Shown here: piece after piece, positions 1 through 55,765 of the stretch | How positions within the stretch are numbered: position 1 is the stretch's first letter | Layout of the letters: every line of letters starts with the position of its first letter | DNA from: Oscillospiraceae bacterium | Lineage (GTDB): Bacteria; Bacillota; Clostridia; Oscillospirales; UBA929 | Assembly (NCBI GenBank): GCA_009777255.1 | Contig: WRMG01000005.1 | Span: 1 to 55,765, forward strand | DNA: 55,765 nucleotides | Reading direction: 5' to 3' | Position numbers and translations under genes: made by a program | The notes under the pieces: generated by a model | What the model was told of the DNA's origin: nothing | Database searches by the model: none | Seen by the model: only the letters and a program-made list of their open reading frames with translations

Positions 1-1
1 C

Positions 2-661
2 GTTATAGCCTCATTCCTGCGTGAAGCCGGGCATGACGTTAAAACGGCGACGCTGGATATGCCTGAACACGGCCTTACCGCTGAGGTGCTGGAAAAAACC
101 GATGTGCTTATCTGGTGGGGGCACGCGGCGCATGACAAGGTCAGCGACGCGGTCGTCAGCCGCGTCAAAGACCGCGTGTTTGAGGGCATGGGGCTGATTG
201 TGCTTCATTCGGGCCACGCGTCCAAGATATTCCAAACCCTTATGGGGACCGACACATGGAATCTGCGCTGGTATGATAACGGCGGTACATACGAGCGCAT
301 TTGGGTCATTGACAAAAGCCACCGCATCGCCCAAGGGCTGGACGACTGCTTTATCATCCCGCTGGATGAGACATACGGCGAGCGCTTCGGCATCCCTGAG
401 CCGGATCAGCTTGTGTTTATAACATGGTTCCCCGGCGGCGAGGTTTTGCGCTCCGGCTGCTGCTTTACCAGAGGCGCGGGCAAAATTTTCTATTTCCAGC
501 CCGGCCACGAAACATTCCCGATCTATTATCAGAGCGAGGTGCAGACGGTAATAAAGAACGCCGTTGAGTGGGCGTGCCCTGTTTCCAAGGATAAAGTGAC
601 ATACACTACCGGTCAAGTTGAGCCTATGGAGAAAATTGATTTCGGAAGAGAGGGGCTTTAA
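2..661 (+). CDS. ThuA-like protein, 5' partial
   Basis: The reading frame is open from base 2, so the gene begins upstream of the window and the ATG at 59 is internal. The residues before it ([12 protein letters not shown]) continue the family pattern. WWGHAAHD and the following ADP-ribose/GATase-like fold segment are typical of the ThuA (trehalose utilization) family, which shares the class I glutamine amidotransferase-like fold; its biochemical role is poorly defined. Its stop overlaps the ATG of the GH31 gene by one base (TAATG), indicating translational coupling and a role in the same carbohydrate operon. No signal peptide can be judged because the N terminus is missing. Confidence 0.85.
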
Positions 662-2676
662 TGATAACGGTTGAAAACGGGAGGCTGGTCATACGCCGGA
701 ACCGCGAAACGGTATGGATTGAGCCATGGGGCCGCGACGCGCTGCGCGTTCGCGCCACACAGCGCGCAGAGATGCTCGAGGAGCCGTGGGCTCTTCTGGA
801 GACTCCCGACAACAGCGGCGGCGCTCTGCCGGACGCGGAGGGCGCTTGCGTTACAAACGGGAAGATACGCGCGCGCGTCGGCGAGGGACACCGCTTGCGC
901 TTTGAGAACACGCGCGGCGAAACGCTGCTTGAGGAATACTACCGCGACCGCGACGACCTGTCGCGCTACTGTCTGCCGCTGAACATCAGGGCGCGGGAGC
1001 TGAAGCCGGTCCCGGGACAGGACGCGTTCCGACTGACCGCCAGATTTGAGGCTCAGCCCGACGAGAAAATATTCGGCTTGGGCCAGTATCAGGACGGGCT
1101 GCTCGACAAAAAGGGCTGTGTTTTAGAGCTGGCGCACCGTAATACACAATGCAGCGTGCCGTTCGCGGTTTCAAGCCGCGGCTACGGCTTTCTGTGGAAC
1201 AATCCCGCAATCGGGCGCGTCAGCTTTGCCGCGAACATGACGGAATGGGTCGCGGAGTCAACCTTGCAGCTTGACTACTGGATCTGCGCGGGCGACGGGC
1301 CGGCGGATATTCTTGCCGCGTATTGCCGCGCTACAGGATTTCCGCCCGAAATGCCGGAATACGGGCTGGGGTACTGGCAGTGCAAATTGCGCTATATAAC
1401 TCAGGATGAGTTGCTGGCCGTCGCCCGGGAACTGAACAGGCGCGGCCTTCCGCCCGACGTGATGGTGGCTGATTTCTTCCACTGGACACGTCAGGGCGAT
1501 TTCCGTTTCGACCCCGAATGCTGGCCCGATCCGGAGGGTATGATCCGTGAGCTGAACGAGATGGGCGCCAAGCTGATGGTTTCGGTATGGCCGACAATAG
1601 ACAAGGAGAGCGAGAATTTCAAGGCTATGTCGTCCCGCGGGCTGCTGGTGGGAGTTGACAGGGGCATGGGGATGCACATGGATTGGATGGGCAGCACTGT
1701 GTTCTTCGACGCGACGCATCCCGAGGCACGGCAGTATATCTGGGACCGCGTTAAAGAGAACTATATAGACAGGGGCGTTGAGCTGTTCTGGCTGGATGAG
1801 GCGGAGCCTGAGTACGGGCATTATGATTTTGACATACAGCGCCACCATATCGGGCCGGCCAATCAGGTGGGCAACATATACCCCGCCATGTATTCAAAGG
1901 CGTTTTACGACGGCATGAGGGCGGAGGGCAGAACGGCGATCGTTAATCTGGTGCGCGCCGCGTGGGCCGGCTCCCAGAGATACGGCGCGCTGGTCTGGTC
2001 GGGGGATATATATTCCTCGTTCCGCTCAATGCGCGAACAGCTTGCGGCGGGCCTGTCGATGGCGATGTCGGGTATCCCGTGGTGGACAAGCGACATCGGC
2101 GGCTTCCACGGCGGCAACCCCGACGATCCCGCTTTCAGGGAGCTTGTACTGCGTTGGTTCGCGTGGGGCGCGTTCTGCCCTGTTTTCCGTATGCACGGAC
2201 ACCGTATGCCCCACATGCCGCCGAAGGAAGAGTTCCGCAACGGTGTGCGGCAATTCGGCACCGGCGCGCCCAACGAGATTTGGAGCTATGGAGAAAAAGC
2301 CGCCGGTATTATGGAGGGGTATATCCGTTTGCGGAACGAAATGCGCCCGTATCTGCGGACGCTGATGGAGGAGGCGCATAAAACCGGCGCGCCGCCGATG
2401 CGCCCGTTATTCTATGTTTTTCCGCGGGACAGCCGGTGCTGGCAGATCAGCGACGCTTATATGCTCGGCGGCAGCCTGCTTGTCGCGCCGGTGTTGGAGG
2501 CGGGAGCGAAAACCCGCGCGGTCTATCTGCCCGAAGGCGCAAGCTGGACCGAATCCGCCACCGGACTTGTGTTTCAGGGCGGGCAAACCGTTGAGGCACA
2601 CGCGCCGATCGAAGTAATACCGCTGTTTCTGCGGGACGGCGCGCAAATTGCCGGAGTGTCCGCCGTCCGCCCGTGA
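661..2676 (+). CDS. GH31 family alpha-xylosidase/alpha-glucosidase
   Basis: The 671-residue product is a GH31 retaining alpha-glycosidase. The nucleophile motif is FWLDEAEPE (Asp near residue 379), and the acid/base Asp is in LVWSGDIYSSF (near 449). The DEAEPE form resembles xyloglucan and xylose-type alpha-xylosidases more than maltose-type alpha-glucosidases. An N-terminal beta-sandwich (about 1-220) precedes the barrel (about 230-560) and C-terminal beta domains. There is no signal peptide, so it probably acts in the cytoplasm on imported oligosaccharides. It is coupled to the ThuA-like gene, and the nearby GH10 xylanase fits hemicellulose breakdown. Alpha-xylosidase activity is inferred; alpha-glucosidase is the alternative. 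Confidence 0.9.
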   Translation: MITVENGRLVIRRNRETVWIEPWGRDALRVRATQRAEMLEEPWALLETPDNSGGALPDAEGACVTNGKIRARVGEGHRLRFENTRGETLLEEYYRDRDDLSRYCLPLNIRARELKPVPGQDAFRLTARFEAQPDEKIFGLGQYQDGLLDKKGCVLELAHRNTQCSVPFAVSSRGYGFLWNNPAIGRVSFAANMTEWVAESTLQLDYWICAGDGPADILAAYCRATGFPPEMPEYGLGYWQCKLRYITQDELLAVARELNRRGLPPDVMVADFFHWTRQGDFRFDPECWPDPEGMIRELNEMGAKLMVSVWPTIDKESENFKAMSSRGLLVGVDRGMGMHMDWMGSTVFFDATHPEARQYIWDRVKENYIDRGVELFWLDEAEPEYGHYDFDIQRHHIGPANQVGNIYPAMYSKAFYDGMRAEGRTAIVNLVRAAWAGSQRYGALVWSGDIYSSFRSMREQLAAGLSMAMSGIPWWTSDIGGFHGGNPDDPAFRELVLRWFAWGAFCPVFRMHGHRMPHMPPKEEFRNGVRQFGTGAPNEIWSYGEKAAGIMEGYIRLRNEMRPYLRTLMEEAHKTGAPPMRPLFYVFPRDSRCWQISDAYMLGGSLLVAPVLEAGAKTRAVYLPEGASWTESATGLVFQGGQTVEAHAPIEVIPLFLRDGAQIAGVSAVRP

Positions 2677-2746
2677 CATCTCTCATATTGTCTTTCTTGA
2701 TTTGTCACCGCGGATTATGTCATCTGTTGAGATTGGGGCGATTTGT

Positions 2747-3502
2747 TTGAAGCTGGCATCGTGGAACGTAAACGGGCTCAGAGCCTGTCTGAAGAAGGGT
2801 TTTTCAGAGGCTTTGGCGCGTATTGACGCGGACATCGTCTGCCTGCAGGAGACGAAAATGGAGCGCGGCCAAGCCCAGATTGGGCTTGACGGGTATAACG
2901 AGTATTGGAACAGCGCGTTGCGCAAAGGCTATTCCGGTACGGCGATATTTTCCAAACTGACGCCGGTTTCCGAGTCGTATGGGATAGGCGCCGGGGAGCA
3001 TGACGGCGAAGGGCGCGTCATAACGCTGGAGTTTGACGGCTTCTATTTGGTAAATGTGTATACCCCCAACTCCCAGAGGGAGCTTTTGCGGCTTGAATAC
3101 CGTATGCGGTGGGACGACGCTTTCAGGCGCTATGTATCAGGGCTGGACAAAGTCAAGCCGGTCATAATCTGCGGCGATCTCAACTGCGCGCATCAGGAGA
3201 TAGACATTAAAAACGCGAAGTCGAATATGCGCAACGCGGGCTTTACGATAGAAGAACGCGATAAATTCTCGGCTTTGCTGGACGCCGGTTTCACGGATTT
3301 TTACCGCCGCCTGTATCCCGACAGGCACGGCGCGTATACTTGGTGGTCGTTTATGCCCGGGGTCAGGGAGAAAAACATCGGCTGGCGCATAGATTATTTT
3401 CTGGGCTCCGACAGGCTCGCGGGCAGCGTTGCGGACGCGCTGATATATCCTGACATTTACGGCAGCGACCACTGCCCCGTCGCGCTATTGCTCGAGCTGT
3501 AG
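2747..3502 (+). CDS. exoA: Exodeoxyribonuclease III / AP endonuclease (ExoA type)
   Basis: From the TTG at 2747 the protein starts (M)KLASWNVNGLRACLKKG, the usual start of the ExoIII family, and is 251 residues, close to Bacillus ExoA. The track ORF begins at 2648 inside the GH31 gene and adds an unconserved N-terminal tail; an ATG at 2717 is also possible. Catalytic motifs are LQETKM, the YTPNSQ segment, ICGDLNCAHQEID and the C-terminal GSDHCPV. It should cleave DNA 5' to abasic sites in base excision repair, using a divalent metal. It sits between carbohydrate genes with no functional link to them. Confidence 0.93.
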   Translation: MKLASWNVNGLRACLKKGFSEALARIDADIVCLQETKMERGQAQIGLDGYNEYWNSALRKGYSGTAIFSKLTPVSESYGIGAGEHDGEGRVITLEFDGFYLVNVYTPNSQRELLRLEYRMRWDDAFRRYVSGLDKVKPVIICGDLNCAHQEIDIKNAKSNMRNAGFTIEERDKFSALLDAGFTDFYRRLYPDRHGAYTWWSFMPGVREKNIGWRIDYFLGSDRLAGSVADALIYPDIYGSDHCPVALLLEL

Positions 3503-3549
3503 CGCATTCGGGCGCACGGAAAAATTTTTAAGGATGGTGCTAAAAAACG

Positions 3550-5427
3550 ATGAGAGCTAAGATTATGCTTGCGGCCGTTTTGGCGGCGCTGCTGCTGACG
3601 GCGTTACAGCCCCGTTTTCCGGCGCGAGCCGCGGACGGAACGCTGTTCATAGATTTCGAGGATGGCACCATTATGGGGTTTGATACCCGCGGCACGGAAG
3701 AGGAAAAAGCCGCCGGAACCGGGGTGCTGACGGTTGTGACGGAGGAGGCGCGCGGCGGTTACTCTCTGCTGATCACCGACCGCACCGACGCTTGGAACGG
3801 CCCCTCAATCAATGTGACGTCCCATGTCGTGTCAGGCGCGTTCCACGACATATCGGTCTGGGTGCATGCCAAGACGCCCGACACCTCTATATTCAGGCTG
3901 TCAACCCAGGTCGGGCAGGGCGGCTCCGCGGAATACCATAATATTCTTATCAAAAGCATATCCGTATCCGACGGGTGGACGGAGCTGACTGGGAGGTTCA
4001 TGTATTCCGGCGACGATTACATAACAGTCTATGTTGAAAACAACTCGTCCGACGCCGAATATTATATCGACGACGTTTATTTCTCGGCGGACGCGGGCGG
4101 CGACGGGATACAGGACAGCATCCAGCTCCCCTCGCTGTATGAGCGCTATCGGGAATATTTTCTGCTCGGGTCCGCGTATAACCGTCAGGACCTCTCCGGC
4201 CAGCGCTTTGAGCTGATCAAGCGGCATTTCAACGTGATGACCGCCGCTAACGCCATGAAGCCCGACACCTTGGGCGGCAGAAGCAGAGGGGAATATAACC
4301 TTGATAACGCCGACGCCATGCTTGATGTACTCGGCGAAGCCGGTATACTCGTACACGGGCACGCGTTGGTGTGGCATTCCCAGTCTGCGGCGTGGCTGAA
4401 CCATAACGACGACGGGACGGTTATGACCCGCGCTGAAGCCCGCGCCAGCATGGAGGATTTTATCTCCACGGTCGCCGGACACTACGCCGGGCGCGTTATC
4501 TCATGGGATGTCGTTAACGAGGCGTTCCAGAACAGCGTCCATGGCAACCCCTCCGATTGGAGGGACGCGCTGCGCAAAGGCGAGGCGCCGTGGTACATGG
4601 CTTATGAAAACGGCGCCGATTCGGACGCCGGGGAATCAGGCGCCGACTATATTTACGACGCCTTTGTGTTTGCGCGGCTGGCCGATCCAAACGCCGTCCT
4701 CTATTACAACGATTTCAATGAAACGGAGCGGGAAAAGCGTGAGGCAATCGCTAAAATGGCGGAGGAGCTTAACGAAAAATGGAAAGCCGACACGCGCAAT
4801 AACGAGCCGGGGCGGCTGCTGATTGAGGGGCTTGGTATGCAGGCGCATTACTGGACCGACAATCTGGAGCCGCGGGATGTGGAGGACACCATTCTGCGCT
4901 GGGCCGCCACCGGCGCGGAAATCAGCATAACCGAGCTGGACATACCGGCGGGAGATTATTCGCAGTTCAAAACGCTGGACTGGGCGGAGGAGCGCAAGCA
5001 GGCGATCCTTTACGCGCAGCTGTTCCGGATTTTCAAAAAACATTCCGACTCTATTGCCCGCGTCACCGTCTGGGGCATCGACGATCCCACAAGCTGGCGC
5101 AGCGGCGGCAGTCCCCTGCTGTTTGGCGACGGCACCGTTGCGAAGCAGACCTTTTACGCCGTTTTGGACCCCGAGGGCTTCTTCGCGGGCGAGTATGACC
5201 ATATCGGGCTGCCTGACGCGCCGCCTGAGGAGGAAGAGCCCGCTTCGCCGCCCGAGGCCGCCGCGCCGCCTGAGGAGGAACCGGCATCTCAGCCCGAGCC
5301 GCCCGCGGCGGACAGCGAAAAAGACGGTCCGGCGTTATATACCATTATCGGCGCGGCGCTCGGCCTTGCCGGTGCGGTTATATTAATAGTCGCTGTGCGG
5401 CGGTTGAAATTGAGAGGTAAAAAATGA
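3550..5427 (+). CDS. Cell-anchored GH10 endo-1,4-beta-xylanase with N-terminal CBM
   Basis: The 625-residue product begins with a signal peptide (about 1-27, cut near ARAAD). A carbohydrate-binding beta-sandwich of CBM4/9/22 type follows (about 30-175), then a GH10 barrel (about 190-540). The acid/base Glu is in WDVVNEAFQ (residue 324) and the nucleophile Glu in ITELDIPAG (residue 462). A Pro/Glu-rich linker (about 555-595) leads to a membrane helix (about 597-618) and a basic tail, LKLRGKK, so the enzyme is probably tethered to the outer face of the membrane and not released. It should cut xylan backbones. Its stop overlaps the next ATG (ATGA), coupling it to a CE15-like esterase. Confidence 0.93.
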   Translation: MRAKIMLAAVLAALLLTALQPRFPARAADGTLFIDFEDGTIMGFDTRGTEEEKAAGTGVLTVVTEEARGGYSLLITDRTDAWNGPSINVTSHVVSGAFHDISVWVHAKTPDTSIFRLSTQVGQGGSAEYHNILIKSISVSDGWTELTGRFMYSGDDYITVYVENNSSDAEYYIDDVYFSADAGGDGIQDSIQLPSLYERYREYFLLGSAYNRQDLSGQRFELIKRHFNVMTAANAMKPDTLGGRSRGEYNLDNADAMLDVLGEAGILVHGHALVWHSQSAAWLNHNDDGTVMTRAEARASMEDFISTVAGHYAGRVISWDVVNEAFQNSVHGNPSDWRDALRKGEAPWYMAYENGADSDAGESGADYIYDAFVFARLADPNAVLYYNDFNETEREKREAIAKMAEELNEKWKADTRNNEPGRLLIEGLGMQAHYWTDNLEPRDVEDTILRWAATGAEISITELDIPAGDYSQFKTLDWAEERKQAILYAQLFRIFKKHSDSIARVTVWGIDDPTSWRSGGSPLLFGDGTVAKQTFYAVLDPEGFFAGEYDHIGLPDAPPEEEEPASPPEAAAPPEEEPASQPEPPAADSEKDGPALYTIIGAALGLAGAVILIVAVRRLKLRGKK

Positions 5428-6464
5428 ATAGATGTAATATCCCTGAAATATGGCCGGAAAAAGGCTTGGATACGGCGGACTGGCAGTCCCGAAGAGAGGA
5501 GATCGTCAGGCTTTTATGCGGGGAGGAATACGGGTTTTTGCCGCCCACGCCGGCAGCCCTGACATGGGACGTCATAGAAACCGACGAGGATTTCTGCGCG
5601 GGAAAAGCGCCGCTGAGAAAAATTCTTCTCCGCGCCGAATTGGAAAACGGAAACAGCTTCGCATTCCCCGTCAGCGTAACAATCCCCAACGCCGGCCGGC
5701 CCGTGCCGTTCTTTGTGCATATCAGCTTTTCTGCGGATGTGCCGGACAGGTATATGCCGAGCGAGGAGATTATTGACAGCGGCTTTGGGGTGCTGTCGTT
5801 CTGCTATGAGGATGTTTGCGCCGACAACGGCGATTTCCTGAGCGGATTGGCCGGAGCGCTGGAGTTGGACGGCAACGCGGCTTGCGGTAAAATCGCTTTA
5901 TGGGCGTGGGCGGCCGTGAGGGTCATGGATTATGCCGCGACCTTGCCGGAGCTGGATAAGTCCCGCGCCGCTGTTGTCGGACATTCCCGCTTAGGGAAAA
6001 CCGCGCTGCTTGCCGGAGCCGTTGATACCCGATTCTCCTTTGTAATCTCGAACGAATCGGGGTGCTGCGGAGCGGCGGTCAGCAGAGGCAAGAAGGGCGA
6101 AACCATCCGGAATATTACAGACGCGTTCCCGTATTGGTTCCGCGACGGTTTTAGGCAGTACGCGGAAAAAGAACCGCCCTTCGACCAGCATTTTCTGCTG
6201 GCGGCGGCGGCTCCGCGTTATGTCTACGTCGCGTCAGCGGCCGGCGACGAATGGGCCGGCCCTGAGCATGAGTTTCTCTCCTGCGTGCTGGCGGGAAAGG
6301 TGTGGGAAGCGCTGGGGCTTGAGGGCTTTGTCTGTAAAGGCGAAAGACCCGTGACAGGCGAGCCCTGCCATAACGGGCATATAGGCTATCATATAAGGGA
6401 CGGGGCGCATTATCTCAGCCGTGAGGACTGGCGGCAGTTCATGCGGTTTATCAGCCGCAAATAG
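5424..6464 (+). CDS. CE15-like alpha/beta-hydrolase (glucuronoyl or acetylxylan esterase-like)
   Basis: The 346-residue alpha/beta-hydrolase has the nucleophile motif VVGHSRLGK (Ser near 188), close to the GCSRxGK pattern of glucuronoyl esterases. It also has an acid-containing NESGCCGAA segment and a late His in DGAHYLS that could complete the triad. CE15 enzymes cleave ester links between lignin and glucuronoxylan or remove esters from xylan fragments. There is no signal peptide although the coupled GH10 partner is exported, so it more likely acts on imported decorated xylo-oligomers. The substrate is inferred from fold and neighbours; acetylxylan esterase is an alternative. Confidence 0.75.
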   Translation: MNRCNIPEIWPEKGLDTADWQSRREEIVRLLCGEEYGFLPPTPAALTWDVIETDEDFCAGKAPLRKILLRAELENGNSFAFPVSVTIPNAGRPVPFFVHISFSADVPDRYMPSEEIIDSGFGVLSFCYEDVCADNGDFLSGLAGALELDGNAACGKIALWAWAAVRVMDYAATLPELDKSRAAVVGHSRLGKTALLAGAVDTRFSFVISNESGCCGAAVSRGKKGETIRNITDAFPYWFRDGFRQYAEKEPPFDQHFLLAAAAPRYVYVASAAGDEWAGPEHEFLSCVLAGKVWEALGLEGFVCKGERPVTGEPCHNGHIGYHIRDGAHYLSREDWRQFMRFISRK

Positions 6465-6484
6465 CTAAAAGCATACCATATATG

Positions 6485-6952
6485 TCATGTGATGGGGATT
6501 CCGCTGTCGGGGATTATAACGTCGTTCAGCTTGGAAAAATCAAAATTAAGTTTACCCTCTTTTTCAAACAGCTCCAGCGCGATGTTCTCCGTCTGGTCGT
6601 CTGTCATGCGGCATTGCCCGTTTATACGGGCGCCCTCGTCTGTTTTCAGCGTTTGGGTGGCGATACCGCCCTCCACATACGCCGTTGAGGTCAGGTGTAT
6701 CGTAGCGTCACAGCAAACGATGCCTTTTACCTTGCCTGAGATCTCGATTTTATTTGCCCGGATATTTCCGATAACGCTGCCGGTTTCGTCAATCACCAGT
6801 AAACCGTCAAGATTTATGTCGCCCAAGTATGTTCCTCTAATTATGACTGTTTCAGAACCTGTAAGGTTGGCCGATTCCAACTTCACACCAGGTCCGATCA
6901 CTGTAGTTGAAGTAATAACAGCGTCCTTCGCGTTAGCTTTTTTTCTTGCCAC
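6485..6952 (-). CDS. Bactofilin (polymer-forming cytoskeletal protein)
   Basis: The 155-residue product has the regular glycine and hydrophobic spacing of a bactofilin beta-helix (DUF583), for example VIIRGTYLGDINLDG and GSVIGNIRANKIEISG. Bactofilins self-assemble without nucleotide into filaments at the membrane and act in cell shape, envelope or spore functions. Translation probably starts at the GTG at 6952-6950, with GGAGGG about 10 bases upstream. It is a single gene, convergent with the esterase gene (20-base gap) and divergent from the GH2 gene. Its exact cellular role cannot be read from the sequence. Confidence 0.88.
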   Translation of the reverse strand: MARKKANAKDAVITSTTVIGPGVKLESANLTGSETVIIRGTYLGDINLDGLLVIDETGSVIGNIRANKIEISGKVKGIVCCDATIHLTSTAYVEGGIATQTLKTDEGARINGQCRMTDDQTENIALELFEKEGKLNFDFSKLNDVIIPDSGIPIT

Positions 6953-6990
6953 AGCTAATCAACCCTCCAATATGTCAGAATTTGTTCCCT

Positions 6991-7019
6991 ATTATAACAG
7001 ACATATGCCTGTATTGCAA
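6991..7019 (-). promoter_or_regulatory. Bactofilin promoter with palindrome in spacer
   Basis: On the minus strand, TTGCAA (7019-7014) and a perfect TATAAT (6996-6991) are separated by 17 bases, upstream of the bactofilin GTG. The spacer holds the near-perfect palindrome ACAGACATATGCCTGT (6997-7012), well placed for a repressor. The promoter is a good match; the operator is inferred. Confidence 0.65.
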
Positions 7020-7045
7020 GATTAAACATTCATATTCAAAAAATG

Positions 7046-7076
7046 TTGTCAGAAAAAAATAAAAAGTGGTTATACG
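7046..7076 (+). promoter_or_regulatory. Possible promoter of the GH2 gene
   Basis: TTGTCA (7046-7051) and TATACG (7071-7076) are 19 bases apart, about 40 bases before the GH2 ATG. The long spacer and weak -10 make this only a candidate. Confidence 0.3.
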
Positions 7077-7114
7077 GGCGCGGATGTGCCGGCAAATAAT
7101 TAACTGAAAGGCGG

Positions 7115-9439
7115 ATGACTGTGAATAACGTCCTATCTCTAAACGGCAAATGGTCGCTGCGGTTCTATCCCGAGCAGGGGAAAACGCCGGAAACGCCGGA
7201 GGAGCTGCGCGGCCTGAACCTTACGGCGATTGACGCGGATGTCCCGGGTAATGTCGAGCTTGATCTTATGGCCGCCGGACTTGCCGGGGACCCGTACTTC
7301 GGGACAAATTCCCTCTCATACCGCAAATACGAGTTTTATTCCTGGTGGTTTGAGCGCGGGTTTGATATTCCCGCGGGATTTGCGGGCGAGGATATATTTA
7401 TCCGTTTTGACGGGCTTGACACCTATGGCACAGTATTTATTAACGGCGCCAAAGCGGGCTGCGCGGACAATATGCTGATTCCCCACGAGTTTGACATAAC
7501 AAGCCACGCGAAGCCCGGTGAGAGAAATACAGTCGCCGTCCACATCGCCTCGGCGGTCAACAAAGCCCGGCGGGAATATTTTCCGGCCGGGGTGCGCACA
7601 TGGGAGCCGCTGACCGATGAGTACGCCGTCGTCCGCAAGCCCGCCCACAGCTTCGGCTGGGATATTTCGGCGCGCATGATGTCGGCGGGGATGTGGCGGG
7701 ACGTGACGGTTTTTACCCGCGGCCGGACGGCTATTACAGAGGTGTATTACTCCGTGCCGGACGTCGGCCCATACTCGGCGGACCTCAATGTCTTTTACCG
7801 GTTCAACACCGACGACCCATTTTTGGAGGGGTTCTCCGTCCGCGTGGACGGTGTCTGCGGGGAAAGCCGCTTTACGGCGGAAGCCCCGACGATATTTGTT
7901 TCAAACAAGCTGCAAATAAAAATCAGCGGCCCAAAGTTGTGGTGGCCGGTGGGATATGGAGAGCAAAGCCTTTACAAAGTGACATTCACCCTGCTGCATC
8001 ATGGAGAGATTGCGGATACGCGGACAGAAAGCATCGGTATCCGAAGGGTGGAGCTGGAGAGGGCTTACGGCGGGGCCGGCGCTAATCAGTTCCGGTTTGT
8101 TGTCAACGGGGTTCCCGTCATGGCAAGGGGGACGAACTGGGTGCATCTCGACTGCCTGCACAGCCGCGATAAGGAACGGCTTCCGGCGGCCCACGAGATG
8201 CTGCGCGGCTTAAACTGCAACATGATACGCATGTGGGGCGGCAATGTTTATGAATGTGACGAATTTTATGATTTATGTGACCGGCACGGTATTATGGTCT
8301 GGCAGGATTTTTCCTTGGCCTGCGCCTTATACAGCCAGTATGAGGAGTTTGATAAGATAATCGGCAAAGAGGCGGCATCCGTTATTATCCGCTTGCGCAA
8401 CCATCCCAGCGTCGTACTCTGGGCGGGCGACAATGAGATCGACGTCATGTACGCGTTGCTGGGCCACGCTTATCCCCACGGCAGGTATAACAGGGTGACA
8501 AGGGAAACGTTGCCGCGCGCCGTGATGATGCACGACCCTTACCGCGAATATCTGCCCAGCTCTCCGCTGATCGAGGGCAACTACCCTGACGACAGCGAAA
8601 TGCCGGAGCAGCATAACTACGGCCCGCGCGATTACTATAAAGGCGATTTCCACAGGCTTTGCAAAGCGCATTTTATCAGCGAGATCAGCTATCACGGCTG
8701 TCCCGCCGCTTCCAGCCTGCGTAAATTCATTCCCGAGGACGAGCTTTGGCCTTTCTCTGAGGACAGCCCATCGTGGCGTATGCACAACACGGAATATATA
8801 ACGGGGCTGAAACGCGATTATGACCGCAACGTATTGATGTTCAAGCAGGTCAAGGTTCTGTTCGGCTCAATACCGGAGGAGCTGGGCGAATTTATCGCGG
8901 CTTCGCAAATATCACAGGCCGAGGCGCTGAAATTCCTGATTGAAAACACACGGGCGCAGAAATGGCGCAAAACCGGAATGCTATGGTGGAATCTCGCCGA
9001 CGGCTGGCCTCAGCTCTCCGACGCCGTGGCGGATTATTACAACCGCAAAAAGCTGGCGTTTTATTACGTCCGGCGCGCGCAGCAGCCGCTGCATATCATC
9101 ATCGGCGAATCGGAGGGCTGGCGGCATAAGGTGTGCCTTTGCAACGATACGCGCGAGCGGCACAGCGTCGGCTATAAAATAACCGACCATGACGCCGGAG
9201 AGGTCGTTTTAGAGGGGACGGCGGACGTTGAGGCAAACGAGAATCTGTTTCTGCCGGCGCTCGAATCCCTGCCGGGCCGGAAAAAGCTGTACCTCATCGA
9301 GTGGGAAGCGGACGGCAGACGGTATGGCAGCCACTATATCAACGGGTTCCCGCCGATGGACCTGACGCAGTACAAGGGATGGCTGAAAGCAATCAGCGGG
9401 CTTCCCGAGCCGTTTGACGCCGGCGCGTGTTTTATATGA
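7115..9439 (+). CDS. GH2 family beta-mannosidase
   Basis: The 774-residue protein has the GH2 plan: an N-terminal jelly-roll sugar-binding domain beginning LNGKWSLRF, an immunoglobulin-like domain, then a TIM barrel. The acid/base Glu is in LWAGDNEID (residue 441) and the nucleophile Glu in FISEISYHG (residue 523). MARGTNWVHLDCLH and MIRMWGGNVYE match beta-mannosidases better than beta-galactosidases. There is no signal peptide, so it likely removes mannose from imported manno-oligosaccharides. The start is supported by AAAGGCGG just upstream. It stands alone downstream of the divergent bactofilin gene. Exact substrate is inferred. Confidence 0.88.
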   Translation: MTVNNVLSLNGKWSLRFYPEQGKTPETPEELRGLNLTAIDADVPGNVELDLMAAGLAGDPYFGTNSLSYRKYEFYSWWFERGFDIPAGFAGEDIFIRFDGLDTYGTVFINGAKAGCADNMLIPHEFDITSHAKPGERNTVAVHIASAVNKARREYFPAGVRTWEPLTDEYAVVRKPAHSFGWDISARMMSAGMWRDVTVFTRGRTAITEVYYSVPDVGPYSADLNVFYRFNTDDPFLEGFSVRVDGVCGESRFTAEAPTIFVSNKLQIKISGPKLWWPVGYGEQSLYKVTFTLLHHGEIADTRTESIGIRRVELERAYGGAGANQFRFVVNGVPVMARGTNWVHLDCLHSRDKERLPAAHEMLRGLNCNMIRMWGGNVYECDEFYDLCDRHGIMVWQDFSLACALYSQYEEFDKIIGKEAASVIIRLRNHPSVVLWAGDNEIDVMYALLGHAYPHGRYNRVTRETLPRAVMMHDPYREYLPSSPLIEGNYPDDSEMPEQHNYGPRDYYKGDFHRLCKAHFISEISYHGCPAASSLRKFIPEDELWPFSEDSPSWRMHNTEYITGLKRDYDRNVLMFKQVKVLFGSIPEELGEFIAASQISQAEALKFLIENTRAQKWRKTGMLWWNLADGWPQLSDAVADYYNRKKLAFYYVRRAQQPLHIIIGESEGWRHKVCLCNDTRERHSVGYKITDHDAGEVVLEGTADVEANENLFLPALESLPGRKKLYLIEWEADGRRYGSHYINGFPPMDLTQYKGWLKAISGLPEPFDAGACFI

Positions 9440-9517
9440 AAAAGAATTTACGCCCGATTACCGTTAACCACAAAGTCAGTATTCCAAATTTATACGCACG
9501 GCTTACGGAGGTATAGA

Positions 9518-9773
9518 ATGGATACGTTTCAGGGGATGACGCGGGAGCGTCTTTGCGAAATATTGGAGGGCATCAAAAATGTCCGCGCCGCCGTTTTCGG
9601 CGATTTATGTGTTGACATTTACTGGCACGCCGATATGCGCAGAGCTGTCCCGCGAAACGCCGCATTTCGCTATGCCGGTGGTGGAGGAACGCGTATCACT
9701 GGGCGGCGGCGGGAATGTGGCGGCCAATATGGCGGCGCTCTTAGATAACGCGCCGCGTTATCTATATAGTTAG
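9518..9773 (+). pseudogene. PfkB-family sugar kinase remnant, frameshifted and truncated
   Basis: The first frame encodes an N-terminal stretch ending VFGDLCVDIYWHADM, typical of RfaE1-like PfkB kinases. Conserved sequence then continues in the next frame as ELSRETPHFAMPVVEER and GGGGNVAANMAAL, so there is a frameshift near 9635-9645. Homology stops after about 75 residues at 9741, where the palindrome TAGATAACGCG-C-CGCGTTATCTA begins; the substrate and ATP-binding C-terminal two thirds are missing. A good ribosome site (ACGGAGG) remains before the ATG. The gene therefore appears to be a recent relic. An assembly error would not easily explain both the shift and the truncation. Confidence 0.8.
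9742..9764. repeat. Perfect 11-bp inverted repeat at the kinase truncation point
   Basis: TAGATAACGCG (9742-9752) and CGCGTTATCTA (9754-9764) are perfectly complementary around one central base. The right arm contains the stop codon of the ADP-ribosylglycohydrolase gene. No T-run suited to a terminator follows on either strand. It could be a deletion scar, a recombination site or a remnant of a palindromic element. Confidence 0.7.
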
Positions 9774-11027
9774 GCTGACTGTTTTTTTCACCAATTCATC
9801 AACTGACACTGTTTCATATCCTTCGACGGATGTTTTAAGGCGGTAATGGAACGCCTCCGGCCAGTATGAATCAATCTTACCGGCTCCCAGCATTATGCCC
9901 ATAACCGACCCGGCGGTCGCGCCGTTGCAGTCGGTATCAAACGCCGCCTGAACGGCGAGGCAGATGGTTTTTCCGAAATCCTTTTCGCCGTACAGCAAAG
10001 CCATTACCACCACCATTGCGTTGGGGTTGGTATAGCACCAGCCCGTGGGCGTATGCTCGTCATATGTCCGGTGTATCTTCTCAATGGCCGCGTCGGCGGA
10101 ACAGCCGTCCTTATGCCACGACAGTACCTGATTGATGTCGCGCCGGAGCCTGCAATTACGGGGTATTTCGTCCAGCGCTTTTTCAACGGCGTCCCTAATA
10201 TCGCCGCAGACCGCCGCCGCCGCGATCAACGCGGATATGAACATTTCGCCGTAGATCCCGTTTTTGATATGGGAGACCGAAGCGTCGCGCCATGCCATTT
10301 CCGCCGCCGCCCGCGGGTTGCCTATGTTGATATACCCGAAGAAATCGCCGCGGATCTGCGCGCCGATCCATTCCCTGTACGGGTTTTTAACAGTTGCGGT
10401 ATGCGCAAGTCCGTTCGCGGCGTTTCTGTACGCGACGCGTTCGGCGGTGCAGGTTTGCAGATAGGGTATCCATTTGAGCCATGCCTCCAGCACATCATCG
10501 GGTGTAAAATCCCGTCCGTATACCTCGAGCAGCTTCAGGGCTAAAACGGTATAGTTTGTGTCGTCGTCCACGGGGGCGCCGCCTTTTACCAGCTTGTCAT
10601 TGAAATCCCCGATGTATTTATGCAGGGGGAAATTATCCGTCTCCCTGAGAAGCCGCCACAGCGCGTCGCTTTTATACCCCTCAACGGGTTTCCCGAGCAG
10701 ACAGCCCGCGATACGCCCTATCCACGCCCCCGTAAGTTTGTCCTCAAGCTCCGCGCCCTTTGGAATACCGGAATATTTGCCGGCCGAGGCCGGTTTTTCT
10801 TTTTGGATGCCTTCGTAATCCGACGGCTCGACGAACGTAAAATCCTCCCGTAAAGGCGCGCTCTTCAACATTCCCTCGGCCCGCTCCGCCATTTCCTCGT
10901 TGTTGTGCTTTGCGATCTCGGAGCATAGTTCTTTAAGATTTTCCACATCGCGCCCCTCGAGATGGCTCTGCTCCCATTCCAAAAGCATATCCGGCGCTAA
11001 ATGTATCCACAGCTGTGACTCGGGCAT
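9762..11027 (-). CDS. ADP-ribosylglycohydrolase (DraG/ARH) family protein
   Basis: The 421-residue protein carries the ARH fold from about residue 90: LTGAWIGRIAGCLLGKPVEG, metal-binding DDDTNYTVLA, and the C-terminal DTDCNGATAGSVMG that completes the dinuclear Mg site. Family members remove ADP-ribose from proteins or split related N- or O-glycosides. An extra N-terminal segment of about 85 residues is acidic and unassigned. The start has GGGAGG upstream. It ends at the decayed PfkB kinase and lies 44 bases downstream of the metal ATPase gene, so it may be read from that transcript. The substrate is unknown. Confidence 0.85.
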   Translation of the reverse strand: MPESQLWIHLAPDMLLEWEQSHLEGRDVENLKELCSEIAKHNNEEMAERAEGMLKSAPLREDFTFVEPSDYEGIQKEKPASAGKYSGIPKGAELEDKLTGAWIGRIAGCLLGKPVEGYKSDALWRLLRETDNFPLHKYIGDFNDKLVKGGAPVDDDTNYTVLALKLLEVYGRDFTPDDVLEAWLKWIPYLQTCTAERVAYRNAANGLAHTATVKNPYREWIGAQIRGDFFGYINIGNPRAAAEMAWRDASVSHIKNGIYGEMFISALIAAAAVCGDIRDAVEKALDEIPRNCRLRRDINQVLSWHKDGCSADAAIEKIHRTYDEHTPTGWCYTNPNAMVVVMALLYGEKDFGKTICLAVQAAFDTDCNGATAGSVMGIMLGAGKIDSYWPEAFHYRLKTSVEGYETVSVDELVKKTVSLTI

Positions 11028-11071
11028 TGCCGTTTCCTCCCTTTTTGTTATTTATCGGGTATTTTCCGCCG

Positions 11072-12823
11072 TCAAATATACTTTCTGTCGTACAGCAGCG
11101 CCGCGTTCAGCACCACCATTATCGAACCGGCGTTATGCGCCAGCGCGCCGGTGATCGGGCCGAGCAGTCCGAGGATCGAAAGAGTTATTGCGATTATATT
11201 AAAGGTTATCGAAATTGTGATGTTAAAAAGGATCAGCCTGACCGTCGCGTTGGACAGCCGCTTTAAGTAAGGCAGCTTAGCTATGTCGTCGCTCATCAGC
11301 GCGATGTCGGCGGCTTCTATGGCCATATCGCTGCCCATGCTGCCCATCGCCACTCCGACGTCGGCGGTTTTCAGCGCCGGCGCGTCGTTCACGCCGTCGC
11401 CGATCATGCAAACGCCGCGCCCTTCGCTTTGCAGCGCCTGTATGCGCTCTACCTTCTGGTCGGGAAGCAGCTCGGCATAAATGTCGGCTATGCCCGCGTG
11501 CGCGGCGACAGCTTCGGCGGTCTGGCGGTTATCTCCGGTCAGCATGACTGAGGCGACCTTCATGCCGCGCAAGCTCGCAACCGTGTCCGCGCCGGACTCC
11601 CTCGGCTCGTCCGCGACCGTGATTTTTCCGGCGTATACGCCGTCAACGGTCACAACGCCGCCGCGCCCGATGGCCGCCCGTTTCCCTCCAATTTCGCCCT
11701 CGACGCCGACACCGGGGGTTGCGATAAAGTCGCGTACCTCCAGATATTCGCCGTCGTAATGCGCGACGATGGCTTTGGCGATAGGATGCTCCGAATACCG
11801 CTCCAGCGACGCGGCGATCTGCAAAACGTCGCCCTCCACATCGCTGACAACCAGATTGCCGTGCGTCAGCGTGCCGGTCTTGTCAAACGCGATTGTATCG
11901 ACCTTGCCCATCCGTTCCAGCGCCTCGCCGGATTTGATGATAACGCCGTGCTTGGCGGCCTGACCGATCGCCGCCATGATCGCCGTAGGCGTTGCGAGCG
12001 CCAGAGCGCAGGGGCAGAATACGATCGCCACCGTGACCGCTCTTATAATGTCGCCGGTGAAGAAATATGTAGCGACCGCGATCAAAAGCGCCGTCGGCAC
12101 GAGCCACACCGCCCACTTGTCGGCTACGCGCTGCAAGGGCGCCTTTTTATTCTCTGCCTCCTGTACCAGCCGTATAAGCTTTTGCAGGGAGGAGTCCTCT
12201 CCCACCTTTGTCGCCTTTATGTCGATTGAGCCGAAGCGGTTTATAGTGCCGCAGAACACGTTGTCGCCGACCGTTTTATCAATCGGCAGAGATTCGCCGG
12301 TTATGATGGATTGGTCTATCGACGTGTTGCCGGACAGTACCTCGCCGTCAACGGGCATGGCCTCGCCGGGCAGTATGCGCAAAATATCTCCCTTTTGAAT
12401 CAGCTCGACCGGTATCATCTCCTCCGTGCCGTTCCTGACGACGCGTCCCCGTTCGGGCGCCAGACCGATAAGCTGCTTTATGCCTTTTTTCGCACGTTTG
12501 ACTGTTTTCTCTTCCAAAAGCGCGCCGATAGCCATGATAAAGGCTACCTGGCCCGCCGCGAACAGCTCGCCGATGCAAATAGAGGCGATCATGGCAATCG
12601 AAATGAGCGTGGCGGAGGATATTTTATATATTCCCTTGCCGAAGACGAGCCGCCAGACGGCGTAATAAAGAAGCGGATACCCGCATAGCAGCACCGTTAC
12701 CAGCGCGGGATCCACGGGTATATGTATCTTCGCAAACATAAATATCAAACTGAGGGCAAGAAAAGCGGCGCCGATCGCCGTCGCCTTCCAGCCGGAAAGC
12801 AAATCACAAAGTTTCTTAAACAT
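11072..12823 (-). CDS. P1B-type heavy-metal-translocating ATPase without HMA domains
   Basis: The 583-residue membrane pump has the P-type signatures: TGES actuator loop, membrane CPC motif (FCPCALALATP), phosphorylation site FDKTGTLTHG, the P1B SEHPIAKAI dipeptide site and MIGDGVNDAPAL. N-terminal heavy-metal-associated domains are missing, and the sequence begins almost at the first membrane helix. CPC with an AHNAGS late helix does not clearly settle copper against zinc or cadmium. The gene lies 12 bases downstream of a CsoR-type repressor gene, which favours Cu(I) export. It has an AGGAGG ribosome site. It should pump metal out of the cytoplasm at the cost of ATP. Confidence 0.9.
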   Translation of the reverse strand: MFKKLCDLLSGWKATAIGAAFLALSLIFMFAKIHIPVDPALVTVLLCGYPLLYYAVWRLVFGKGIYKISSATLISIAMIASICIGELFAAGQVAFIMAIGALLEEKTVKRAKKGIKQLIGLAPERGRVVRNGTEEMIPVELIQKGDILRILPGEAMPVDGEVLSGNTSIDQSIITGESLPIDKTVGDNVFCGTINRFGSIDIKATKVGEDSSLQKLIRLVQEAENKKAPLQRVADKWAVWLVPTALLIAVATYFFTGDIIRAVTVAIVFCPCALALATPTAIMAAIGQAAKHGVIIKSGEALERMGKVDTIAFDKTGTLTHGNLVVSDVEGDVLQIAASLERYSEHPIAKAIVAHYDGEYLEVRDFIATPGVGVEGEIGGKRAAIGRGGVVTVDGVYAGKITVADEPRESGADTVASLRGMKVASVMLTGDNRQTAEAVAAHAGIADIYAELLPDQKVERIQALQSEGRGVCMIGDGVNDAPALKTADVGVAMGSMGSDMAIEAADIALMSDDIAKLPYLKRLSNATVRLILFNITISITFNIIAITLSILGLLGPITGALAHNAGSIMVVLNAALLYDRKYI

Positions 12824-12835
12824 ATTTATCTCCTC

Positions 12836-13111
12836 CTATACTATTCGTGAGAACTGCTCGATAGCCGACGACAGCTTTTTTATGGTATCCTCGCCGTTTC
12901 CTTCGCGGATGCCGTCCAGCACGCAGTGATGAAGATGCCCCTCTAAAATGACCTGCCCCGTTTTGTGCAGCGCGGATTTCGCCGAGCCGATTTGGATAAG
13001 TATTTCGTCACAGCTTTTATCCTCCTCGACCATTCTTATCAGGCCGCGCATCTGCCCTTCTATACGTTTCAGCCGGTTCATAACAGCTTCGGCGTTCGTA
13101 TATTTATTCAT
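12836..13111 (-). CDS. CsoR/FrmR-family metal-sensing repressor
   Basis: The 91-residue all-helical protein of the DUF156 family has a Cys34, His59, Cys63 set (SCDEIL and HLHHC). The spacing matches the copper-binding Cys-His-Cys of CsoR. These tetramers bind G-rich operators and release DNA when metal binds. It is the first gene of a two-gene unit with the P1B ATPase and probably represses its own promoter. The ATG is preceded by GGGAGG. Copper is the likely effector, but FrmR or RcnR-like sensing of other ligands cannot be excluded from these residues alone. Confidence 0.88.
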   Translation of the reverse strand: MNKYTNAEAVMNRLKRIEGQMRGLIRMVEEDKSCDEILIQIGSAKSALHKTGQVILEGHLHHCVLDGIREGNGEDTIKKLSSAIEQFSRIV

Positions 13112-13140
13112 TCTATATACCTCCCTATCGTATTCGCGGA

Positions 13141-13194
13141 CATATACTATATACCCCTATATCCTATAATAAATTATACCCAAACAGCTGTCAA
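13141..13194 (-). promoter_or_regulatory. csoR-ATPase promoter with possible CsoR operator
   Basis: On the minus strand, TTGACA (13194-13189) and TATTAT (13171-13166) have a 17-base spacer. Just downstream lies the G-tract ATATAGGGGTATATAG, resembling one half of a CsoR site and placed over the transcription start. A symmetric second half is not evident, so the operator call is weaker than the promoter call. Confidence 0.6.
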
Positions 13195-13217
13195 GTGTTT
13201 TTTAGAAAAAATTTTTA

Positions 13218-13246
13218 TTGACTTTTTTAATATAATGTTATATAAT
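13218..13246 (+). promoter_or_regulatory. Sigma-A promoter of the glutamine superoperon
   Basis: TTGACT (13218-13223) and a perfect TATAAT (13241-13246) are 17 bases apart. Transcription should start near 13253, just before the attenuator hairpins and about 65 bases before the first gene. It is divergent from the csoR promoter. Confidence 0.75.
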
Positions 13247-13254
13247 ATTTTTGT

Positions 13255-13290
13255 TGGACAAAGGCGTTCATCTTTTTGGTGGGCGCTTTT
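13255..13290 (+). promoter_or_regulatory. Attenuator: AAAGGC hexaloop hairpin versus terminator
   Basis: Hairpin 1 is TGGAC-AAAGGC-GTTCA (13255-13270): a 5-bp stem with one G-U pair and a six-base loop that has A at position 1 and G at position 4. Hairpin 2 is AAAGGCGTTCATC (13260-13272), loop TTTTT, GGTGGGCGCTTTT (13278-13290): a 13-bp stem with several G-U pairs ending in a T-run, i.e. an intrinsic terminator. The two share 13260-13270 and cannot coexist. The same layout and loop occur before the amt gene. ANTAR proteins bind hexaloops with A1/G4 and prevent terminator folding; here that is inferred. Confidence 0.65.
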
Positions 13291-13315
13291 ATACTGTTTT
13301 CAGGAGGTCGATATA

Positions 13316-14416
13316 ATGCTGCGAGAGGGTCAAATCAGGATACCGTCCGGCTGCGCCATATCGGGAATCATCAATAAATCCGGAAAACGCGTGGGCGGCG
13401 AGGCCATTATAAAGTCGATAGCCGTCATGCATGACCGCTCGAACGGATTGGGCGGCGGGTTCGCCGCATACGGGATTTATCCCGAATATAAAGACTACTA
13501 CGCTTTACATGTTTTCTACGACTCGGCGGCCTCGAAAAAGGAATGCGAGGATTTTCTCGAGAGGCATTTTGATATTATCAATCTCTCGAAGATACCGACA
13601 AGGAAGATAAAGGAGATTACGGACGAGCCGCTTATCTGGCGTTATTTTGTCACGCCGCTGCCCACCAAGCTGGCGGACAGCCAGCTTGACGAACGCGAAT
13701 TCATGGCTAAGTGCGTATTCAGGGTAAACACAAAAATCGCCGGCGCCTACGTGTTTTCCAGCGGCAAGAATATGGGAGTTTTCAAAGCGGTCGGGTTCCC
13801 CGAGGATGTGGGCAGATTTTACCGGCTGGAGGATTACGAGGGCTGGTGCTTCACGGCGCACGGGCGTTATCCTACCAACACGCCGGGCTGGTGGGGCGGC
13901 GCGCATCCGTTCGCGCTGCTCGATTATTCCGTGGTGCATAACGGTGAAATATCGTCCTATGACGCAAACAGGCGCGCTATCGAAATTTACGGATATAAAT
14001 GCACGCTGCAAACCGACACAGAGGTTATAACATATATAATAGATTTTCTGCACAGAAAAAAAGGGCTTACGTTTAAGGAAATCGCGTCCGTTATCGCCGC
14101 GCCGTTCTGGCAGACCATCGAGCGCATGGCGCCGGAGGAGAGAGAGCTGCATGAGTATCTGCGGATCGTGTTCGCGGAACAGCTTATAACCGGCCCGTTT
14201 TCCATTCTCGTCGGGTTCGAGGGCGGGCTTATGGCGTTAAACGACAGGCTGAAGCTGAGGAGCATGGTGGTCGGCGAAAAGGGCGACACCGTATATATAG
14301 CGAGCGAGGAAGCCGCTATCAGAATAATCGAGCCGGATTTGGATTCGGCATGGGCGCCCAAGGGCGGCCAGCCTGTGATCGTATGCCTGGACGGAGGTGA
14401 AGCGGAGTGCCGGTGA
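13316..14416 (+). CDS. Glutamate synthase glutaminase subunit (archaeal-type, class II GATase)
   Basis: The 366-residue protein is a class II glutamine amidotransferase domain equal to domain 1 of GltB. It should release ammonia from glutamine for glutamate synthesis. The likely nucleophile is Cys13 in PSGCAISG, so about 12 N-terminal residues would have to be removed. GWCFTAHGRYPTNT and VVHNGEISSY match the glutamine site. The start is the ATG at 13316 with AGGAGG eight bases upstream; the longer track ORF (from 12965) runs through the csoR gene and the promoter. It overlaps the FMN-domain gene by 10 bases. First gene of the superoperon. Confidence 0.88.
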   Translation: MLREGQIRIPSGCAISGIINKSGKRVGGEAIIKSIAVMHDRSNGLGGGFAAYGIYPEYKDYYALHVFYDSAASKKECEDFLERHFDIINLSKIPTRKIKEITDEPLIWRYFVTPLPTKLADSQLDEREFMAKCVFRVNTKIAGAYVFSSGKNMGVFKAVGFPEDVGRFYRLEDYEGWCFTAHGRYPTNTPGWWGGAHPFALLDYSVVHNGEISSYDANRRAIEIYGYKCTLQTDTEVITYIIDFLHRKKGLTFKEIASVIAAPFWQTIERMAPEERELHEYLRIVFAEQLITGPFSILVGFEGGLMALNDRLKLRSMVVGEKGDTVYIASEEAAIRIIEPDLDSAWAPKGGQPVIVCLDGGEAECR

Positions 14417-15912
14417 ATTTTATATATCCCGATTATGAGGTAACGCGAAACTCCGACAGATGTATCGCCTGCCGCGCCTGTGAGCGCCAATGCGCCAACG
14501 GGGCGCATGAATATCTCCCCGACGCGAACAGGGTGGTCTGCGACGACGCAAAATGCGTGAACTGCCACCGCTGCGTTTCTCTCTGCCCCACCCGCGCGCT
14601 GAAAATCGTAAAAAGCGGCAATACATACAGAGAGAATATGAACTGGAGCGGCAAGACTATAAACGAACTGTACCGGCAGGCGGGCAGCGGCGGCGTACTG
14701 CTGTCAAGCATGGGCAACCCCGAGGAATATCCTGTATATTTTGACAAGCTGCTGTTAAACGCCTCGCAGGTCACAAACCCGTCGATAGACCCGCTGCGCG
14801 AGCCTATGGAAACAAAGGTGTTCCTTGGCGCGAAGCCCCGGCAAATTGAGCGCGGCAAGGACGGGCGGATAATAAACAATCTGCCGCCGCAGCTTAATCT
14901 GTCTATGCCGGTGATGTTCTCGGCCATGAGCTACGGCTCACTGAGCTACAACGCGCACGAAAGCCTTGCGCGCGCCGCGGAGGAGCTGGGCATCCTTTAC
15001 AATACCGGCGAAGGCGGGCTGCACGAGGACTTTTATAAATACGGTAAAAACACCGTCGTACAGGTCGCGTCGGGACGTTTCGGCGTCCATCCCGAATACC
15101 TGAACAGCGGCGCGGGCGTCGAAATTAAAATGGGGCAGGGCGGCAAGCCCGGAATCGGCGGCCATCTGCCGGGGACGAAAATCATCGGCGACGTTTCGCG
15201 CACCCGAATGATTCCCGAGGGCAGCGACGCTATCTCGCCCGCACCCCACCACGACATTTACTCAATCGAGGATCTGCGGCAGCTTGTTTTTTCGCTCAAA
15301 GAGGCGACGCGCTACACAAAGCCGGTCATCGTTAAGATCGCCGCCGTCCATAACGTATCGGCCATAGCCAGCGGCATTGCCAGAAGCGGAGCCGATATAA
15401 TCGCCATCGACGGCTTCCGCGGCGGCACGGGCGCCGCTCCCACGCGTATGCGCGACCATGTGGGTATCCCTATCGAGCTTGCTCTGGCCGGAGTTGACAA
15501 GAGGCTGAGGGACGAGGGCATCCGCGATAACGTATCCATAATAGCCGGCGGCAGCATCCGTTCCAGCGCCGACATAGTAAAGGCCGTCGCTTTGGGCGCG
15601 GACTGCGTGTATATCGGCACGGCGGCGCTGCTGGCGCTCGGCTGCCACTTATGCAGAAGCTGTCACGGCGGCAGGTGCAACTGGGGTATCGCCACACAGG
15701 CGCCGGAGCTTGTAAAGCGGCTTAACCCCGAGATCGGCTATAAGCGTCTTGTCAATCTGCTGACAGCCTGGCGGCATGAGATAAAGGAGATGATGGGCGG
15801 CATGGGGATAAACTCAATCGAGAGCCTGAAAGGCAACCGGCTTATGCTCCGCGGCGTGGGGCTGAACGAAAAGGAGCTTGAAATACTGGGCGTAAAACAC
15901 GCGGGGGAATAA
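14407..15912 (+). CDS. gltB: Glutamate synthase FMN-domain subunit with N-terminal ferredoxin domain
   Basis: The 501-residue product starts with two 4Fe-4S motifs (CIACRACERQC and CVNCHRCVSLC, about residues 18-55). The FMN-binding glutamate synthase barrel follows: FSAMSYGSLS, NTGEGGLHED, IKMGQGGKPGIGG, DGFRGGTGAAPT and a cysteine cluster, CHLCRSCHGGRCNWG, for a 3Fe-4S centre. It converts 2-oxoglutarate and ammonia to glutamate. The start is GTG inside the previous gene. The glutaminase and GXGXG parts are separate genes in this cluster, as in archaeal-type enzymes. It should use electrons from the ferredoxin and FAD subunits encoded downstream. Confidence 0.93.
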   Translation: MPVNFIYPDYEVTRNSDRCIACRACERQCANGAHEYLPDANRVVCDDAKCVNCHRCVSLCPTRALKIVKSGNTYRENMNWSGKTINELYRQAGSGGVLLSSMGNPEEYPVYFDKLLLNASQVTNPSIDPLREPMETKVFLGAKPRQIERGKDGRIINNLPPQLNLSMPVMFSAMSYGSLSYNAHESLARAAEELGILYNTGEGGLHEDFYKYGKNTVVQVASGRFGVHPEYLNSGAGVEIKMGQGGKPGIGGHLPGTKIIGDVSRTRMIPEGSDAISPAPHHDIYSIEDLRQLVFSLKEATRYTKPVIVKIAAVHNVSAIASGIARSGADIIAIDGFRGGTGAAPTRMRDHVGIPIELALAGVDKRLRDEGIRDNVSIIAGGSIRSSADIVKAVALGADCVYIGTAALLALGCHLCRSCHGGRCNWGIATQAPELVKRLNPEIGYKRLVNLLTAWRHEIKEMMGGMGINSIESLKGNRLMLRGVGLNEKELEILGVKHAGE

Positions 15913-15915
15913 ACT

Positions 15916-17343
15916 ATGAGTAATATATATGAAAATCCTTTATGCAAGAGATACGTGAGCGCCGAAATGCAGTATGTCTTCTCGGACGACAACAAGTTCT
16001 CCACATGGCGCAGGCTGTGGATAGCGTTAGCCGAGAGCCAGAGAGAGCTGGGGCTTGACATAAGCGCCGGGCAGATAAACCAGATGAAGGCGCATGTAAG
16101 CGACATCAACTATGACGCGGCGGCAAAGCATGAGTCCGAGACGCGGCACGACGTCATGGCGCATATTCTGGCCTACGGCGAGCAGTGCCCCAAGGCAAAG
16201 CCCGTAATACATCTCGGCGCGACGTCATGCTATGTGGGCGACAACACGGATATTATAATACAGAGGTCCGCGCTGCTGCTTGTTAAAAAACTGCTGGTAA
16301 ACGCTTTGGCGGCGCTGTACGGTTTCGCGGAGAGGTACAAAGACCTGCCCTGTCTGGCATATACCCATTTTCAGGCGGCGCAGCCCACCACCGTCGGGAA
16401 GCGCGCGACGCTGTGGATGCAGGACATCATGTTTGACCTTGAACAGCTGGAGTTTGTGTTGAAAAACCTAAAGCTGCTCGGCTGCAAGGGTACGACGGGC
16501 ACCGGCGCCAGCTTCCTCTCGCTCTTTGACGGCGACCATGAAAAGGTAAAAACGCTGGAGCTGAAGATAGCCGGAAAGATGGGCTTTGAGAAGATATACG
16601 CCGTTTCCGGCCAGACCTATTCCAGAAAAGTCGATTACTATACGTTATCGGTGCTGTCGGGGATCGCGCAGAGCGCCTATAAATTCTCCAACGACATACG
16701 GCTGATGTCGCACATGAAAGAGGTTGACGAACCGTTTGAAACAGGCCAGATCGGGTCGAGCGCAATGGCGTATAAACGCAATCCCATGCGGAGCGAACGC
16801 ATAGCCTCGCTTGCCCGCTATGTGACGGTGGACGCGCTGAATCCCGCGCTGACGGCAAGCGCGCAGTGGCTGGAGAGGACGCTGGACGACTCGGCGAACA
16901 GGCGTATATCTATCCCCGAGGCTTTTCTCGCCGCCGACGCCATCCTGTCGCTGGTCATAAACATCGCCGGCGGGCTTACGGTCTATCCGAGTATTATCAA
17001 AAAACATCTGGATGAAGAGCTGCCCTTTATGGCGACGGAAAATATCCTGATGCGCTGCGTGAAAAAAGGCGGCGACAGACAGGCTCTGCACGAGCGTATA
17101 AGACAACATTCCGTCGAGGCGGCGAAAAGGATCAAGCTGGAGGGCAAAGAGAATGACTTGATTGCCCGTATCGCGGCGGACGCCGCGTTTGGCCTGACCG
17201 GCGGAGAGCTTCAGGAGCTGCTGCGCGCCGAATGTTTCACGGGCAGGGCAAAGGAGCAGACCGCGGAGTTTTTGACTGAGGCCAAGGCGGTGCTTGACGC
17301 GAACAGGGAGCTTTTGGGCGTTGACGTAAAAATTACGGTATAG
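15916..17343 (+). CDS. purB: Adenylosuccinate lyase
   Basis: The 475-residue fumarase/aspartase superfamily member carries the signature SSAMAYKRNPMRSE in the flexible catalytic loop, and the TSCYVGDNTD and THFQAAQPTTVGKR segments. It removes fumarate from SAICAR in purine synthesis and from adenylosuccinate to form AMP. Its length is normal. It begins 3 bases after the glutamate synthase FMN subunit and is followed 13 bases later by purA, so the two steps from IMP to AMP are made together, inserted between parts of the glutamate synthase. Confidence 0.95.
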   Translation: MSNIYENPLCKRYVSAEMQYVFSDDNKFSTWRRLWIALAESQRELGLDISAGQINQMKAHVSDINYDAAAKHESETRHDVMAHILAYGEQCPKAKPVIHLGATSCYVGDNTDIIIQRSALLLVKKLLVNALAALYGFAERYKDLPCLAYTHFQAAQPTTVGKRATLWMQDIMFDLEQLEFVLKNLKLLGCKGTTGTGASFLSLFDGDHEKVKTLELKIAGKMGFEKIYAVSGQTYSRKVDYYTLSVLSGIAQSAYKFSNDIRLMSHMKEVDEPFETGQIGSSAMAYKRNPMRSERIASLARYVTVDALNPALTASAQWLERTLDDSANRRISIPEAFLAADAILSLVINIAGGLTVYPSIIKKHLDEELPFMATENILMRCVKKGGDRQALHERIRQHSVEAAKRIKLEGKENDLIARIAADAAFGLTGGELQELLRAECFTGRAKEQTAEFLTEAKAVLDANRELLGVDVKITV

Positions 17344-17356
17344 GGAGGTTCGCATT

Positions 17357-18619
17357 ATGCTTACGGCTATAGTCGGTATCAACTGGGGCGATGAGGGCAA
17401 AGGCCGCATGGTCGATTTGCTGTCGGAGGGCTATGATATAATCTGCCGTTATCAGGGCGGCAACAACGCGGGACATACGGTTGTAAACGAGAAAGGCAAA
17501 TTTATCTTAAATCTTTTGCCGTCCGGTATCCTGCGCGACGGCGCCGTCAACGTCATGGGCGGCGGCATGGTCATTGACCTTGAACATCTCTGCGGTGAGA
17601 TCAGGACGCTGCATGAGAAGGGCGTTAAGGTCACGCCGGAAAATCTGAAGATAAGCGACAAAGCCTTTATCTGTATGCCCTATCATAAAACGCAGGATAT
17701 ATTGGAGGAGGAACGGCTCCTTGATAAAAAATACGGCTCGACAAGACGCGGCATAGCGCCCGTATACGGCGATAAATATATGAAAAAAGGGCTGCGCATG
17801 GGCGACCTGCTCGACGCCGGAACCTTAGAGCAAAAGCTGGCAGACATCGTGGAGTGGAAGAATATCACTCTCAGAGGCTACGGCGGCGAGACGGATTTAC
17901 CGGCGCTGCTTAGCTGGCTGCGTGAGTACGGGGAGCAGCTTTGCCCCTATGTCACCGACACGTCGGAATATCTTGCCGCTTCCGCCGGAAAGAAGATTTT
18001 ATTCGAGGCGCAGCTCGGCGCGCTCAGGGATATAGACTACGGCATCTACCCGTATACCACGTCCTCGCAGACGCTGGCGGCATACGCGCCCATCGGCGCG
18101 GGTATCCCGGGGCTCAAACTCGACCGCGTGATCGGGGTGATGAAAGCCTATTCCAGCTGTGTGGGAGAGGGTCCATTCGCCGTGGAGATGTCCGGCGGCG
18201 AAGCCTCCGCGCTGAGAGAGGCCGGCGCGGAATACGGCGCGGCGACAGGCAGACCGCGCAGGGTCGGCGGGTTTGACATACCGGCAAGCCGCTACGGCAT
18301 ACGGGTACAGGGCGCTGATGAGATCGCGCTGACCAAACTGGACGTGCTTTCGTATATGGAAAAAATCCCCGTCTGCGTCGCGTATGAGCTTGACGGCGTG
18401 AGGATCGACGGGTTCCCCACCGGCGACAGGCTCGCCAAAGCCAAACCGGTCTTTGAGTATTTGGACGGTTTCCGTACTGATGTATCCAAGTGCCGGAAAC
18501 CCGAGGAGCTGCCCGGCGCGGCGCTCAGGTATATCCGTTTTATCGAGGACGCCGTGAAATGCCCGATAAAATATGTGTCGGTCGGCGCCGGACGCGGCGA
18601 TTATCTTGTTATGGGGTGA
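17357..18619 (+). CDS. purA: Adenylosuccinate synthetase
   Basis: The 420-residue protein begins with the GTP/IMP loop GINWGDEGKGRMVD, and has GGNNAGHTV, the STRRGIAPVYGDK region and a late GVGRGDY-like end (VSVGAGRGDY). It joins aspartate to IMP using GTP, the first committed step to AMP. The start has GGGAGG upstream. It shares the superoperon with purB, and like many neighbours consumes a nitrogen donor derived from glutamate or aspartate. Nothing unusual was seen in length or motifs. Confidence 0.95.
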   Translation: MLTAIVGINWGDEGKGRMVDLLSEGYDIICRYQGGNNAGHTVVNEKGKFILNLLPSGILRDGAVNVMGGGMVIDLEHLCGEIRTLHEKGVKVTPENLKISDKAFICMPYHKTQDILEEERLLDKKYGSTRRGIAPVYGDKYMKKGLRMGDLLDAGTLEQKLADIVEWKNITLRGYGGETDLPALLSWLREYGEQLCPYVTDTSEYLAASAGKKILFEAQLGALRDIDYGIYPYTTSSQTLAAYAPIGAGIPGLKLDRVIGVMKAYSSCVGEGPFAVEMSGGEASALREAGAEYGAATGRPRRVGGFDIPASRYGIRVQGADEIALTKLDVLSYMEKIPVCVAYELDGVRIDGFPTGDRLAKAKPVFEYLDGFRTDVSKCRKPEELPGAALRYIRFIEDAVKCPIKYVSVGAGRGDYLVMG

Positions 18620-18624
18620 TATGT

Positions 18625-19056
18625 GTGAAGCGTGTTTATGTAAATGAGAAATGGTGTTTGGGCTGCCATCTGTGCGAGTATTACTGCGCGTTCGCGGGGA
18701 CGAACGAAAAGGATATGGCGCGCGCGCTCAAGGATATTAAAATCAATCCCAAGATAAAAATAGAGGAGCTGGACGGCGTCAGCTTCGCCGTATCCTGCCG
18801 TCACTGCCGCGAGCCGCTGTGCGTGAAAGGCTGTATCACCGGCGCCTTGACTATAAACGACGGCGTTATCACGATCAATAAGGACCGGTGCGTTAGCTGT
18901 TATACCTGCATTTTAAGCTGTCCGTTCGGGGCGGTATCCCCCTCGGACGGCGGCGCAGTCGAGAAATGCGAGCTGTGCGTTCAGACGACGGGGGGAACGC
19001 CGGCGTGCGTCAAGGGCTGTCCCAACGGCGCGATAGTGTTTGAGGAAAGGGGTTGA
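18625..19056 (+). CDS. 4Fe-4S ferredoxin-type electron transfer subunit
   Basis: The 143-residue product has several cysteine clusters: CLGCHLCEYYC, CRHCREPLCVKGC, CVSCYTCILSCPFG and a last CELC...CVKGCPNG. This is the HycB/DMSO-reductase B-like pattern able to hold up to four 4Fe-4S centres. The GTG at 18625 is chosen because the track start at 18490 lies inside purA and adds no conserved sequence. It overlaps the FAD oxidoreductase gene by 4 bases. With that partner it probably carries electrons to the glutamate synthase FMN subunit. Confidence 0.85.
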   Translation: MKRVYVNEKWCLGCHLCEYYCAFAGTNEKDMARALKDIKINPKIKIEELDGVSFAVSCRHCREPLCVKGCITGALTINDGVITINKDRCVSCYTCILSCPFGAVSPSDGGAVEKCELCVQTTGGTPACVKGCPNGAIVFEERG

Positions 19057-20294
19057 ACGGCTTGGCCGGTAACAAATACGTTATCATCGGCAACTCGGCG
19101 GCGGGTATAGGCGCGGCAGAGGGCATACGGCAGGTTGACAAGCGCGGCGAAATCACCATTATCACCGACGAGCCGCACCATACATACTCCCGTCCGCTTA
19201 TCTCCTATCTTCTGCTTGGCAAGGCAGACGAGGAGAAGATGAAATACCGCCCCGCCCGTTTTTACGCGGACAACGGATGTACGCTGATAAACGCCAGAGC
19301 GTCGCAAATCGACGCCGAAGCAAAACAGCTGGTTTTATCGGACGGACGCCGCGTGCCATATGATAAACTGCTGGTCGCGGCCGGCTCCCGCGCGTTTGTT
19401 CCGCCGTTCAAGGGTCTTGATACGGTTAAAGAAAAGTTTACCTTTATGAGCTTAGACGACGCCCGGGGACTTGACGCGGCGCTAGCGCCGGATAAGCGCG
19501 TGCTGATCGTCGGCGCGGGGTTAATAGGGCTTAAATGCGCCGAGGGGATTTTGGACAGGGTATCGCATATCACTGTAATTGATTTGGCGCCCGGGATCCT
19601 GTCCAGTATCCTTGACGAGGGCGGCGCGAAGCCGGTTCAGAGGCATCTTGAGAACAAGGGCATAGAGTTCAGGCTCTCATGCGGCGTCGAAAGTTTTGAC
19701 GGCGATACCGCGCTGCTTGACAGCGGCGAAACCGTCGGGTTTGACATCCTTGTGCTGGCGGTGGGCGTGCGCCCGAACACATCGCTGCTGGAGGGGATAG
19801 CTGATATTGACCGCGGTATAATCGTAAACGGGAGGTCCGAAACAACCGCCCACGGCATATACGCCGCCGGCGACTGCACGCAAACCCTTGATATTTCAAG
19901 CGGTCAACCAAAAATCATGGCGCTGCTGCCCAACGCCTATATGCAGGGCGAGTGCGCCGGTATCAACATGGCCGGCGGAGAAAAGGAGTTTGGCAAGGCG
20001 ATCCCCATGAACGCCGTCGGCTTCTGCGGGCTGCACGTCATAACCGCGGGCAGCTATACGGGCGATGCTTACGCCGAGGACGGCGACGGCAGCTACAAGC
20101 GCCTGTTCTACAGCGATAACGCGCTTAACGGCTTTATATTAATAGGCAATATCGAAAAGGCGGGAATCTATACAAGCCTTATCAGGGAACGCACTCCGCT
20201 TGACACTATAGATTTCGCGCTGGTCTGTAAAAAACCCGGGCTTATGGCATTCACCAAGGAAGATAGACAGTCTAAACTGGGGGAGGCGAAATAA
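19053..20294 (+). CDS. FAD-dependent NAD(P)H oxidoreductase, probable glutamate synthase reductase subunit
   Basis: The 413-residue flavoprotein has an N-terminal FAD site (YVIIGNSAAGIGAAEGIR), an NAD(P) site in the middle (VLIVGAGLIGLKCAEG) and the second FAD contact HGIYAAGDCTQ. It resembles the small nitrite reductase/rubredoxin reductase group and lacks the cysteine domain of GltD, a role the preceding ferredoxin gene could fill. The TTG at 19053 overlaps the ferredoxin stop; a second TTG at 19062 is better spaced from AGGAAAGG and may be the true start. It likely feeds electrons to glutamate synthase, inferred from position. Confidence 0.85.
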   Translation: MNGLAGNKYVIIGNSAAGIGAAEGIRQVDKRGEITIITDEPHHTYSRPLISYLLLGKADEEKMKYRPARFYADNGCTLINARASQIDAEAKQLVLSDGRRVPYDKLLVAAGSRAFVPPFKGLDTVKEKFTFMSLDDARGLDAALAPDKRVLIVGAGLIGLKCAEGILDRVSHITVIDLAPGILSSILDEGGAKPVQRHLENKGIEFRLSCGVESFDGDTALLDSGETVGFDILVLAVGVRPNTSLLEGIADIDRGIIVNGRSETTAHGIYAAGDCTQTLDISSGQPKIMALLPNAYMQGECAGINMAGGEKEFGKAIPMNAVGFCGLHVITAGSYTGDAYAEDGDGSYKRLFYSDNALNGFILIGNIEKAGIYTSLIRERTPLDTIDFALVCKKPGLMAFTKEDRQSKLGEAK

Positions 20295-20295
20295 A

Positions 20296-21012
20296 ATGGA
20301 TATATCGGCGCTTAAACTGGATTTCAAAGCGCTCAACGAACAGATCAACGCCGAGGACGGCGACGTCCGTATCAGCGATTGCTGCGGGCATAGGTTCATC
20401 GGCTGCGGCGCCAAGGGAAAGACAATCACAATAAACGGCACGCCGGGCAACGCTCTGGGCGCTTATATGGACGGCGCGGTCATCGAGGTTAACGGCAACG
20501 CTCAGGACGCCGTCGGCGACACGATGAACGACGGGGAAATTATAATCCGCGGCAGCGCGGGCGACGCGCTCGGTTACGCCATGCGCGGCGGAAGCATCTA
20601 TGTAAAAAACGACGCCGGTTACAGAACCGGCATACATATGAAGGAGTACAGGGATAAAAAGCCCGTGATCGTGATAGGCGGCAAAGCTGGCAGCTTTTTG
20701 GGAGAGTATCTGGCCGGCGGAATTATTATCGTACTCGGCATCGGCGCGGAGGACGTACCTGTCGGAAACTTTACGGGAACCGGTATGCACGGCGGGCGTA
20801 TCTTTGTCAGAACGGAAAACGAGCTTGAGAATCTGCCCGCGCAGGTGACGATAACGGTTGCCGATGAGGATGAAAAAATGGGGATCAAGGGGTATATCTC
20901 CCGCTTCGCCGGACTTTTCGGGGCTGACATCGATGCGCTCATGCGGGATAAATTCTATGTTCTCAAACCAAACGCGAAAAATCCATACAAGCAGCTGTAC
21001 ACCGTAAATTAA
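20296..21012 (+). CDS. Glutamate synthase GXGXG-domain subunit
   Basis: The 238-residue product is the C-terminal beta-helix domain of GltB made as a separate protein. It has the repeated Gly-rich rungs GTPGNALGAYMDG, GNAQDAVGDTMNDG and GSAGDALGYAMRGG, ending in a GTGMHGGRIF segment. In full-length enzymes this domain sits between the glutaminase and FMN sites and holds the ammonia path. It begins one base after the FAD subunit gene, completing the five-gene glutamate synthase set interrupted by purB and purA. Confidence 0.9.
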   Translation: MDISALKLDFKALNEQINAEDGDVRISDCCGHRFIGCGAKGKTITINGTPGNALGAYMDGAVIEVNGNAQDAVGDTMNDGEIIIRGSAGDALGYAMRGGSIYVKNDAGYRTGIHMKEYRDKKPVIVIGGKAGSFLGEYLAGGIIIVLGIGAEDVPVGNFTGTGMHGGRIFVRTENELENLPAQVTITVADEDEKMGIKGYISRFAGLFGADIDALMRDKFYVLKPNAKNPYKQLYTVN

Positions 21013-21028
21013 TGGAAGGAGCGCGGCT

Positions 21029-22843
21029 ATGTGCGGGATTATCGGTTACGTCGGGGAGGAAAACGCCGTCCCGATTATTGTAGAGGGGCTTAAAAAGCTG
21101 GAGTATCGGGGATACGACTCAGCGGGGGTCGCGGTCTGCGGCCAGAACGGCTTTTTCGACGTGATAAAACAAAAGGGCCGTCTGACGGCGCTGGAGGCGC
21201 GTCTTAGCGAAAACCCGATCGCCGGTAATATGGGGATAGGGCACACCAGGTGGGCCACGCACGGCGAGCCGTCCGATACAAATTCCCACCCGCATGTGGG
21301 AAGCCAAAATAAAATCGCCGTCGTCCACAACGGCATCATAGAGAATTACAGACAGTTAAAAGAGCGCTTGGAACAAAAAGGTATAGCGTTTGCCTCGCAG
21401 ACCGACAGCGAGGTCATAGCGCAGCTCGCGGAGTATTATTACTCCGGCGACCTGCTCGATACGGTCATTAAGGTGGCCAACGCTCTTGAAGGCTCCTACG
21501 CGCTGGGCATAATGTGCCTTGACGAGCCGGATATGCTTGTCGCCGTCAAGAAAGACAACCCGCTCATCATCGGCGTGTCCGGTCACGGGCAGTTCATCGC
21601 GTCCGACGTCCCCGCCGTGCTAAAGCACACCAACAAGGTCTGTTATCTTAACGATAAGGAAATCGCGGTGCTGACAAAAGGCGGCGCGCGATTTTTCAAC
21701 ATGGACAGGGAGCCGCTTAGCAAGACGCCGGAAACCGTCACATGGGATATAGACAGCGCCGAAAAGGGCGGCTTTGAGCATTTTATGCTCAAAGAGATTA
21801 TGGAACAGCCCAAAGTGCTGCGGGACACTATCCAATCGGTTCATAGCGGCGGCAATAAAGAGGTAATCGAAAGCCTTGAGGCCGCCCGTTTCGATAAGCT
21901 CGTCATCACGGCCTGCGGGTCGGCGTATAACGCCGGAGTTGTGGCAAAATATGTTTTTGAGCGGCTTTGCAGGCTCTCCGTCGAGGTGGAGCTTGCCAGC
22001 GAGTTCCGCTATAAGGACGCGATCATCAGTGATAAAACGCTTGTCATTCTGGTCAGCCAGTCGGGAGAAACCGCCGATACCATCGCCGCCATGCGGGAGG
22101 CGAAGGCAAAGGGCGCCTTTACTCTGGGCATTGTCAACGTGGTGGGCAGCACCATCGCCAAGGAAGCGGAAGTCTGCCTGTTCACGGCGGCGGGACCGGA
22201 AATCGCCGTGGCGACGACAAAAGTATTCTCGGCCCAGCTTGTGCTGCTGTATATACTGGCGGTCCGGTTCGCCGCCGCGCTGGGCAAGATGACGGAAGAG
22301 GCGGAACGCGGGCTGTCGGCGGAGATCGCCGCTCTGCCCGGCAAGGCGGAGGAGATACTCTCCCGTATTGATTCGATCCAAAAATACGCCTCGACCTGCA
22401 TCGGCTATAAAAGCATTTTCTTCATCGGCAGAAATATCGACTACGCCATCGCGCTGGAGGGGTCGCTTAAACTCAAGGAAATATCCTATATCCACTCCGA
22501 GGCGTATGCCGGTGGCGAGCTGAAGCACGGCCCCATATCGCTGGTCGAGGAGGAGGACACGCTGGTCGTCGCGCTCTCAAACTGCGGGCGTCTGCGCGGC
22601 AAAATAATGAGCAACGTGGAGCAGGTGGTGAGCAGGGGCGCGAAAGTTTTGCTGATTGGTTCTTGCCAAGACGCCGGTCAAAGTGGTATAATCTCATATA
22701 TCGGCCTGCCGGAAGTGCCGGAGCTGTTTTCCCCGTCGCTGTCGGTGATTGTCATGCAGCTGTTCAGCTACTATGTGGCCGCCAACAAGGGGCTTGATAT
22801 AGATAAACCCCGGAACTTAGCCAAAAGCGTTACCGTAGAATAG
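21029..22843 (+). CDS. glmS: Glutamine-fructose-6-phosphate aminotransferase (isomerizing)
   Basis: The 604-residue enzyme has Cys2 as the N-terminal nucleophile (MCGIIGYVG), a class II glutaminase domain to about 230 and two SIS domains with SQSGETADT and the C-terminal DKPRNLAKSVTVE. It makes glucosamine-6-phosphate from fructose-6-phosphate and glutamine for peptidoglycan. It starts 16 bases after the previous gene with a GGAAGGAG site. There is no room for the glmS ribozyme, which in many Firmicutes precedes this gene, so control would have to come from the operon leader. Confidence 0.96.
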   Translation: MCGIIGYVGEENAVPIIVEGLKKLEYRGYDSAGVAVCGQNGFFDVIKQKGRLTALEARLSENPIAGNMGIGHTRWATHGEPSDTNSHPHVGSQNKIAVVHNGIIENYRQLKERLEQKGIAFASQTDSEVIAQLAEYYYSGDLLDTVIKVANALEGSYALGIMCLDEPDMLVAVKKDNPLIIGVSGHGQFIASDVPAVLKHTNKVCYLNDKEIAVLTKGGARFFNMDREPLSKTPETVTWDIDSAEKGGFEHFMLKEIMEQPKVLRDTIQSVHSGGNKEVIESLEAARFDKLVITACGSAYNAGVVAKYVFERLCRLSVEVELASEFRYKDAIISDKTLVILVSQSGETADTIAAMREAKAKGAFTLGIVNVVGSTIAKEAEVCLFTAAGPEIAVATTKVFSAQLVLLYILAVRFAAALGKMTEEAERGLSAEIAALPGKAEEILSRIDSIQKYASTCIGYKSIFFIGRNIDYAIALEGSLKLKEISYIHSEAYAGGELKHGPISLVEEEDTLVVALSNCGRLRGKIMSNVEQVVSRGAKVLLIGSCQDAGQSGIISYIGLPEVPELFSPSLSVIVMQLFSYYVAANKGLDIDKPRNLAKSVTVE

Positions 22844-22854
22844 GAGGGAGCGGC

Positions 22855-24171
22855 ATGAACGCCACCGCGGGCGAGGTATTGGAATTTGTAAAGGAGAACG
22901 ACGTTAAGTTTATCCGGCTCGGGTTTTGCGACCTGTTCGGGCTTCAAAAGAATATTTCCATCCCGTCGGACGATTTGGAATCCGCGTTTGAGGACGGGGT
23001 GTACTTTGACGCCCACTCTATCCGCGGCTTCCGTGACGTGACCGAGTCCGATCTGCTGCTGTTCCCCGATCCCGCGACGCTTACGGTTCTGCCGTGGCGC
23101 CCGGGACCGGGCAGGGTCGCGCGTTTTTACTGCGACATCAAAACGCCGGACAGGCGCGCGTTTATACTTGACAGCAGGTATATACTAAGGCTTGTAGTCA
23201 AGCGGTGCGCCGATATGGGCTTTGTTTGCAGAATCGGCGCTGACTGCGAGTTTTATCTGTTCAGGGCCGGCGAGGACGGCGAGCCGACGCGCGCAACCCT
23301 TGACAGGGGCGGTTATCTGGATATTTCGCCGTTGGACAGGGGCGAGGATATACGCAGGGAGATATGCCTGACTCTGGATGAAATGGGGCTGAAGCCCGAG
23401 CTTTCGCGCCATGAGAAGGGCCCCGGGCAGAACGAGATCGACTTTAAGTTCTCCGACGCGCTCTCCTGCGCCGACAACCTCCTGACCTTCAAGTCGGTCG
23501 TCAAGGCGATCGCCGCGCGCAACGGGCTGTTCGCGTCGTTTATGCCCAAGCCCATACCAAACGCGCCCGGCAGCGGGCTGCACTTAAACATCTCGCTTGC
23601 GAAAAACGGGCGCAATGTTTTTAAGAGCGACGGCGAACATTCGGCGGCGGCGGAGAGCTTTATCGCGGGGATACTTCAAAGAACGCCTGAAATATCACTG
23701 TTTCTCAATCCCATCGCCAATTCATACGAGCGCTTCGGCGCTTATGAGGCGCCGAAATATGTGTCATGGTCGCATCAGAACCGCTCGCAGCTTATACGGA
23801 TCCCCGCGGCGACCGGCGAAAAGGTCAGGATGGAGCTGCGTTCGCCCGACCCGTCTGTTAACCCCTATCTCGCGTTCGCGCTGATACTCGCGGCTGGGCT
23901 TGAGGGGATCGAAAAGGGCCGGCCCCTGCCGCCCGCCGTTGACGCGGACCTATACACCGCGGACGAAAGCGTGACCAAAACACTTGCGCCGCTGCCGGAC
24001 AGCCTCGATACGTCGATCAGGCTTGCGGAAAACAGCGAGTTTGTCAAAGGAGTTACCGGCAAAGAGCTGCTTGGCAAATACCTTGCGATCAAAAAAGCCG
24101 AAGCCGCTGATTACGACGCCTCCGCAGACAAGGCGGCGTTTTGTGAGGAACGCTATTTCAGCAGTATATAG
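22855..24171 (+). CDS. glnA: Glutamine synthetase, type I
   Basis: The 438-residue protein has the GSI order: N-terminal beta-grasp with LGFCDLFGLQKNISIP, metal-binding ADCEFYLF, NEIDFKFSDAL, FMPKPIPNAPGSGLHLN, and the C-terminal LRSPDPSVNPYLAFAL. It ligates ammonia to glutamate with ATP. Its length matches the GSI-alpha group common in Firmicutes. It is preceded by glmS (11-base gap, AGGAGG site) and followed by the ANTAR regulator gene. A second, type III, glutamine synthetase lies 16 kb downstream. Feedback regulation cannot be judged from sequence alone. Confidence 0.94.
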   Translation: MNATAGEVLEFVKENDVKFIRLGFCDLFGLQKNISIPSDDLESAFEDGVYFDAHSIRGFRDVTESDLLLFPDPATLTVLPWRPGPGRVARFYCDIKTPDRRAFILDSRYILRLVVKRCADMGFVCRIGADCEFYLFRAGEDGEPTRATLDRGGYLDISPLDRGEDIRREICLTLDEMGLKPELSRHEKGPGQNEIDFKFSDALSCADNLLTFKSVVKAIAARNGLFASFMPKPIPNAPGSGLHLNISLAKNGRNVFKSDGEHSAAAESFIAGILQRTPEISLFLNPIANSYERFGAYEAPKYVSWSHQNRSQLIRIPAATGEKVRMELRSPDPSVNPYLAFALILAAGLEGIEKGRPLPPAVDADLYTADESVTKTLAPLPDSLDTSIRLAENSEFVKGVTGKELLGKYLAIKKAEAADYDASADKAAFCEERYFSSI

Positions 24172-24201
24172 ACGCTGTAAACTGTAAGGAGAGGAGGCGA
24201 T

Positions 24202-24774
24202 GTGATGGACAGCGTTCTAATCGTTTCCTGTTCCGGTAAAGGGACGGACTTCTTCTCCGAGCTGCTGAACTCGGCCGGCTTTCATCATATCGCCGTAACG
24301 CAATCCTGCGGCGAGGCGCGAAGGCTTTTACTCACCCGCGATTACGACCTGGTTGTCGTTAACGCCCCGCTGCGGGACGAATCGGGAGAAAATCTCTCGC
24401 GGCAGATAGCGTCCAGAGGAATTTCGCAAGCTATGCTGGTGGTAAAGAGCGAGCATTTCGAGGCGGTTTCCGCGGTTTGCGAGGACGACGGCGTTCTGAC
24501 GGTCGCCAAACCGGTAAACAGGGCGGTTTTCTGGTCCGCTTTGAAGCTGGCCGGGGCGTCGCAAAACAGACTGAGGCGCGTACAGGCCGAAAACGCGAAG
24601 CTGAAGCAGAAAATCGAGGATATACGGGTCGTTGACCGGGCTAAATGCCTTTTAATATCGCACATGAGCATGAGCGAAAACGACGCGCACAGGTTTATCG
24701 AGAAACAGGCGATGGACATGCGCTTGGGTAAAAAGGAAATAGCGGAAAGGATATTGAAAACATATGAAGCGTGA
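24202..24774 (+). CDS. ANTAR-domain antiterminator with degenerate receiver
   Basis: The 190-residue protein has an N-terminal receiver-like domain (about 1-118), a coiled-coil linker rich in Lys/Glu (about 125-145) and a C-terminal ANTAR domain (about 140-190; LLISHMSMSENDAHRFIEKQ, then AMDMRLGKKEIAERIL). ANTAR domains bind RNA hexaloop hairpins and block terminators. The receiver lacks the usual phospho-acceptor: LVVVNAPLRD has Asn54 where Asp is expected, and the acidic pair after strand 1 is also lost (VLIVSCSG). It should not be phosphorylated in the usual way. A GTG (24202) or ATG (24205) start is possible; AGGAGG favours the ATG. Its place after glnA points to nitrogen control. Confidence 0.9.
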   Translation: MMDSVLIVSCSGKGTDFFSELLNSAGFHHIAVTQSCGEARRLLLTRDYDLVVVNAPLRDESGENLSRQIASRGISQAMLVVKSEHFEAVSAVCEDDGVLTVAKPVNRAVFWSALKLAGASQNRLRRVQAENAKLKQKIEDIRVVDRAKCLLISHMSMSENDAHRFIEKQAMDMRLGKKEIAERILKTYEA

Positions 24775-24779
24775 GTTTA

Positions 24780-24808
24780 GTTACAAGTTACTGGTTACTG
24801 GTTACAAG
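24780..24808 (+). repeat. Short GTTAC direct repeats between ANTAR gene and carA
   Basis: GTTACAAG-TTACTG-GTTACTG-GTTACAAG forms four imperfect direct units in the 48-base gap. A similar TTAAC-based array lies at 46772-46803. Function unknown. Confidence 0.6.
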
Positions 24809-24822
24809 CGGGGGTTGCGGTT

Positions 24823-25890
24823 ATGACGGCGTATCTGCTTTTAGAGGACGGCACTGTCTTTGAGGGGAGTTCTTTCGGCGCGCAGGGCAGCGTTACGGGA
24901 GAAATTGTATTCTCCACCGGCATGACCGGCTATTTGGAAACGCTGACCGATCCCAGCTATTACGGGCAAATCATTCTTCAAACCTTTCCGCTTATCGGCA
25001 ACTACGGCGTTATCCCCTCCGATTTCGAGAGCGGCGCCGTCGCGGCAAAAGCCTATATCGTAAAGCATCCGTGCCAAAACCCCTCCAACTTCCGAAGCGA
25101 GGGGGCTCTTGAGTCTTTCCTGAAGGAACGCGGCGTCGTCGGGCTTTACGGGATAGATACGCGCGCGCTTACTAAGCTAATACGCGAAAACGGCGTTATG
25201 AACGGGAAGATAACGCTCTCCCCGCCGACCGAAGCCGACCGCGCCGAAGTGCGGGCCCACCGTATCGGCGGCGCCGTCGCCGCGGTATCGTCAAAGCTCC
25301 CGTCCCCGCCGCTCAAGGGTTCGGACGCGGCGGCGCGCCGCCGCGTGGCGCTGATGGATTTCGGCGCGAAACGCGGCATCGCCGAGGCTCTGACTGCGCG
25401 CGGCTGCGAGGTGTGGGTGTTCCCGCACGACACCCCGGCTGGAGAGATCACGAAGATAAATCCCAGCGGCATTGTGCTTTCAAACGGGCCCGGCGACCCC
25501 GCAGACCCCGCGAATAACGGGATAGTCGAAACTCTCCGCGAGCTGAACCGGACCGGTATACCGATTTTCGGCATCTGCCTGGGGCATCAGCTTTTGGCGC
25601 TGGCAAACGGATATAAAACCAAAAAGCTCAAATTCGGACACAGGGGCGCCAACCAGCCTGTCAGGGACACGCGGACGGGACGCGTATATATCACCAGCCA
25701 AAACCACGGCTACACGGTCATCGCGGATAACGGCTCGTTCGTCAACGTTAACGACGGCACCTGCGAGGGTATGGATTACGGCGTGTCGTTTTCCGTGCAG
25801 TTTCATCCCGAGGCCCGGGGCGGGCCGCTCGACACGGCGTTTTTGTTTGAAATCTTTATGGAGAGGATGAACGCGTATGCCGCTGAATAA
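24823..25890 (+). CDS. carA: Carbamoyl-phosphate synthase small subunit
   Basis: The 355-residue subunit has an N-terminal CPSase_sm domain (MTAYLLLEDGTVFEG, then GMTGYLETLTDPSYYGQI) and a C-terminal class I glutaminase with FGICLGHQLLAL (nucleophile Cys), NHGYTV and FHPEA. It splits glutamine and passes ammonia to CarB for carbamoyl phosphate, used in pyrimidine and arginine synthesis. It overlaps carB by 14 bases. The length is slightly below average but all catalytic motifs are present. Confidence 0.95.
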   Translation: MTAYLLLEDGTVFEGSSFGAQGSVTGEIVFSTGMTGYLETLTDPSYYGQIILQTFPLIGNYGVIPSDFESGAVAAKAYIVKHPCQNPSNFRSEGALESFLKERGVVGLYGIDTRALTKLIRENGVMNGKITLSPPTEADRAEVRAHRIGGAVAAVSSKLPSPPLKGSDAAARRRVALMDFGAKRGIAEALTARGCEVWVFPHDTPAGEITKINPSGIVLSNGPGDPADPANNGIVETLRELNRTGIPIFGICLGHQLLALANGYKTKKLKFGHRGANQPVRDTRTGRVYITSQNHGYTVIADNGSFVNVNDGTCEGMDYGVSFSVQFHPEARGGPLDTAFLFEIFMERMNAYAAE

Positions 25891-28800
25891 GAACATCAAA
25901 AAAACTTTGGTCATCGGCTCCGGCCCGATCGTTATAGGGCAGGCGGCGGAGTTTGATTACGCGGGTACGCAGGCGTGCCGCGTTCTCCGTGAGGATAATA
26001 TCGAGATCGTGCTTGTCAACTCCAACCCCGCCACAATAATGACTGACGAAAACATCGCGGATAAAATATATATCGAGCCTCTGACACTGACGACGATCAA
26101 ACGCATAATCGAAAAAGAGCGCCCCGACAGTATCCTGTCCGGACTGGGAGGCCAGACGGGGCTGACGCGCTGTATGCAGCTTGCCAAAGAGGGCTTTTTA
26201 GAGAAAATGGGCGTACAGCTGCTGGGTTCCTCGCCGGCGACCATTGACAGAGCTGAGGACCGGCAGCTCTTTAAGGAAACCATGCTCGCCGCCGGACAGC
26301 CCTGCGTCCCGTCGGCAATAGCCACCGACGTCGGGGCTGCGGTCGAATTCGCGGAGAGTATCGGTTATCCGGTAATAGTGCGTCCGGCGTTCACCTTGGG
26401 CGGCGCCGGAGGCGGTATCGCCGGCGACGAGGCAAAGCTGCGCGAGATCGCGGCCGGCGGCATAAAGCTGTCGCCTATCAATCAGATACTCATCGAAAAA
26501 TCTATCGCCGGCTGGAAAGAGATCGAGTTTGAGGTGATGCGCGACGGCGCGGACAACGTGATAACCGTCTGCTCCATGGAAAATTTCGATCCGGTAGGCG
26601 TGCATACCGGCGACAGCATTGTCATAGCGCCCGCCGTCACGCTGGCCGACAAGGAATATCAAATGCTCAGGAAAGCGTCCTTGGATATAATCCGGGCGCT
26701 CGGCGTCGAGGGCGGCTGCAACGTCCAGCTCGCGCTGCACCCGCACAGCTTTGAATACGCCGTTATAGAGGTCAACCCGCGCGTGTCGCGCTCCTCGGCA
26801 CTGGCCAGCAAGGCTACGGGTTATCCGATCGCTAAAGTGGCTACTAAAATCGCCATCGGCTACACCCTGGACGAGATCACCAACGCCGTTACGGGAACCA
26901 CCTTCGCCGCCTTTGAACCGGCGCTTGACTATGTGGCGGTCAAATTCCCCAAGTGGCCGTTCGACAAATTCGTCTACGCCAACAGGGATCTGGGCACTCA
27001 AATGAAGGCGACCGGCGAGGTCATGGCGATAGCCGACACGTTTGAGGCGGCGCTGCTCAAAGCGGTGCGCGGCGCGGAGCTGGGGCTTGACAGCCTTGAC
27101 CTTCCCCGTCTGATGAGCAAAAGCGACGCCGAAATACGCGCGCTTCTTGATAACGTGACCGATGAGCGGCTGTTCGTGCTGTATGAGGCCGTCAAACGCG
27201 GCGTAAGCATTGACGAGCTTTATGATATAACAAAGGTTGACCGCTGGTTCCTGCACGGGCTTGCTAATATAGCAAAAGACAATCTGCCGTCCAAGCAGCT
27301 CGTATATAAGATGGTTGACACCTGCGGCGGCGAGTTCGAGGCGAAAACCCCCTACTTTTACTCCATACAAAACGGGACGGAGGACGAAGCCCTGCCGTTT
27401 ATCAAAAAAAGCGAAAAAAGCCGTATAGTCGTGCTGGGCAGCGGGCCGATCCGTATCGGCCAGGGTATTGAGTTCGACTACGCCTGCGTGCATTGCGTGT
27501 GGACGCTGAGGGAGCTTGGGTATGAGGTAATCGTCATAAATAACAACCCCGAAACGGTGTCAACGGATTTCGACACCGCCGACAGGCTGTACTTCGAGCC
27601 GCTGCATATCGGCGATGTGATGAGCGTTATAGAGAACGAAAAACCCATAGGCGTTATAGTGGCCTTCGGCGGCGGCACGGCGATCAAGCTGACGAAAACG
27701 CTGCGCGAGCGCGGCGTGAATATCATCGGCACCCCCGCGGACAGCATAGACATCTGCGAGGACAGGGGGCGTTTCGACGATTTGCTGGAACAGCTCCATA
27801 TCAAACGCCCCAAGGGTTACGGCGTGCTGACGGAAGCGGAGGCGCTCGGCGCCGCCGACAGGCTCGGCTATCCCGTGCTCATGCGCCCGTCTTACGTGCT
27901 GGGCGGACAGAATATGATTATCGCGTTCTCCGAAGCGGACATACGCGAGTATATGGAAATAATCCTGCGGCAGAAACAGGAAAACCCCGTGCTGATCGAC
28001 AAGTATCTGGAGGGCATGGAGATCGAGGTTGACGCTATCTGCGACGGCAGGGATGTCCTGATTCCCGGCGTAATGGAGCATATCGAGCGCACCGGCGTCC
28101 ACTCGGGCGACAGTATCGCCGTATATCCGGCTATAAATATCGACGACAATCTGACCGGAAAGATTTTTGACGTGACGCGAAAGCTCTGTATGGCGCTGAA
28201 TGTCAAAGGGCTGGTCAACATCCAGTACGTCCTGTATGAAAACGAACTGTATGTGATCGAGGTCAACCCCCGCGCGTCGCGTACCGTGCCGTATATCAGC
28301 AAGGTCACCGGCGTCTCCATGTGCGAGCTGGCCACAAGGATAAGCGTCGGCGAAACGCTGGAGGAGCTGGGATACACGTCAGGTGTAGCGCGCATACCGC
28401 CGTATACGGCGGTCAAGGTGCCGGTATTCTCTTTTGAAAAGCTGGTCGGTCTGGATACCCATTTAGGGCCCGAGATGAAATCCACGGGAGAGGTTCTGGG
28501 GCTCGGAAAAAACATCGAAGAGGCGCTTTACAAGGGGCTTGTCGCCGCGGGCTATACCATGCGCAAGAGCGGCGGGGTCCTCATTACTGTGCGCGACGGC
28601 GATAAAGCGGAAATCGCGGACGTCGCTAAAAAATTCGTCCGGCGCGGGTTTTCATTGTACGCGACCCGAGGCACCGCACGGTTTTTGGAGGGGAAGGGGT
28701 TCTCGGTCCAAACCGTGGAGAAAATCCATGACTGCGCCTTAAACAACACCGAAACGATGATGGAGAGCGGAAACATCAGCTATGTCGTCTGCACATCTGA

Positions 28801-29815
28801 GAAAGGAAGAGATCCCGCGCTGGACGATGTGCAGCTGCGCAGGAAAGCGTGCGCGCTGGGTATCCCGTGCCTCACGTCCATCGACACGGCAAACGCGCTG
28901 GCGGACAGCCTGCTCTCAGGCTACAGCGAAATCAACACGGAGCTTGTTGACATAAACGATCTGAGGGCTGAGCGCATGAAGCTGGAGTTTACCAAAATGC
29001 AGACCTGCGGCAACGACTATATCTACATCAACTGCTTTGACCTTGAGATAAACTCGCCGGAGTCGCTGTCGGTACTGCTGTCAGACCGGCATTACGGCGT
29101 CGGCGGCGACGGCGTCGTCCTGATCCTCCGTTCGGATATTGCCGACGCCAGGATGAGGATGTTCAATCTCGACGGCAGCGAGGGTAAAATGTGCGGCAAC
29201 GCCATCCGCTGCGTCGCCAAATACCTGTATGACAACCGTATGGTCACGAAAACGCGGATGAGCATAGACACGCTGAGCGGAATAAAAATAATGGATGTGA
29301 CCACAAAAAACGGGCTTGTCTTATCCGTCAAGGTCGATATGGGGCGCGCCGTGCTAAGGCCGGACGATATACCCGTCAGGCTCTCCGGCGAGAGCGTCGT
29401 GGCAAGGCCGGTAACCGTCGGCGGCGCGGAATATAAAATCACATGCGTTTCAATGGGCAATCCTCACGCGGTGGTATTCTGCGACAACGTTGAAAATTTC
29501 GCCGTCAACGATATAGGGCCGCTGTTTGAGTATGACGGGCTGTTCCCCGACAGGACAAACGCGGAATTTGTCGAGGTAATGGGCAGGAACCATTTGAAGA
29601 TGCGCGTCTGGGAGCGCGGCAGCGGAGAGACGCTCGCCTGCGGGACGGGCGCCTGCGCGGCGGCGGTCGCCGCCGTCCTGAACGGATACTGCGGCAAGGG
29701 CGCGGATATAAAGGTACAGGTGGCCGGCGGCGAGCTTATCGTAAACTATACCGACGAAGCGGTTATAATGATCGGCGACTGCAAAAAAGTATACGACGGG
29801 ATGGTGGAGATATGA
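25877..29815 (+). CDS. carB: CarB-DapF in-frame fused ORF
   Basis: This single open frame of 1312 codons encodes a full CarB (residues 1-1033) followed without linker by a full diaminopimelate epimerase (1034-1312). The CarB part has two ATP-grasp halves, each opening GSGPIVIGQ or GSGPIRIGQ, and a C-terminal MGS-like domain ending VDINDLRAER. It makes carbamoyl phosphate with CarA. There is no stop before the DapF methionine at 28976. Such a fusion is unusual because the two enzymes share no pathway. Either both are made as one chain, or DapF also starts at its own internal ATG. A single-base error near 28940-28975 is a third possibility, since TGA at 28962 lies in the +1 frame. Confidence 0.9.
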   Translation: MPLNKNIKKTLVIGSGPIVIGQAAEFDYAGTQACRVLREDNIEIVLVNSNPATIMTDENIADKIYIEPLTLTTIKRIIEKERPDSILSGLGGQTGLTRCMQLAKEGFLEKMGVQLLGSSPATIDRAEDRQLFKETMLAAGQPCVPSAIATDVGAAVEFAESIGYPVIVRPAFTLGGAGGGIAGDEAKLREIAAGGIKLSPINQILIEKSIAGWKEIEFEVMRDGADNVITVCSMENFDPVGVHTGDSIVIAPAVTLADKEYQMLRKASLDIIRALGVEGGCNVQLALHPHSFEYAVIEVNPRVSRSSALASKATGYPIAKVATKIAIGYTLDEITNAVTGTTFAAFEPALDYVAVKFPKWPFDKFVYANRDLGTQMKATGEVMAIADTFEAALLKAVRGAELGLDSLDLPRLMSKSDAEIRALLDNVTDERLFVLYEAVKRGVSIDELYDITKVDRWFLHGLANIAKDNLPSKQLVYKMVDTCGGEFEAKTPYFYSIQNGTEDEALPFIKKSEKSRIVVLGSGPIRIGQGIEFDYACVHCVWTLRELGYEVIVINNNPETVSTDFDTADRLYFEPLHIGDVMSVIENEKPIGVIVAFGGGTAIKLTKTLRERGVNIIGTPADSIDICEDRGRFDDLLEQLHIKRPKGYGVLTEAEALGAADRLGYPVLMRPSYVLGGQNMIIAFSEADIREYMEIILRQKQENPVLIDKYLEGMEIEVDAICDGRDVLIPGVMEHIERTGVHSGDSIAVYPAINIDDNLTGKIFDVTRKLCMALNVKGLVNIQYVLYENELYVIEVNPRASRTVPYISKVTGVSMCELATRISVGETLEELGYTSGVARIPPYTAVKVPVFSFEKLVGLDTHLGPEMKSTGEVLGLGKNIEEALYKGLVAAGYTMRKSGGVLITVRDGDKAEIADVAKKFVRRGFSLYATRGTARFLEGKGFSVQTVEKIHDCALNNTETMMESGNISYVVCTSEKGRDPALDDVQLRRKACALGIPCLTSIDTANALADSLLSGYSEINTELVDINDLRAERMKLEFTKMQTCGNDYIYINCFDLEINSPESLSVLLSDRHYGVGGDGVVLILRSDIADARMRMFNLDGSEGKMCGNAIRCVAKYLYDNRMVTKTRMSIDTLSGIKIMDVTTKNGLVLSVKVDMGRAVLRPDDIPVRLSGESVVARPVTVGGAEYKITCVSMGNPHAVVFCDNVENFAVNDIGPLFEYDGLFPDRTNAEFVEVMGRNHLKMRVWERGSGETLACGTGACAAAVAAVLNGYCGKGADIKVQVAGGELIVNYTDEAVIMIGDCKKVYDGMVEI
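28976..29815 (+). CDS. dapF: Diaminopimelate epimerase (domain of the fused ORF, possible internal start)
   Basis: From the internal ATG the 279-residue sequence is a complete DapF: start MKLEFTKMQTCGNDYIYIN, catalytic Cys73 in GKMCGNAIR and Cys222 in ETLACGTGACAAA. It interconverts LL- and meso-diaminopimelate for lysine and peptidoglycan. A ribosome-site-like GAGGG (28963-28967) sits 8 bases before the ATG, so separate translation is plausible even though the frame is continuous with carB. The stop overlaps the guaA ATG (ATGA). Both catalytic cysteines are intact. Confidence 0.8.
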   Translation: MKLEFTKMQTCGNDYIYINCFDLEINSPESLSVLLSDRHYGVGGDGVVLILRSDIADARMRMFNLDGSEGKMCGNAIRCVAKYLYDNRMVTKTRMSIDTLSGIKIMDVTTKNGLVLSVKVDMGRAVLRPDDIPVRLSGESVVARPVTVGGAEYKITCVSMGNPHAVVFCDNVENFAVNDIGPLFEYDGLFPDRTNAEFVEVMGRNHLKMRVWERGSGETLACGTGACAAAVAAVLNGYCGKGADIKVQVAGGELIVNYTDEAVIMIGDCKKVYDGMVEI

Positions 29816-31335
29816 GCGGGCTTGTGCTGGTGCTGGACTTTGGCGGTCAATATAAGGAGCTGATCGCCCGGTCGGTAAGGAGCCTCTCGGTTTATTCGGA
29901 AATCAGAAACGGCAATATATCGGCCGACGAGGTAAAGCGCCTCTCCCCTATCGGCATAATACTGACGGGCGGCCCGAATAGCTTGCGCCTGCCCGATTCG
30001 CCGATGTGCGACCCCGCTATCTTTTCGCTGGGGATTCCTGTCCTCGGTATCTGCTACGGTATGCAGCTGATGTGCCATATGCTGGGCGGAACGGTGCAAA
30101 GCGGCGGGCGCGGCGAATATGGAACCGTCTGTGCCGCGCTGGATAACGGCTCCGCCTTGTTCGGCGGCATACCGGCGGAGAGCGCCGTCCTGATGAGCCA
30201 CAGCGACCGCGTGAGCAAGCTGCCGGACGGTTTTATAAACACCGGCAGTACGGCGGACTGCCCCGTCGCCGCATGTGAAAACACGCGGGACAGGCTTTAC
30301 GGCGTGCAGTTTCACCCCGAAACAGGGCATACCGCGCATGGGCGCGCGATACTTAAAAACTTTCTTTACGACGTGTGCGGCGCGGCGGGCGACTATAAAC
30401 TAAGCGGTTATATAAACACACAGATTGAGCGTATACGGCAGAAAGTCGGCGGTAATGAGGTTCTGCTCGCGCTGTCCGGCGGGGTCGATTCATCCGTGTG
30501 CGCGGCGCTCCTGTCCAAGGCCATCCCGGGACAGCTGACATGTATTTTTGTGGACCACGGCTTTATGCGCCAAAACGAGGGCGACGAGATCGAGAACGCT
30601 TTTTCGCGCGGCGGCCTCAGATTTATCCGCGTAAACGCGGGAGAGCGGTTCATTGGCAAGCTGAAAGGCGTGACCGAACCCGAGCAAAAGCGCAAGCTCA
30701 TCGGCGCCGAGTTTATCCGCGTCTTTGAGGAGGAAGCCGGAAAGCTGGGCGAAATACCGTTTTTGGCTCAGGGAACGATTTATCCCGACATAGTCGAGTC
30801 CGGCGGCGGTCACAACGCGACGATCAAAAGCCATCACAATGTGGGGGGGCTGCCCGAAGTCCTCAAATTCGCCGAGCTTATAGAGCCGTTGTCGGGGCTG
30901 TTTAAGGACGAGGTGCGCGCGCTCGGCAAAAAGCTGAAGCTGCCCGCGGCGATTGTAAACCGCCAGCCGTTTCCGGGGCCGGGGCTTGCCATACGCGTCA
31001 TAGGCGAGGTGACGGCGGACAAGCTGGAGGTTTTAAGGAAGGCCGACGCTATTTTCCGCGAGGAGCTTAGCGGCATGAGGCGCAAGCCGGACCAGTATTT
31101 CGCGGTGCTGACCGACACCCGCGCCGTCGGCGTCAAGGGCGACGGCAGGACATACGATCCCGTAATCGCGGTCAGAGCCGTGACGACGGACGACTTTATG
31201 ACATGTGAATACGCGCCGCTGCCGCATGACCTGTTAAAGCGCGTATCGTCACGGATAACAAGCGAGATAGCCGCCGTAAGCCGCGTGGTGTATGACATCA
31301 CCTCAAAGCCACCGGCCACGGTCGAGTGGGAGTGA
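29812..31335 (+). CDS. guaA: GMP synthase (glutamine-hydrolysing)
   Basis: The 507-residue enzyme has a class I glutaminase ([31 protein letters not shown]), an ATP-pyrophosphatase domain with [15 protein letters not shown], and a C-terminal dimerization domain with RDGRTYDPV-like GDGRTYDPV and the [16 protein letters not shown] end. It aminates XMP to GMP. It overlaps dapF by four bases and is another glutamine-using enzyme of the superoperon. Confidence 0.96.
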
Positions 31336-31342
31336 CTGTACC

Positions 31343-32965
31343 ATGACTAAGTACATTTTTGTTACCGGCGGCGTTGTATCCGGCCTCGGCAAGGGGATCA
31401 CCGCAGCGTCGCTGGGCCGGCTGCTCAAGCAGCGGGGCCTGAAGGTGGCGGCGCAGAAGCTGGACCCTTATATGAACGTCGATCCCGGAACCATGAGCCC
31501 CTTCCAGCACGGAGAGGTATTCGTCACGGACGACGGCGCCGAGACGGATCTTGACCTCGGGCATTACGAGCGTTTCATCGACGAAAACCTCACAAAGCTC
31601 TCAAACCTCACATCAGGCAAGGTATATTCCCGCGTGCTTGAGCGCGAGCGCGCCGGCGGTTACCTCGGCGGCACGGTGCAGGTCATACCGCACGTGACCG
31701 AGGAGATCAAGGGTTTCATTTACTCCGGCGCCGAAAGCAGCCGCGCCGACGTGCTGATAACGGAGATCGGCGGTACAACGGGCGACATCGAGAGCCAGCC
31801 GTTTTTAGAGGCAATACGGCAGATTTCACTGGAAAAAGGCCGCGAGAACTGCCTGTTTATCCATGTCACGCTTATCCCCTACCTGAAAGCCTCGGGCGAG
31901 CATAAGTCAAAGCCCACGCAGCACTCGGTCAAGGAGCTGCGCTCAATGGGCATTACGCCGAATATCATCATCGCGCGCGCCGACGAGCCGTTAAGCGGCG
32001 GCATCAAAGAAAAAATCTCGCTGTTCTGCGATGTGAAGCCCGATTGCGTGATAGAGAATATCACCCTCCCATCTCTCTATGAAGCGCCGCTTATGCTGCA
32101 CCAAAACGGGCTTGACGACGTGGTCTGCCGCGAGCTGAGGCTGGACGTGTCCGAAGCAGATTTAAGCGAGTGGCGGCTTTTGGCTAAAAAAATCGCGGCG
32201 AGGCAAAATACGGTCAGTATCGCCATTGTCGGTAAATACGTTCAGCTGCACGACGCGTATCTCTCGATTATCGAGAGCCTGCACCACGCGGGCTTCGACA
32301 GCGGCTCGAATATAAATATCCGCTGGATTGACAGCGAAAGCGTGACCGAGGAAAACGCCGGCAAGCTGTTAAGCGGAGCCGACGGCATGATCATCCCCGG
32401 GGGCTTCGGCGACCGCGGCATCGGCGGAAAGATCGCCGCCTGCCGTCACGCCAGAGAAAACGATCTCCCGTTTCTGGGCATATGCCTCGGTATGCAAATG
32501 GCCGTAATAGAGTTCGCGCGCCATGTGTGCGGGCTTGAGGGCGCCCACTCCGGAGAGTTTGACGAAGCCTCGCCGCATCGCGTAATAGATTTCATGCCCG
32601 GGCAGGAGGACATGATCGGCAGCGGCGGCACCATGCGCCTGGGCGCGTATCCCTGCAAAATAAAGCAGGACACGCTGATGCACAAGCTCTACGGCGCGGA
32701 CATGATAAGCGAGCGGCACCGGCACAGGCTTGAATTTAATAACGATTATCGGGAGCTTCTCGAAAAGGGCGGACTTGTCATATGCGGCTCGTCGCCGGAC
32801 GGCAGCCTTGCCGAAGCGATAGAACTGCCGGATCACAGTTTCTTCATCGGTGTGCAGTTCCATCCTGAATTCAAGAGCCGCCCCAACAAGCCGCACCCGC
32901 TGTTTACCGGACTGGTCGGCGCCGCTGTAAAACGAATAGGAGGGAAACGCCATGAACATAAATAA
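31343..32965 (+). CDS. pyrG: CTP synthase
   Basis: The 540-residue enzyme starts [19 protein letters not shown] at the ATG at 31343; the track start at 31292 lies in guaA. The amidoligase domain has [16 protein letters not shown] and GGTTGDIES. The C-terminal class I glutaminase has FLGICLGMQ and FHPEFKSRP. It converts UTP to CTP with glutamine nitrogen. Its end overlaps gatC by 14 bases. Length is normal. Confidence 0.96.
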
Positions 32966-33239
32966 CGAACTGATCACCTATCTGGAGGATTTGTCCTGCC
33001 TTACGCTCACGGAAGAGGAGAAACGGCGTCTAGCCGTGGACTTAAAGGATATTCTAAGCGGGATGGCCCGGCTCGGAGAGCTTGACACCCAAGGGGTCCC
33101 CGAACGCAGTCATCCGTTCGACCATGTCAACTGCTTCCGTGACGACGCGGCACAGGCGTCAATGGACCGCGAGCTTATCCTTAAAAACGCGCCGCACAGG
33201 AACAACGAAATGTTTATCGCGCCGAAAACAGTCGAATAG
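32952..33239 (+). CDS. gatC: Asp/Glu-tRNA amidotransferase subunit C
   Basis: This 95-residue protein has the GatC pattern: an N-terminal helix with [19 protein letters not shown], a central VPERSHPF-like region and a C-terminal VPKTVE-like end (FIAPKTVE). It wraps around GatA and GatB and stabilizes the amidotransferase. It has an AGGAGG site within the pyrG end and is followed directly by gatA and gatB. Confidence 0.92.
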
Positions 33240-33255
33240 GCAAGGAGATAACTGT

Positions 33256-34716
33256 ATGTTTAACTTAAACGCTCTGGAATTATCAAGCCTTATACGCGAG
33301 AGGAAGCTGGGCGCGGCCGAGGCGGTAAACGCCTTTACCGGCGCTGCCGAAAAGTCAGGCAACCCGTATAACACCTTTATCACGGTATCAAAAGAGTACG
33401 CGCTTGAACGCGCCAAAGCGGTTCAGGCTCGAATCGACGCCGGTGAAACCATATCTCCGCTCGCAGGCGTCCCCGTCGCTCTGAAGGATAATATATCCAC
33501 GTCCGGTATACCGACGACCTGCGCGTCAAAAATGCACGACGGCTATATCCCCGTATTCAGCGCCGAGGTAGTTGACAAGCTGGAACGGGCGGGCATGATC
33601 ATAATCGGGAAACTTAACATGGACGAGTTCGCAATGGGCGGCTCCAGCGAAACGGGCGCTTTCGGCCCCGTACTGAATCCATGGGACACCTCCCGCGTAG
33701 CCGGAGGCTCGTCCGGCGGCAGCGCCGCCGCCGTGGCCGGACGCGAGGCGCCCCTTACGCTGGGCACGGATACCGGCGGCAGCATACGCCAGCCCTGCTC
33801 CTTCTGCGGCGTCACCGGCATAAAGCCGACATACGGCGCGGTGTCGCGGTACGGCGCCGTCGCCTATGCGTCGTCGCTCGACCAGATCGGCCCGATCGGA
33901 AAGAATATAGACGACTGCGCCGCGCTGCTGTCCGTCATCTCCGGCCCCGACGCCAAAGACAGCACATGCTTCATTGACAAGCCGTTTGTTTTTGGAGATG
34001 CCCGCGAAAACCTCAACGGCGTCAGAATCGGTCTGCCCCGCAACTATTTTGCCGCCGGCATCGAAGAAGACGTCAGGCATAACGTAACGGCGGCGGCGAA
34101 AGAGCTTGAGGCGGCGGGCGCGATTATCGGCGAATTCGACATGCCGCTGATGGACTATATGGTTCCCGTCTTTTATATAATCGCCTGCGCCGAAGCGTCG
34201 TCAAACCTCTCCCGTTACGACGGGCTGAAATACGGCTACCGCAGCGCGGCGGCGAAAACGCTCTCCGAGGTCTACAGGCTCTCGCGCAGCGAGGGCTTCG
34301 GGCTGGAGGTCAAGCGAAGGATAATGCTGGGCTCGTTTGTGCTTTCATCGGGCTATTACGACGCTTACTATAAAAAAGCGCTGCAAATCCGCGCGCTTAT
34401 CAAAGAGGAGTATAACCGGCTGTTCGAGCGCTTTGACATGATCCTCTCTCCGGTTTCGCCGACCTCCGCGTATAAAATCGGCGAGAACATAGACGACCCG
34501 ATGAAAATGTACATGGGCGACATCTATACCGTGTCGGTCAATCTGGCGGGGCTTCCGGCCGCGGTTTTCCCCTGCGGGTTTGACAGGCTTGGCCTCCCCG
34601 TCGGCGTCCAGCTTATCGGAAACGCCTTTTCGGAGGCGAAGCTTATCGAGGCGGCGCGGGTTTATCAGCGCCGAACCGATTACCACACAAAAACACCGGG
34701 AGGTGAAGCGAAATGA
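33256..34716 (+). CDS. gatA: Asp/Glu-tRNA amidotransferase subunit A
   Basis: The 486-residue amidase-signature protein has the catalytic Lys in PVALKDNI, the cis-Ser in GGSSGGSAAAVA and the nucleophile Ser in DTGGSIRQPCSFCG. It releases ammonia from glutamine for GatB. The ATG at 33256 (MFNLNALELSS) has AAGGAG upstream; the longer track ORF (33082) runs through gatC and is rejected. It overlaps gatB by four bases. Confidence 0.95.
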   Translation: MFNLNALELSSLIRERKLGAAEAVNAFTGAAEKSGNPYNTFITVSKEYALERAKAVQARIDAGETISPLAGVPVALKDNISTSGIPTTCASKMHDGYIPVFSAEVVDKLERAGMIIIGKLNMDEFAMGGSSETGAFGPVLNPWDTSRVAGGSSGGSAAAVAGREAPLTLGTDTGGSIRQPCSFCGVTGIKPTYGAVSRYGAVAYASSLDQIGPIGKNIDDCAALLSVISGPDAKDSTCFIDKPFVFGDARENLNGVRIGLPRNYFAAGIEEDVRHNVTAAAKELEAAGAIIGEFDMPLMDYMVPVFYIIACAEASSNLSRYDGLKYGYRSAAAKTLSEVYRLSRSEGFGLEVKRRIMLGSFVLSSGYYDAYYKKALQIRALIKEEYNRLFERFDMILSPVSPTSAYKIGENIDDPMKMYMGDIYTVSVNLAGLPAAVFPCGFDRLGLPVGVQLIGNAFSEAKLIEAARVYQRRTDYHTKTPGGEAK

Positions 34717-36152
34717 GATGGGAAACAGTCATAGGGCTCGAGGTCCACACGGAGCTGTCAACGGAATCTAAGATTTTCTGCGGCTGTACCACCGCTTTCG
34801 GCGGCGAACCGAACACCCATGTCTGTCCGGTCTGCGCGGGAATGCCGGGCACACTGCCGATACTTAACCGCGCCGTGGTGGAGCGGGCCTTGCGCGCGGG
34901 CCTCGCGCTCAACTGCAAGATCACACAAAACTGCAAATTCGACCGCAAGAGTTATTTCTATCCCGATCTGCCCAAGGCTTATCAGGTTTCCCAGCTTTAC
35001 GCCCCGATCTGCCGCGGCGGCCATATGGAAATCGAGGTTAACGGGGAGAAGAAGATTATAGGGATAAGGCAGATACACATGGAGGAGGACGCCGGAAAAC
35101 TTGTCCACGACCCGAAAAGCGGCGGCACCCTGATGGATTACAACCGCGGCGGCATACCGCTTCTGGAGATTGTGTCGCAACCGGATTTCAGAAGCGGCGC
35201 CGAGGTGATCGCCTATCTTGAAAAGCTGCGCGAAACGCTGCTCTATCTCGGCGTCAGCGACTGCAAAATGCAGGAGGGCTCACTGCGCGCCGACGTCAAC
35301 CTCTCCGTGCGGCCCATAGGCGGCGAGATGGGCGTGCGTACCGAGATGAAAAACCTCAACTCGTTTAAGGCCATAGGCCGCGCCATAGAATACGAGTCCG
35401 CCCGCCAGATCGAGATTTTGGAAAACGGCGGCTATGTCATACAGGAAACGCGCCGCTGGGACGACGACGCGGGCGAATCCTACGGTATGCGCTCAAAGGA
35501 AAACGCGCAGGATTACCGCTATTTTCCCGAGCCCGATTTGCTGCCCATAGAAATAAGCGACGAGTGGCTGGACAGCGTCCGTGAGTCCCTGCCGGAGCTG
35601 GCGCACCGGAAACGGGAGCGTTATATGCGCGATTACGGGCTGTCGGGGCACGAGGTCTCCGTCCTCACCGGCCACAAAAACATCTCCGATTTGTTTGAGG
35701 ATATTTCAAAGCAAAGCAGAAACCCGCTCGAATCGGCGCGTTTGGTCACTGGCGAGATCATGCGGCTCTTAAACGTCACAAACACCCTGCCGGAGGAGTT
35801 GTCGCCTGACGGGCGCAAGCTGGCGGTTTTAGTCGAGCTTCTCTCCGCCAGAAAAATAAACCGCAACGCGTATAAAGAGGCGGTCGAGGCGGTGTTCACC
35901 GATAACGCCGAACCGGAAGCGTATATCGCCCAAAAGGGCCTTATGATGCTCAGCGACGACAATGCCGTCTCCGAGGCGGCTGGCGCAGTTTTAGCCGATA
36001 ATCCTGACGCCGCCGCGGACTATCGCGCGGGCAAGGAAAAGGCGTTCGGGTTCCTTATGGGCCAGACCATGAGAAAACTGGGCAAAGCCGGCGACCCCGA
36101 CACGGTTAAAAAAATCCTTAAAGAAATGCTTGACAATCAGGAGGGAGCATGA
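34713..36152 (+). CDS. gatB: Asp/Glu-tRNA amidotransferase subunit B
   Basis: The 479-residue protein begins METVIGLEVHTEL-like (MRWETVIGLEVHTELSTESK), with Cys-rich zinc site residues in FCGC and CPVCAGMPG, the KSYFYPDLPK kinase segment and a C-terminal YqeY-like tail. It activates Glu- or Asp-tRNA with ATP and transfers ammonia to form Gln-tRNA or Asn-tRNA. The immediately coupled aspS suggests the Asn-tRNA route is in use here, though both are possible. Confidence 0.95.
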   Translation: MRWETVIGLEVHTELSTESKIFCGCTTAFGGEPNTHVCPVCAGMPGTLPILNRAVVERALRAGLALNCKITQNCKFDRKSYFYPDLPKAYQVSQLYAPICRGGHMEIEVNGEKKIIGIRQIHMEEDAGKLVHDPKSGGTLMDYNRGGIPLLEIVSQPDFRSGAEVIAYLEKLRETLLYLGVSDCKMQEGSLRADVNLSVRPIGGEMGVRTEMKNLNSFKAIGRAIEYESARQIEILENGGYVIQETRRWDDDAGESYGMRSKENAQDYRYFPEPDLLPIEISDEWLDSVRESLPELAHRKRERYMRDYGLSGHEVSVLTGHKNISDLFEDISKQSRNPLESARLVTGEIMRLLNVTNTLPEELSPDGRKLAVLVELLSARKINRNAYKEAVEAVFTDNAEPEAYIAQKGLMMLSDDNAVSEAAGAVLADNPDAAADYRAGKEKAFGFLMGQTMRKLGKAGDPDTVKKILKEMLDNQEGA

Positions 36153-37891
36153 CCATGAACCAATACCGTACCCACACCTGCGGAGCGCTGCGGGAAGAGC
36201 ATATCGGCCAAACCGTCAGGCTGTCCGGCTGGGCGGAAAATATCCGCGACCACGGCGGCGTCGCTTTCGTCGATCTAAGGGATCAATACGGGATCACGCA
36301 AATCGTCCTGCATGAAGAAAACATCGAGGTAAGCAGGGAGAGCGTCGTCACCGTCACGGGCGCCGTTAAGCGGCGTGACGCGGACACCGTGAACCCAAAG
36401 ATAGTAACGGGAATGGTCGAGGTTCACGCCGATACCGTCGCCGTACAGAGCAAGGTTGCCCGCGCGCTGCCCTTTGAAATACGCGATTCCAAAAATGTCC
36501 GCGAGGATGTCCGCCTGCGCCACCGCTTTCTGGATCTGCGCAATCCCGCCGTAAAAGACAACATTGTACTGCGCTCAAAGGTGACGGGCTTTCTGCGCGC
36601 GAAAATGGAAGAACTCGGCTTCACCGAGATACAGACCCCTATCCTTACGGCGTCATCCCCCGAGGGCGCGCGGGATTACCTTGTCCCCAGCCGCAAGCAC
36701 AGGGGCAAGTTCTACGCGCTCCCGCAGGCGCCCCAGATTTTTAAGCAGCTTTTGATGGTTTCCGGCTTCGACCGCTATTTTCAAATCGCCCCATGCTTCA
36801 GGGACGAGGACGCCCGCATGGACCGCTCTCCCGGTGAATTTTATCAGCTGGACTTTGAAATGGCGTTCGCCGGACAGGAGGATGTGTTAGAAGTCGCAGA
36901 AACGGTGCTTCACGGCGTATTCAGCGCCTTTTCGGACAAGCGGGTCAGCCCCGCGCCTTTCCGCAGGATCCCTTACGCGGAATCCATGTTGAAATACGGC
37001 ACCGACAAGCCGGACCTCCGCAACCCGCTGATTATCGAGGATTTGACAGAGTTCTTCCGCGGCGTTGACTTCGCCCCGTTCAAAAACATACCGGTACGCG
37101 GGATTGCCGCGCCCGGCGCGGCGCTGCGGTCCAAGTCCTTCTTCGAAAGGATGCTGGAATTCGCCATGGAGATCGGCATGAAGGGCCTCGGTTACATCTC
37201 CGTTTTAGACGACGGTTCCCTGAAAGGCCCGATCGTTAAATTCCTCTCCGCCGACAAGCAGGCGGAACTGCGGAATAAGCTGTCGCTTAAAGAAAACGGC
37301 ACCGTATTTTTCATCGCCGACAGCCCCGGCGCGGTGGACGAGCTCGCGGGCCGGATCCGCGCGGAGCTGGGCAGGCAGTTGGAGCTTATAGACAAAGACA
37401 GCTTTGAGTTGTGTTTCATCGTGGATTACCCGATGTACCATATAAACGACGAAACGGGCGCGGTGGAATTTACGCACAACCCCTTCTCAATGCCGCAGGG
37501 AGGCTTGCAGGCGCTCGAGGAAAAAGACCCGCTCAATATTTTAGCATGGCAATACGACGTTGTGTGCAACGGCTCGGAGCTATCCTCCGGCGCGGTGAGA
37601 AACCATCTGCCGGAGGTGATGAAGAAAGCGTTTGAAATCGCGGGATATACCGGCGAAGCGCTTGAAAAGAAATTCCCCGCCTTATACAACGCTTTCCACT
37701 ACGGCGCGCCGCCCCACGCCGGAATGGCCCCCGGCCTTGACCGGATCATGATGCTTCTGGCCGGAGAGGAAAATATCCGCGAGGTAGTCGCGTTCCCCAT
37801 GAACAGCAACGCTCAGGACCTGCTGCTCGAGGCCCCCTGCGAGGTTGCGGAGCGGCAGCTGCGCGAGGCGAATATACGGCGGCGGCTGTAG
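36149..37891 (+). CDS. aspS: Aspartyl-tRNA synthetase, bacterial type
   Basis: The 580-residue class II synthetase has an N-terminal OB anticodon-binding domain (LSGWAENIRDHGGVAFVDLRD), motif 2 around FQIAPCFRDEDARMDRSP, a bacterial GAD insertion (about 285-410) and motif 3 GMAPGLDRIMMLLAGEENIR. It overlaps gatB by four bases, suggesting work with GatCAB. If it also charges tRNA-Asn (non-discriminating), Asn-tRNA would be made by GatCAB; no asparaginyl-tRNA synthetase is in the window, but the rest of the genome is unseen. The stop codon lies in a palindromic repeat (37888-37916). A second ATG at 36155 is also usable. Confidence 0.95.
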   Translation: MTMNQYRTHTCGALREEHIGQTVRLSGWAENIRDHGGVAFVDLRDQYGITQIVLHEENIEVSRESVVTVTGAVKRRDADTVNPKIVTGMVEVHADTVAVQSKVARALPFEIRDSKNVREDVRLRHRFLDLRNPAVKDNIVLRSKVTGFLRAKMEELGFTEIQTPILTASSPEGARDYLVPSRKHRGKFYALPQAPQIFKQLLMVSGFDRYFQIAPCFRDEDARMDRSPGEFYQLDFEMAFAGQEDVLEVAETVLHGVFSAFSDKRVSPAPFRRIPYAESMLKYGTDKPDLRNPLIIEDLTEFFRGVDFAPFKNIPVRGIAAPGAALRSKSFFERMLEFAMEIGMKGLGYISVLDDGSLKGPIVKFLSADKQAELRNKLSLKENGTVFFIADSPGAVDELAGRIRAELGRQLELIDKDSFELCFIVDYPMYHINDETGAVEFTHNPFSMPQGGLQALEEKDPLNILAWQYDVVCNGSELSSGAVRNHLPEVMKKAFEIAGYTGEALEKKFPALYNAFHYGAPPHAGMAPGLDRIMMLLAGEENIREVVAFPMNSNAQDLLLEAPCEVAERQLREANIRRRL

Positions 37892-37916
37892 GGCGCGATG
37901 CCCTAATCGCGCCGTG
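37888..37916. repeat. Palindromic repeat carrying the aspS stop codon
   Basis: GTAGGGCGCGATGCCCTAATCGCGCCGTG is almost the same as the reverse complement of 44646-44675. It folds into an 8-bp GGCGCGAT/ATCGCGCC stem. The aspS TAG is within its first bases. No T-run follows, so a classical terminator is unlikely. Confidence 0.75.
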
Positions 37917-37951
37917 GCTCAGCCCCGCCGGAAATATTTTTACTCAAACGC

Positions 37952-37980
37952 TTGACAAACGCAAAAACATATGCTATCAT
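37952..37980 (+). promoter_or_regulatory. Sigma-A promoter of the amt-glnN unit
   Basis: A perfect TTGACA (37952-37957) and TATCAT (37975-37980) are 17 bases apart. The start would be near 37987, a few bases before the hexaloop hairpin. It lies between aspS and the leader terminator, so that terminator belongs to the amt leader and is not only the end of the superoperon. Confidence 0.75.
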
Positions 37981-37991
37981 ATCTATTGTAA

Positions 37992-38033
37992 ACGGCAAAG
38001 GCGCTGTGGATAAAACTGTCCACAGCGTTTTTT
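37992..38033 (+). promoter_or_regulatory. Attenuator: AAAGGC hexaloop hairpin versus intrinsic terminator
   Basis: Hairpin 1 is ACGGC-AAAGGC-GCTGT (37992-38007), a 5-bp stem with one G-U pair around the same hexaloop as in the superoperon leader. Hairpin 2 is AAAGGCGCTGTGGA (37997-38010), loop TAAAACTG, TCCACAGCGTTTTT, a 14-bp stem (9 perfect inner pairs) followed by a T-run: a strong intrinsic terminator. The loop of hairpin 1 forms the base of hairpin 2, so only one can fold. Binding of the ANTAR protein to hairpin 1 is inferred. Confidence 0.7.
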
Positions 38034-38055
38034 ATTTGTTATATTGCGTACAACG

Positions 38056-38100
38056 GCGTGCGGTTCCCCGTCCGGTAAGGGCGGAGGGGCGCGCGCTTTT
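38056..38100 (+). terminator. Second GC-rich hairpin with T-run in the amt leader
   Basis: GCGTGC...GCGCGC (one G-U pair) encloses CCCC-TCCG / CGGA-GGGG with a bulged G and a seven-base loop, then TTTTGTT. It looks like a second terminator or a stable structure ahead of the ribosome site, 40 bases before the amt ATG. Its role is unclear. Confidence 0.5.
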
Positions 38101-38139
38101 GTTATAGAAAAAATAAAAGAGGAGAAAGGTGGAACAAAA

Positions 38140-39849
38140 ATGGATTTTGGCATTTGGTTTTTACTCGCGGCTGCGATGGTGTTCTTCATGCAGGCGGGTT
38201 TCGCAATGGTGGAGTCGGGCTTTACCCGCGCGAAAAACGCCGCGAATATTATCATGAAGAACCTGATGGATTTCTGTATCGGCACGGTATTCTTCGTCCT
38301 GATCGGTTTCGCTATCATGTGCGCAGAGGATTACCTGTTCGGCTTTATCGGCGTCCCTAACCTCGGCATCTTCACCGATTTTGCCGGCTTTGATTTCTCG
38401 GGCTTTGTATTCAACCTCGTGTTCTGCGCCACGGCGGCGACGATAGTGTCGGGCGCCATGGCGGAACGCACCAAGTTCAGCTCTTACCTGATCTACAGCG
38501 CGGCGATCAGCGCGGTCATATACCCGATAGAGGCCGGCTGGGTCTGGAACGAAAACGGCTGGCTGGCGCAGCTGGGCTATATCGACTTCGCGGGCTCGTC
38601 GGCGATCCATATGGTGGGCGGTATCTCCGCTTTCATCGGCGCGGCTTTCCTCGGCCCCCGCCTCGGCAAGTATTCCACAGACCCGAAAACCGGCAAGAAA
38701 ACCGCCCGCGCTATCCCCGGCCATTCGCTCACACTGGGCGCGCTCGGCTGCTTTATCCTGTGGTTCGGCTGGTACGGCTTCAACGGCGCGGCGGCCGAGA
38801 ACCTGTCGCAGCTGGGCTCCATATTCCTGACCACAACGGTCGCGGCGGCGGCGGCGGCGCTGTCCACAATGACCTTTACATGGATGAAAAACGGCAAGCC
38901 AGACGTGTCGATGACCCTTAACGGCTCGCTGGCCGGTTTGGTCGGCATAACGGCCGGATGCTCGAACGTGGACGCGCTGGGCGCGCTTATCATCGGCGCG
39001 GTGGCCGGCGTCATCGTCGTCGCGGCGATTGAGTTCATCGACCTCAAGCTGCATGTGGACGACCCCGTCGGCGCGGTCGCCGTACACGGAGCCTGCGGCA
39101 TATGGGGCACACTGGCCGTCGGGCTGTTCGCCAAGCCCATAACGGCGGGCGGCGACGTTATCTCCGACGCGTCGGGGCTGTTCTACGGCGGCGGAGCGGC
39201 GCTGCTGGGCGTTCAGGCGCTGGGCGTGCTTTCCATCGCCGGCTGGACGATCGTGACGATCTCGACAGTTTTCTTTCTTATCAAAAAGCTGCACGGGCTG
39301 AGAGCCTCCGCCGAAGACGAGATCACTGGGCTTGACTTTACGGAGCATGGGTTGCAGAGCAGCTACGCCGACTTCCTGCCTGTACAAACCCCCGATTTAC
39401 AAGTACTCGGCGGCGGCACGGCGGCGGTATCGGCCGTTCCCGTAAGCGCGGCGGTCCCCGTGTCCGACACATCTACCGGAAAGAAAATCACCAAAGTCAC
39501 GATAATCGCAAAGCACAGCAGATTCGACACGCTCAGGAAAGTGTTCGACGAGGTAGGCATCACAGGCATAACCGTCACGAACGTTATGGGCTACGGCATA
39601 CAGCGCGGGCATACGCATACATACCGCGGCGTGCCGCTCGAATCCCCGCTGATCCCCAAAATCCAGATCGACGTCGTTATCAGCAAGGTGCCCGTCAAAA
39701 CGCTGGTTGACGCGGTAAGGAAGAATCTGTATACTGGGAATATCGGCGACGGAAAGATATTCGTCTATGATGTTGAAAACGTCATTAAGGTTCGTACCGG
39801 CGAGGAGGGCTACGACGCGCTTCAGGACGCCGCCCCCGGCGACGAGTAG
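38140..39849 (+). CDS. amt: Ammonium transporter fused to a C-terminal P-II domain
   Basis: The 569-residue product has an Amt/Rh channel (about 1-420): MQAGFAMVESGFTRAKNAANI, the pore segment GWVWNENGWLA, AIHMVGG and VHGACGIWG with the pore histidines. After a Ser/Val/Pro-rich linker (about 430-455) comes a complete P-II (GlnK) domain (about 458-569): KKITKVTIIAKHSRFDTLR, a T-loop with GHTHTYRG and the nucleotide loop GNIGDGKIFVYDVENVIKVRTGEEG. The T-loop lacks the Tyr51 that is uridylylated in enteric P-II. It should import ammonium with a built-in 2-oxoglutarate/ATP sensor. The start at 38140 has GAGGAGAAAGG upstream; 45 bases separate it from glnN. Confidence 0.92.
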   Translation: MDFGIWFLLAAAMVFFMQAGFAMVESGFTRAKNAANIIMKNLMDFCIGTVFFVLIGFAIMCAEDYLFGFIGVPNLGIFTDFAGFDFSGFVFNLVFCATAATIVSGAMAERTKFSSYLIYSAAISAVIYPIEAGWVWNENGWLAQLGYIDFAGSSAIHMVGGISAFIGAAFLGPRLGKYSTDPKTGKKTARAIPGHSLTLGALGCFILWFGWYGFNGAAAENLSQLGSIFLTTTVAAAAAALSTMTFTWMKNGKPDVSMTLNGSLAGLVGITAGCSNVDALGALIIGAVAGVIVVAAIEFIDLKLHVDDPVGAVAVHGACGIWGTLAVGLFAKPITAGGDVISDASGLFYGGGAALLGVQALGVLSIAGWTIVTISTVFFLIKKLHGLRASAEDEITGLDFTEHGLQSSYADFLPVQTPDLQVLGGGTAAVSAVPVSAAVPVSDTSTGKKITKVTIIAKHSRFDTLRKVFDEVGITGITVTNVMGYGIQRGHTHTYRGVPLESPLIPKIQIDVVISKVPVKTLVDAVRKNLYTGNIGDGKIFVYDVENVIKVRTGEEGYDALQDAAPGDE

Positions 39850-39894
39850 CCGGCGCAAACCCCCTCACAAAATCTATATATAAAGGTGATTGAA

Positions 39895-41985
39895 ATGAAA
39901 AATATTCCCGAACTGTTCGGAAGCATGGTGTTCAGCGACGAGGTCATGCGGGAAAAGCTGCCCAAGGATATTTACCGCGCGCTGAAGAAAACAATGTCAC
40001 AGGGCACTCATCTGGAGCTTGACGTGGCCAACGTTGTCGCCAGCGCTATGAAGGATTGGGCGTCGGCAAAGGGCGCGACCCATTTCACCCATTGGTTCCA
40101 GCCTATGACCGGCACAACCGCCGAAAAGCACGACAGCTTTATCGAGCCTGACGGCGGCGGCGGCGCCATAATGGCGTTCTCGGGCAAAGCGCTTATCAAG
40201 GGCGAGCCCGACGCGTCCAGCTTCCCGTCCGGCGGCCTGCGCGCCACGTTTGAGGCGAGAGGCTATACCGTCTGGGACACGACCTCATACGCGTTTATCA
40301 AGGACGATATATTATGTATCCCGACCGCGTTCTGCTCCTACAGCGGCGAGGCGCTGGACAAAAAGACGCCCCTGCTCCGCTCTATGCAGGCCGTGGACAA
40401 ACAGGCGCTGCGCATACTCCGGCTGTTCGGCAACACCGCGGCGCAGCGCGTCGTGGCGCTGGTCGGGCCGGAGCAGGAATACTTTCTCATCGACAAGGAA
40501 ATTTTCCTGAAACGCCCGGATCTGGTGTACACCGGAAGGACGCTGTTCGGTGCGCGCCCGCCAAAGGGCCAGGAGCTTGAGGATCACTATTTCGGCAGCC
40601 TGAAGCCAAGGGTGTCCGCGTTTATGAAAGAGCTTGACGAGGAGCTGTGGAAGCTGGGCGTTTACGCCAAAACCAGACATAACGAGGTCGCCCCCGCCCA
40701 GCACGAGCTTGCCCCGATCTACGCGACGACCAATATCGCCACTGACCACAACCAGCTCGCCATGGAGATTATGAAAACTGTCGCCGACCGTCACGGACTC
40801 GCCTGCCTGCTCCACGAAAAGCCTTTCGCCGGCGTCAACGGCAGCGGCAAGCATAACAACTGGTCCATAGCCGCCGACACAGGCGTCAACCTGCTGGAAC
40901 CCGGCAAAACGCCGCATGAAAACGCGCAGTTCCTGCTGTTCCTCACAGCCGTCATAAAAGCGGTGGACCAATATCAGGATTTGCTCAGGATCTCGGCGGC
41001 AAGCGCCGGCAACGACCACAGGCTGGGCGCGAACGAAGCGCCTCCGGCGATAATATCCATGTTCCTCGGCGAGGAGCTTACTGAGATTCTGGAAACGCTT
41101 GAAGCCGGCGCCGATTACAAGGGTAAGGAAAGAAACCAGATGGAGATCGGCGTGACGGTGCTGCCGCATTTTTCAAAGGACACCACCGACCGCAACCGCA
41201 CCTCGCCTTTCGCGTTCACGGGCAACAAGTTTGAGTTCCGTATGCTGGGTTCGTCATTCTCCGTCGCGGAGCCTAACATCGTGCTGAACACGGTTGTCGC
41301 CGACATCCTCAGCCAAATCGCGGACCGGCTGGAAAAATCGGACAATTTCAACGCCGACCTGGCCGGCCTGATCAAAGACACCTTCAGGGCCCACAAGCGT
41401 ATCATCTTCAACGGCAACAACTACGCCGACGAATGGGTAACGGAGGCCAAAAAGCGCGGCCTGTCAAATCTCAGAACCTCCGTGGACGCGCTGCCCGAGT
41501 TTATTTCCCCGAAAAGCATAGAGCTGTTCTCAAGGCACGGCGTGTTCACCGAATCGGAGCTTCGTTCGCGTTACGAGATATTTATGGAGAGCTATTGCAA
41601 AACACTCCATATCGAGGCGCTCACCATGGTAGACATGGTCAAAAACGGGATAATCCCCGCCTGTATCGGCTATCAGAACGAGATCGCGGAGCTGCTGAGC
41701 CTGAAAAAATCCTGCGGCGCATACGACGCTTCTCTCGAGGACCATCTGCTCGGCTCCGTGTCAAAGCTGTCGTCCTGCCTGCTCGGCAAACTGACGGCGC
41801 TTGAAAACACCCTTCTCGAGTCCAAGGCTGACGCGGACATCCTCACACACGCGGTGTTTTACCGCGACAGGGTAATAAACGCCATGTCGGAGCTGCGCCT
41901 GATCGTAGACGAGCTTGAAACCTTCGTCGCAAAAAAATACTGGCCGCTGCCGTCATACGCGGATATGCTGTTCAGCGTGATATAG
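39895..41985 (+). CDS. glnN: Glutamine synthetase, type III
   Basis: The 696-residue protein is far longer than GSI and has the GSIII order: N-terminal [59 protein letters not shown]-like [52 protein letters not shown] and a helical C terminus. It makes glutamine from ammonium. It lies directly after amt, so import and capture of ammonium are made together. The ATG at 39895, six bases after AAGGTG, is preferred over the GTG at 39886. It is followed by a strong terminator. Confidence 0.95.
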
Positions 41986-42008
41986 CTCAAAAATTACCGG
42001 CCAAAACC

Positions 42009-42034
42009 GCAAAACCCCCTTTTGGGGGTTTTGC
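42009..42034 (+). terminator. Intrinsic terminator after glnN
   Basis: GCAAAACCCCC-TTTT-GGGGGTTTTGC is a perfect 11-bp hairpin, 23 bases after the glnN stop, with a TTTT within the right arm. It should end the amt-glnN transcript and can work in both directions. Confidence 0.85.
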
Positions 42035-42099
42035 TTGCTTTCGGCGGCTTTTAGTGATATACTGGCCGTAATAAATTCTTAATAACGGAGGTTGCCCCT

Positions 42100-44520
42100 A
42101 TGAGCTACGGATACTTTGACGACAAAGCGCGGGAATATGTTATCACGCGCCCCGACACTCCCTACCCCTGGATCAACTATCTCGGCAGCGAGGAGTTCTT
42201 CGGCCTGTTCTCCAACACGGCCGGCGGATACTGCTTTTACAGGGACGCGCGGCTGCTCCGCCTCACGCGGTACCGCTATAACAACGTCCCGGCCGACGTC
42301 GGCGGGCGGTATTTTTACATTAACGACGGCGGCGATGTGTGGAACCCGTCATGGAAGCCCTGCAAAACCCCGCTTGACAGCTATGAGTGCCGCCACGGGC
42401 TGGGCTATTCAAAAATAACGTCGTCGCGCGGCGGCCTGAAGGCCGAGCACACAGCGTTTGTCCCGATGGGCGAAAACTGTGAGGTTCACCGGCTTGTGCT
42501 GGAGAATACCTCGGACGCCGTAAAAAACGTGTCGCTGTTCTCCTTTGTGGAGTTCTGCCTGTGGAACGCTCAGGACGACGGCGAAAACTTCCAGCGCAAC
42601 TTCTCGATAGGCGAGGTGGAGGTCGAGGGCGGCGCAATCTACCATAAAACCGAATACCGCGAACGCCGCAACCACTACGCCGTATTCGCCGCCAACCGTG
42701 CCCCCGACGGATTTGACACCGACCGCGAGAGCTTTATCGGTCTGTATAACGGTTTCCACGAGCCTCAGGCGGTGCTGGAGGACAAGTCCCGTAACAGCAT
42801 GGCGTCCGGCTGGTCGCCCATCGGCTCGCACAGATTCGCCCTCACGCTGAAACCCGGCGAAACGGAATCCGTCGTCTTTGTCTTGGGCTACTGCGAAAAC
42901 CCCGAGGATGAAAAATATACGTCGCTCCACGTGATAAATAAAGCCCCCGCGCACAAGCTGCTTGCCAAGTTCAAAACCGACTCTCAGGTAGACGCCGCGC
43001 TTGAAAAACTGGCGGTATATTGGGAGGGGCTGCTCTCGCGCTGCCGCGTGCAAAGCGGCGACGAAAAGCTGGATCGCATGGTAAACATCTGGAACCAGTA
43101 CCAGTGTATGGTCACATTCAACATGTCCCGCTCCGCGTCGTATTTCGAGTCAGGCATCGGGCGCGGCATGGGCTTCCGCGACAGCAACCAGGACTTGCTG
43201 GGCTTCGTGCATCTCATTCCCGAACGCGCCCGCGCGCGGATACTGGACATCGCGGCAACGCAGTTCGCCGACGGCTCCGCCTACCACCAATACCAGCCGC
43301 TCACCAAGAAAGGCAACGCCGACATCGGCAGCGGCTTCAACGACGACCCGCTGTGGCTTATCATAGGCGTGGCCGCCTATATCAAAGAAACGGGCGACTT
43401 CTCAATACTTGACGAGCCGGTGCCGTTCGACCTTGAAGCGGGCACGGAGGTCCCGCTGTTCGAGCATCTGCGCCGTTCGTTTAATTTCACCGTTACCAAC
43501 AGAGGCCCGCACGGCCTGCCGCTGATCGGCCGCGCCGACTGGAACGACTGCCTTAATCTCAACTGCTTCTCCGCGACTCCCGGCGAGAGCTTTCAAACCA
43601 CCGCCAACTTCGAGTCCGGCGTCGCCGAATCGGTGCTGATTGCCGGTATCTTCCTATTTGCCGCGCCGGACTATATCGAGTTGCTCCGCCGTCGCGGTGA
43701 GGACACCGTCGAAGCGGAAAAGGCCGTCGCCGCCATACGCAAAGCCGTTGACGAACACGGCTGGGACGGCAATTGGTTCCTGCGCGCGTACGACGCCTAC
43801 GGCAAAAAAATCGGCGGCGCCGAATGTGAAGAAGGCCAGATCTTCATCGAGCCGCAGGGCTTCTGCGTTATGGCCGGCGTCGGCGTTGAGGACGGGCGCG
43901 CGCTTAAAGCGCTCGACAGCGTGAAAGAGCGGCTGGACACGGACTTCGGCGTCGTGCTTCAGCAGCCGCCCTACCAGACATACCATCTCAATCTGGGCGA
44001 AATTTCCAGCTATCCGCCCGGCTACAAGGAAAACGCGGGCATCTTCTGCCACAACAACCCGTGGGTCTCCATCGCCGAATGTGAAATGGGGCGCGGCGAG
44101 CGCGCCTTCGAGATATACCGCAAAACCTGCCCCGCGTATCTGGAGGACGTCGCCAAGCTGCACCGCACCGAGCCGTATGTCTATTCCCAGATGATCGCCG
44201 GCCGCGACGCGGTAAACCACGGCGAGGCGAAAAACTCGTGGCTCACCGGCACCGCCGCATGGACGTTCGTAAACGTGTCCCAGTATATTCTCGGCGTCAA
44301 ACCCGGCTTCGACGGGCTGACCGTCAATCCGTGCGTGCCGCCGTCAGTCAAGGGCTTCACCGCGGAGCGCGTATATCGCGGCAAAAAGTTCATAATCAGC
44401 GTCGATAACAGCGCCGGCGTCGAAAAAGGCGTGAAATCCGTGACCGTTAACGGCAAGCCCCACAGCGGCCCGATCACCGCCCAAGGCGACGTAACGCGCG
44501 TCGATGTTGTAATGGGCTGA
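42100..44520 (+). CDS. GH94 cellobiose phosphorylase
   Basis: The 806-residue protein has the GH94 plan: N-terminal beta-sandwich ([33 protein letters not shown]), a helical linker, and an (alpha/alpha)6 barrel. The catalytic motif is [10 protein letters not shown] (about 478-487), with the phosphate-site region [10 protein letters not shown]. It splits cellobiose with phosphate to glucose-1-phosphate and glucose in the cytoplasm, saving ATP. There is no signal peptide. The ribosome site is GGAGG; a weak TATACT at 42058 may be part of its promoter. It is a single gene closed by a terminator, consistent with cellulose-derived sugar use. Confidence 0.93.
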
Positions 44521-44531
44521 CAACCCCGCCT

Positions 44532-44564
44532 AAAAAAACCCCCGCCACTCGGCGGGGGTTTTTT
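44532..44564 (+). terminator. Intrinsic terminator after the cellobiose phosphorylase gene
   Basis: AAAAAACCCCCGCC-ACTC-GGCGGGGGTTTTTT forms a 14-bp perfect hairpin with a T-run on both strands, so it may work in both directions between the convergent genes. Confidence 0.9.
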
Positions 44565-44593
44565 AATGTGTATGGCAGGTTACCAACCGCGTC

Positions 44594-44675
44594 CGTAGGG
44601 GACGACGCCCTCGGCGTCCCGTGTAAATTTTGCCACGCACGTAAACACGGCGCGATGAGGACATCGCGCCCTACG
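44594..44675. repeat. Pair of short palindromic repeats
   Basis: CGTAGGGGACGACGCCCTCGGCGTCCCGTG-type unit (44594-44623) and a CACGGCGCGATGAGGACATCGCGCCCTACG-type unit (44646-44675) face each other, each a hairpin bounded by GTAGGG/CCCTAC. The second matches the aspS-end repeat in inverse orientation. Related units occur at 46414-46765. Confidence 0.75.
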
Positions 44676-44693
44676 ATAGATGTGTGTACCCCG

Positions 44694-46397
44694 TCACCCC
44701 ACCCACTCCAAAATCTGCGCCATCGTCACGACACCCATCTCGCGGCTGAAGGTTTCCTGCGCGTTGAAACGGGTGCCGTCGCCTTTGATGATTCCCGCCC
44801 GTTGCAGCGCGCCGATCGCCTCGCGCGCCCATGGCGAAATGCTGTCGGCATCGCTGAAGTTCGGCTCGGCGCTCGGAAGGTAGTAGCCTAGTTTAATCAT
44901 AATGTTATACATCAGCGTCAGCGCCATTTCACGCGAAAAGTTGCCGTCGGGATTGAATTTGCCCGTGCCGTCGCCTTTTACTATGCCTAAACCTGCGAGT
45001 TTCTCCACATTCGCGTCCGTCGTGTCGTCGAAAAGGCTCCACGCCGTTATCGTCCTACCGTCGAGATGCTCGTACAGCAACACGGCGAACGCCGCAAACT
45101 CCGCGCGGTTCAGCCAGCGGCGCCAGCTGCCGTCCAAATGCTCCGGTATCAGCCCGAGCTTGCGCGCTTCCTCGACGGCCGCTTTCGCCCAGTCCGACGG
45201 CGTGTCGGCGTCCGAAACCGGCGGGGTCGGCTCAAAGTAGGCAAAGAAGGGTGTTTCTGATGTTTCTGTTGTTGTGGTTGTGTCGGTTGACGGCGGTGTG
45301 TATGGCTCGTCGGGTTCGGTGTCGTCTTTTTCTGACTCGTCAGTTTCGGGCGGGTAAATCACATCGTTTCCGCTGATGTTTTCCTCACCCGTGATGCCGC
45401 CGCTTCTGCTGTTGATCGTGCCGTTGTTTGTCAGCGTTACGCCACTTGGCACCGTCAGGCTCGCGCCGTCAGGCACGGTCAGCGTTTGCCCGTCCTCAAT
45501 CGTCAACTCACCCTTGAGTGTAACATTGCCGTACACCGTGCCGGTGTCGCCGACAAACAGTATGCCGCTTTTATGATCCTGTGTCGCCCAAATCGTTCCC
45601 GACACGAACGCAACACCGTTGCCCTTTACCGTAAATGTGCCTGTGCCTTCTAATATGTTAATGCCGTAGCTGCCGCCGCTGATATTACCAACCGTGCCGG
45701 AGATTGTAACGCTGCCGCCGCGGCCCCCTACTCTAATGCCGTGGGTGGTGCCGCTGATACTGGTCACCGTGCCGGAGATTGTTACGCTGTTGCTTGCGGA
45801 AATGCCGCTGGTGCCGGAGCCGCCGGTGCCGGTAATATCGCCGGTTGTGCCGGAAATTATGACGCTGCCGCCCCCGTCTGCAACAATACCGTTAAAGCCG
45901 CCGGTAATGTCGCCCAGCGTGCCGGTGATTGTGACGCTGCCACCGACTGCGTAAATGCCTCTATCGTTGCCGGTAATGTCGCCAAACGTGCCGGTGATTG
46001 TGACGCTGCCACCGTTTGTGTAAATGCCTCTTTCGTTGCTGGTAATTGTAATATCGTCGCCCTTTCCGGTAATCGTCGAGTCGCCGGGCACCTGAAGCGC
46101 ATGGCCGTTATCTGCGATGATTACAGTCCCCGCCGCAAGTGTTATGTCCGTGGCGGTGCCGGTGACATGAACGCGCCAGCCGCCGTCCGTGCCGTTTGGC
46201 GTGCCGTCGCCCTGAATGAGGACGGTGTCGCCCTCATTGGCGTTAACGGTGATGAGTTTGTCGGTCACCGTGTAGTCGGCCGCAGTCGTGATAATGTTTT
46301 CAAGGTCAACTGTTATGATCTCACCATCAGCCACCGCCGCCGGCACAAACGCGGCCACCATCGCAACCGCCAAAACAACCGCCAAAAACCGTTTCAT
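44694..46397 (-). CDS. S-layer-homology surface protein with beta-helix-like repeats
   Basis: The 567-residue exported protein has a signal peptide (about 1-23, cut near AVADG). A long Gly/Thr/Ile-rich region (about 90-340) has units like GGSVTITGTFGDITGNDRGI of about 23 residues, probably a right-handed beta-helix. An acidic Thr/Pro/Glu-rich linker (about 345-390) leads to three SLH repeats (about 400-567; e.g. GIVKGDGTGKFNPDGNFSRE), which bind secondary cell-wall polymer. No enzyme motif is seen, so adhesion or a structural surface role is likely. It has an AGGAGG ribosome site. It is convergent with the GH94 gene. Confidence 0.88.
   Translation of the reverse strand: MKRFLAVVLAVAMVAAFVPAAVADGEIITVDLENIITTAADYTVTDKLITVNANEGDTVLIQGDGTPNGTDGGWRVHVTGTATDITLAAGTVIIADNGHALQVPGDSTITGKGDDITITSNERGIYTNGGSVTITGTFGDITGNDRGIYAVGGSVTITGTLGDITGGFNGIVADGGGSVIISGTTGDITGTGGSGTSGISASNSVTISGTVTSISGTTHGIRVGGRGGSVTISGTVGNISGGSYGINILEGTGTFTVKGNGVAFVSGTIWATQDHKSGILFVGDTGTVYGNVTLKGELTIEDGQTLTVPDGASLTVPSGVTLTNNGTINSRSGGITGEENISGNDVIYPPETDESEKDDTEPDEPYTPPSTDTTTTTETSETPFFAYFEPTPPVSDADTPSDWAKAAVEEARKLGLIPEHLDGSWRRWLNRAEFAAFAVLLYEHLDGRTITAWSLFDDTTDANVEKLAGLGIVKGDGTGKFNPDGNFSREMALTLMYNIMIKLGYYLPSAEPNFSDADSISPWAREAIGALQRAGIIKGDGTRFNAQETFSREMGVVTMAQILEWVG
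45690..46045 (-). repeat. 69-bp tandem repeats inside the SLH protein gene
   Basis: Near-identical units such as GGTAATGTCGCC recur at 45903 and 45972, a 69-base period, i.e. 23 residues. The best copies are adjacent and others are more diverged, suggesting growth by slippage or unequal exchange. Confidence 0.75.
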
Positions 46398-46413
46398 ATG
46401 TAAAATCCTCCTG

Positions 46414-46765
46414 TGTAGGGGACGGCGTCCTCGACGTCCCGTATCATTAAATTCCCCTCCATGGAGGGGTGGCGCAACGCGCCGGGGTAGTTACGCGCGG
46501 GACGCGTTGTGGAATATACACGGCGCGTCAGGGATGCCGCGCCCTACGGACGGGCCGCGTATGTAAATTATTCCCCTGCATTATACCACAACCGTGCCGA
46601 AAATGCAACAAAAAAATTACCCCCGCCGTGTAAAACGTGCCACGCACCCTGTAGGGGCGACCGTCCCTGGTCGCCCGCCGCGTTATATACGGCGTGGGAT
46701 TTGGCGCGGGCGGCCAATGGCCGCCCCTACGACACACGGCGTGCCGGGGGCGTCGCGCCCTACGT
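46414..46765. repeat. Cluster of short palindromic repeats between the SLH gene and spoIIGA
   Basis: The 478-base gap holds several hairpin units: 46414-46443 (TGTAGGGGACGGCGTCC...), 46450-46489 (AATTCCCCTCCATGGAGGGG...), 46520-46549 (CACGGCGCGTCAGGGATGCC...), 46650-46680 (TGTAGGGGCGACCGTCC...), 46705-46731 and 46735-46765. Most begin or end with GTAGGG/CCCTAC and have variable inner arms. No gene is apparent between them. They resemble small non-autonomous palindromic elements; mobility is inferred. Confidence 0.75.
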
Positions 46766-46771
46766 CCCCTA

Positions 46772-46803
46772 ATTGTTAACTGTTCATTGTTAATTGTTAA
46801 CTG
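46772..46803. repeat. TTAAC-type short repeats
   Basis: ATTGTTAACTG-TTCATTG-TTAATTGTTAACTG contains several copies of TTGTTAA and two TTGTTAACTG ends. It flanks the palindromic repeat cluster and resembles the GTTAC array at 24780. Confidence 0.6.
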
Positions 46804-46817
46804 TATTTGCCGCGCGT

Positions 46818-46851
46818 TACGACAAAAAGCCGCCTCCGCCGTTTGTATAAT
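46818..46851 (+). promoter_or_regulatory. Possible Spo0A-controlled promoter of spoIIGA-sigE
   Basis: A perfect TATAAT (46846-46851) lies 23 bases before the likely spoIIGA start. It has no good -35, but TACGACAAA (46818-46826), one mismatch from the 0A box TTCGACAAA, sits 19 bases upstream of it. This fits an activator-dependent spoIIG promoter. The regulator is inferred. Confidence 0.4.
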
Positions 46852-46874
46852 GGACATGTGAGGACGTGTTTTCC

Positions 46875-47705
46875 GTGACGGTAATATACATAGACAGCCT
46901 TTTCATACTGAATTTCATCATCAACTATCTGCTGCTGCTGCTGTCGGCAAGGCTTACGGGCGCGCCGTTTATCCGCTGGCGGCTCAGCCTGGGCGCGGCG
47001 CTGGGCGCGGCATACGCGGTGGTGACGGTTCTGCCGGGGCTCACATGGACGGGCTCGGTGCTTGCCAAGGTTATAATGACGCTGCCCATCGCCGCGCTGT
47101 CACGGGGCATAGGGCGCGGGTTCCCGCGCTTCCTTGCGCTGTTTTGGCTGACAAGCTGCCTGCTCGCTGGCATAGTGCTGGGCTTGGGGCTCATGGCCGG
47201 CGGCACGCCGTATCTGCACATACCGGCCGAGGCGCTGCTGCTCATGGCGGCGGCGGCGTACTTCATACTGTTCGCCGCGCTCAGGGGCATAGCGCGTTTC
47301 GGCGGCCTGAGGTCAAGGCTTCTGCCGGTAGAGGTGACGTTCCGGGGCCGCCGCGCCGTGTTCAGCGCCCTTGCCGACACGGGCCACACGCTCACCGACC
47401 CCATGACGGGGCAGAGCGTCCTGATCGCAGACAAGAGCTGCCTCATGCCGCTGATGCCAACAGAGGCGCGCGCGCTGATCAGCGCCTCCGAGAACCCCGT
47501 GGAGCTGGTGGAGCAGATCCGGCTTGTGGACGGCGCGCTGCTGTTCAGGCTGATACCGTATCAGGCAATCGGCACGCGCCGCGGCTGGCTGGCGGCGTTC
47601 ACCCCCGACAGCGTTGTCATAAACGGAGAGAAGAAGGTCAAGATGCTGGTGGCGTTCTCGACCCTGTCAGCCGGCAGGGCCTATCGGGCGCTGATCGGCG
47701 CATAA
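46875..47705 (+). CDS. spoIIGA: SpoIIGA, pro-sigma-E processing protease
   Basis: From the GTG at 46875 the protein (276 residues) starts (M)TVIYIDSLFILNFIINYLL and has five membrane helices (to about 140). A cytoplasmic aspartic-protease-like domain follows with ALADTGHTLTDPMTG, the DSGN-like catalytic motif. It cleaves the pro-sequence from sigma-E in the mother cell after septation. The GTG at 46866 is too near the GAGGA site. sigE follows 15 bases after, the classical spoIIG order, which is strong evidence for endospore formation. Confidence 0.9.
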   Translation: MTVIYIDSLFILNFIINYLLLLLSARLTGAPFIRWRLSLGAALGAAYAVVTVLPGLTWTGSVLAKVIMTLPIAALSRGIGRGFPRFLALFWLTSCLLAGIVLGLGLMAGGTPYLHIPAEALLLMAAAAYFILFAALRGIARFGGLRSRLLPVEVTFRGRRAVFSALADTGHTLTDPMTGQSVLIADKSCLMPLMPTEARALISASENPVELVEQIRLVDGALLFRLIPYQAIGTRRGWLAAFTPDSVVINGEKKVKMLVAFSTLSAGRAYRALIGA

Positions 47706-47720
47706 CAAGGAGGACTGACG

Positions 47721-48440
47721 TTGAGTATTTTCAAGCGCATACGGCTGTGGTGGAGCGTATTCAAGGCGCGTATAGGCGTCCATACATACGAGGACATATT
47801 CTATATCGGCGGAAGCGAAACGCTGCCGCCGCCGCTGACCCGCGACGAGGAGGCGCATCTGATAAGCCGCTATTCGGAGAACGACGAGGGGGTCAGGTCT
47901 GTGCTTATCGAGCGCAACCTGCGGCTTGTCGTCTACATCGCGCGGCGTTTTGAAAACACGGGGATATACATAGAGGACCTTATCTCTATCGGCACTATCG
48001 GGCTTATCAAGGCGATAAACACATACAACCCCGAAAAGAATATCAAGCTGGCGACCTATGCCTCGCGCTGTATCGAGAACGAGATACTGATGTACCTGCG
48101 GAAGAACGCGGGGCAGCGCGTCGAGGTATCCATCGACGAGCCGCTGAACACCGACTATGACGGCAACGAGCTGCTGCTGTCCGACATTCTGGGCACCGAG
48201 CCGGACGCGGTTATGCGCCCTATAGAGGACGACGTGGAAAAGCAGCTGCTTACCGCGGCGATAGGGCGGCTCTCCGTAAGGGAGCAGGACATCATCAAGC
48301 TGAGGTTCGGCATAGGCGGCAGCGACGAAAAGACGCAGAAGGAGGTCGCCGATATAATGGGCATATCGCAGTCGTATATATCGCGGCTGGAAAAAAAGAT
48401 CATACAAAGGCTGAGAAGGGACATTTCACGATTGACTTAA
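47721..48440 (+). CDS. sigE: RNA polymerase sporulation sigma factor sigma-E
   Basis: The 239-residue sigma-70 family protein has an N-terminal pro-sequence ([19 protein letters not shown]), then [17 protein letters not shown], the region typical of sigma-E. Region 2 has [19 protein letters not shown] and [21 protein letters not shown]; region 4 ends [18 protein letters not shown]. It directs early mother-cell gene expression after cleavage by SpoIIGA. The TTG start has AAGGAGG upstream. The queT promoter begins inside its last codons. Confidence 0.95.
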
Positions 48441-48460
48441 TCTGCGAACCGTGGTAAAAT
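48432..48460 (+). promoter_or_regulatory. Promoter of queT
   Basis: TTGACT (48432-48437) and TAAAAT (48455-48460) are 17 bases apart, overlapping the sigE stop. Transcription would begin near 48467, giving a leader of about 50 bases. Confidence 0.65.
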
Positions 48461-48467
48461 ACACGGC

Positions 48468-48504
48468 AGAGGCGCGCACCGCGCGTCCTTAACCAGACTA
48501 AGGA
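48468..48504 (+). promoter_or_regulatory. Switch-like leader of queT hiding the ribosome site
   Basis: Hairpin A pairs GGCGCGC (48471-48477) with GCGCGTCC (48481-48488). Hairpin B pairs TCCTTA (48486-48491) with TAAGGA (48499-48504), which contains the ribosome-binding sequence. The hairpins share TCC, so they compete. QueT genes are often under preQ1 riboswitches; this leader does not clearly match a known class, so ligand control is only a guess. Confidence 0.4.
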
Positions 48505-48515
48505 GAGCTGTATCT

Positions 48516-49016
48516 ATGAAAAGATTTACCACGTTATCTATTACCCGTATGGCGCTGCTGGCGGCGATCTACGCCGCGCTGACGCTGGCTCTCGCGCCCA
48601 TCAGCTTCGGCCAATTCCAGATAAGGGTGTCCGAGGCTATGACCGTGCTGCCGTTCTTCTTCCCCGAGGCGGTTCCGGCGCTCTTTGTCGGCTGCCTTCT
48701 GGCAAATCTGCTGGGGACGCTGATGGGCGTGTCGCTGGGCGTGCTTGATATTGTTTTCGGGTCGCTTGCCACGCTGCTGGCGGCGTATCTGACCTCGAAG
48801 TGCAAAAAGCTCTGGCTCGCTCCGCTGCCGCCCGTGGTGATCAACGCCGTCGTCATAGGCGCGCTGCTTGCGTATACGCTGACGCCAGAAGCCGGAGCCG
48901 CGGGGTTCCCGATGTTCGCCGGCTCGGTCGGGCTGGGACAGGTCGCCGCGTGCTACGGGTTGGGTATACCGCTGCTGCTGGCGGTAAAAAAGCTCGCGCC
49001 GCGCGGTATCGGCTAG
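48516..49016 (+). CDS. queT: QueT-type transporter (queuosine precursor uptake, ECF S component)
   Basis: The 166-residue membrane protein has about five to six helices and the QueT family pattern: ALTLALAPISFGQFQIRVSEAM and PFFFPEAVPALFVGCLLANLLG, then GVLDIVFGSLATLLAAYL. The family is thought to serve as the substrate-binding subunit of an energy-coupling factor transporter for a queuosine precursor such as preQ1. No ECF ATPase or T component is adjacent, so it would share a module encoded elsewhere. It follows sigE from its own promoter. Confidence 0.87.
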   Translation: MKRFTTLSITRMALLAAIYAALTLALAPISFGQFQIRVSEAMTVLPFFFPEAVPALFVGCLLANLLGTLMGVSLGVLDIVFGSLATLLAAYLTSKCKKLWLAPLPPVVINAVVIGALLAYTLTPEAGAAGFPMFAGSVGLGQVAACYGLGIPLLLAVKKLAPRGIG

Positions 49017-49020
49017 GCGC

Positions 49021-49554
49021 ATGGCGCGCTACGGTTTTCGCGGGGCCGTGCCCGAAACGAAGATATTGGTGCTATACGCTCTGTCGTGCCTGACGATGCC
49101 GGTCACGACGGACAGGCTTGCCGAAATAGTCATGATCGACGAGGGCGTGGACTACTTCCACTGCTGTCAGGCGCTGGCCGAGATGGTGGACAGCGCGCAT
49201 GTCCTGACCAACGAGGAGAGCGGCCAGACGTACTACTCCATATCGCCGCGCGGTTACGAGGTGTCGGAGCTGATGGACAACCAGCTCGCGTTTACGCTGA
49301 AGATGGCCATACGCCAAAGCTCGCAAATGCTTGAGCGCAACGTGGAGCGCGACGCGTTTATCAGCACCGAGGCGTTTACGCGGGGGGGCGTGCCCTCGGT
49401 CTGCTGTGTTCTGACCGACGGCGCCGACCCTGTACTGCATATAGAGCTTATGGTCACCGACCAATCAACATGTGGTATGATAGCCAAAAATTTCAGGCGG
49501 AACGCCGACAAAATATATGAAAAATTACTAAAGATTTTAACTGAAGAGGAATAA
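49021..49554 (+). CDS. DUF4364 family protein
   Basis: The 177-residue protein begins with a winged-helix-like region (KILVLYALSCLTMPVTTDRLAEIV, then a FHCCQALAEMVDSAHV helix) and ends in an acidic helix. This is the DUF4364 pattern common in Clostridia, suggested to be a DNA-binding regulator but without known targets. It starts 4 bases after the queT stop and may be co-transcribed. No effector domain is recognized. Confidence 0.75.
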   Translation: MARYGFRGAVPETKILVLYALSCLTMPVTTDRLAEIVMIDEGVDYFHCCQALAEMVDSAHVLTNEESGQTYYSISPRGYEVSELMDNQLAFTLKMAIRQSSQMLERNVERDAFISTEAFTRGGVPSVCCVLTDGADPVLHIELMVTDQSTCGMIAKNFRRNADKIYEKLLKILTEEE

Positions 49555-49567
49555 TTTCTTTTGGGGC

Positions 49568-49596
49568 TTGTTTTTTTTTCCCGAGTGGGTTATCAT
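49568..49596 (+). promoter_or_regulatory. Probable promoter of the BMP lipoprotein gene
   Basis: TTGTTT (49568-49573) and TATCAT (49591-49596) are 17 bases apart, 48 bases before the ATG. The -35 is weak. Confidence 0.5.
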
Positions 49597-49643
49597 GTAA
49601 CAGAGGGAGTTTCTCCCCGATTTATTAAGGAGGATTTTTATAG

Positions 49644-50723
49644 ATGAAACGGATCATCGGTATTGCGCTGGCGGCGCTCATGCTTGTCGCTCTTCTCGCG
49701 GGTTGCGCGGAAGAATCAGACACTCTCAAGGTAGGTATGGTAACGGACTCCGGTACCATTGACGACAAATCGTTCAATCAGGGCACCTGGGAAGGGATAC
49801 TTAAAGCCAAGGCTGATTTCGGCATTGAGGAGCGGTATCTTATGCCCGGCGGCGAGGCTCATTCCGACTATGTACAGGAGATCACGAATCTCTACGACTC
49901 AGGATTCAAGGTCATCGTAACCCCCGGCTTCAAGTTTGAAACGGCTATCTACGAGATGCAGGAGAGGTATACCGACGCCGTATTCGTCCTTCTTGACGGC
50001 GAGCCGAACGACGGCAACTGGGCGGCGGGCTTCCCCGATTACAAAACCGGCGCCAACACGATCAACTTCCTTTTCGCCGAGGATCAGGCGGGCTTCTTAG
50101 TAGGCGTCGCGGCGGCGGTCGAGCTGGGCAGCGGCGAGCTGGGCTTTATCGGCGGCATGGAGGTTCCGGCGGTTCAGCGCTTTAACTGGGGCTTTCAGCA
50201 GGGTATCAAATACGCGAACGACAATTACGGCACAAGCTGCAATATAAGCGCGGACAACTGCATCTATCAGGGCACGTTCACCGATGTGGCGGCCGGACAG
50301 CAGCTGGCGGCGGTAATGTATGACCGCGGCGTCAGGGCGGTATTCGCGGCGGCCGGCGGCGTCGGCGTCGGCGTTATCAACGAGGGCAAGGAGCGCCGCG
50401 CGTCCGGGCAGGATGTATGGGTTATCGGTGTTGACGTTGACCAGTATGATGACGGCCTTTACAGCGGAAGCAACAGCTGCATACTCACCTCGGCGATGAA
50501 AGGCATCGACGTAGCGACTTATGACACCGTCAAGGCGATTCTTGACGACAACTTTACCGGCGGCAGAACGGTTCTCTACGAAGCGGCGAACGACGGCATC
50601 GGCATCCCCAAGAACAACCCGAACCTGGGCGCCAGAACCATCGGTACCGTCGACGAAGTTTTCAACGGAATTAAAAACGGCAGCATAAGAGTCCAGAACA
50701 CGGGAGACGGACTGCTGCCTTAA
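49644..50723 (+). CDS. BMP-family substrate-binding lipoprotein
   Basis: The 359-residue lipoprotein has a lipobox LLAGC (Cys about 21). The basic membrane protein/PnrA fold follows: VGMVTDSGTIDDKSFNQGTWEG, the central FIGGMEVPAVQRFNWGFQQG and VWVIGVDVDQY. These proteins usually capture purine nucleosides for an ABC importer. No ATPase or permease gene is next to it, and a hairpin lies just after, so it stands alone here. The ribosome site is AAGGAGG. Confidence 0.9.
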   Translation: MKRIIGIALAALMLVALLAGCAEESDTLKVGMVTDSGTIDDKSFNQGTWEGILKAKADFGIEERYLMPGGEAHSDYVQEITNLYDSGFKVIVTPGFKFETAIYEMQERYTDAVFVLLDGEPNDGNWAAGFPDYKTGANTINFLFAEDQAGFLVGVAAAVELGSGELGFIGGMEVPAVQRFNWGFQQGIKYANDNYGTSCNISADNCIYQGTFTDVAAGQQLAAVMYDRGVRAVFAAAGGVGVGVINEGKERRASGQDVWVIGVDVDQYDDGLYSGSNSCILTSAMKGIDVATYDTVKAILDDNFTGGRTVLYEAANDGIGIPKNNPNLGARTIGTVDEVFNGIKNGSIRVQNTGDGLLP

Positions 50724-50763
50724 CGCGCAGCCCTCTCAGGAGGGAATTCCCCATTAGTTTGAA

Positions 50764-50788
50764 AATCCCCCGCCGCCGGCGGGGGATT
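50764..50788 (+). terminator. Hairpin terminator after the BMP gene
   Basis: AATCCCCCGCC-GCC-GGCGGGGGATT is a perfect 11-bp stem. The following GTTGT is a weak T-tract, so termination may be partial. The next gene's AAAGGAGGG starts 5 bases later. Confidence 0.65.
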
Positions 50789-50806
50789 GTTGTAAAGGAG
50801 GGCATT

Positions 50807-51352
50807 ATGATGGATATGCACGATGTAGGCGCGCGTATGCGCGAGGTGCGCGACGTCTGCGGGTTTACGCCGGAGGAGGTAGCGAAGGGTCTGGGTATGC
50901 CGGTCGAGGCTTATCTCGGCTATGAGCAAAGCGGCGCCGATATTCCGATAAGCGTTCTGTACCATGTCGCCACACTCTGCGGTGTGGACCTGAGCGAGCT
51001 TCTTACCGGCGTCGGCAGCCATATCGACACGCTCTGCGTCGTCAAGCGCGGGCAGGGGCTATCAGTTGATAGGTATGCCGGATATAACTTTGAAAATCTG
51101 GCCTTTACGTTCCGGCACAAGATGATGGAGCCGATGCTGGTCACTATTATGCCGAGTGACGGCGACCCCGCGCCGGTCACGCACAACGGACAGGAGTTTA
51201 ATATGGTGCTGGAGGGTGAGATGGATTTGCTTTTCGACGCCAAGCGGATAAGGCTGGGCGCGGGCGACTGCGCCTATTTTGACCCGCGCCGCCCGCACGG
51301 ACAGAGGGCTGTCGGCGGCAGAGCGCGGTTTTTGACGGTTATAGCGGAATGA
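50807..51352 (+). CDS. XRE-family regulator with C-terminal cupin
   Basis: The 181-residue protein has an N-terminal helix-turn-helix (about 5-65: ARMREVRDVCGFTPEEVAKG) and a C-terminal cupin (about 110-180: GQEFNMVLEGEMDLLF, then PRRPHGQRA). The cupin probably senses a small ligand. The ATG at 50807 has AAAGGAGGG five bases upstream; the track start (50759) is inside the hairpin. It is 9 bases before the acyl-CoA ligase gene, which it likely co-regulates. Confidence 0.88.
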   Translation: MMDMHDVGARMREVRDVCGFTPEEVAKGLGMPVEAYLGYEQSGADIPISVLYHVATLCGVDLSELLTGVGSHIDTLCVVKRGQGLSVDRYAGYNFENLAFTFRHKMMEPMLVTIMPSDGDPAPVTHNGQEFNMVLEGEMDLLFDAKRIRLGAGDCAYFDPRRPHGQRAVGGRARFLTVIAE

Positions 51353-51361
51353 GGGTGACTG

Positions 51362-53044
51362 ATGTTAGATAAATATTTACCGAGGATAGAGTTTGATTCA
51401 TATGAGGATTTCAAAGCGAATTATACGGTAAACATACCGGACGATTTTAATTTCGGATATGACGTTGTGGACGGCTGGGCGGCCGCGGATCCCGACAAGC
51501 CCGCGCTGGTGTGGTGTGACGACTGCGGCGGCGAGCGCTCGTTTACGTTCGGGGATATATCCGCGCAGTCCAACAGGGCCGCCAATATGCTGAGAAAGCT
51601 GGGCGTTTCAAAGGGCGACGCCGTTATGCTGATACTGCGCCGCCGCTTTGAATACTGGTTCGTCGTCACGGCACTGCATAAGCTGGGGGCCGTCGCCATA
51701 CCTGCGAGCTTGCAGCTTACGTCGAAGGATATAGACTACCGCGTACAGGCTGCCGGCATCAAAACGCTTATCTGTGTTGACGACGGTTTTGTGCTGGAGC
51801 AGGTGCGGCAGTCGGCGTTTGACGGCGTAAAGATAATCGTTAACGGCGAACGGGACGGCTGGCTATCACTTGATAGGGAACTTGAGGGTATGCCTGATAC
51901 GCTGGAGCGCGTCCCCACAAAATCGGATGATCTGATGCTTATGTACTTCACCTCCGGCACGACGGGGATGCCCAAGATGGTGCGCCACACCTTTGAGCAT
52001 CCGTTGGGGCATATAGTCACCGCGAAATACTGGCAGAGGGTTCAGAACGGCAGGCTGCACATGTCCGTGTCGGATTCGGGATGGGCGAAATTCGGCTGGG
52101 GCAAGATATACGGGCAGTGGCTCTGCGGCGCGGTCATTTTCGCCTATGATATGGACAAGTTCGTGCCTAAGCTGCTGTTGGAAAAGCTCGAAAGGTATAA
52201 GGTGACGACGTTTTGCGCGCCGCCGACGATGTACCGATTTATGCTTCAGGAGGATCTGACGAGGTACGACCTCTCGGGCATAACGCATTGCTGCAACGCG
52301 GGCGAGCCGCTGAATCCCGAGGTTTACCGCCAGTTCAGGGAGCTGACCGGTTTAAGGCTGACCGAGGGCTTCGGGCAGAGCGAATCCAGCGTTATGCTGG
52401 CGAATTTCGAGTGGTTTGAGCCGCGCCCGGGCTCCATGGGCAAGCCGTCGCCGCTGTATGATATAGACCTTGTGGGCGCGGACGGGAAAACCTGTCCCGC
52501 AGGCGTTGAGGGCGAGATAGTCATACGGGGGTTCGGCGACGAAGCTCACCCCTGCGGTCTTTTTTACGGCTACCACAACGATCCGGCTTATAACGCGCGG
52601 GTTATAAGCGGCGGCGTATATTATACCGGCGATGTGGCGTGGCGCGACGACGACGGCTATTACTGGTTCGTCGGACGCAACGACGATGTTATCAAGTGTT
52701 CGGGGTACCGCATCGGCCCGTTTGAGGTCGAGAGCGCGCTGGTGGAGCATCCCGATGTCGTGGAGTGCGCCGTCACCGCCGCGCCGGACCCCGTGCGCGG
52801 GCAGGTGGTCAAGGCGTCGGTAATTCTGCGGGCGGGCGTGACGGGGACGCCGGAGCTGGTGAAGGAATTGCAAAACCATGTAAAAAAGCTGACGGCGCCG
52901 TATAAATACCCGAGGATAATTGAGTTTGTGACGGAGCTGCCCAAGACGGTGAGCGGCAAAATAAAACGCAAGCAGATACGCGAGGCGGATGAGTGCGCGG
53001 CCCCGCCGCCTCCGGCGGCGCCCCCTGCGGAGGGGGTTAAATAG
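51362..53044 (+). CDS. AMP-forming acyl-CoA synthetase
   Basis: The 560-residue ANL-superfamily enzyme has the P-loop YFTSGTTGMPKMV, LTEGFGQSESS, YYTGDVAWRDDDGYYWFVGR and the catalytic Lys in LPKTVSGKIKRKQI. It resembles acetyl/medium-chain acyl-CoA synthetases that activate a carboxylate to acyl-AMP and then acyl-CoA. It is coupled to an XRE-cupin regulator. The last about 15 residues (AAPPPPAAPPAEG) are encoded by a palindromic repeat (53001-53040), which also provides the stop region. Substrate unknown. Confidence 0.9.
   Translation: MLDKYLPRIEFDSYEDFKANYTVNIPDDFNFGYDVVDGWAAADPDKPALVWCDDCGGERSFTFGDISAQSNRAANMLRKLGVSKGDAVMLILRRRFEYWFVVTALHKLGAVAIPASLQLTSKDIDYRVQAAGIKTLICVDDGFVLEQVRQSAFDGVKIIVNGERDGWLSLDRELEGMPDTLERVPTKSDDLMLMYFTSGTTGMPKMVRHTFEHPLGHIVTAKYWQRVQNGRLHMSVSDSGWAKFGWGKIYGQWLCGAVIFAYDMDKFVPKLLLEKLERYKVTTFCAPPTMYRFMLQEDLTRYDLSGITHCCNAGEPLNPEVYRQFRELTGLRLTEGFGQSESSVMLANFEWFEPRPGSMGKPSPLYDIDLVGADGKTCPAGVEGEIVIRGFGDEAHPCGLFYGYHNDPAYNARVISGGVYYTGDVAWRDDDGYYWFVGRNDDVIKCSGYRIGPFEVESALVEHPDVVECAVTAAPDPVRGQVVKASVILRAGVTGTPELVKELQNHVKKLTAPYKYPRIIEFVTELPKTVSGKIKRKQIREADECAAPPPPAAPPAEGVK
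53001..53040. repeat. Palindromic repeat forming the 3' end of the acyl-CoA ligase gene
   Basis: CCCCGCCGCCTCCGGCGGCG followed by CCCCCTGCGGAGGGGGTTAA reads, in reverse complement, much like the unit at 46450-46489 (AA-CCCCTCC-n-GGGG-GGC...GCC-GGGG). It adds a Pro/Ala-rich tail to the ligase and supplies GGAGGGGG as ribosome site for dusB. Confidence 0.6.
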
Positions 53045-53046
53045 AT

Positions 53047-53985
53047 GTGCTGAACATTTCACACGCGATTTATCTCGCGCCGATGGCGGGCGTGACGGAC
53101 TGGGCGTACCGCGCGGTCTGCCGGCAGTTCGCGCCGATAGTAACCGTGTCGGAGATGGTGTCGGCAAAGGCGCTTGTGTATCAGGATTCAAAGACCTCGC
53201 GGCTCTTGAGGAAGGACGGCTCTCCGTACGGCGTCCAATTGTTCGGCAGCGAGCCGGATACCATGGCTAAGGCGGCGGTGATCGCGCTGGAGAAATCGGG
53301 CGCTGATTTTCTGGACATAAACATGGGCTGCCCCACGCCTAAGATAGTTAAAAACGGCGACGGCTGCGCGCTTATGCAAAGCCCCGCGCTGTGCGGCGAG
53401 ATAGTTGCGGCCGTGGCCGCCGCCGTGGATGTACCCGTAACGGTGAAGCTGAGGCTCGGCTGGGACAGGGGTTCACTGAACGCCGCCGGGGTCGCCAAAA
53501 TCTGTGAGGACGCGGGCGCGGCGGCGGTGTGCGTACACGGGCGCACGCGCGCGCAACAGTACGGCGGGCGCGCGGACTGGGACGCAATCGCCGAAGTCAA
53601 GGCGGCGCTGGGGATTCCCGTGATAGCAAACGGCGATATATGCTCGGCTGAAACGGCCGTGCGCGCGCTGAAACGCTCGAAGGCGGACGCGGTTATGGTC
53701 GGGCGAGCGGCGCTGGGGAACCCGTTTATTTTCAGGGAGCTATACGCGGTGCTGTCGGGGCTGCCCGTGCCCGCGCCGCCTGATATACGGGAGCGGGCGC
53801 GTTGGGCCGGCGAGCAGTTCAGGCTGATGCGCGAGGATAAGGGCGAGCGGGTCGCCGTGCTGGAGGCACGGAAGCATTTTTGCTGGTATCTGCACGGTTT
53901 GCCGTATTCACAGCGGTACAAGCGCGAGATAATAGCCATGAACACGGCGGAGGATGCTGAGCGGGTTTTGGAGCAGTGGGTGTAA
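53047..53985 (+). CDS. dusB: tRNA-dihydrouridine synthase, DusB type
   Basis: The 312-residue FMN enzyme has the Dus order: LAPMAGVTDWAYRAVCRQF, FGSEPDTMAKAA, the catalytic Cys in INMGCPTPKIVKNGDG, KLRLGWDRG, VHGRTRAQQYGG, ANGDICSAE and VGRAALGNPF. It reduces uridine in the tRNA D-loop using NADPH. The GTG at 53047 gives the expected start (LNISHAIYLAPM). The gene lies 2 bases after the ligase stop. Confidence 0.94.
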   Translation: MLNISHAIYLAPMAGVTDWAYRAVCRQFAPIVTVSEMVSAKALVYQDSKTSRLLRKDGSPYGVQLFGSEPDTMAKAAVIALEKSGADFLDINMGCPTPKIVKNGDGCALMQSPALCGEIVAAVAAAVDVPVTVKLRLGWDRGSLNAAGVAKICEDAGAAAVCVHGRTRAQQYGGRADWDAIAEVKAALGIPVIANGDICSAETAVRALKRSKADAVMVGRAALGNPFIFRELYAVLSGLPVPAPPDIRERARWAGEQFRLMREDKGERVAVLEARKHFCWYLHGLPYSQRYKREIIAMNTAEDAERVLEQWV

Positions 53986-54025
53986 CGGCAGGCTGCGCGG
54001 AGATTACTGAAAGGGGGCGGAGAGG

Positions 54026-54637
54026 ATCGAGGAACTGGTACGGAGGGCGAAAAGCGGGGACAAGGCGGCGTTTGAGGAGCTTGTTATTGCGAATCAGCGC
54101 GGCGTGTATTCGCTTGCCCTGAGGTACACCGGCAACCGTGAGGACGCGCTGGACGTTTCGCAGGAGGCGTTTTTCAGGGCGTATAAAGGACTTGCTTTCT
54201 TTCAGGGCGACTGCGCGTTTTCGACGTGGCTGTACAGGCTGACGATAAACGCCGCTATCGACGCTCTGCGCCGCTCGAAGCGGAAAAGCGCCGTGCCCTT
54301 CTCCGCGCTGGGCGAACCCGAACAGGTGCTTGACATTCCCGACGACCGCGGCGCGCCGGACGAGAAAGCGGAGCTGGGTGAATTAAAGGAAGCATTAGCG
54401 GAGGCGCTGAAAACGCTGTCGGACGAACACAGGGCGGTGTTTATACTGCGCGCCGTGCATGAGCTGAGCTATACCGAGATAGCGGAGATACTCGATTTGG
54501 AGGAGGGTACCGTCAAGTCGCGGCTGTCACGGGCGCGGGAGAAATTAAAGCAGGCGCTGGAAGGGAACTTTTCGCCGTCCGTTTCGTCAAACGGTAATAG
54601 AAAGAAGAGCAAAGGAGGCGGGTTGTATGGATCATGA
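54026..54637 (+). CDS. ECF RNA polymerase sigma factor, no standard start codon
   Basis: Region 2 (AAFEELV, then LALRYTGNREDALDVSQEAF and FSTWLYRLTINAAIDALRR) and region 4 (LSYTEIAEILDLEEGTVKSR) mark a SigW-like ECF sigma factor. The first ATG/GTG/TTG in frame is GTG at 54104, inside region 2, which would delete about 26 conserved residues. Conserved coding (IEELVRRAKSGDKAAFEEL) continues upstream to a TGA at 54008. Within it only ATC (54026) or CTG (54035) could start, both close behind GGGGGCGGAGAGG. A non-standard start, or a base change from ATG to ATC, is likely. The ORF track starts at 54104. The gene overlaps the anti-sigma gene. Confidence 0.82.
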   Translation: MEELVRRAKSGDKAAFEELVIANQRGVYSLALRYTGNREDALDVSQEAFFRAYKGLAFFQGDCAFSTWLYRLTINAAIDALRRSKRKSAVPFSALGEPEQVLDIPDDRGAPDEKAELGELKEALAEALKTLSDEHRAVFILRAVHELSYTEIAEILDLEEGTVKSRLSRAREKLKQALEGNFSPSVSSNGNRKKSKGGGLYGS

Positions 54638-55229
54638 GCTGTTTGACAAAAAGCTGGACGCGGCGGCCAAAGAGCTTTTGACCGACGCGCCCGCGGAATT
54701 GCTTAAAGGCGTGATGTATCGCATAGAACAGGACGCAAAGCCCAAAAGAAGGTTCGCGTTCGGGCGTTATACGGGGTTTGCCGCCGCTGCCGCAGCGGTG
54801 CTGATATTCGTGAGCTTACGCTCGGGGATGTACAGGGAGAGTAACGATACGCATGAAAACGCGATTATGCCCGAGGCGGCGTCCGCGCCCGTTTTGCAGT
54901 CCGCCGCGAACGCGGACAGCATGGATGTTTATGACGCCGGAGGAGGCGGCCGGCCCGAGGAACGGGCTTTATATCCGGCGGACAGCTCCGCCGGAGCCGC
55001 GCTGTCCTCGCCGCCGGAGCTTACCGGTCTGGACAAGGCGCTTTTTGAGTGGACGCACGCGCGGGAGGGAGAGCTTTTAAGCACGCGGATACTGTCGAGG
55101 ACGGATAGCGAGCTGGTCGCGGTAGTCGAATATGAAACGGAGGTTTTGGAGCTGACCGTCATTGAGCGGGAAGGTGAGTTTTCATTTTACGAAGCTCCAG
55201 TCCGACAAGGAGAAGAGCCAGCGTCATAG
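54627..55229 (+). CDS. Probable membrane anti-sigma factor
   Basis: The 200-residue protein has a cytoplasmic N-terminal part (about 1-45) of the kind that binds ECF sigma factors, one membrane helix (about 50-66: FAAAAAAVLIFVSL) and an extracytoplasmic domain rich in Ala/Pro/Ser up to about 130, then a folded C-terminal region. It overlaps the sigma gene by 11 bases with its own AAAGGAGG, the usual sigma/anti-sigma layout. No zinc-binding HxxxCxxC motif is visible, so the call rests on position and topology. Its last 71 bases are antisense to the MATE gene end. Confidence 0.7.
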   Translation: MDHELFDKKLDAAAKELLTDAPAELLKGVMYRIEQDAKPKRRFAFGRYTGFAAAAAAVLIFVSLRSGMYRESNDTHENAIMPEAASAPVLQSAANADSMDVYDAGGGGRPEERALYPADSSAGAALSSPPELTGLDKALFEWTHAREGELLSTRILSRTDSELVAVVEYETEVLELTVIEREGEFSFYEAPVRQGEEPAS

Positions 55230-55765
55230 CCGCCGCGTCGGCGATCGGACCGGAGTAGATTACGCCGTTTATGCCGAACAGTCTTGGCAGCGTGAGGATA
55301 AGCGGCACGAAGAAGATAAACTGGCGCGTCGCGGCGATAAACACGCCCTTGAACGCTTTGCCGATCGAAGTGAAGAAGTTGCCGCAGAGCGGCTGTATGC
55401 CGTTAATGAACGCGAGCATAAGGTATATCCTGAAAAAACGCACGGCAAAATCGAAGTAAAGCTCGTCGCCCTGACCGAACATGGAGATAAGCTGGCGCGG
55501 GAAAAGCTGGTAGCACAGGAACGATATTACCGACATGGCGGTGGCCGCGAGCAGGCCCAGTTTAAGGGTCTGCCTTACGCGGTCATATTTTTTCGCGCCG
55601 TAGTTGAAGCCGATAATGGGCTGGCAGCCCTGTGATATGCCGATGACGACGCTGAAGAACAGCATGTTCGTCTTCATCACTATGCCCGCGACGGCGAGCG
55701 GTATCTCCGCGCCGTAGACAGACTGGGCGCCGTAGCGCCGCAGCGTGTTGTTCAGGATGATCTGT
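55159..55765 (-). CDS. MATE family efflux transporter, 5' partial
   Basis: The frame is open to the window edge; residues before the track methionine (NNTLRRYGAQSVYGAEIPL) continue the family. GISQGCQPIIGFNYGAKKYDRVRQTL is the typical MATE half-repeat, followed by membrane helices and the end LELRKMKTHLPAQ. MATE pumps export drugs or metabolites by sodium or proton antiport. About 200 C-terminal residues are present. The 3' end overlaps the anti-sigma gene on the opposite strand by 71 bases. Confidence 0.88.
   Translation of the reverse strand, partial: QIILNNTLRRYGAQSVYGAEIPLAVAGIVMKTNMLFFSVVIGISQGCQPIIGFNYGAKKYDRVRQTLKLGLLAATAMSVISFLCYQLFPRQLISMFGQGDELYFDFAVRFFRIYLMLAFINGIQPLCGNFFTSIGKAFKGVFIAATRQFIFFVPLILTLPRLFGINGVIYSGPIADAAAMTLALLLVGLELRKMKTHLPAQ

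Follow-up and report, generated by a model that had tools for sequence, protein, structure and literature searches.

Introduction

The closest described counterparts of the element reported here are the dual-hexaloop ANTAR RNAs of the EutV/eutP, NasR/nasF and AmiR/amiE systems (Ramesh et al., 2012, PMC3369931). In these RNAs six-base loops with A at position 1 and G at position 4 (A1/G4) are carried on short stems in front of nitrogen genes, and an intrinsic terminator shares sequence with the loop and the 3′ arm. Antitermination by EutV requires both hexaloops (PMC3369931; PMC8934654), for which a linker range of 2–25 nt has been given (PMC8164766). Searches for new targets have demanded two hairpins (PMC3369931; PMC8164766) and therefore would not report a class with a single hexaloop. 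The EutV structure makes one hexaloop the binding unit, and the existence of single sites was posed as a question in the same paper (PMC8934654), which is the only one in the literature we searched where “single hexaloop” occurs together with ANTAR.

Glutamate synthase genes of Desulfotomaculum reducens are already among the predicted ANTAR targets (PMC3369931), and PMC4676874 places a NitR-type ANTAR protein beside glutamine synthetase in Clostridium acetobutylicum, as cited there, and in C. thermocellum (Clo1313_2030). Like the locus described below, clostridial NitR combines an ANTAR protein that has a receiver-like domain with a position inside a GS-GOGAT gene cluster; it differs in that PMC4676874 cites a nitR antiterminator together with an antisense RNA. 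We found no single-hexaloop leader or regulon in the literature searched.

Here we analyse a window of 55,765 nt from an Oscillospiraceae bacterium (contig WRMG01000005.1) and the corresponding loci of its relatives. A switch with one hexaloop recurs across many Clostridia in front of glutamine and glutamate genes, and it looks like ANTAR control with one loop where all known systems use two. The accepted model is that ANTAR antitermination needs two hexaloops, whereas this large, conserved natural set has one per terminator; the question raised in PMC8934654 therefore becomes directly testable. The element is also a candidate for nitrogen control in numerous Clostridia of the gut and the environment, and it explains how a single switch could govern a glutamine superoperon of 24 kb.

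Results

Anatomy of the Superoperon Leader

The first-pass annotation of the window described a hairpin, TGGAC-AAAGGC-GTTCA, sharing 11 bases with a 13-bp terminator, and the leader reads as described (Table 1). The hairpin begins 8 nt past the TATAAT box of a promoter whose 17-bp spacing is common to nearly all orthologous gltB leaders. Its A1/G4 hexaloop, AAAGGC, is carried on a 5-bp stem, where ANTAR-target RNAs have at least 3 bp, and the terminator occupies the loop and the 3′ arm, giving the overlap (13260–13270) that is also typical of ANTAR-target RNAs. This terminator is the only terminator-like site within 13100–13500. Transcription starts, here and below, are predicted from the promoter position (7 nt after the −10 box).

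Table 1. Features of the superoperon and of the second attenuator in the window.
Feature	Position	Strand	Remarks
Sigma-70-type promoter TTGACT-17-TATAAT	13218–13246	+	11/12 consensus matches; −35 13218–13223, −10 13241–13246
Single hexaloop hairpin TGGAC-AAAGGC-GTTCA, proposed ANTAR-bound antiterminator	13255–13270	+	loop 13260–13265
Intrinsic terminator, 13-bp stem, loop TTTTT	13260–13290	+	
Glutamate synthase glutaminase (GATase) subunit, first gene of the superoperon	13316–14416	+	
gltB FMN domain, purB, purA, Fer4, FAD reductase, gltB GXGXG, glmS	14407–22843	+	gaps ≤16 nt
glnA, glutamine synthetase type I	22855–24171	+	
ANTAR protein, proposed regulator: pseudo-receiver (Asp to Asn), coiled coil, ANTAR domain	24205–24774	+	
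carA, carB(-dapF ORF), guaA, pyrG, gatC-like ORF, gatA, gatB, aspS-like	24823–37891	+	
Promoter of the second attenuator, TTGACA-17-TATCAT	37952–37980	+	
Second single hexaloop hairpin acggc-AAAGGC-gctgt, recoded stem	37992–38007	+	loop 37997–38002
Terminator overlapping the second hexaloop, 16-bp stem	37997–38032	+	z −5.61
amtB-PII: ammonium transporter fused to P-II domain	38044–39849	+	
glnN, type III glutamine synthetase	39886–41985	+	
Terminator-like hairpin 3′ of glnN, proposed transcript end	42009–42034	+	

Folded each alone, the hexaloop hairpin has an energy of −2.7 kcal/mol and the terminator one of −15.7 (leader MFE −22.3, z −2.16). As the terminator is far more stable, we take it to be the default structure; the weakness of the hairpin on its own is what would be expected if a protein must stabilise it. 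The window contains two instances of a promoter combined with the pattern AANGRC, more than the 0.08 expected from shuffles. With Rfam 15 we obtained no family match in the window, and none at the leaders of relatives up to an E-value of 5. The U-tract of the window terminator is short (CUUUUAUACUGUUUU) and weaker than those of relatives, and the hexaloop lies 18 nt from the terminator end, closer than in any other leader of the gltB set (median of the set 43). This spacing leaves little time for a protein to bind, which makes the binding kinetics the most interesting point to measure.

The genes behind the leader are closely packed from 13316 to 37891, ending with an aspartyl-type tRNA synthetase. 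gltB is encoded in separate pieces, and a gatC-like ORF from about 32952 fills the 116 nt separating pyrG from gatA. The large subunit of carbamoyl-phosphate synthase and a diaminopimelate epimerase domain share one reading frame at 25877–29815; in relatives dapF is a separate gene downstream of that for the ANTAR protein.

Conservation and Covariation of the Hairpin

Orthologous leaders were gathered through the neighbouring gltB GATase gene, independently of the RNA, and sites were selected on the promoter, the loop, two bases of the 3′ arm and the terminator, with the 5′ arm left out of the selection. Promoter, single hexaloop and overlapping terminator are present in 66 of the 105 leaders. 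The first-pass annotation had expected stem pairing and the loop residues A1 and G4 to be kept in relatives. Pairing is kept, as all 54 distinct leader sequences form the four pairs next to the loop, and so is A1 in large part (A in 51, G in 3); G4, like loop position 2, belonged to the search anchor, and its constancy is not an independent result. The gltB leaders L013 and L029 have the loop GATGGT, with G at position 1, and their genomes encode proteins with two ANTAR domain matches per reading frame (L057 G003:C45:10203-10499 and L065 G015:C135:3332-3640).

The gltB leaders of close relatives alone were uninformative about covariation because the stem hardly varies there. Strong compensatory change emerged once paralogous sites were included, sampling was widened and an arm-free pattern, in which both stem arms are free and only the first 3′ base is fixed, was run over all collected loci. 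A stem of at least 4 bp forms in 159 of 161 terminator-overlapping matches to this pattern. The stems fall into the families GAGC/GTTC, GAAC/GTTC, AGGC/GTCT, CAGC/GCTG, AAAC/GTTT and GGAC/GTCC around a constant AANGGC loop; some of the loci had originally been collected with earlier hairpin models, and the CAGC/GCTG family is in none of those models. Pair 4 forms in 58/60 (shuffled mean 29.5) and pair 5 in 49/60 (26.5), and pairs 2–5 all lie clearly above shuffles, which ignore kinship. The number of separate stem families is a stronger argument for the hairpin than the excess over shuffles.

The arm-free pattern also recovered a second attenuator in the window (37992–38007, before amtB-PII and glnN), which is absent from the first-pass annotation and was missed by the covariance models R1 and R2, both too bound to the stem sequence. 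Many R2 matches with E >1e-3 fell inside coding sequence, where neither a promoter nor a terminator accompanies them, and were dismissed as chance. The same applied to some stronger R2 matches (L152, L173, L181, L184, L185), and five further arm-free matches in the genome of the window were rejected since the hairpin does not form.

The 5′ arm contains an ATG in many gltB leaders, and in relatives the element reads ATGAGCAAAGGCGTTCAT, a possible leader peptide M-S-K-G-V-H that would point to translational attenuation. We reject this idea because the ATG is not conserved: the window has TTGGAC and other leaders ACGAAC or TTGAAC in its place, and no in-frame ATG is present in stems of the glnN, carA and amtB types. 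As the conserved feature is the pairing and not the reading frame, a role as leader peptide is hardly credible.

Outside the Clostridia, the spirochaete Sphaerochaeta halotolerans (L257) has a gltB leader with a GGAC/GTCC stem as well as an ANTAR gene, suggesting transfer of the whole unit.

One Hexaloop per Terminator

The predicted transcript ahead of the loop has a median length of about 6 nt (range 2–12), and thus no P1 hairpin fits upstream. Downstream, a second A1/G4 hexaloop lies within 25 nt in 9 of the 66 leaders, which is chance level (7.3 in shuffles). The pair of hairpins with a 2–25 nt linker that defines dual-hexaloop ANTAR-target RNAs is therefore not found, and the single hexaloop remarked on in the first-pass annotation turns out to hold across relatives. 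Unlike the dual-hexaloop RNAs, the element has one hexaloop with a stem that starts at about +1, leaving no room for P1, and its C-G closing pair and AANGGC loop are conserved.

Since EutV requires both hexaloops (PMC3369931; PMC8934654), the element could instead be a canonical dual-site target for which an unrecognised RNA element or a second transcript supplies the other loop. This would agree with the many glnN leaders that have two modules in series, in several relatives (L017, L018, L020, L021, L023) as complete hexaloop-terminator modules. These tandem modules each have their own terminator, however, and at 63–97 nt apart they are outside the described linker range (PMC8164766). Together with the few nucleotides ahead of the loop and the chance-level count downstream, this makes a hidden second hexaloop unlikely.

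The ANTAR Protein and Its Link to the Hairpin

An ANTAR protein is encoded within the operon, as had been proposed: the product of 24205–24774 matches PF03861 with 52.6 bits (curated cut-off 27.3, E 3.8e-14). It is the only ANTAR protein found in this genome, which is about 64% complete. The AlphaFold model (pLDDT 93.6) consists of a receiver-like domain, a long coiled-coil helix and a three-helix ANTAR bundle. Its best full-length structural match is EutV bound to RNA (6ww6, TM 0.81); AmiR and Rv1626 were also matched. The residues by which EutV contacts RNA, with roles taken from PMC8934654, are kept at K149, E160, M172 and R175 and altered at K147 (to R), Y164 (to H, as in AmiR) and N173 (to D, as in Rv1626), whereas R168 (to E) and R177 (to G) are not kept. 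In the receiver the phosphoacceptor Asp is Asn in the window and in nearly all relatives, and the acidic pair is missing, which is not the make-up of a phosphorylation-controlled response regulator.

The hairpin and the ANTAR gene occur together. Of the 44 gltB loci with the hairpin, 38 contain an ANTAR gene, compared to 3 of the 12 loci without it (p = 1e-4, kinship ignored); some of these hairpin assignments were made by eye, and a strict set (29/33) gives the same result. At the level of the order, an ANTAR protein is encoded in 50 of the 54 genomes that have a strong hairpin, compared to 196/297 (66%) overall (p = 1e-6, kinship ignored). There are exceptions both ways: convincing sites precede purA or purB-purA in G021, G100 and G221, genomes in which no ANTAR gene was found, and L263 and L291 have an ANTAR gene but no gltB hairpin.

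The few genomes with a purA or purB element in which no ANTAR gene was detected, and the position of the 5′ arm exactly at the predicted start site, would fit a switch that is real but has another driver, either start-site choice trimming the 5′ arm or a different RNA-binding protein. Such a driver would not account for the retention of A1 in the loop while the stems are recoded, nor for how strongly the element is associated with an ANTAR gene of its own operon; several of the leaders that have no hairpin are without an ANTAR gene, too. We consider a driver other than ANTAR very unlikely.

The ANTAR gene adjoins glnA in 37 to 40 of the 44 loci. In the AmiR-AmiC and NasT-NasS systems, a ligand-binding partner sequesters the ANTAR protein. 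The window protein resembles these in its receiver-like domain without the usual phosphorylation residues, in the adjacent gene for a putative partner and in its structural match to AmiR; it differs in that this neighbour is glutamine synthetase and not a periplasmic-binding-protein-like sensor. By analogy with AmiC-AmiR and NasS-NasT, the linkage suggests that glutamine synthetase may be the partner of the ANTAR protein.

Genes Behind the Element

In relatives of the order the element precedes gltB, glnN, glnA-ANTAR, carAB, purA or purB-purA and pyrG, and also purF, asnB, gdhA, argG/argGH, gatC and dapF. Glutamine or glutamate is a product or substrate of almost all of them. Most of these genes are located, in the window, in one operon behind one site, and the second site serves amtB-PII and glnN. 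The arrangement gives the impression of a scattered regulon brought together in two transcription units. A dapF-dapL-dapA locus that carries the hexaloop attenuator has a lysine riboswitch as well (L112:1231-1404), and at another locus the argG attenuator is closely preceded by a tmRNA gene (L120:47-396).

Proposed Mechanism

On the basis of the leader anatomy and the EutV, NasR and AmiR systems, we infer default termination relieved by ANTAR antitermination. RNA polymerase would initiate essentially at the hexaloop stem, and by default the nascent RNA would adopt the more stable terminator, so that transcription ends before gltB. Upon nitrogen or glutamine shortage, the presumed signal, the ANTAR protein encoded behind glnA would bind the AAAGGC hexaloop and keep 13260–13270 in the hairpin; the terminator would then be blocked and the superoperon from gltB to aspS transcribed. 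The second copy of the hexaloop would govern amtB-PII and glnN in the same manner. In this scheme a single hexaloop would suffice, and the protein would activate by antitermination.

ANTAR-dependent antitermination of the glutamine regulon through a single 5′-terminal hexaloop is, in our judgement, probable, and the first-pass annotation's interpretation of ANTAR control is supported, with binding by this protein and its effect on termination as predicted steps. Points that count against it are the need of EutV for two hexaloops, the 18-nt spacing, the short U-tract, the sites of G021, G100 and G221, where no ANTAR gene was found, and the changes R168 to E and R177 to G. A broader and rather speculative extension is that the element represents a widespread class of ANTAR targets with a single hexaloop at the 5′ end. 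GlnA might then act as the sensor, capturing or releasing a phosphorylation-independent ANTAR protein according to glutamine, and one small protein might set the whole glutamine regulon, here fused into two transcription units.

Additional Features

Divergent to the superoperon, a unit on the minus strand (11072–13111) with its own promoter at 13194–13166 consists of a small ORF (12836–13111) that by eye resembles CsoR and, after it, a P-type ATPase of the heavy-metal type, which matches Pfam E1-E2_ATPase. Elsewhere in the same genome we observed a repeat at three or more places (L304, L305 and L306, on C23, C35 and C48) that runs TTGACA..TATAAT..GGCAGTAAGGGCGGCGCC.., is followed by a terminator-like hairpin downstream, and is distinct from the hexaloop.

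Follow-up and report, generated by a model that had tools for sequence, protein, structure and literature searches.

How does an ANTAR protein receive its signal when its receiver domain has lost the site at which a kinase would act? The question is raised by an open reading frame at 24202-24774 (+ strand) of a 55,765-nucleotide contig of an Oscillospiraceae bacterium (WRMG01000005.1, assembly GCA_009777255.1; this whole stretch is called the window), which encodes a predicted NitR-like antiterminator of 190 amino acids when read from GTG 24202. The start-codon context is GAGGAGGCGAT-GTG-ATG-GAC, and because the N-terminus of the relatives is Met, ATG 24205 may be the true start, in which case the phospho-site residue discussed below becomes residue 53. 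The protein consists of a receiver (approximately residues 4-110), a long coiled-coil helix and an ANTAR domain (residues 132-185). The latter reaches 52.6 bits against Pfam ANTAR (curated cut-off 27.3), and Response_reg reaches 29.5 bits, slightly below its cut-off of 30.2. A sequence-only reading of the locus had claimed that Asn54 replaces the phospho-acceptor Asp and that the acidic pair after strand 1 is lost, and both claims hold: strand 3 is DLVVVNAPLRDESG, which puts Asn54 (AAC codon) at the phospho-site, and strand 1 is VLIVSCSG (S9/C10), so the receiver has no acidic pair. The strand-5 Lys is retained (K103-P104), and alignment to CheY places Lys82 at the position of the strand-4 Thr, where 61 of 80 relatives carry Lys or Arg. 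The same reading had proposed a structure prediction of the receiver. The resulting AF2 model (62 family members, mean pLDDT 94) predicts a complete receiver fold and a helix at residues 107-155 that leads into the ANTAR bundle. Receiver fold and Asn54 together identify an aspartate-less receiver (ALR); the marks of an EutV-type phosphorylated response regulator, Asp with the acidic pair and a kinase nearby, are both missing. Over the whole chain the best structural match is RNA-bound EutV (6ww6, TM 0.74), followed by free EutV (0.65) and by Rv1626 and AmiR (about 0.59), and Rv1626 is the nearest known structure by sequence. AF2 often yields extended, active-like conformers, so the likeness to RNA-bound EutV carries little information on regulation.

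The missing Asp is not peculiar to this protein; Asn at the phospho-site is an ordinary trait of its family. Named genomes encode relatives in no fewer than 578 stretches, and among the 80 sequences that were aligned site 54 is Asn in 64, Asp in 11, Ser in two, Tyr in two and Ile in one, which leaves 69 without Asp. The acidic pair is intact in none of the 80, and position 9 is never acidic, the Asp54 proteins included. Asn predominates on the tree, where at least 4-7 separate changes are needed to explain Asp; the Clostridium relatives L079, L089 and L125 fall inside the family. While position 54 drifts, P56, L57, D59, E60, G62, R40-R41 and K103-P104 are nearly fixed. A glutamine synthetase (GS) gene also adjoins five ANTAR genes of the order that are more divergent; the receiver alignment is readable for four of them, and all four lack Asp. 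Judged from these alignments, ordinary Asp phosphorylation of the receiver is unlikely across the whole family, and the family-wide loss of the phospho-site supports the non-kinase input proposed by the sequence-only reading. Two other accounts of the substitution were rejected: a decayed pseudogene, because the reading frame is intact and conservation is high, and a chance change at site 54, because Asn is found family-wide. Close NitR relatives also occur in metagenome-assembled genomes (MAGs) assigned to Fibrobacterota, Synergistota, Spirochaetota and Elusimicrobiota (L066, L067, L078, L080, L081, L086, L094 and L103). Many of the NitR-bearing MAGs assigned outside Clostridia apparently share gut metagenomes with Oscillospiraceae relatives, which may reflect gene transfer or binning error.

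The surroundings of the gene point to nitrogen assimilation, and no kinase gene was found there. None of the 30 window ORFs scanned has a histidine kinase domain, and the remaining large ORFs (purA, glmS, carA, carB, guaA, pyrG and others) are biosynthetic enzymes, named by eye, in agreement with the earlier statement that no histidine kinase gene is nearby. The type I GS gene glnA (22855-24171, +) ends 30 nt upstream of the regulator gene, carA lies directly 3' of it, and glnA is directly upstream in 68 of the 74 named loci that have enough upstream DNA. As expected of a NitR-family member, the gene adjoins glnA within a GS/GOGAT cluster. This cluster begins with the N-terminal (GATase) gene of gltB (13316-14416, +; the ORF call from 12965 is over-extended) and includes the glutamate synthase central/FMN domain gene (14407-15912, +) and a GltB C-terminal (beta-helix) domain protein (20296-21012, +), assigned from its sequence and from its place within the cluster, which is conserved. 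From 13316 to 37891 there is a long run of same-strand genes with tiny gaps, whose products make or consume glutamine or feed purine and pyrimidine synthesis: gltB pieces, purB, purA, ferredoxin, oxidoreductase, glmS, glnA, the nitR-like gene, carA, carB, guaA, pyrG, gatA, gatB and a tRNA synthetase. This run, glnA and the nitR-like gene included, is possibly one operon behind the leader at 13.25 kb. Within it, the 1312-aa carB ORF (25877-29815) continues in frame into an apparent diaminopimelate epimerase (DapF) domain; either carB and dapF are fused or a stop is missing. Further downstream, an Amt-P-II fusion gene (38140-39849, +; ATG 38140 read from the sequence) is followed after a 36-nt gap by glnN, encoding type III GS (39886-41985, +), in an amt-PII operon. 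A small CsoR-like metal-sensor gene (12824-13111, -; by eye) separates the glutamate synthase leader from a P-type ATPase gene; the ORF call from 12965, which extends too far, masks it. An ADP-ribosylglycohydrolase family gene (9762-11027, -) is close to the nitrogen cluster; DraG-like proteins take part in nitrogen control elsewhere.

The sequence-only reading was silent on target RNAs, and two candidates lie in the same window. In both, a promoter is followed, a few nucleotides past the predicted start, by a 5-bp hairpin with an AAAGGC hexaloop and then by a terminator. Upstream of the glutamate synthase operon, a sigma-70-like promoter (13218-13246, +; TTGACT-17-TATAAT, consensus match only) precedes a predicted antiterminator hairpin with a single A1/G4 hexaloop, TGGAC[AAAGGC]GTTCA (13255-13270, +), which has comparative support, and an overlapping intrinsic terminator (13260-13290, +; 13 pairs, -16.5 kcal/mol). 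The amt leader has an extended -10 promoter (37952-37980, +; TTGACA-17-TATCAT, consensus match only), the predicted single A1/G4 hairpin ACGGC[AAAGGC]GCTGT (37992-38007, +), also with comparative support, and an overlapping intrinsic terminator (37997-38032, +; 16 pairs, -22.8 kcal/mol); a weaker, possible second element in tandem, CGTAC[AACGGC]GTGCG with its terminator, spans 38047-38097 (+). The 5' arm of the terminator starts with the hexaloop in both leaders, making hairpin and terminator mutually exclusive. Such an A1/G4 hexaloop overlapping a terminator is a feature of published ANTAR target RNAs. The terminators (-22.8 kcal/mol for amt, -16.5 for gltB) are stronger than the hairpins (-5.8 and -3.6 kcal/mol), which fits a hairpin that has to be held by a protein. 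Across the bacterium's own genome (assembly 64% complete) there are 15 matches to the core pattern, and only the two in the window overlap a terminator. The bare 12-nt pattern is no commoner there than a reversed control, so the overlap is the only discriminating feature in this genome. A search of Rfam at the gathering threshold gave no hit to any family in the window; in four relatives it returned tRNAs and nothing else.

The leaders recur in relatives. In 1.2 Mb comprising the window and related loci we counted 156 hexaloop/terminator elements with A1/G4 loops, against 30-75 (mean about 50) for each of 15 other loop classes. They lie before amt (28), glnN (28), gltB (20) and glnA (4), and the same leader also precedes asnB (L064, L085, L097, L101, L110), gdhA (L075, L076, L077, L084), asnA (L096, L120), carA, purC (L084, L086) and purB. 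The genes behind these leaders all specify enzymes with ammonium or glutamine as a substrate, or members of those pathways. We examined the stem in 67 leaders chosen by terminator and hexaloop letters, pairing not being required. Positions 1-5 pair in 94, 91, 94, 85 and 70% of them, compared with 90, 68, 68, 42 and 41% after shuffling, and pairing falls to only 36-40% at positions 6-7; related sequences somewhat inflate these counts. Because the 5' flank lies outside the terminator stem, terminator structure does not account for the pairing, and in these alignments the predicted hairpin stem covaries across relatives. The element is also tied to the regulator: none of 13 glnN leaders from ANTAR-free genomes has it, against 22 of the 38 others, all from ANTAR-bearing genomes (p 2e-4), so that only about 58% of glnN leaders in the latter group pass the element filter. 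The glnN leaders of two ANTAR-free genomes (L173 in G027 and L175 in G040) have an element-like terminator with an unpaired 5' flank; these may have been left behind when the regulator was lost, or the genomes may be incomplete.

Published ANTAR targets are defined by two hexaloop hairpins (PMC3369931, PMC8164766), and whether antitermination needs one or two is unsettled (PMC3369931, PMC8934654): crystallography has been used to argue for one hexaloop as the binding unit, yet EutV still requires both in vivo (PMC8934654). The leaders described here do not have the second one. A strict two-hairpin search of the window found no dual motif in any assimilation leader and a single intergenic pair at 9546-9567 (+), and we therefore adopted a single-hexaloop reading. 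Among the 67 leaders a second A1/G4 hexaloop is not enriched, either downstream (2) or upstream (5), both at control level, and the hairpin starts so near the promoter that there is no space for one upstream. Whole elements stand in tandem in a few leaders (L059 1195-1400, L047 1257-1360, and L044, with 2-3 per amt gene). The leaders resemble a natural single-hexaloop system present in many genomes, in which the one-versus-two question is directly testable.

We consider it likely that this is an antiterminator of the NitR type that serves nitrogen assimilation and acts on single-hexaloop leaders, its receiver having changed from a phospho-switch into an input domain that works independently of a kinase. 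Sequence comparison supports this through the family-wide loss of the phospho-site, the paired and covarying hairpin, the terminator overlap and the dependence of the leaders on ANTAR. That the protein binds RNA, forms a dimer and acts in the direction given below is inferred, as is the signal that it receives. When nitrogen is short, a NitR-type dimer would bind the leader at its 5' end, on the hairpin with the lone A1/G4 hexaloop. As the hairpin takes up the first nucleotides of the terminator, the bound form would block termination and let RNA polymerase read into gltB-...-glnA-nitR and amt-PII-glnN. Positive feedback would result, because the nitR-like gene lies in the first operon.

For the source of the signal we surveyed 57 genomes of the order. 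The sequence-only reading had suggested protein contact, with GS or with the P-II domain of the Amt fusion. Amt and P-II are present in 27 of these genomes, all with an ANTAR gene, and never without one, which counts in favour of a P-II input. Nine ANTAR-bearing genomes, several of them 95-100% complete, nevertheless have no P-II, and four of the nine keep leaders at gltB or glnN. On these grounds P-II was rejected as a general input, a role that we regard as very improbable; ANTAR and leaders persist without P-II and never the reverse, so P-II is better read as a target. GS fares better. By analogy with Bacillus, where GS acts on the DNA-binding regulator TnrA (PMC6316151), feedback-inhibited, glutamine-bound GS might hold the receiver and block antitermination, an option that we rate as plausible but short of an even chance. 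Besides the adjacency seen in 68 of 74 loci, the co-occurrence of ANTAR with type I GS (GlnA), usually adjacent, speaks for it: 33 of 36 versus 2 of 21 genomes (p 4e-10). Yet the six named loci without an adjacent glnA, and G008 and G010 alike, all belong to genomes without a recognisable type I GS, and leaders are still present in some GlnA-less cases (L085, L091, L110). Contact with GlnA is thus not obligatory: GS is a plausible partner, but its type I form is dispensable. Type III GS (GSIII), encoded by each of the 31 NitR-bearing genomes in the set of relatives, could replace it and would need to do so, yet G051 has no GSIII. Nor are the conserved receiver residues relaxed in GlnA-less lineages; compared with GlnA-bearing ones they are unchanged and reveal no candidate contact patch. 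A mirror-tree comparison of NitR and GlnA against glutamate synthase controls gave no excess correlation.

The persistence of NitR without P-II and without GlnA would also fit a small metabolite, such as glutamine or 2-oxoglutarate, that binds the receiver in or near the former phosphorylation pocket. The near-fixed residues around a drifting position 54 favour such a ligand, although they may merely stabilise the fold, and we hold direct binding to be possible, if somewhat doubtful. That same conservation, with its fixed motif, suggests a working input and so counts against a protein that receives no signal at all and is always active, with the regulon controlled by how much of it autoregulation and other promoters supply. 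A leader on its own operon and a model extended as in active EutV agree with constant activity, but positive feedback alone provides no off switch, and this alternative appears unlikely. Still less credit, and the least of all, goes to unusual phosphorylation, either on Asp59, which is near-invariant, or in lineages that reverted to Asp54 (11 of 80), since the acidic pair is absent even beside Asp54 and no kinase domain was found among the 30 window ORFs scanned. Taken together, glutamine status is the most likely signal, and P-II and phosphorylation are unlikely ones. It may be read via GS, usually GlnA, and GSIII where GlnA is missing, although this falls below an even chance; reading via a metabolite bound directly to the receiver is a lesser possibility. 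Our full proposal is a tentative one: a non-phosphorylatable receiver that reads nitrogen status itself or via whichever GS is available, without kinase or P-II, and a single 5' hexaloop whose binding releases terminators, so that enzymes using ammonium or glutamine would be controlled together, as one regulon, in Clostridia and further gut phyla. The leaders would supply NitR-type proteins with a concrete regulon, and the nitrogen signal of these anaerobes is narrowed, with P-II and phosphorylation largely excluded.

Neither an ANTAR protein without the aspartate (AmiR) nor an ANTAR antiterminator linked to glnA (NitR) is new to the literature. AmiR of Pseudomonas aeruginosa is the classic aspartate-less ANTAR protein and shares with the present one the ANTAR output, a pseudo-receiver without phospho-Asp and non-kinase regulation. 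In contrast, AmiR is restrained by AmiC, an amide sensor whose gene lies next to that of AmiR, and no such gene is adjacent here: the neighbours are glnA and carA, and the only candidate in the window is PnrA-like and 25 kb away (49644). Sequence and fold matches to AmiR are also weaker than those to Rv1626 and EutV. RitR of Streptococcus pneumoniae, itself an ALR, likewise has Asn at the phospho-site, but its target is DNA and triad position 1 is still acidic in it, whereas both acidic positions are gone here. Aspartate-less receivers are reported to be enriched with ANTAR outputs (PMC4395418). Rv1626 of Mycobacterium tuberculosis, the best sequence match of known structure, has the same receiver-ANTAR architecture but retains the acidic pair and the Asp. 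EutV of Enterococcus faecalis resembles the protein in fold, extended helix, A1/G4 hexaloop and antiterminator-terminator overlap, and in most RNA-contact residues: K143, K147, K149, E160 and Y164 (PMC8934654) correspond to R142, R146, K148, E159 and H163, and contact R142 to Ile141. Unlike our protein, EutV is a substrate of EutW, which phosphorylates its Asp54, and its leaders have two hexaloops each. NitR of Clostridium saccharobutylicum, a glnA-linked ANTAR antiterminator that induces GS/GOGAT genes on nitrogen limitation (PMC6316151), is alike as an ANTAR protein of the glnA/GOGAT cluster with inferred GS/GOGAT control under nitrogen limitation, and in C. thermocellum the ANTAR gene of the GS-GOGAT cluster falls together with the expression of the cluster (PMC4676874). 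The predicted targets and the single-hexaloop regulon of NitR-type proteins appear to be new, although primary NitR papers (e.g. Stutz 2007) may already describe leaders of this kind. The likeness to NitR is drawn from gene context and the published description, and what this work adds, for the relatives of NitR, is independence from P-II and a broad predicted regulon with single hexaloops.
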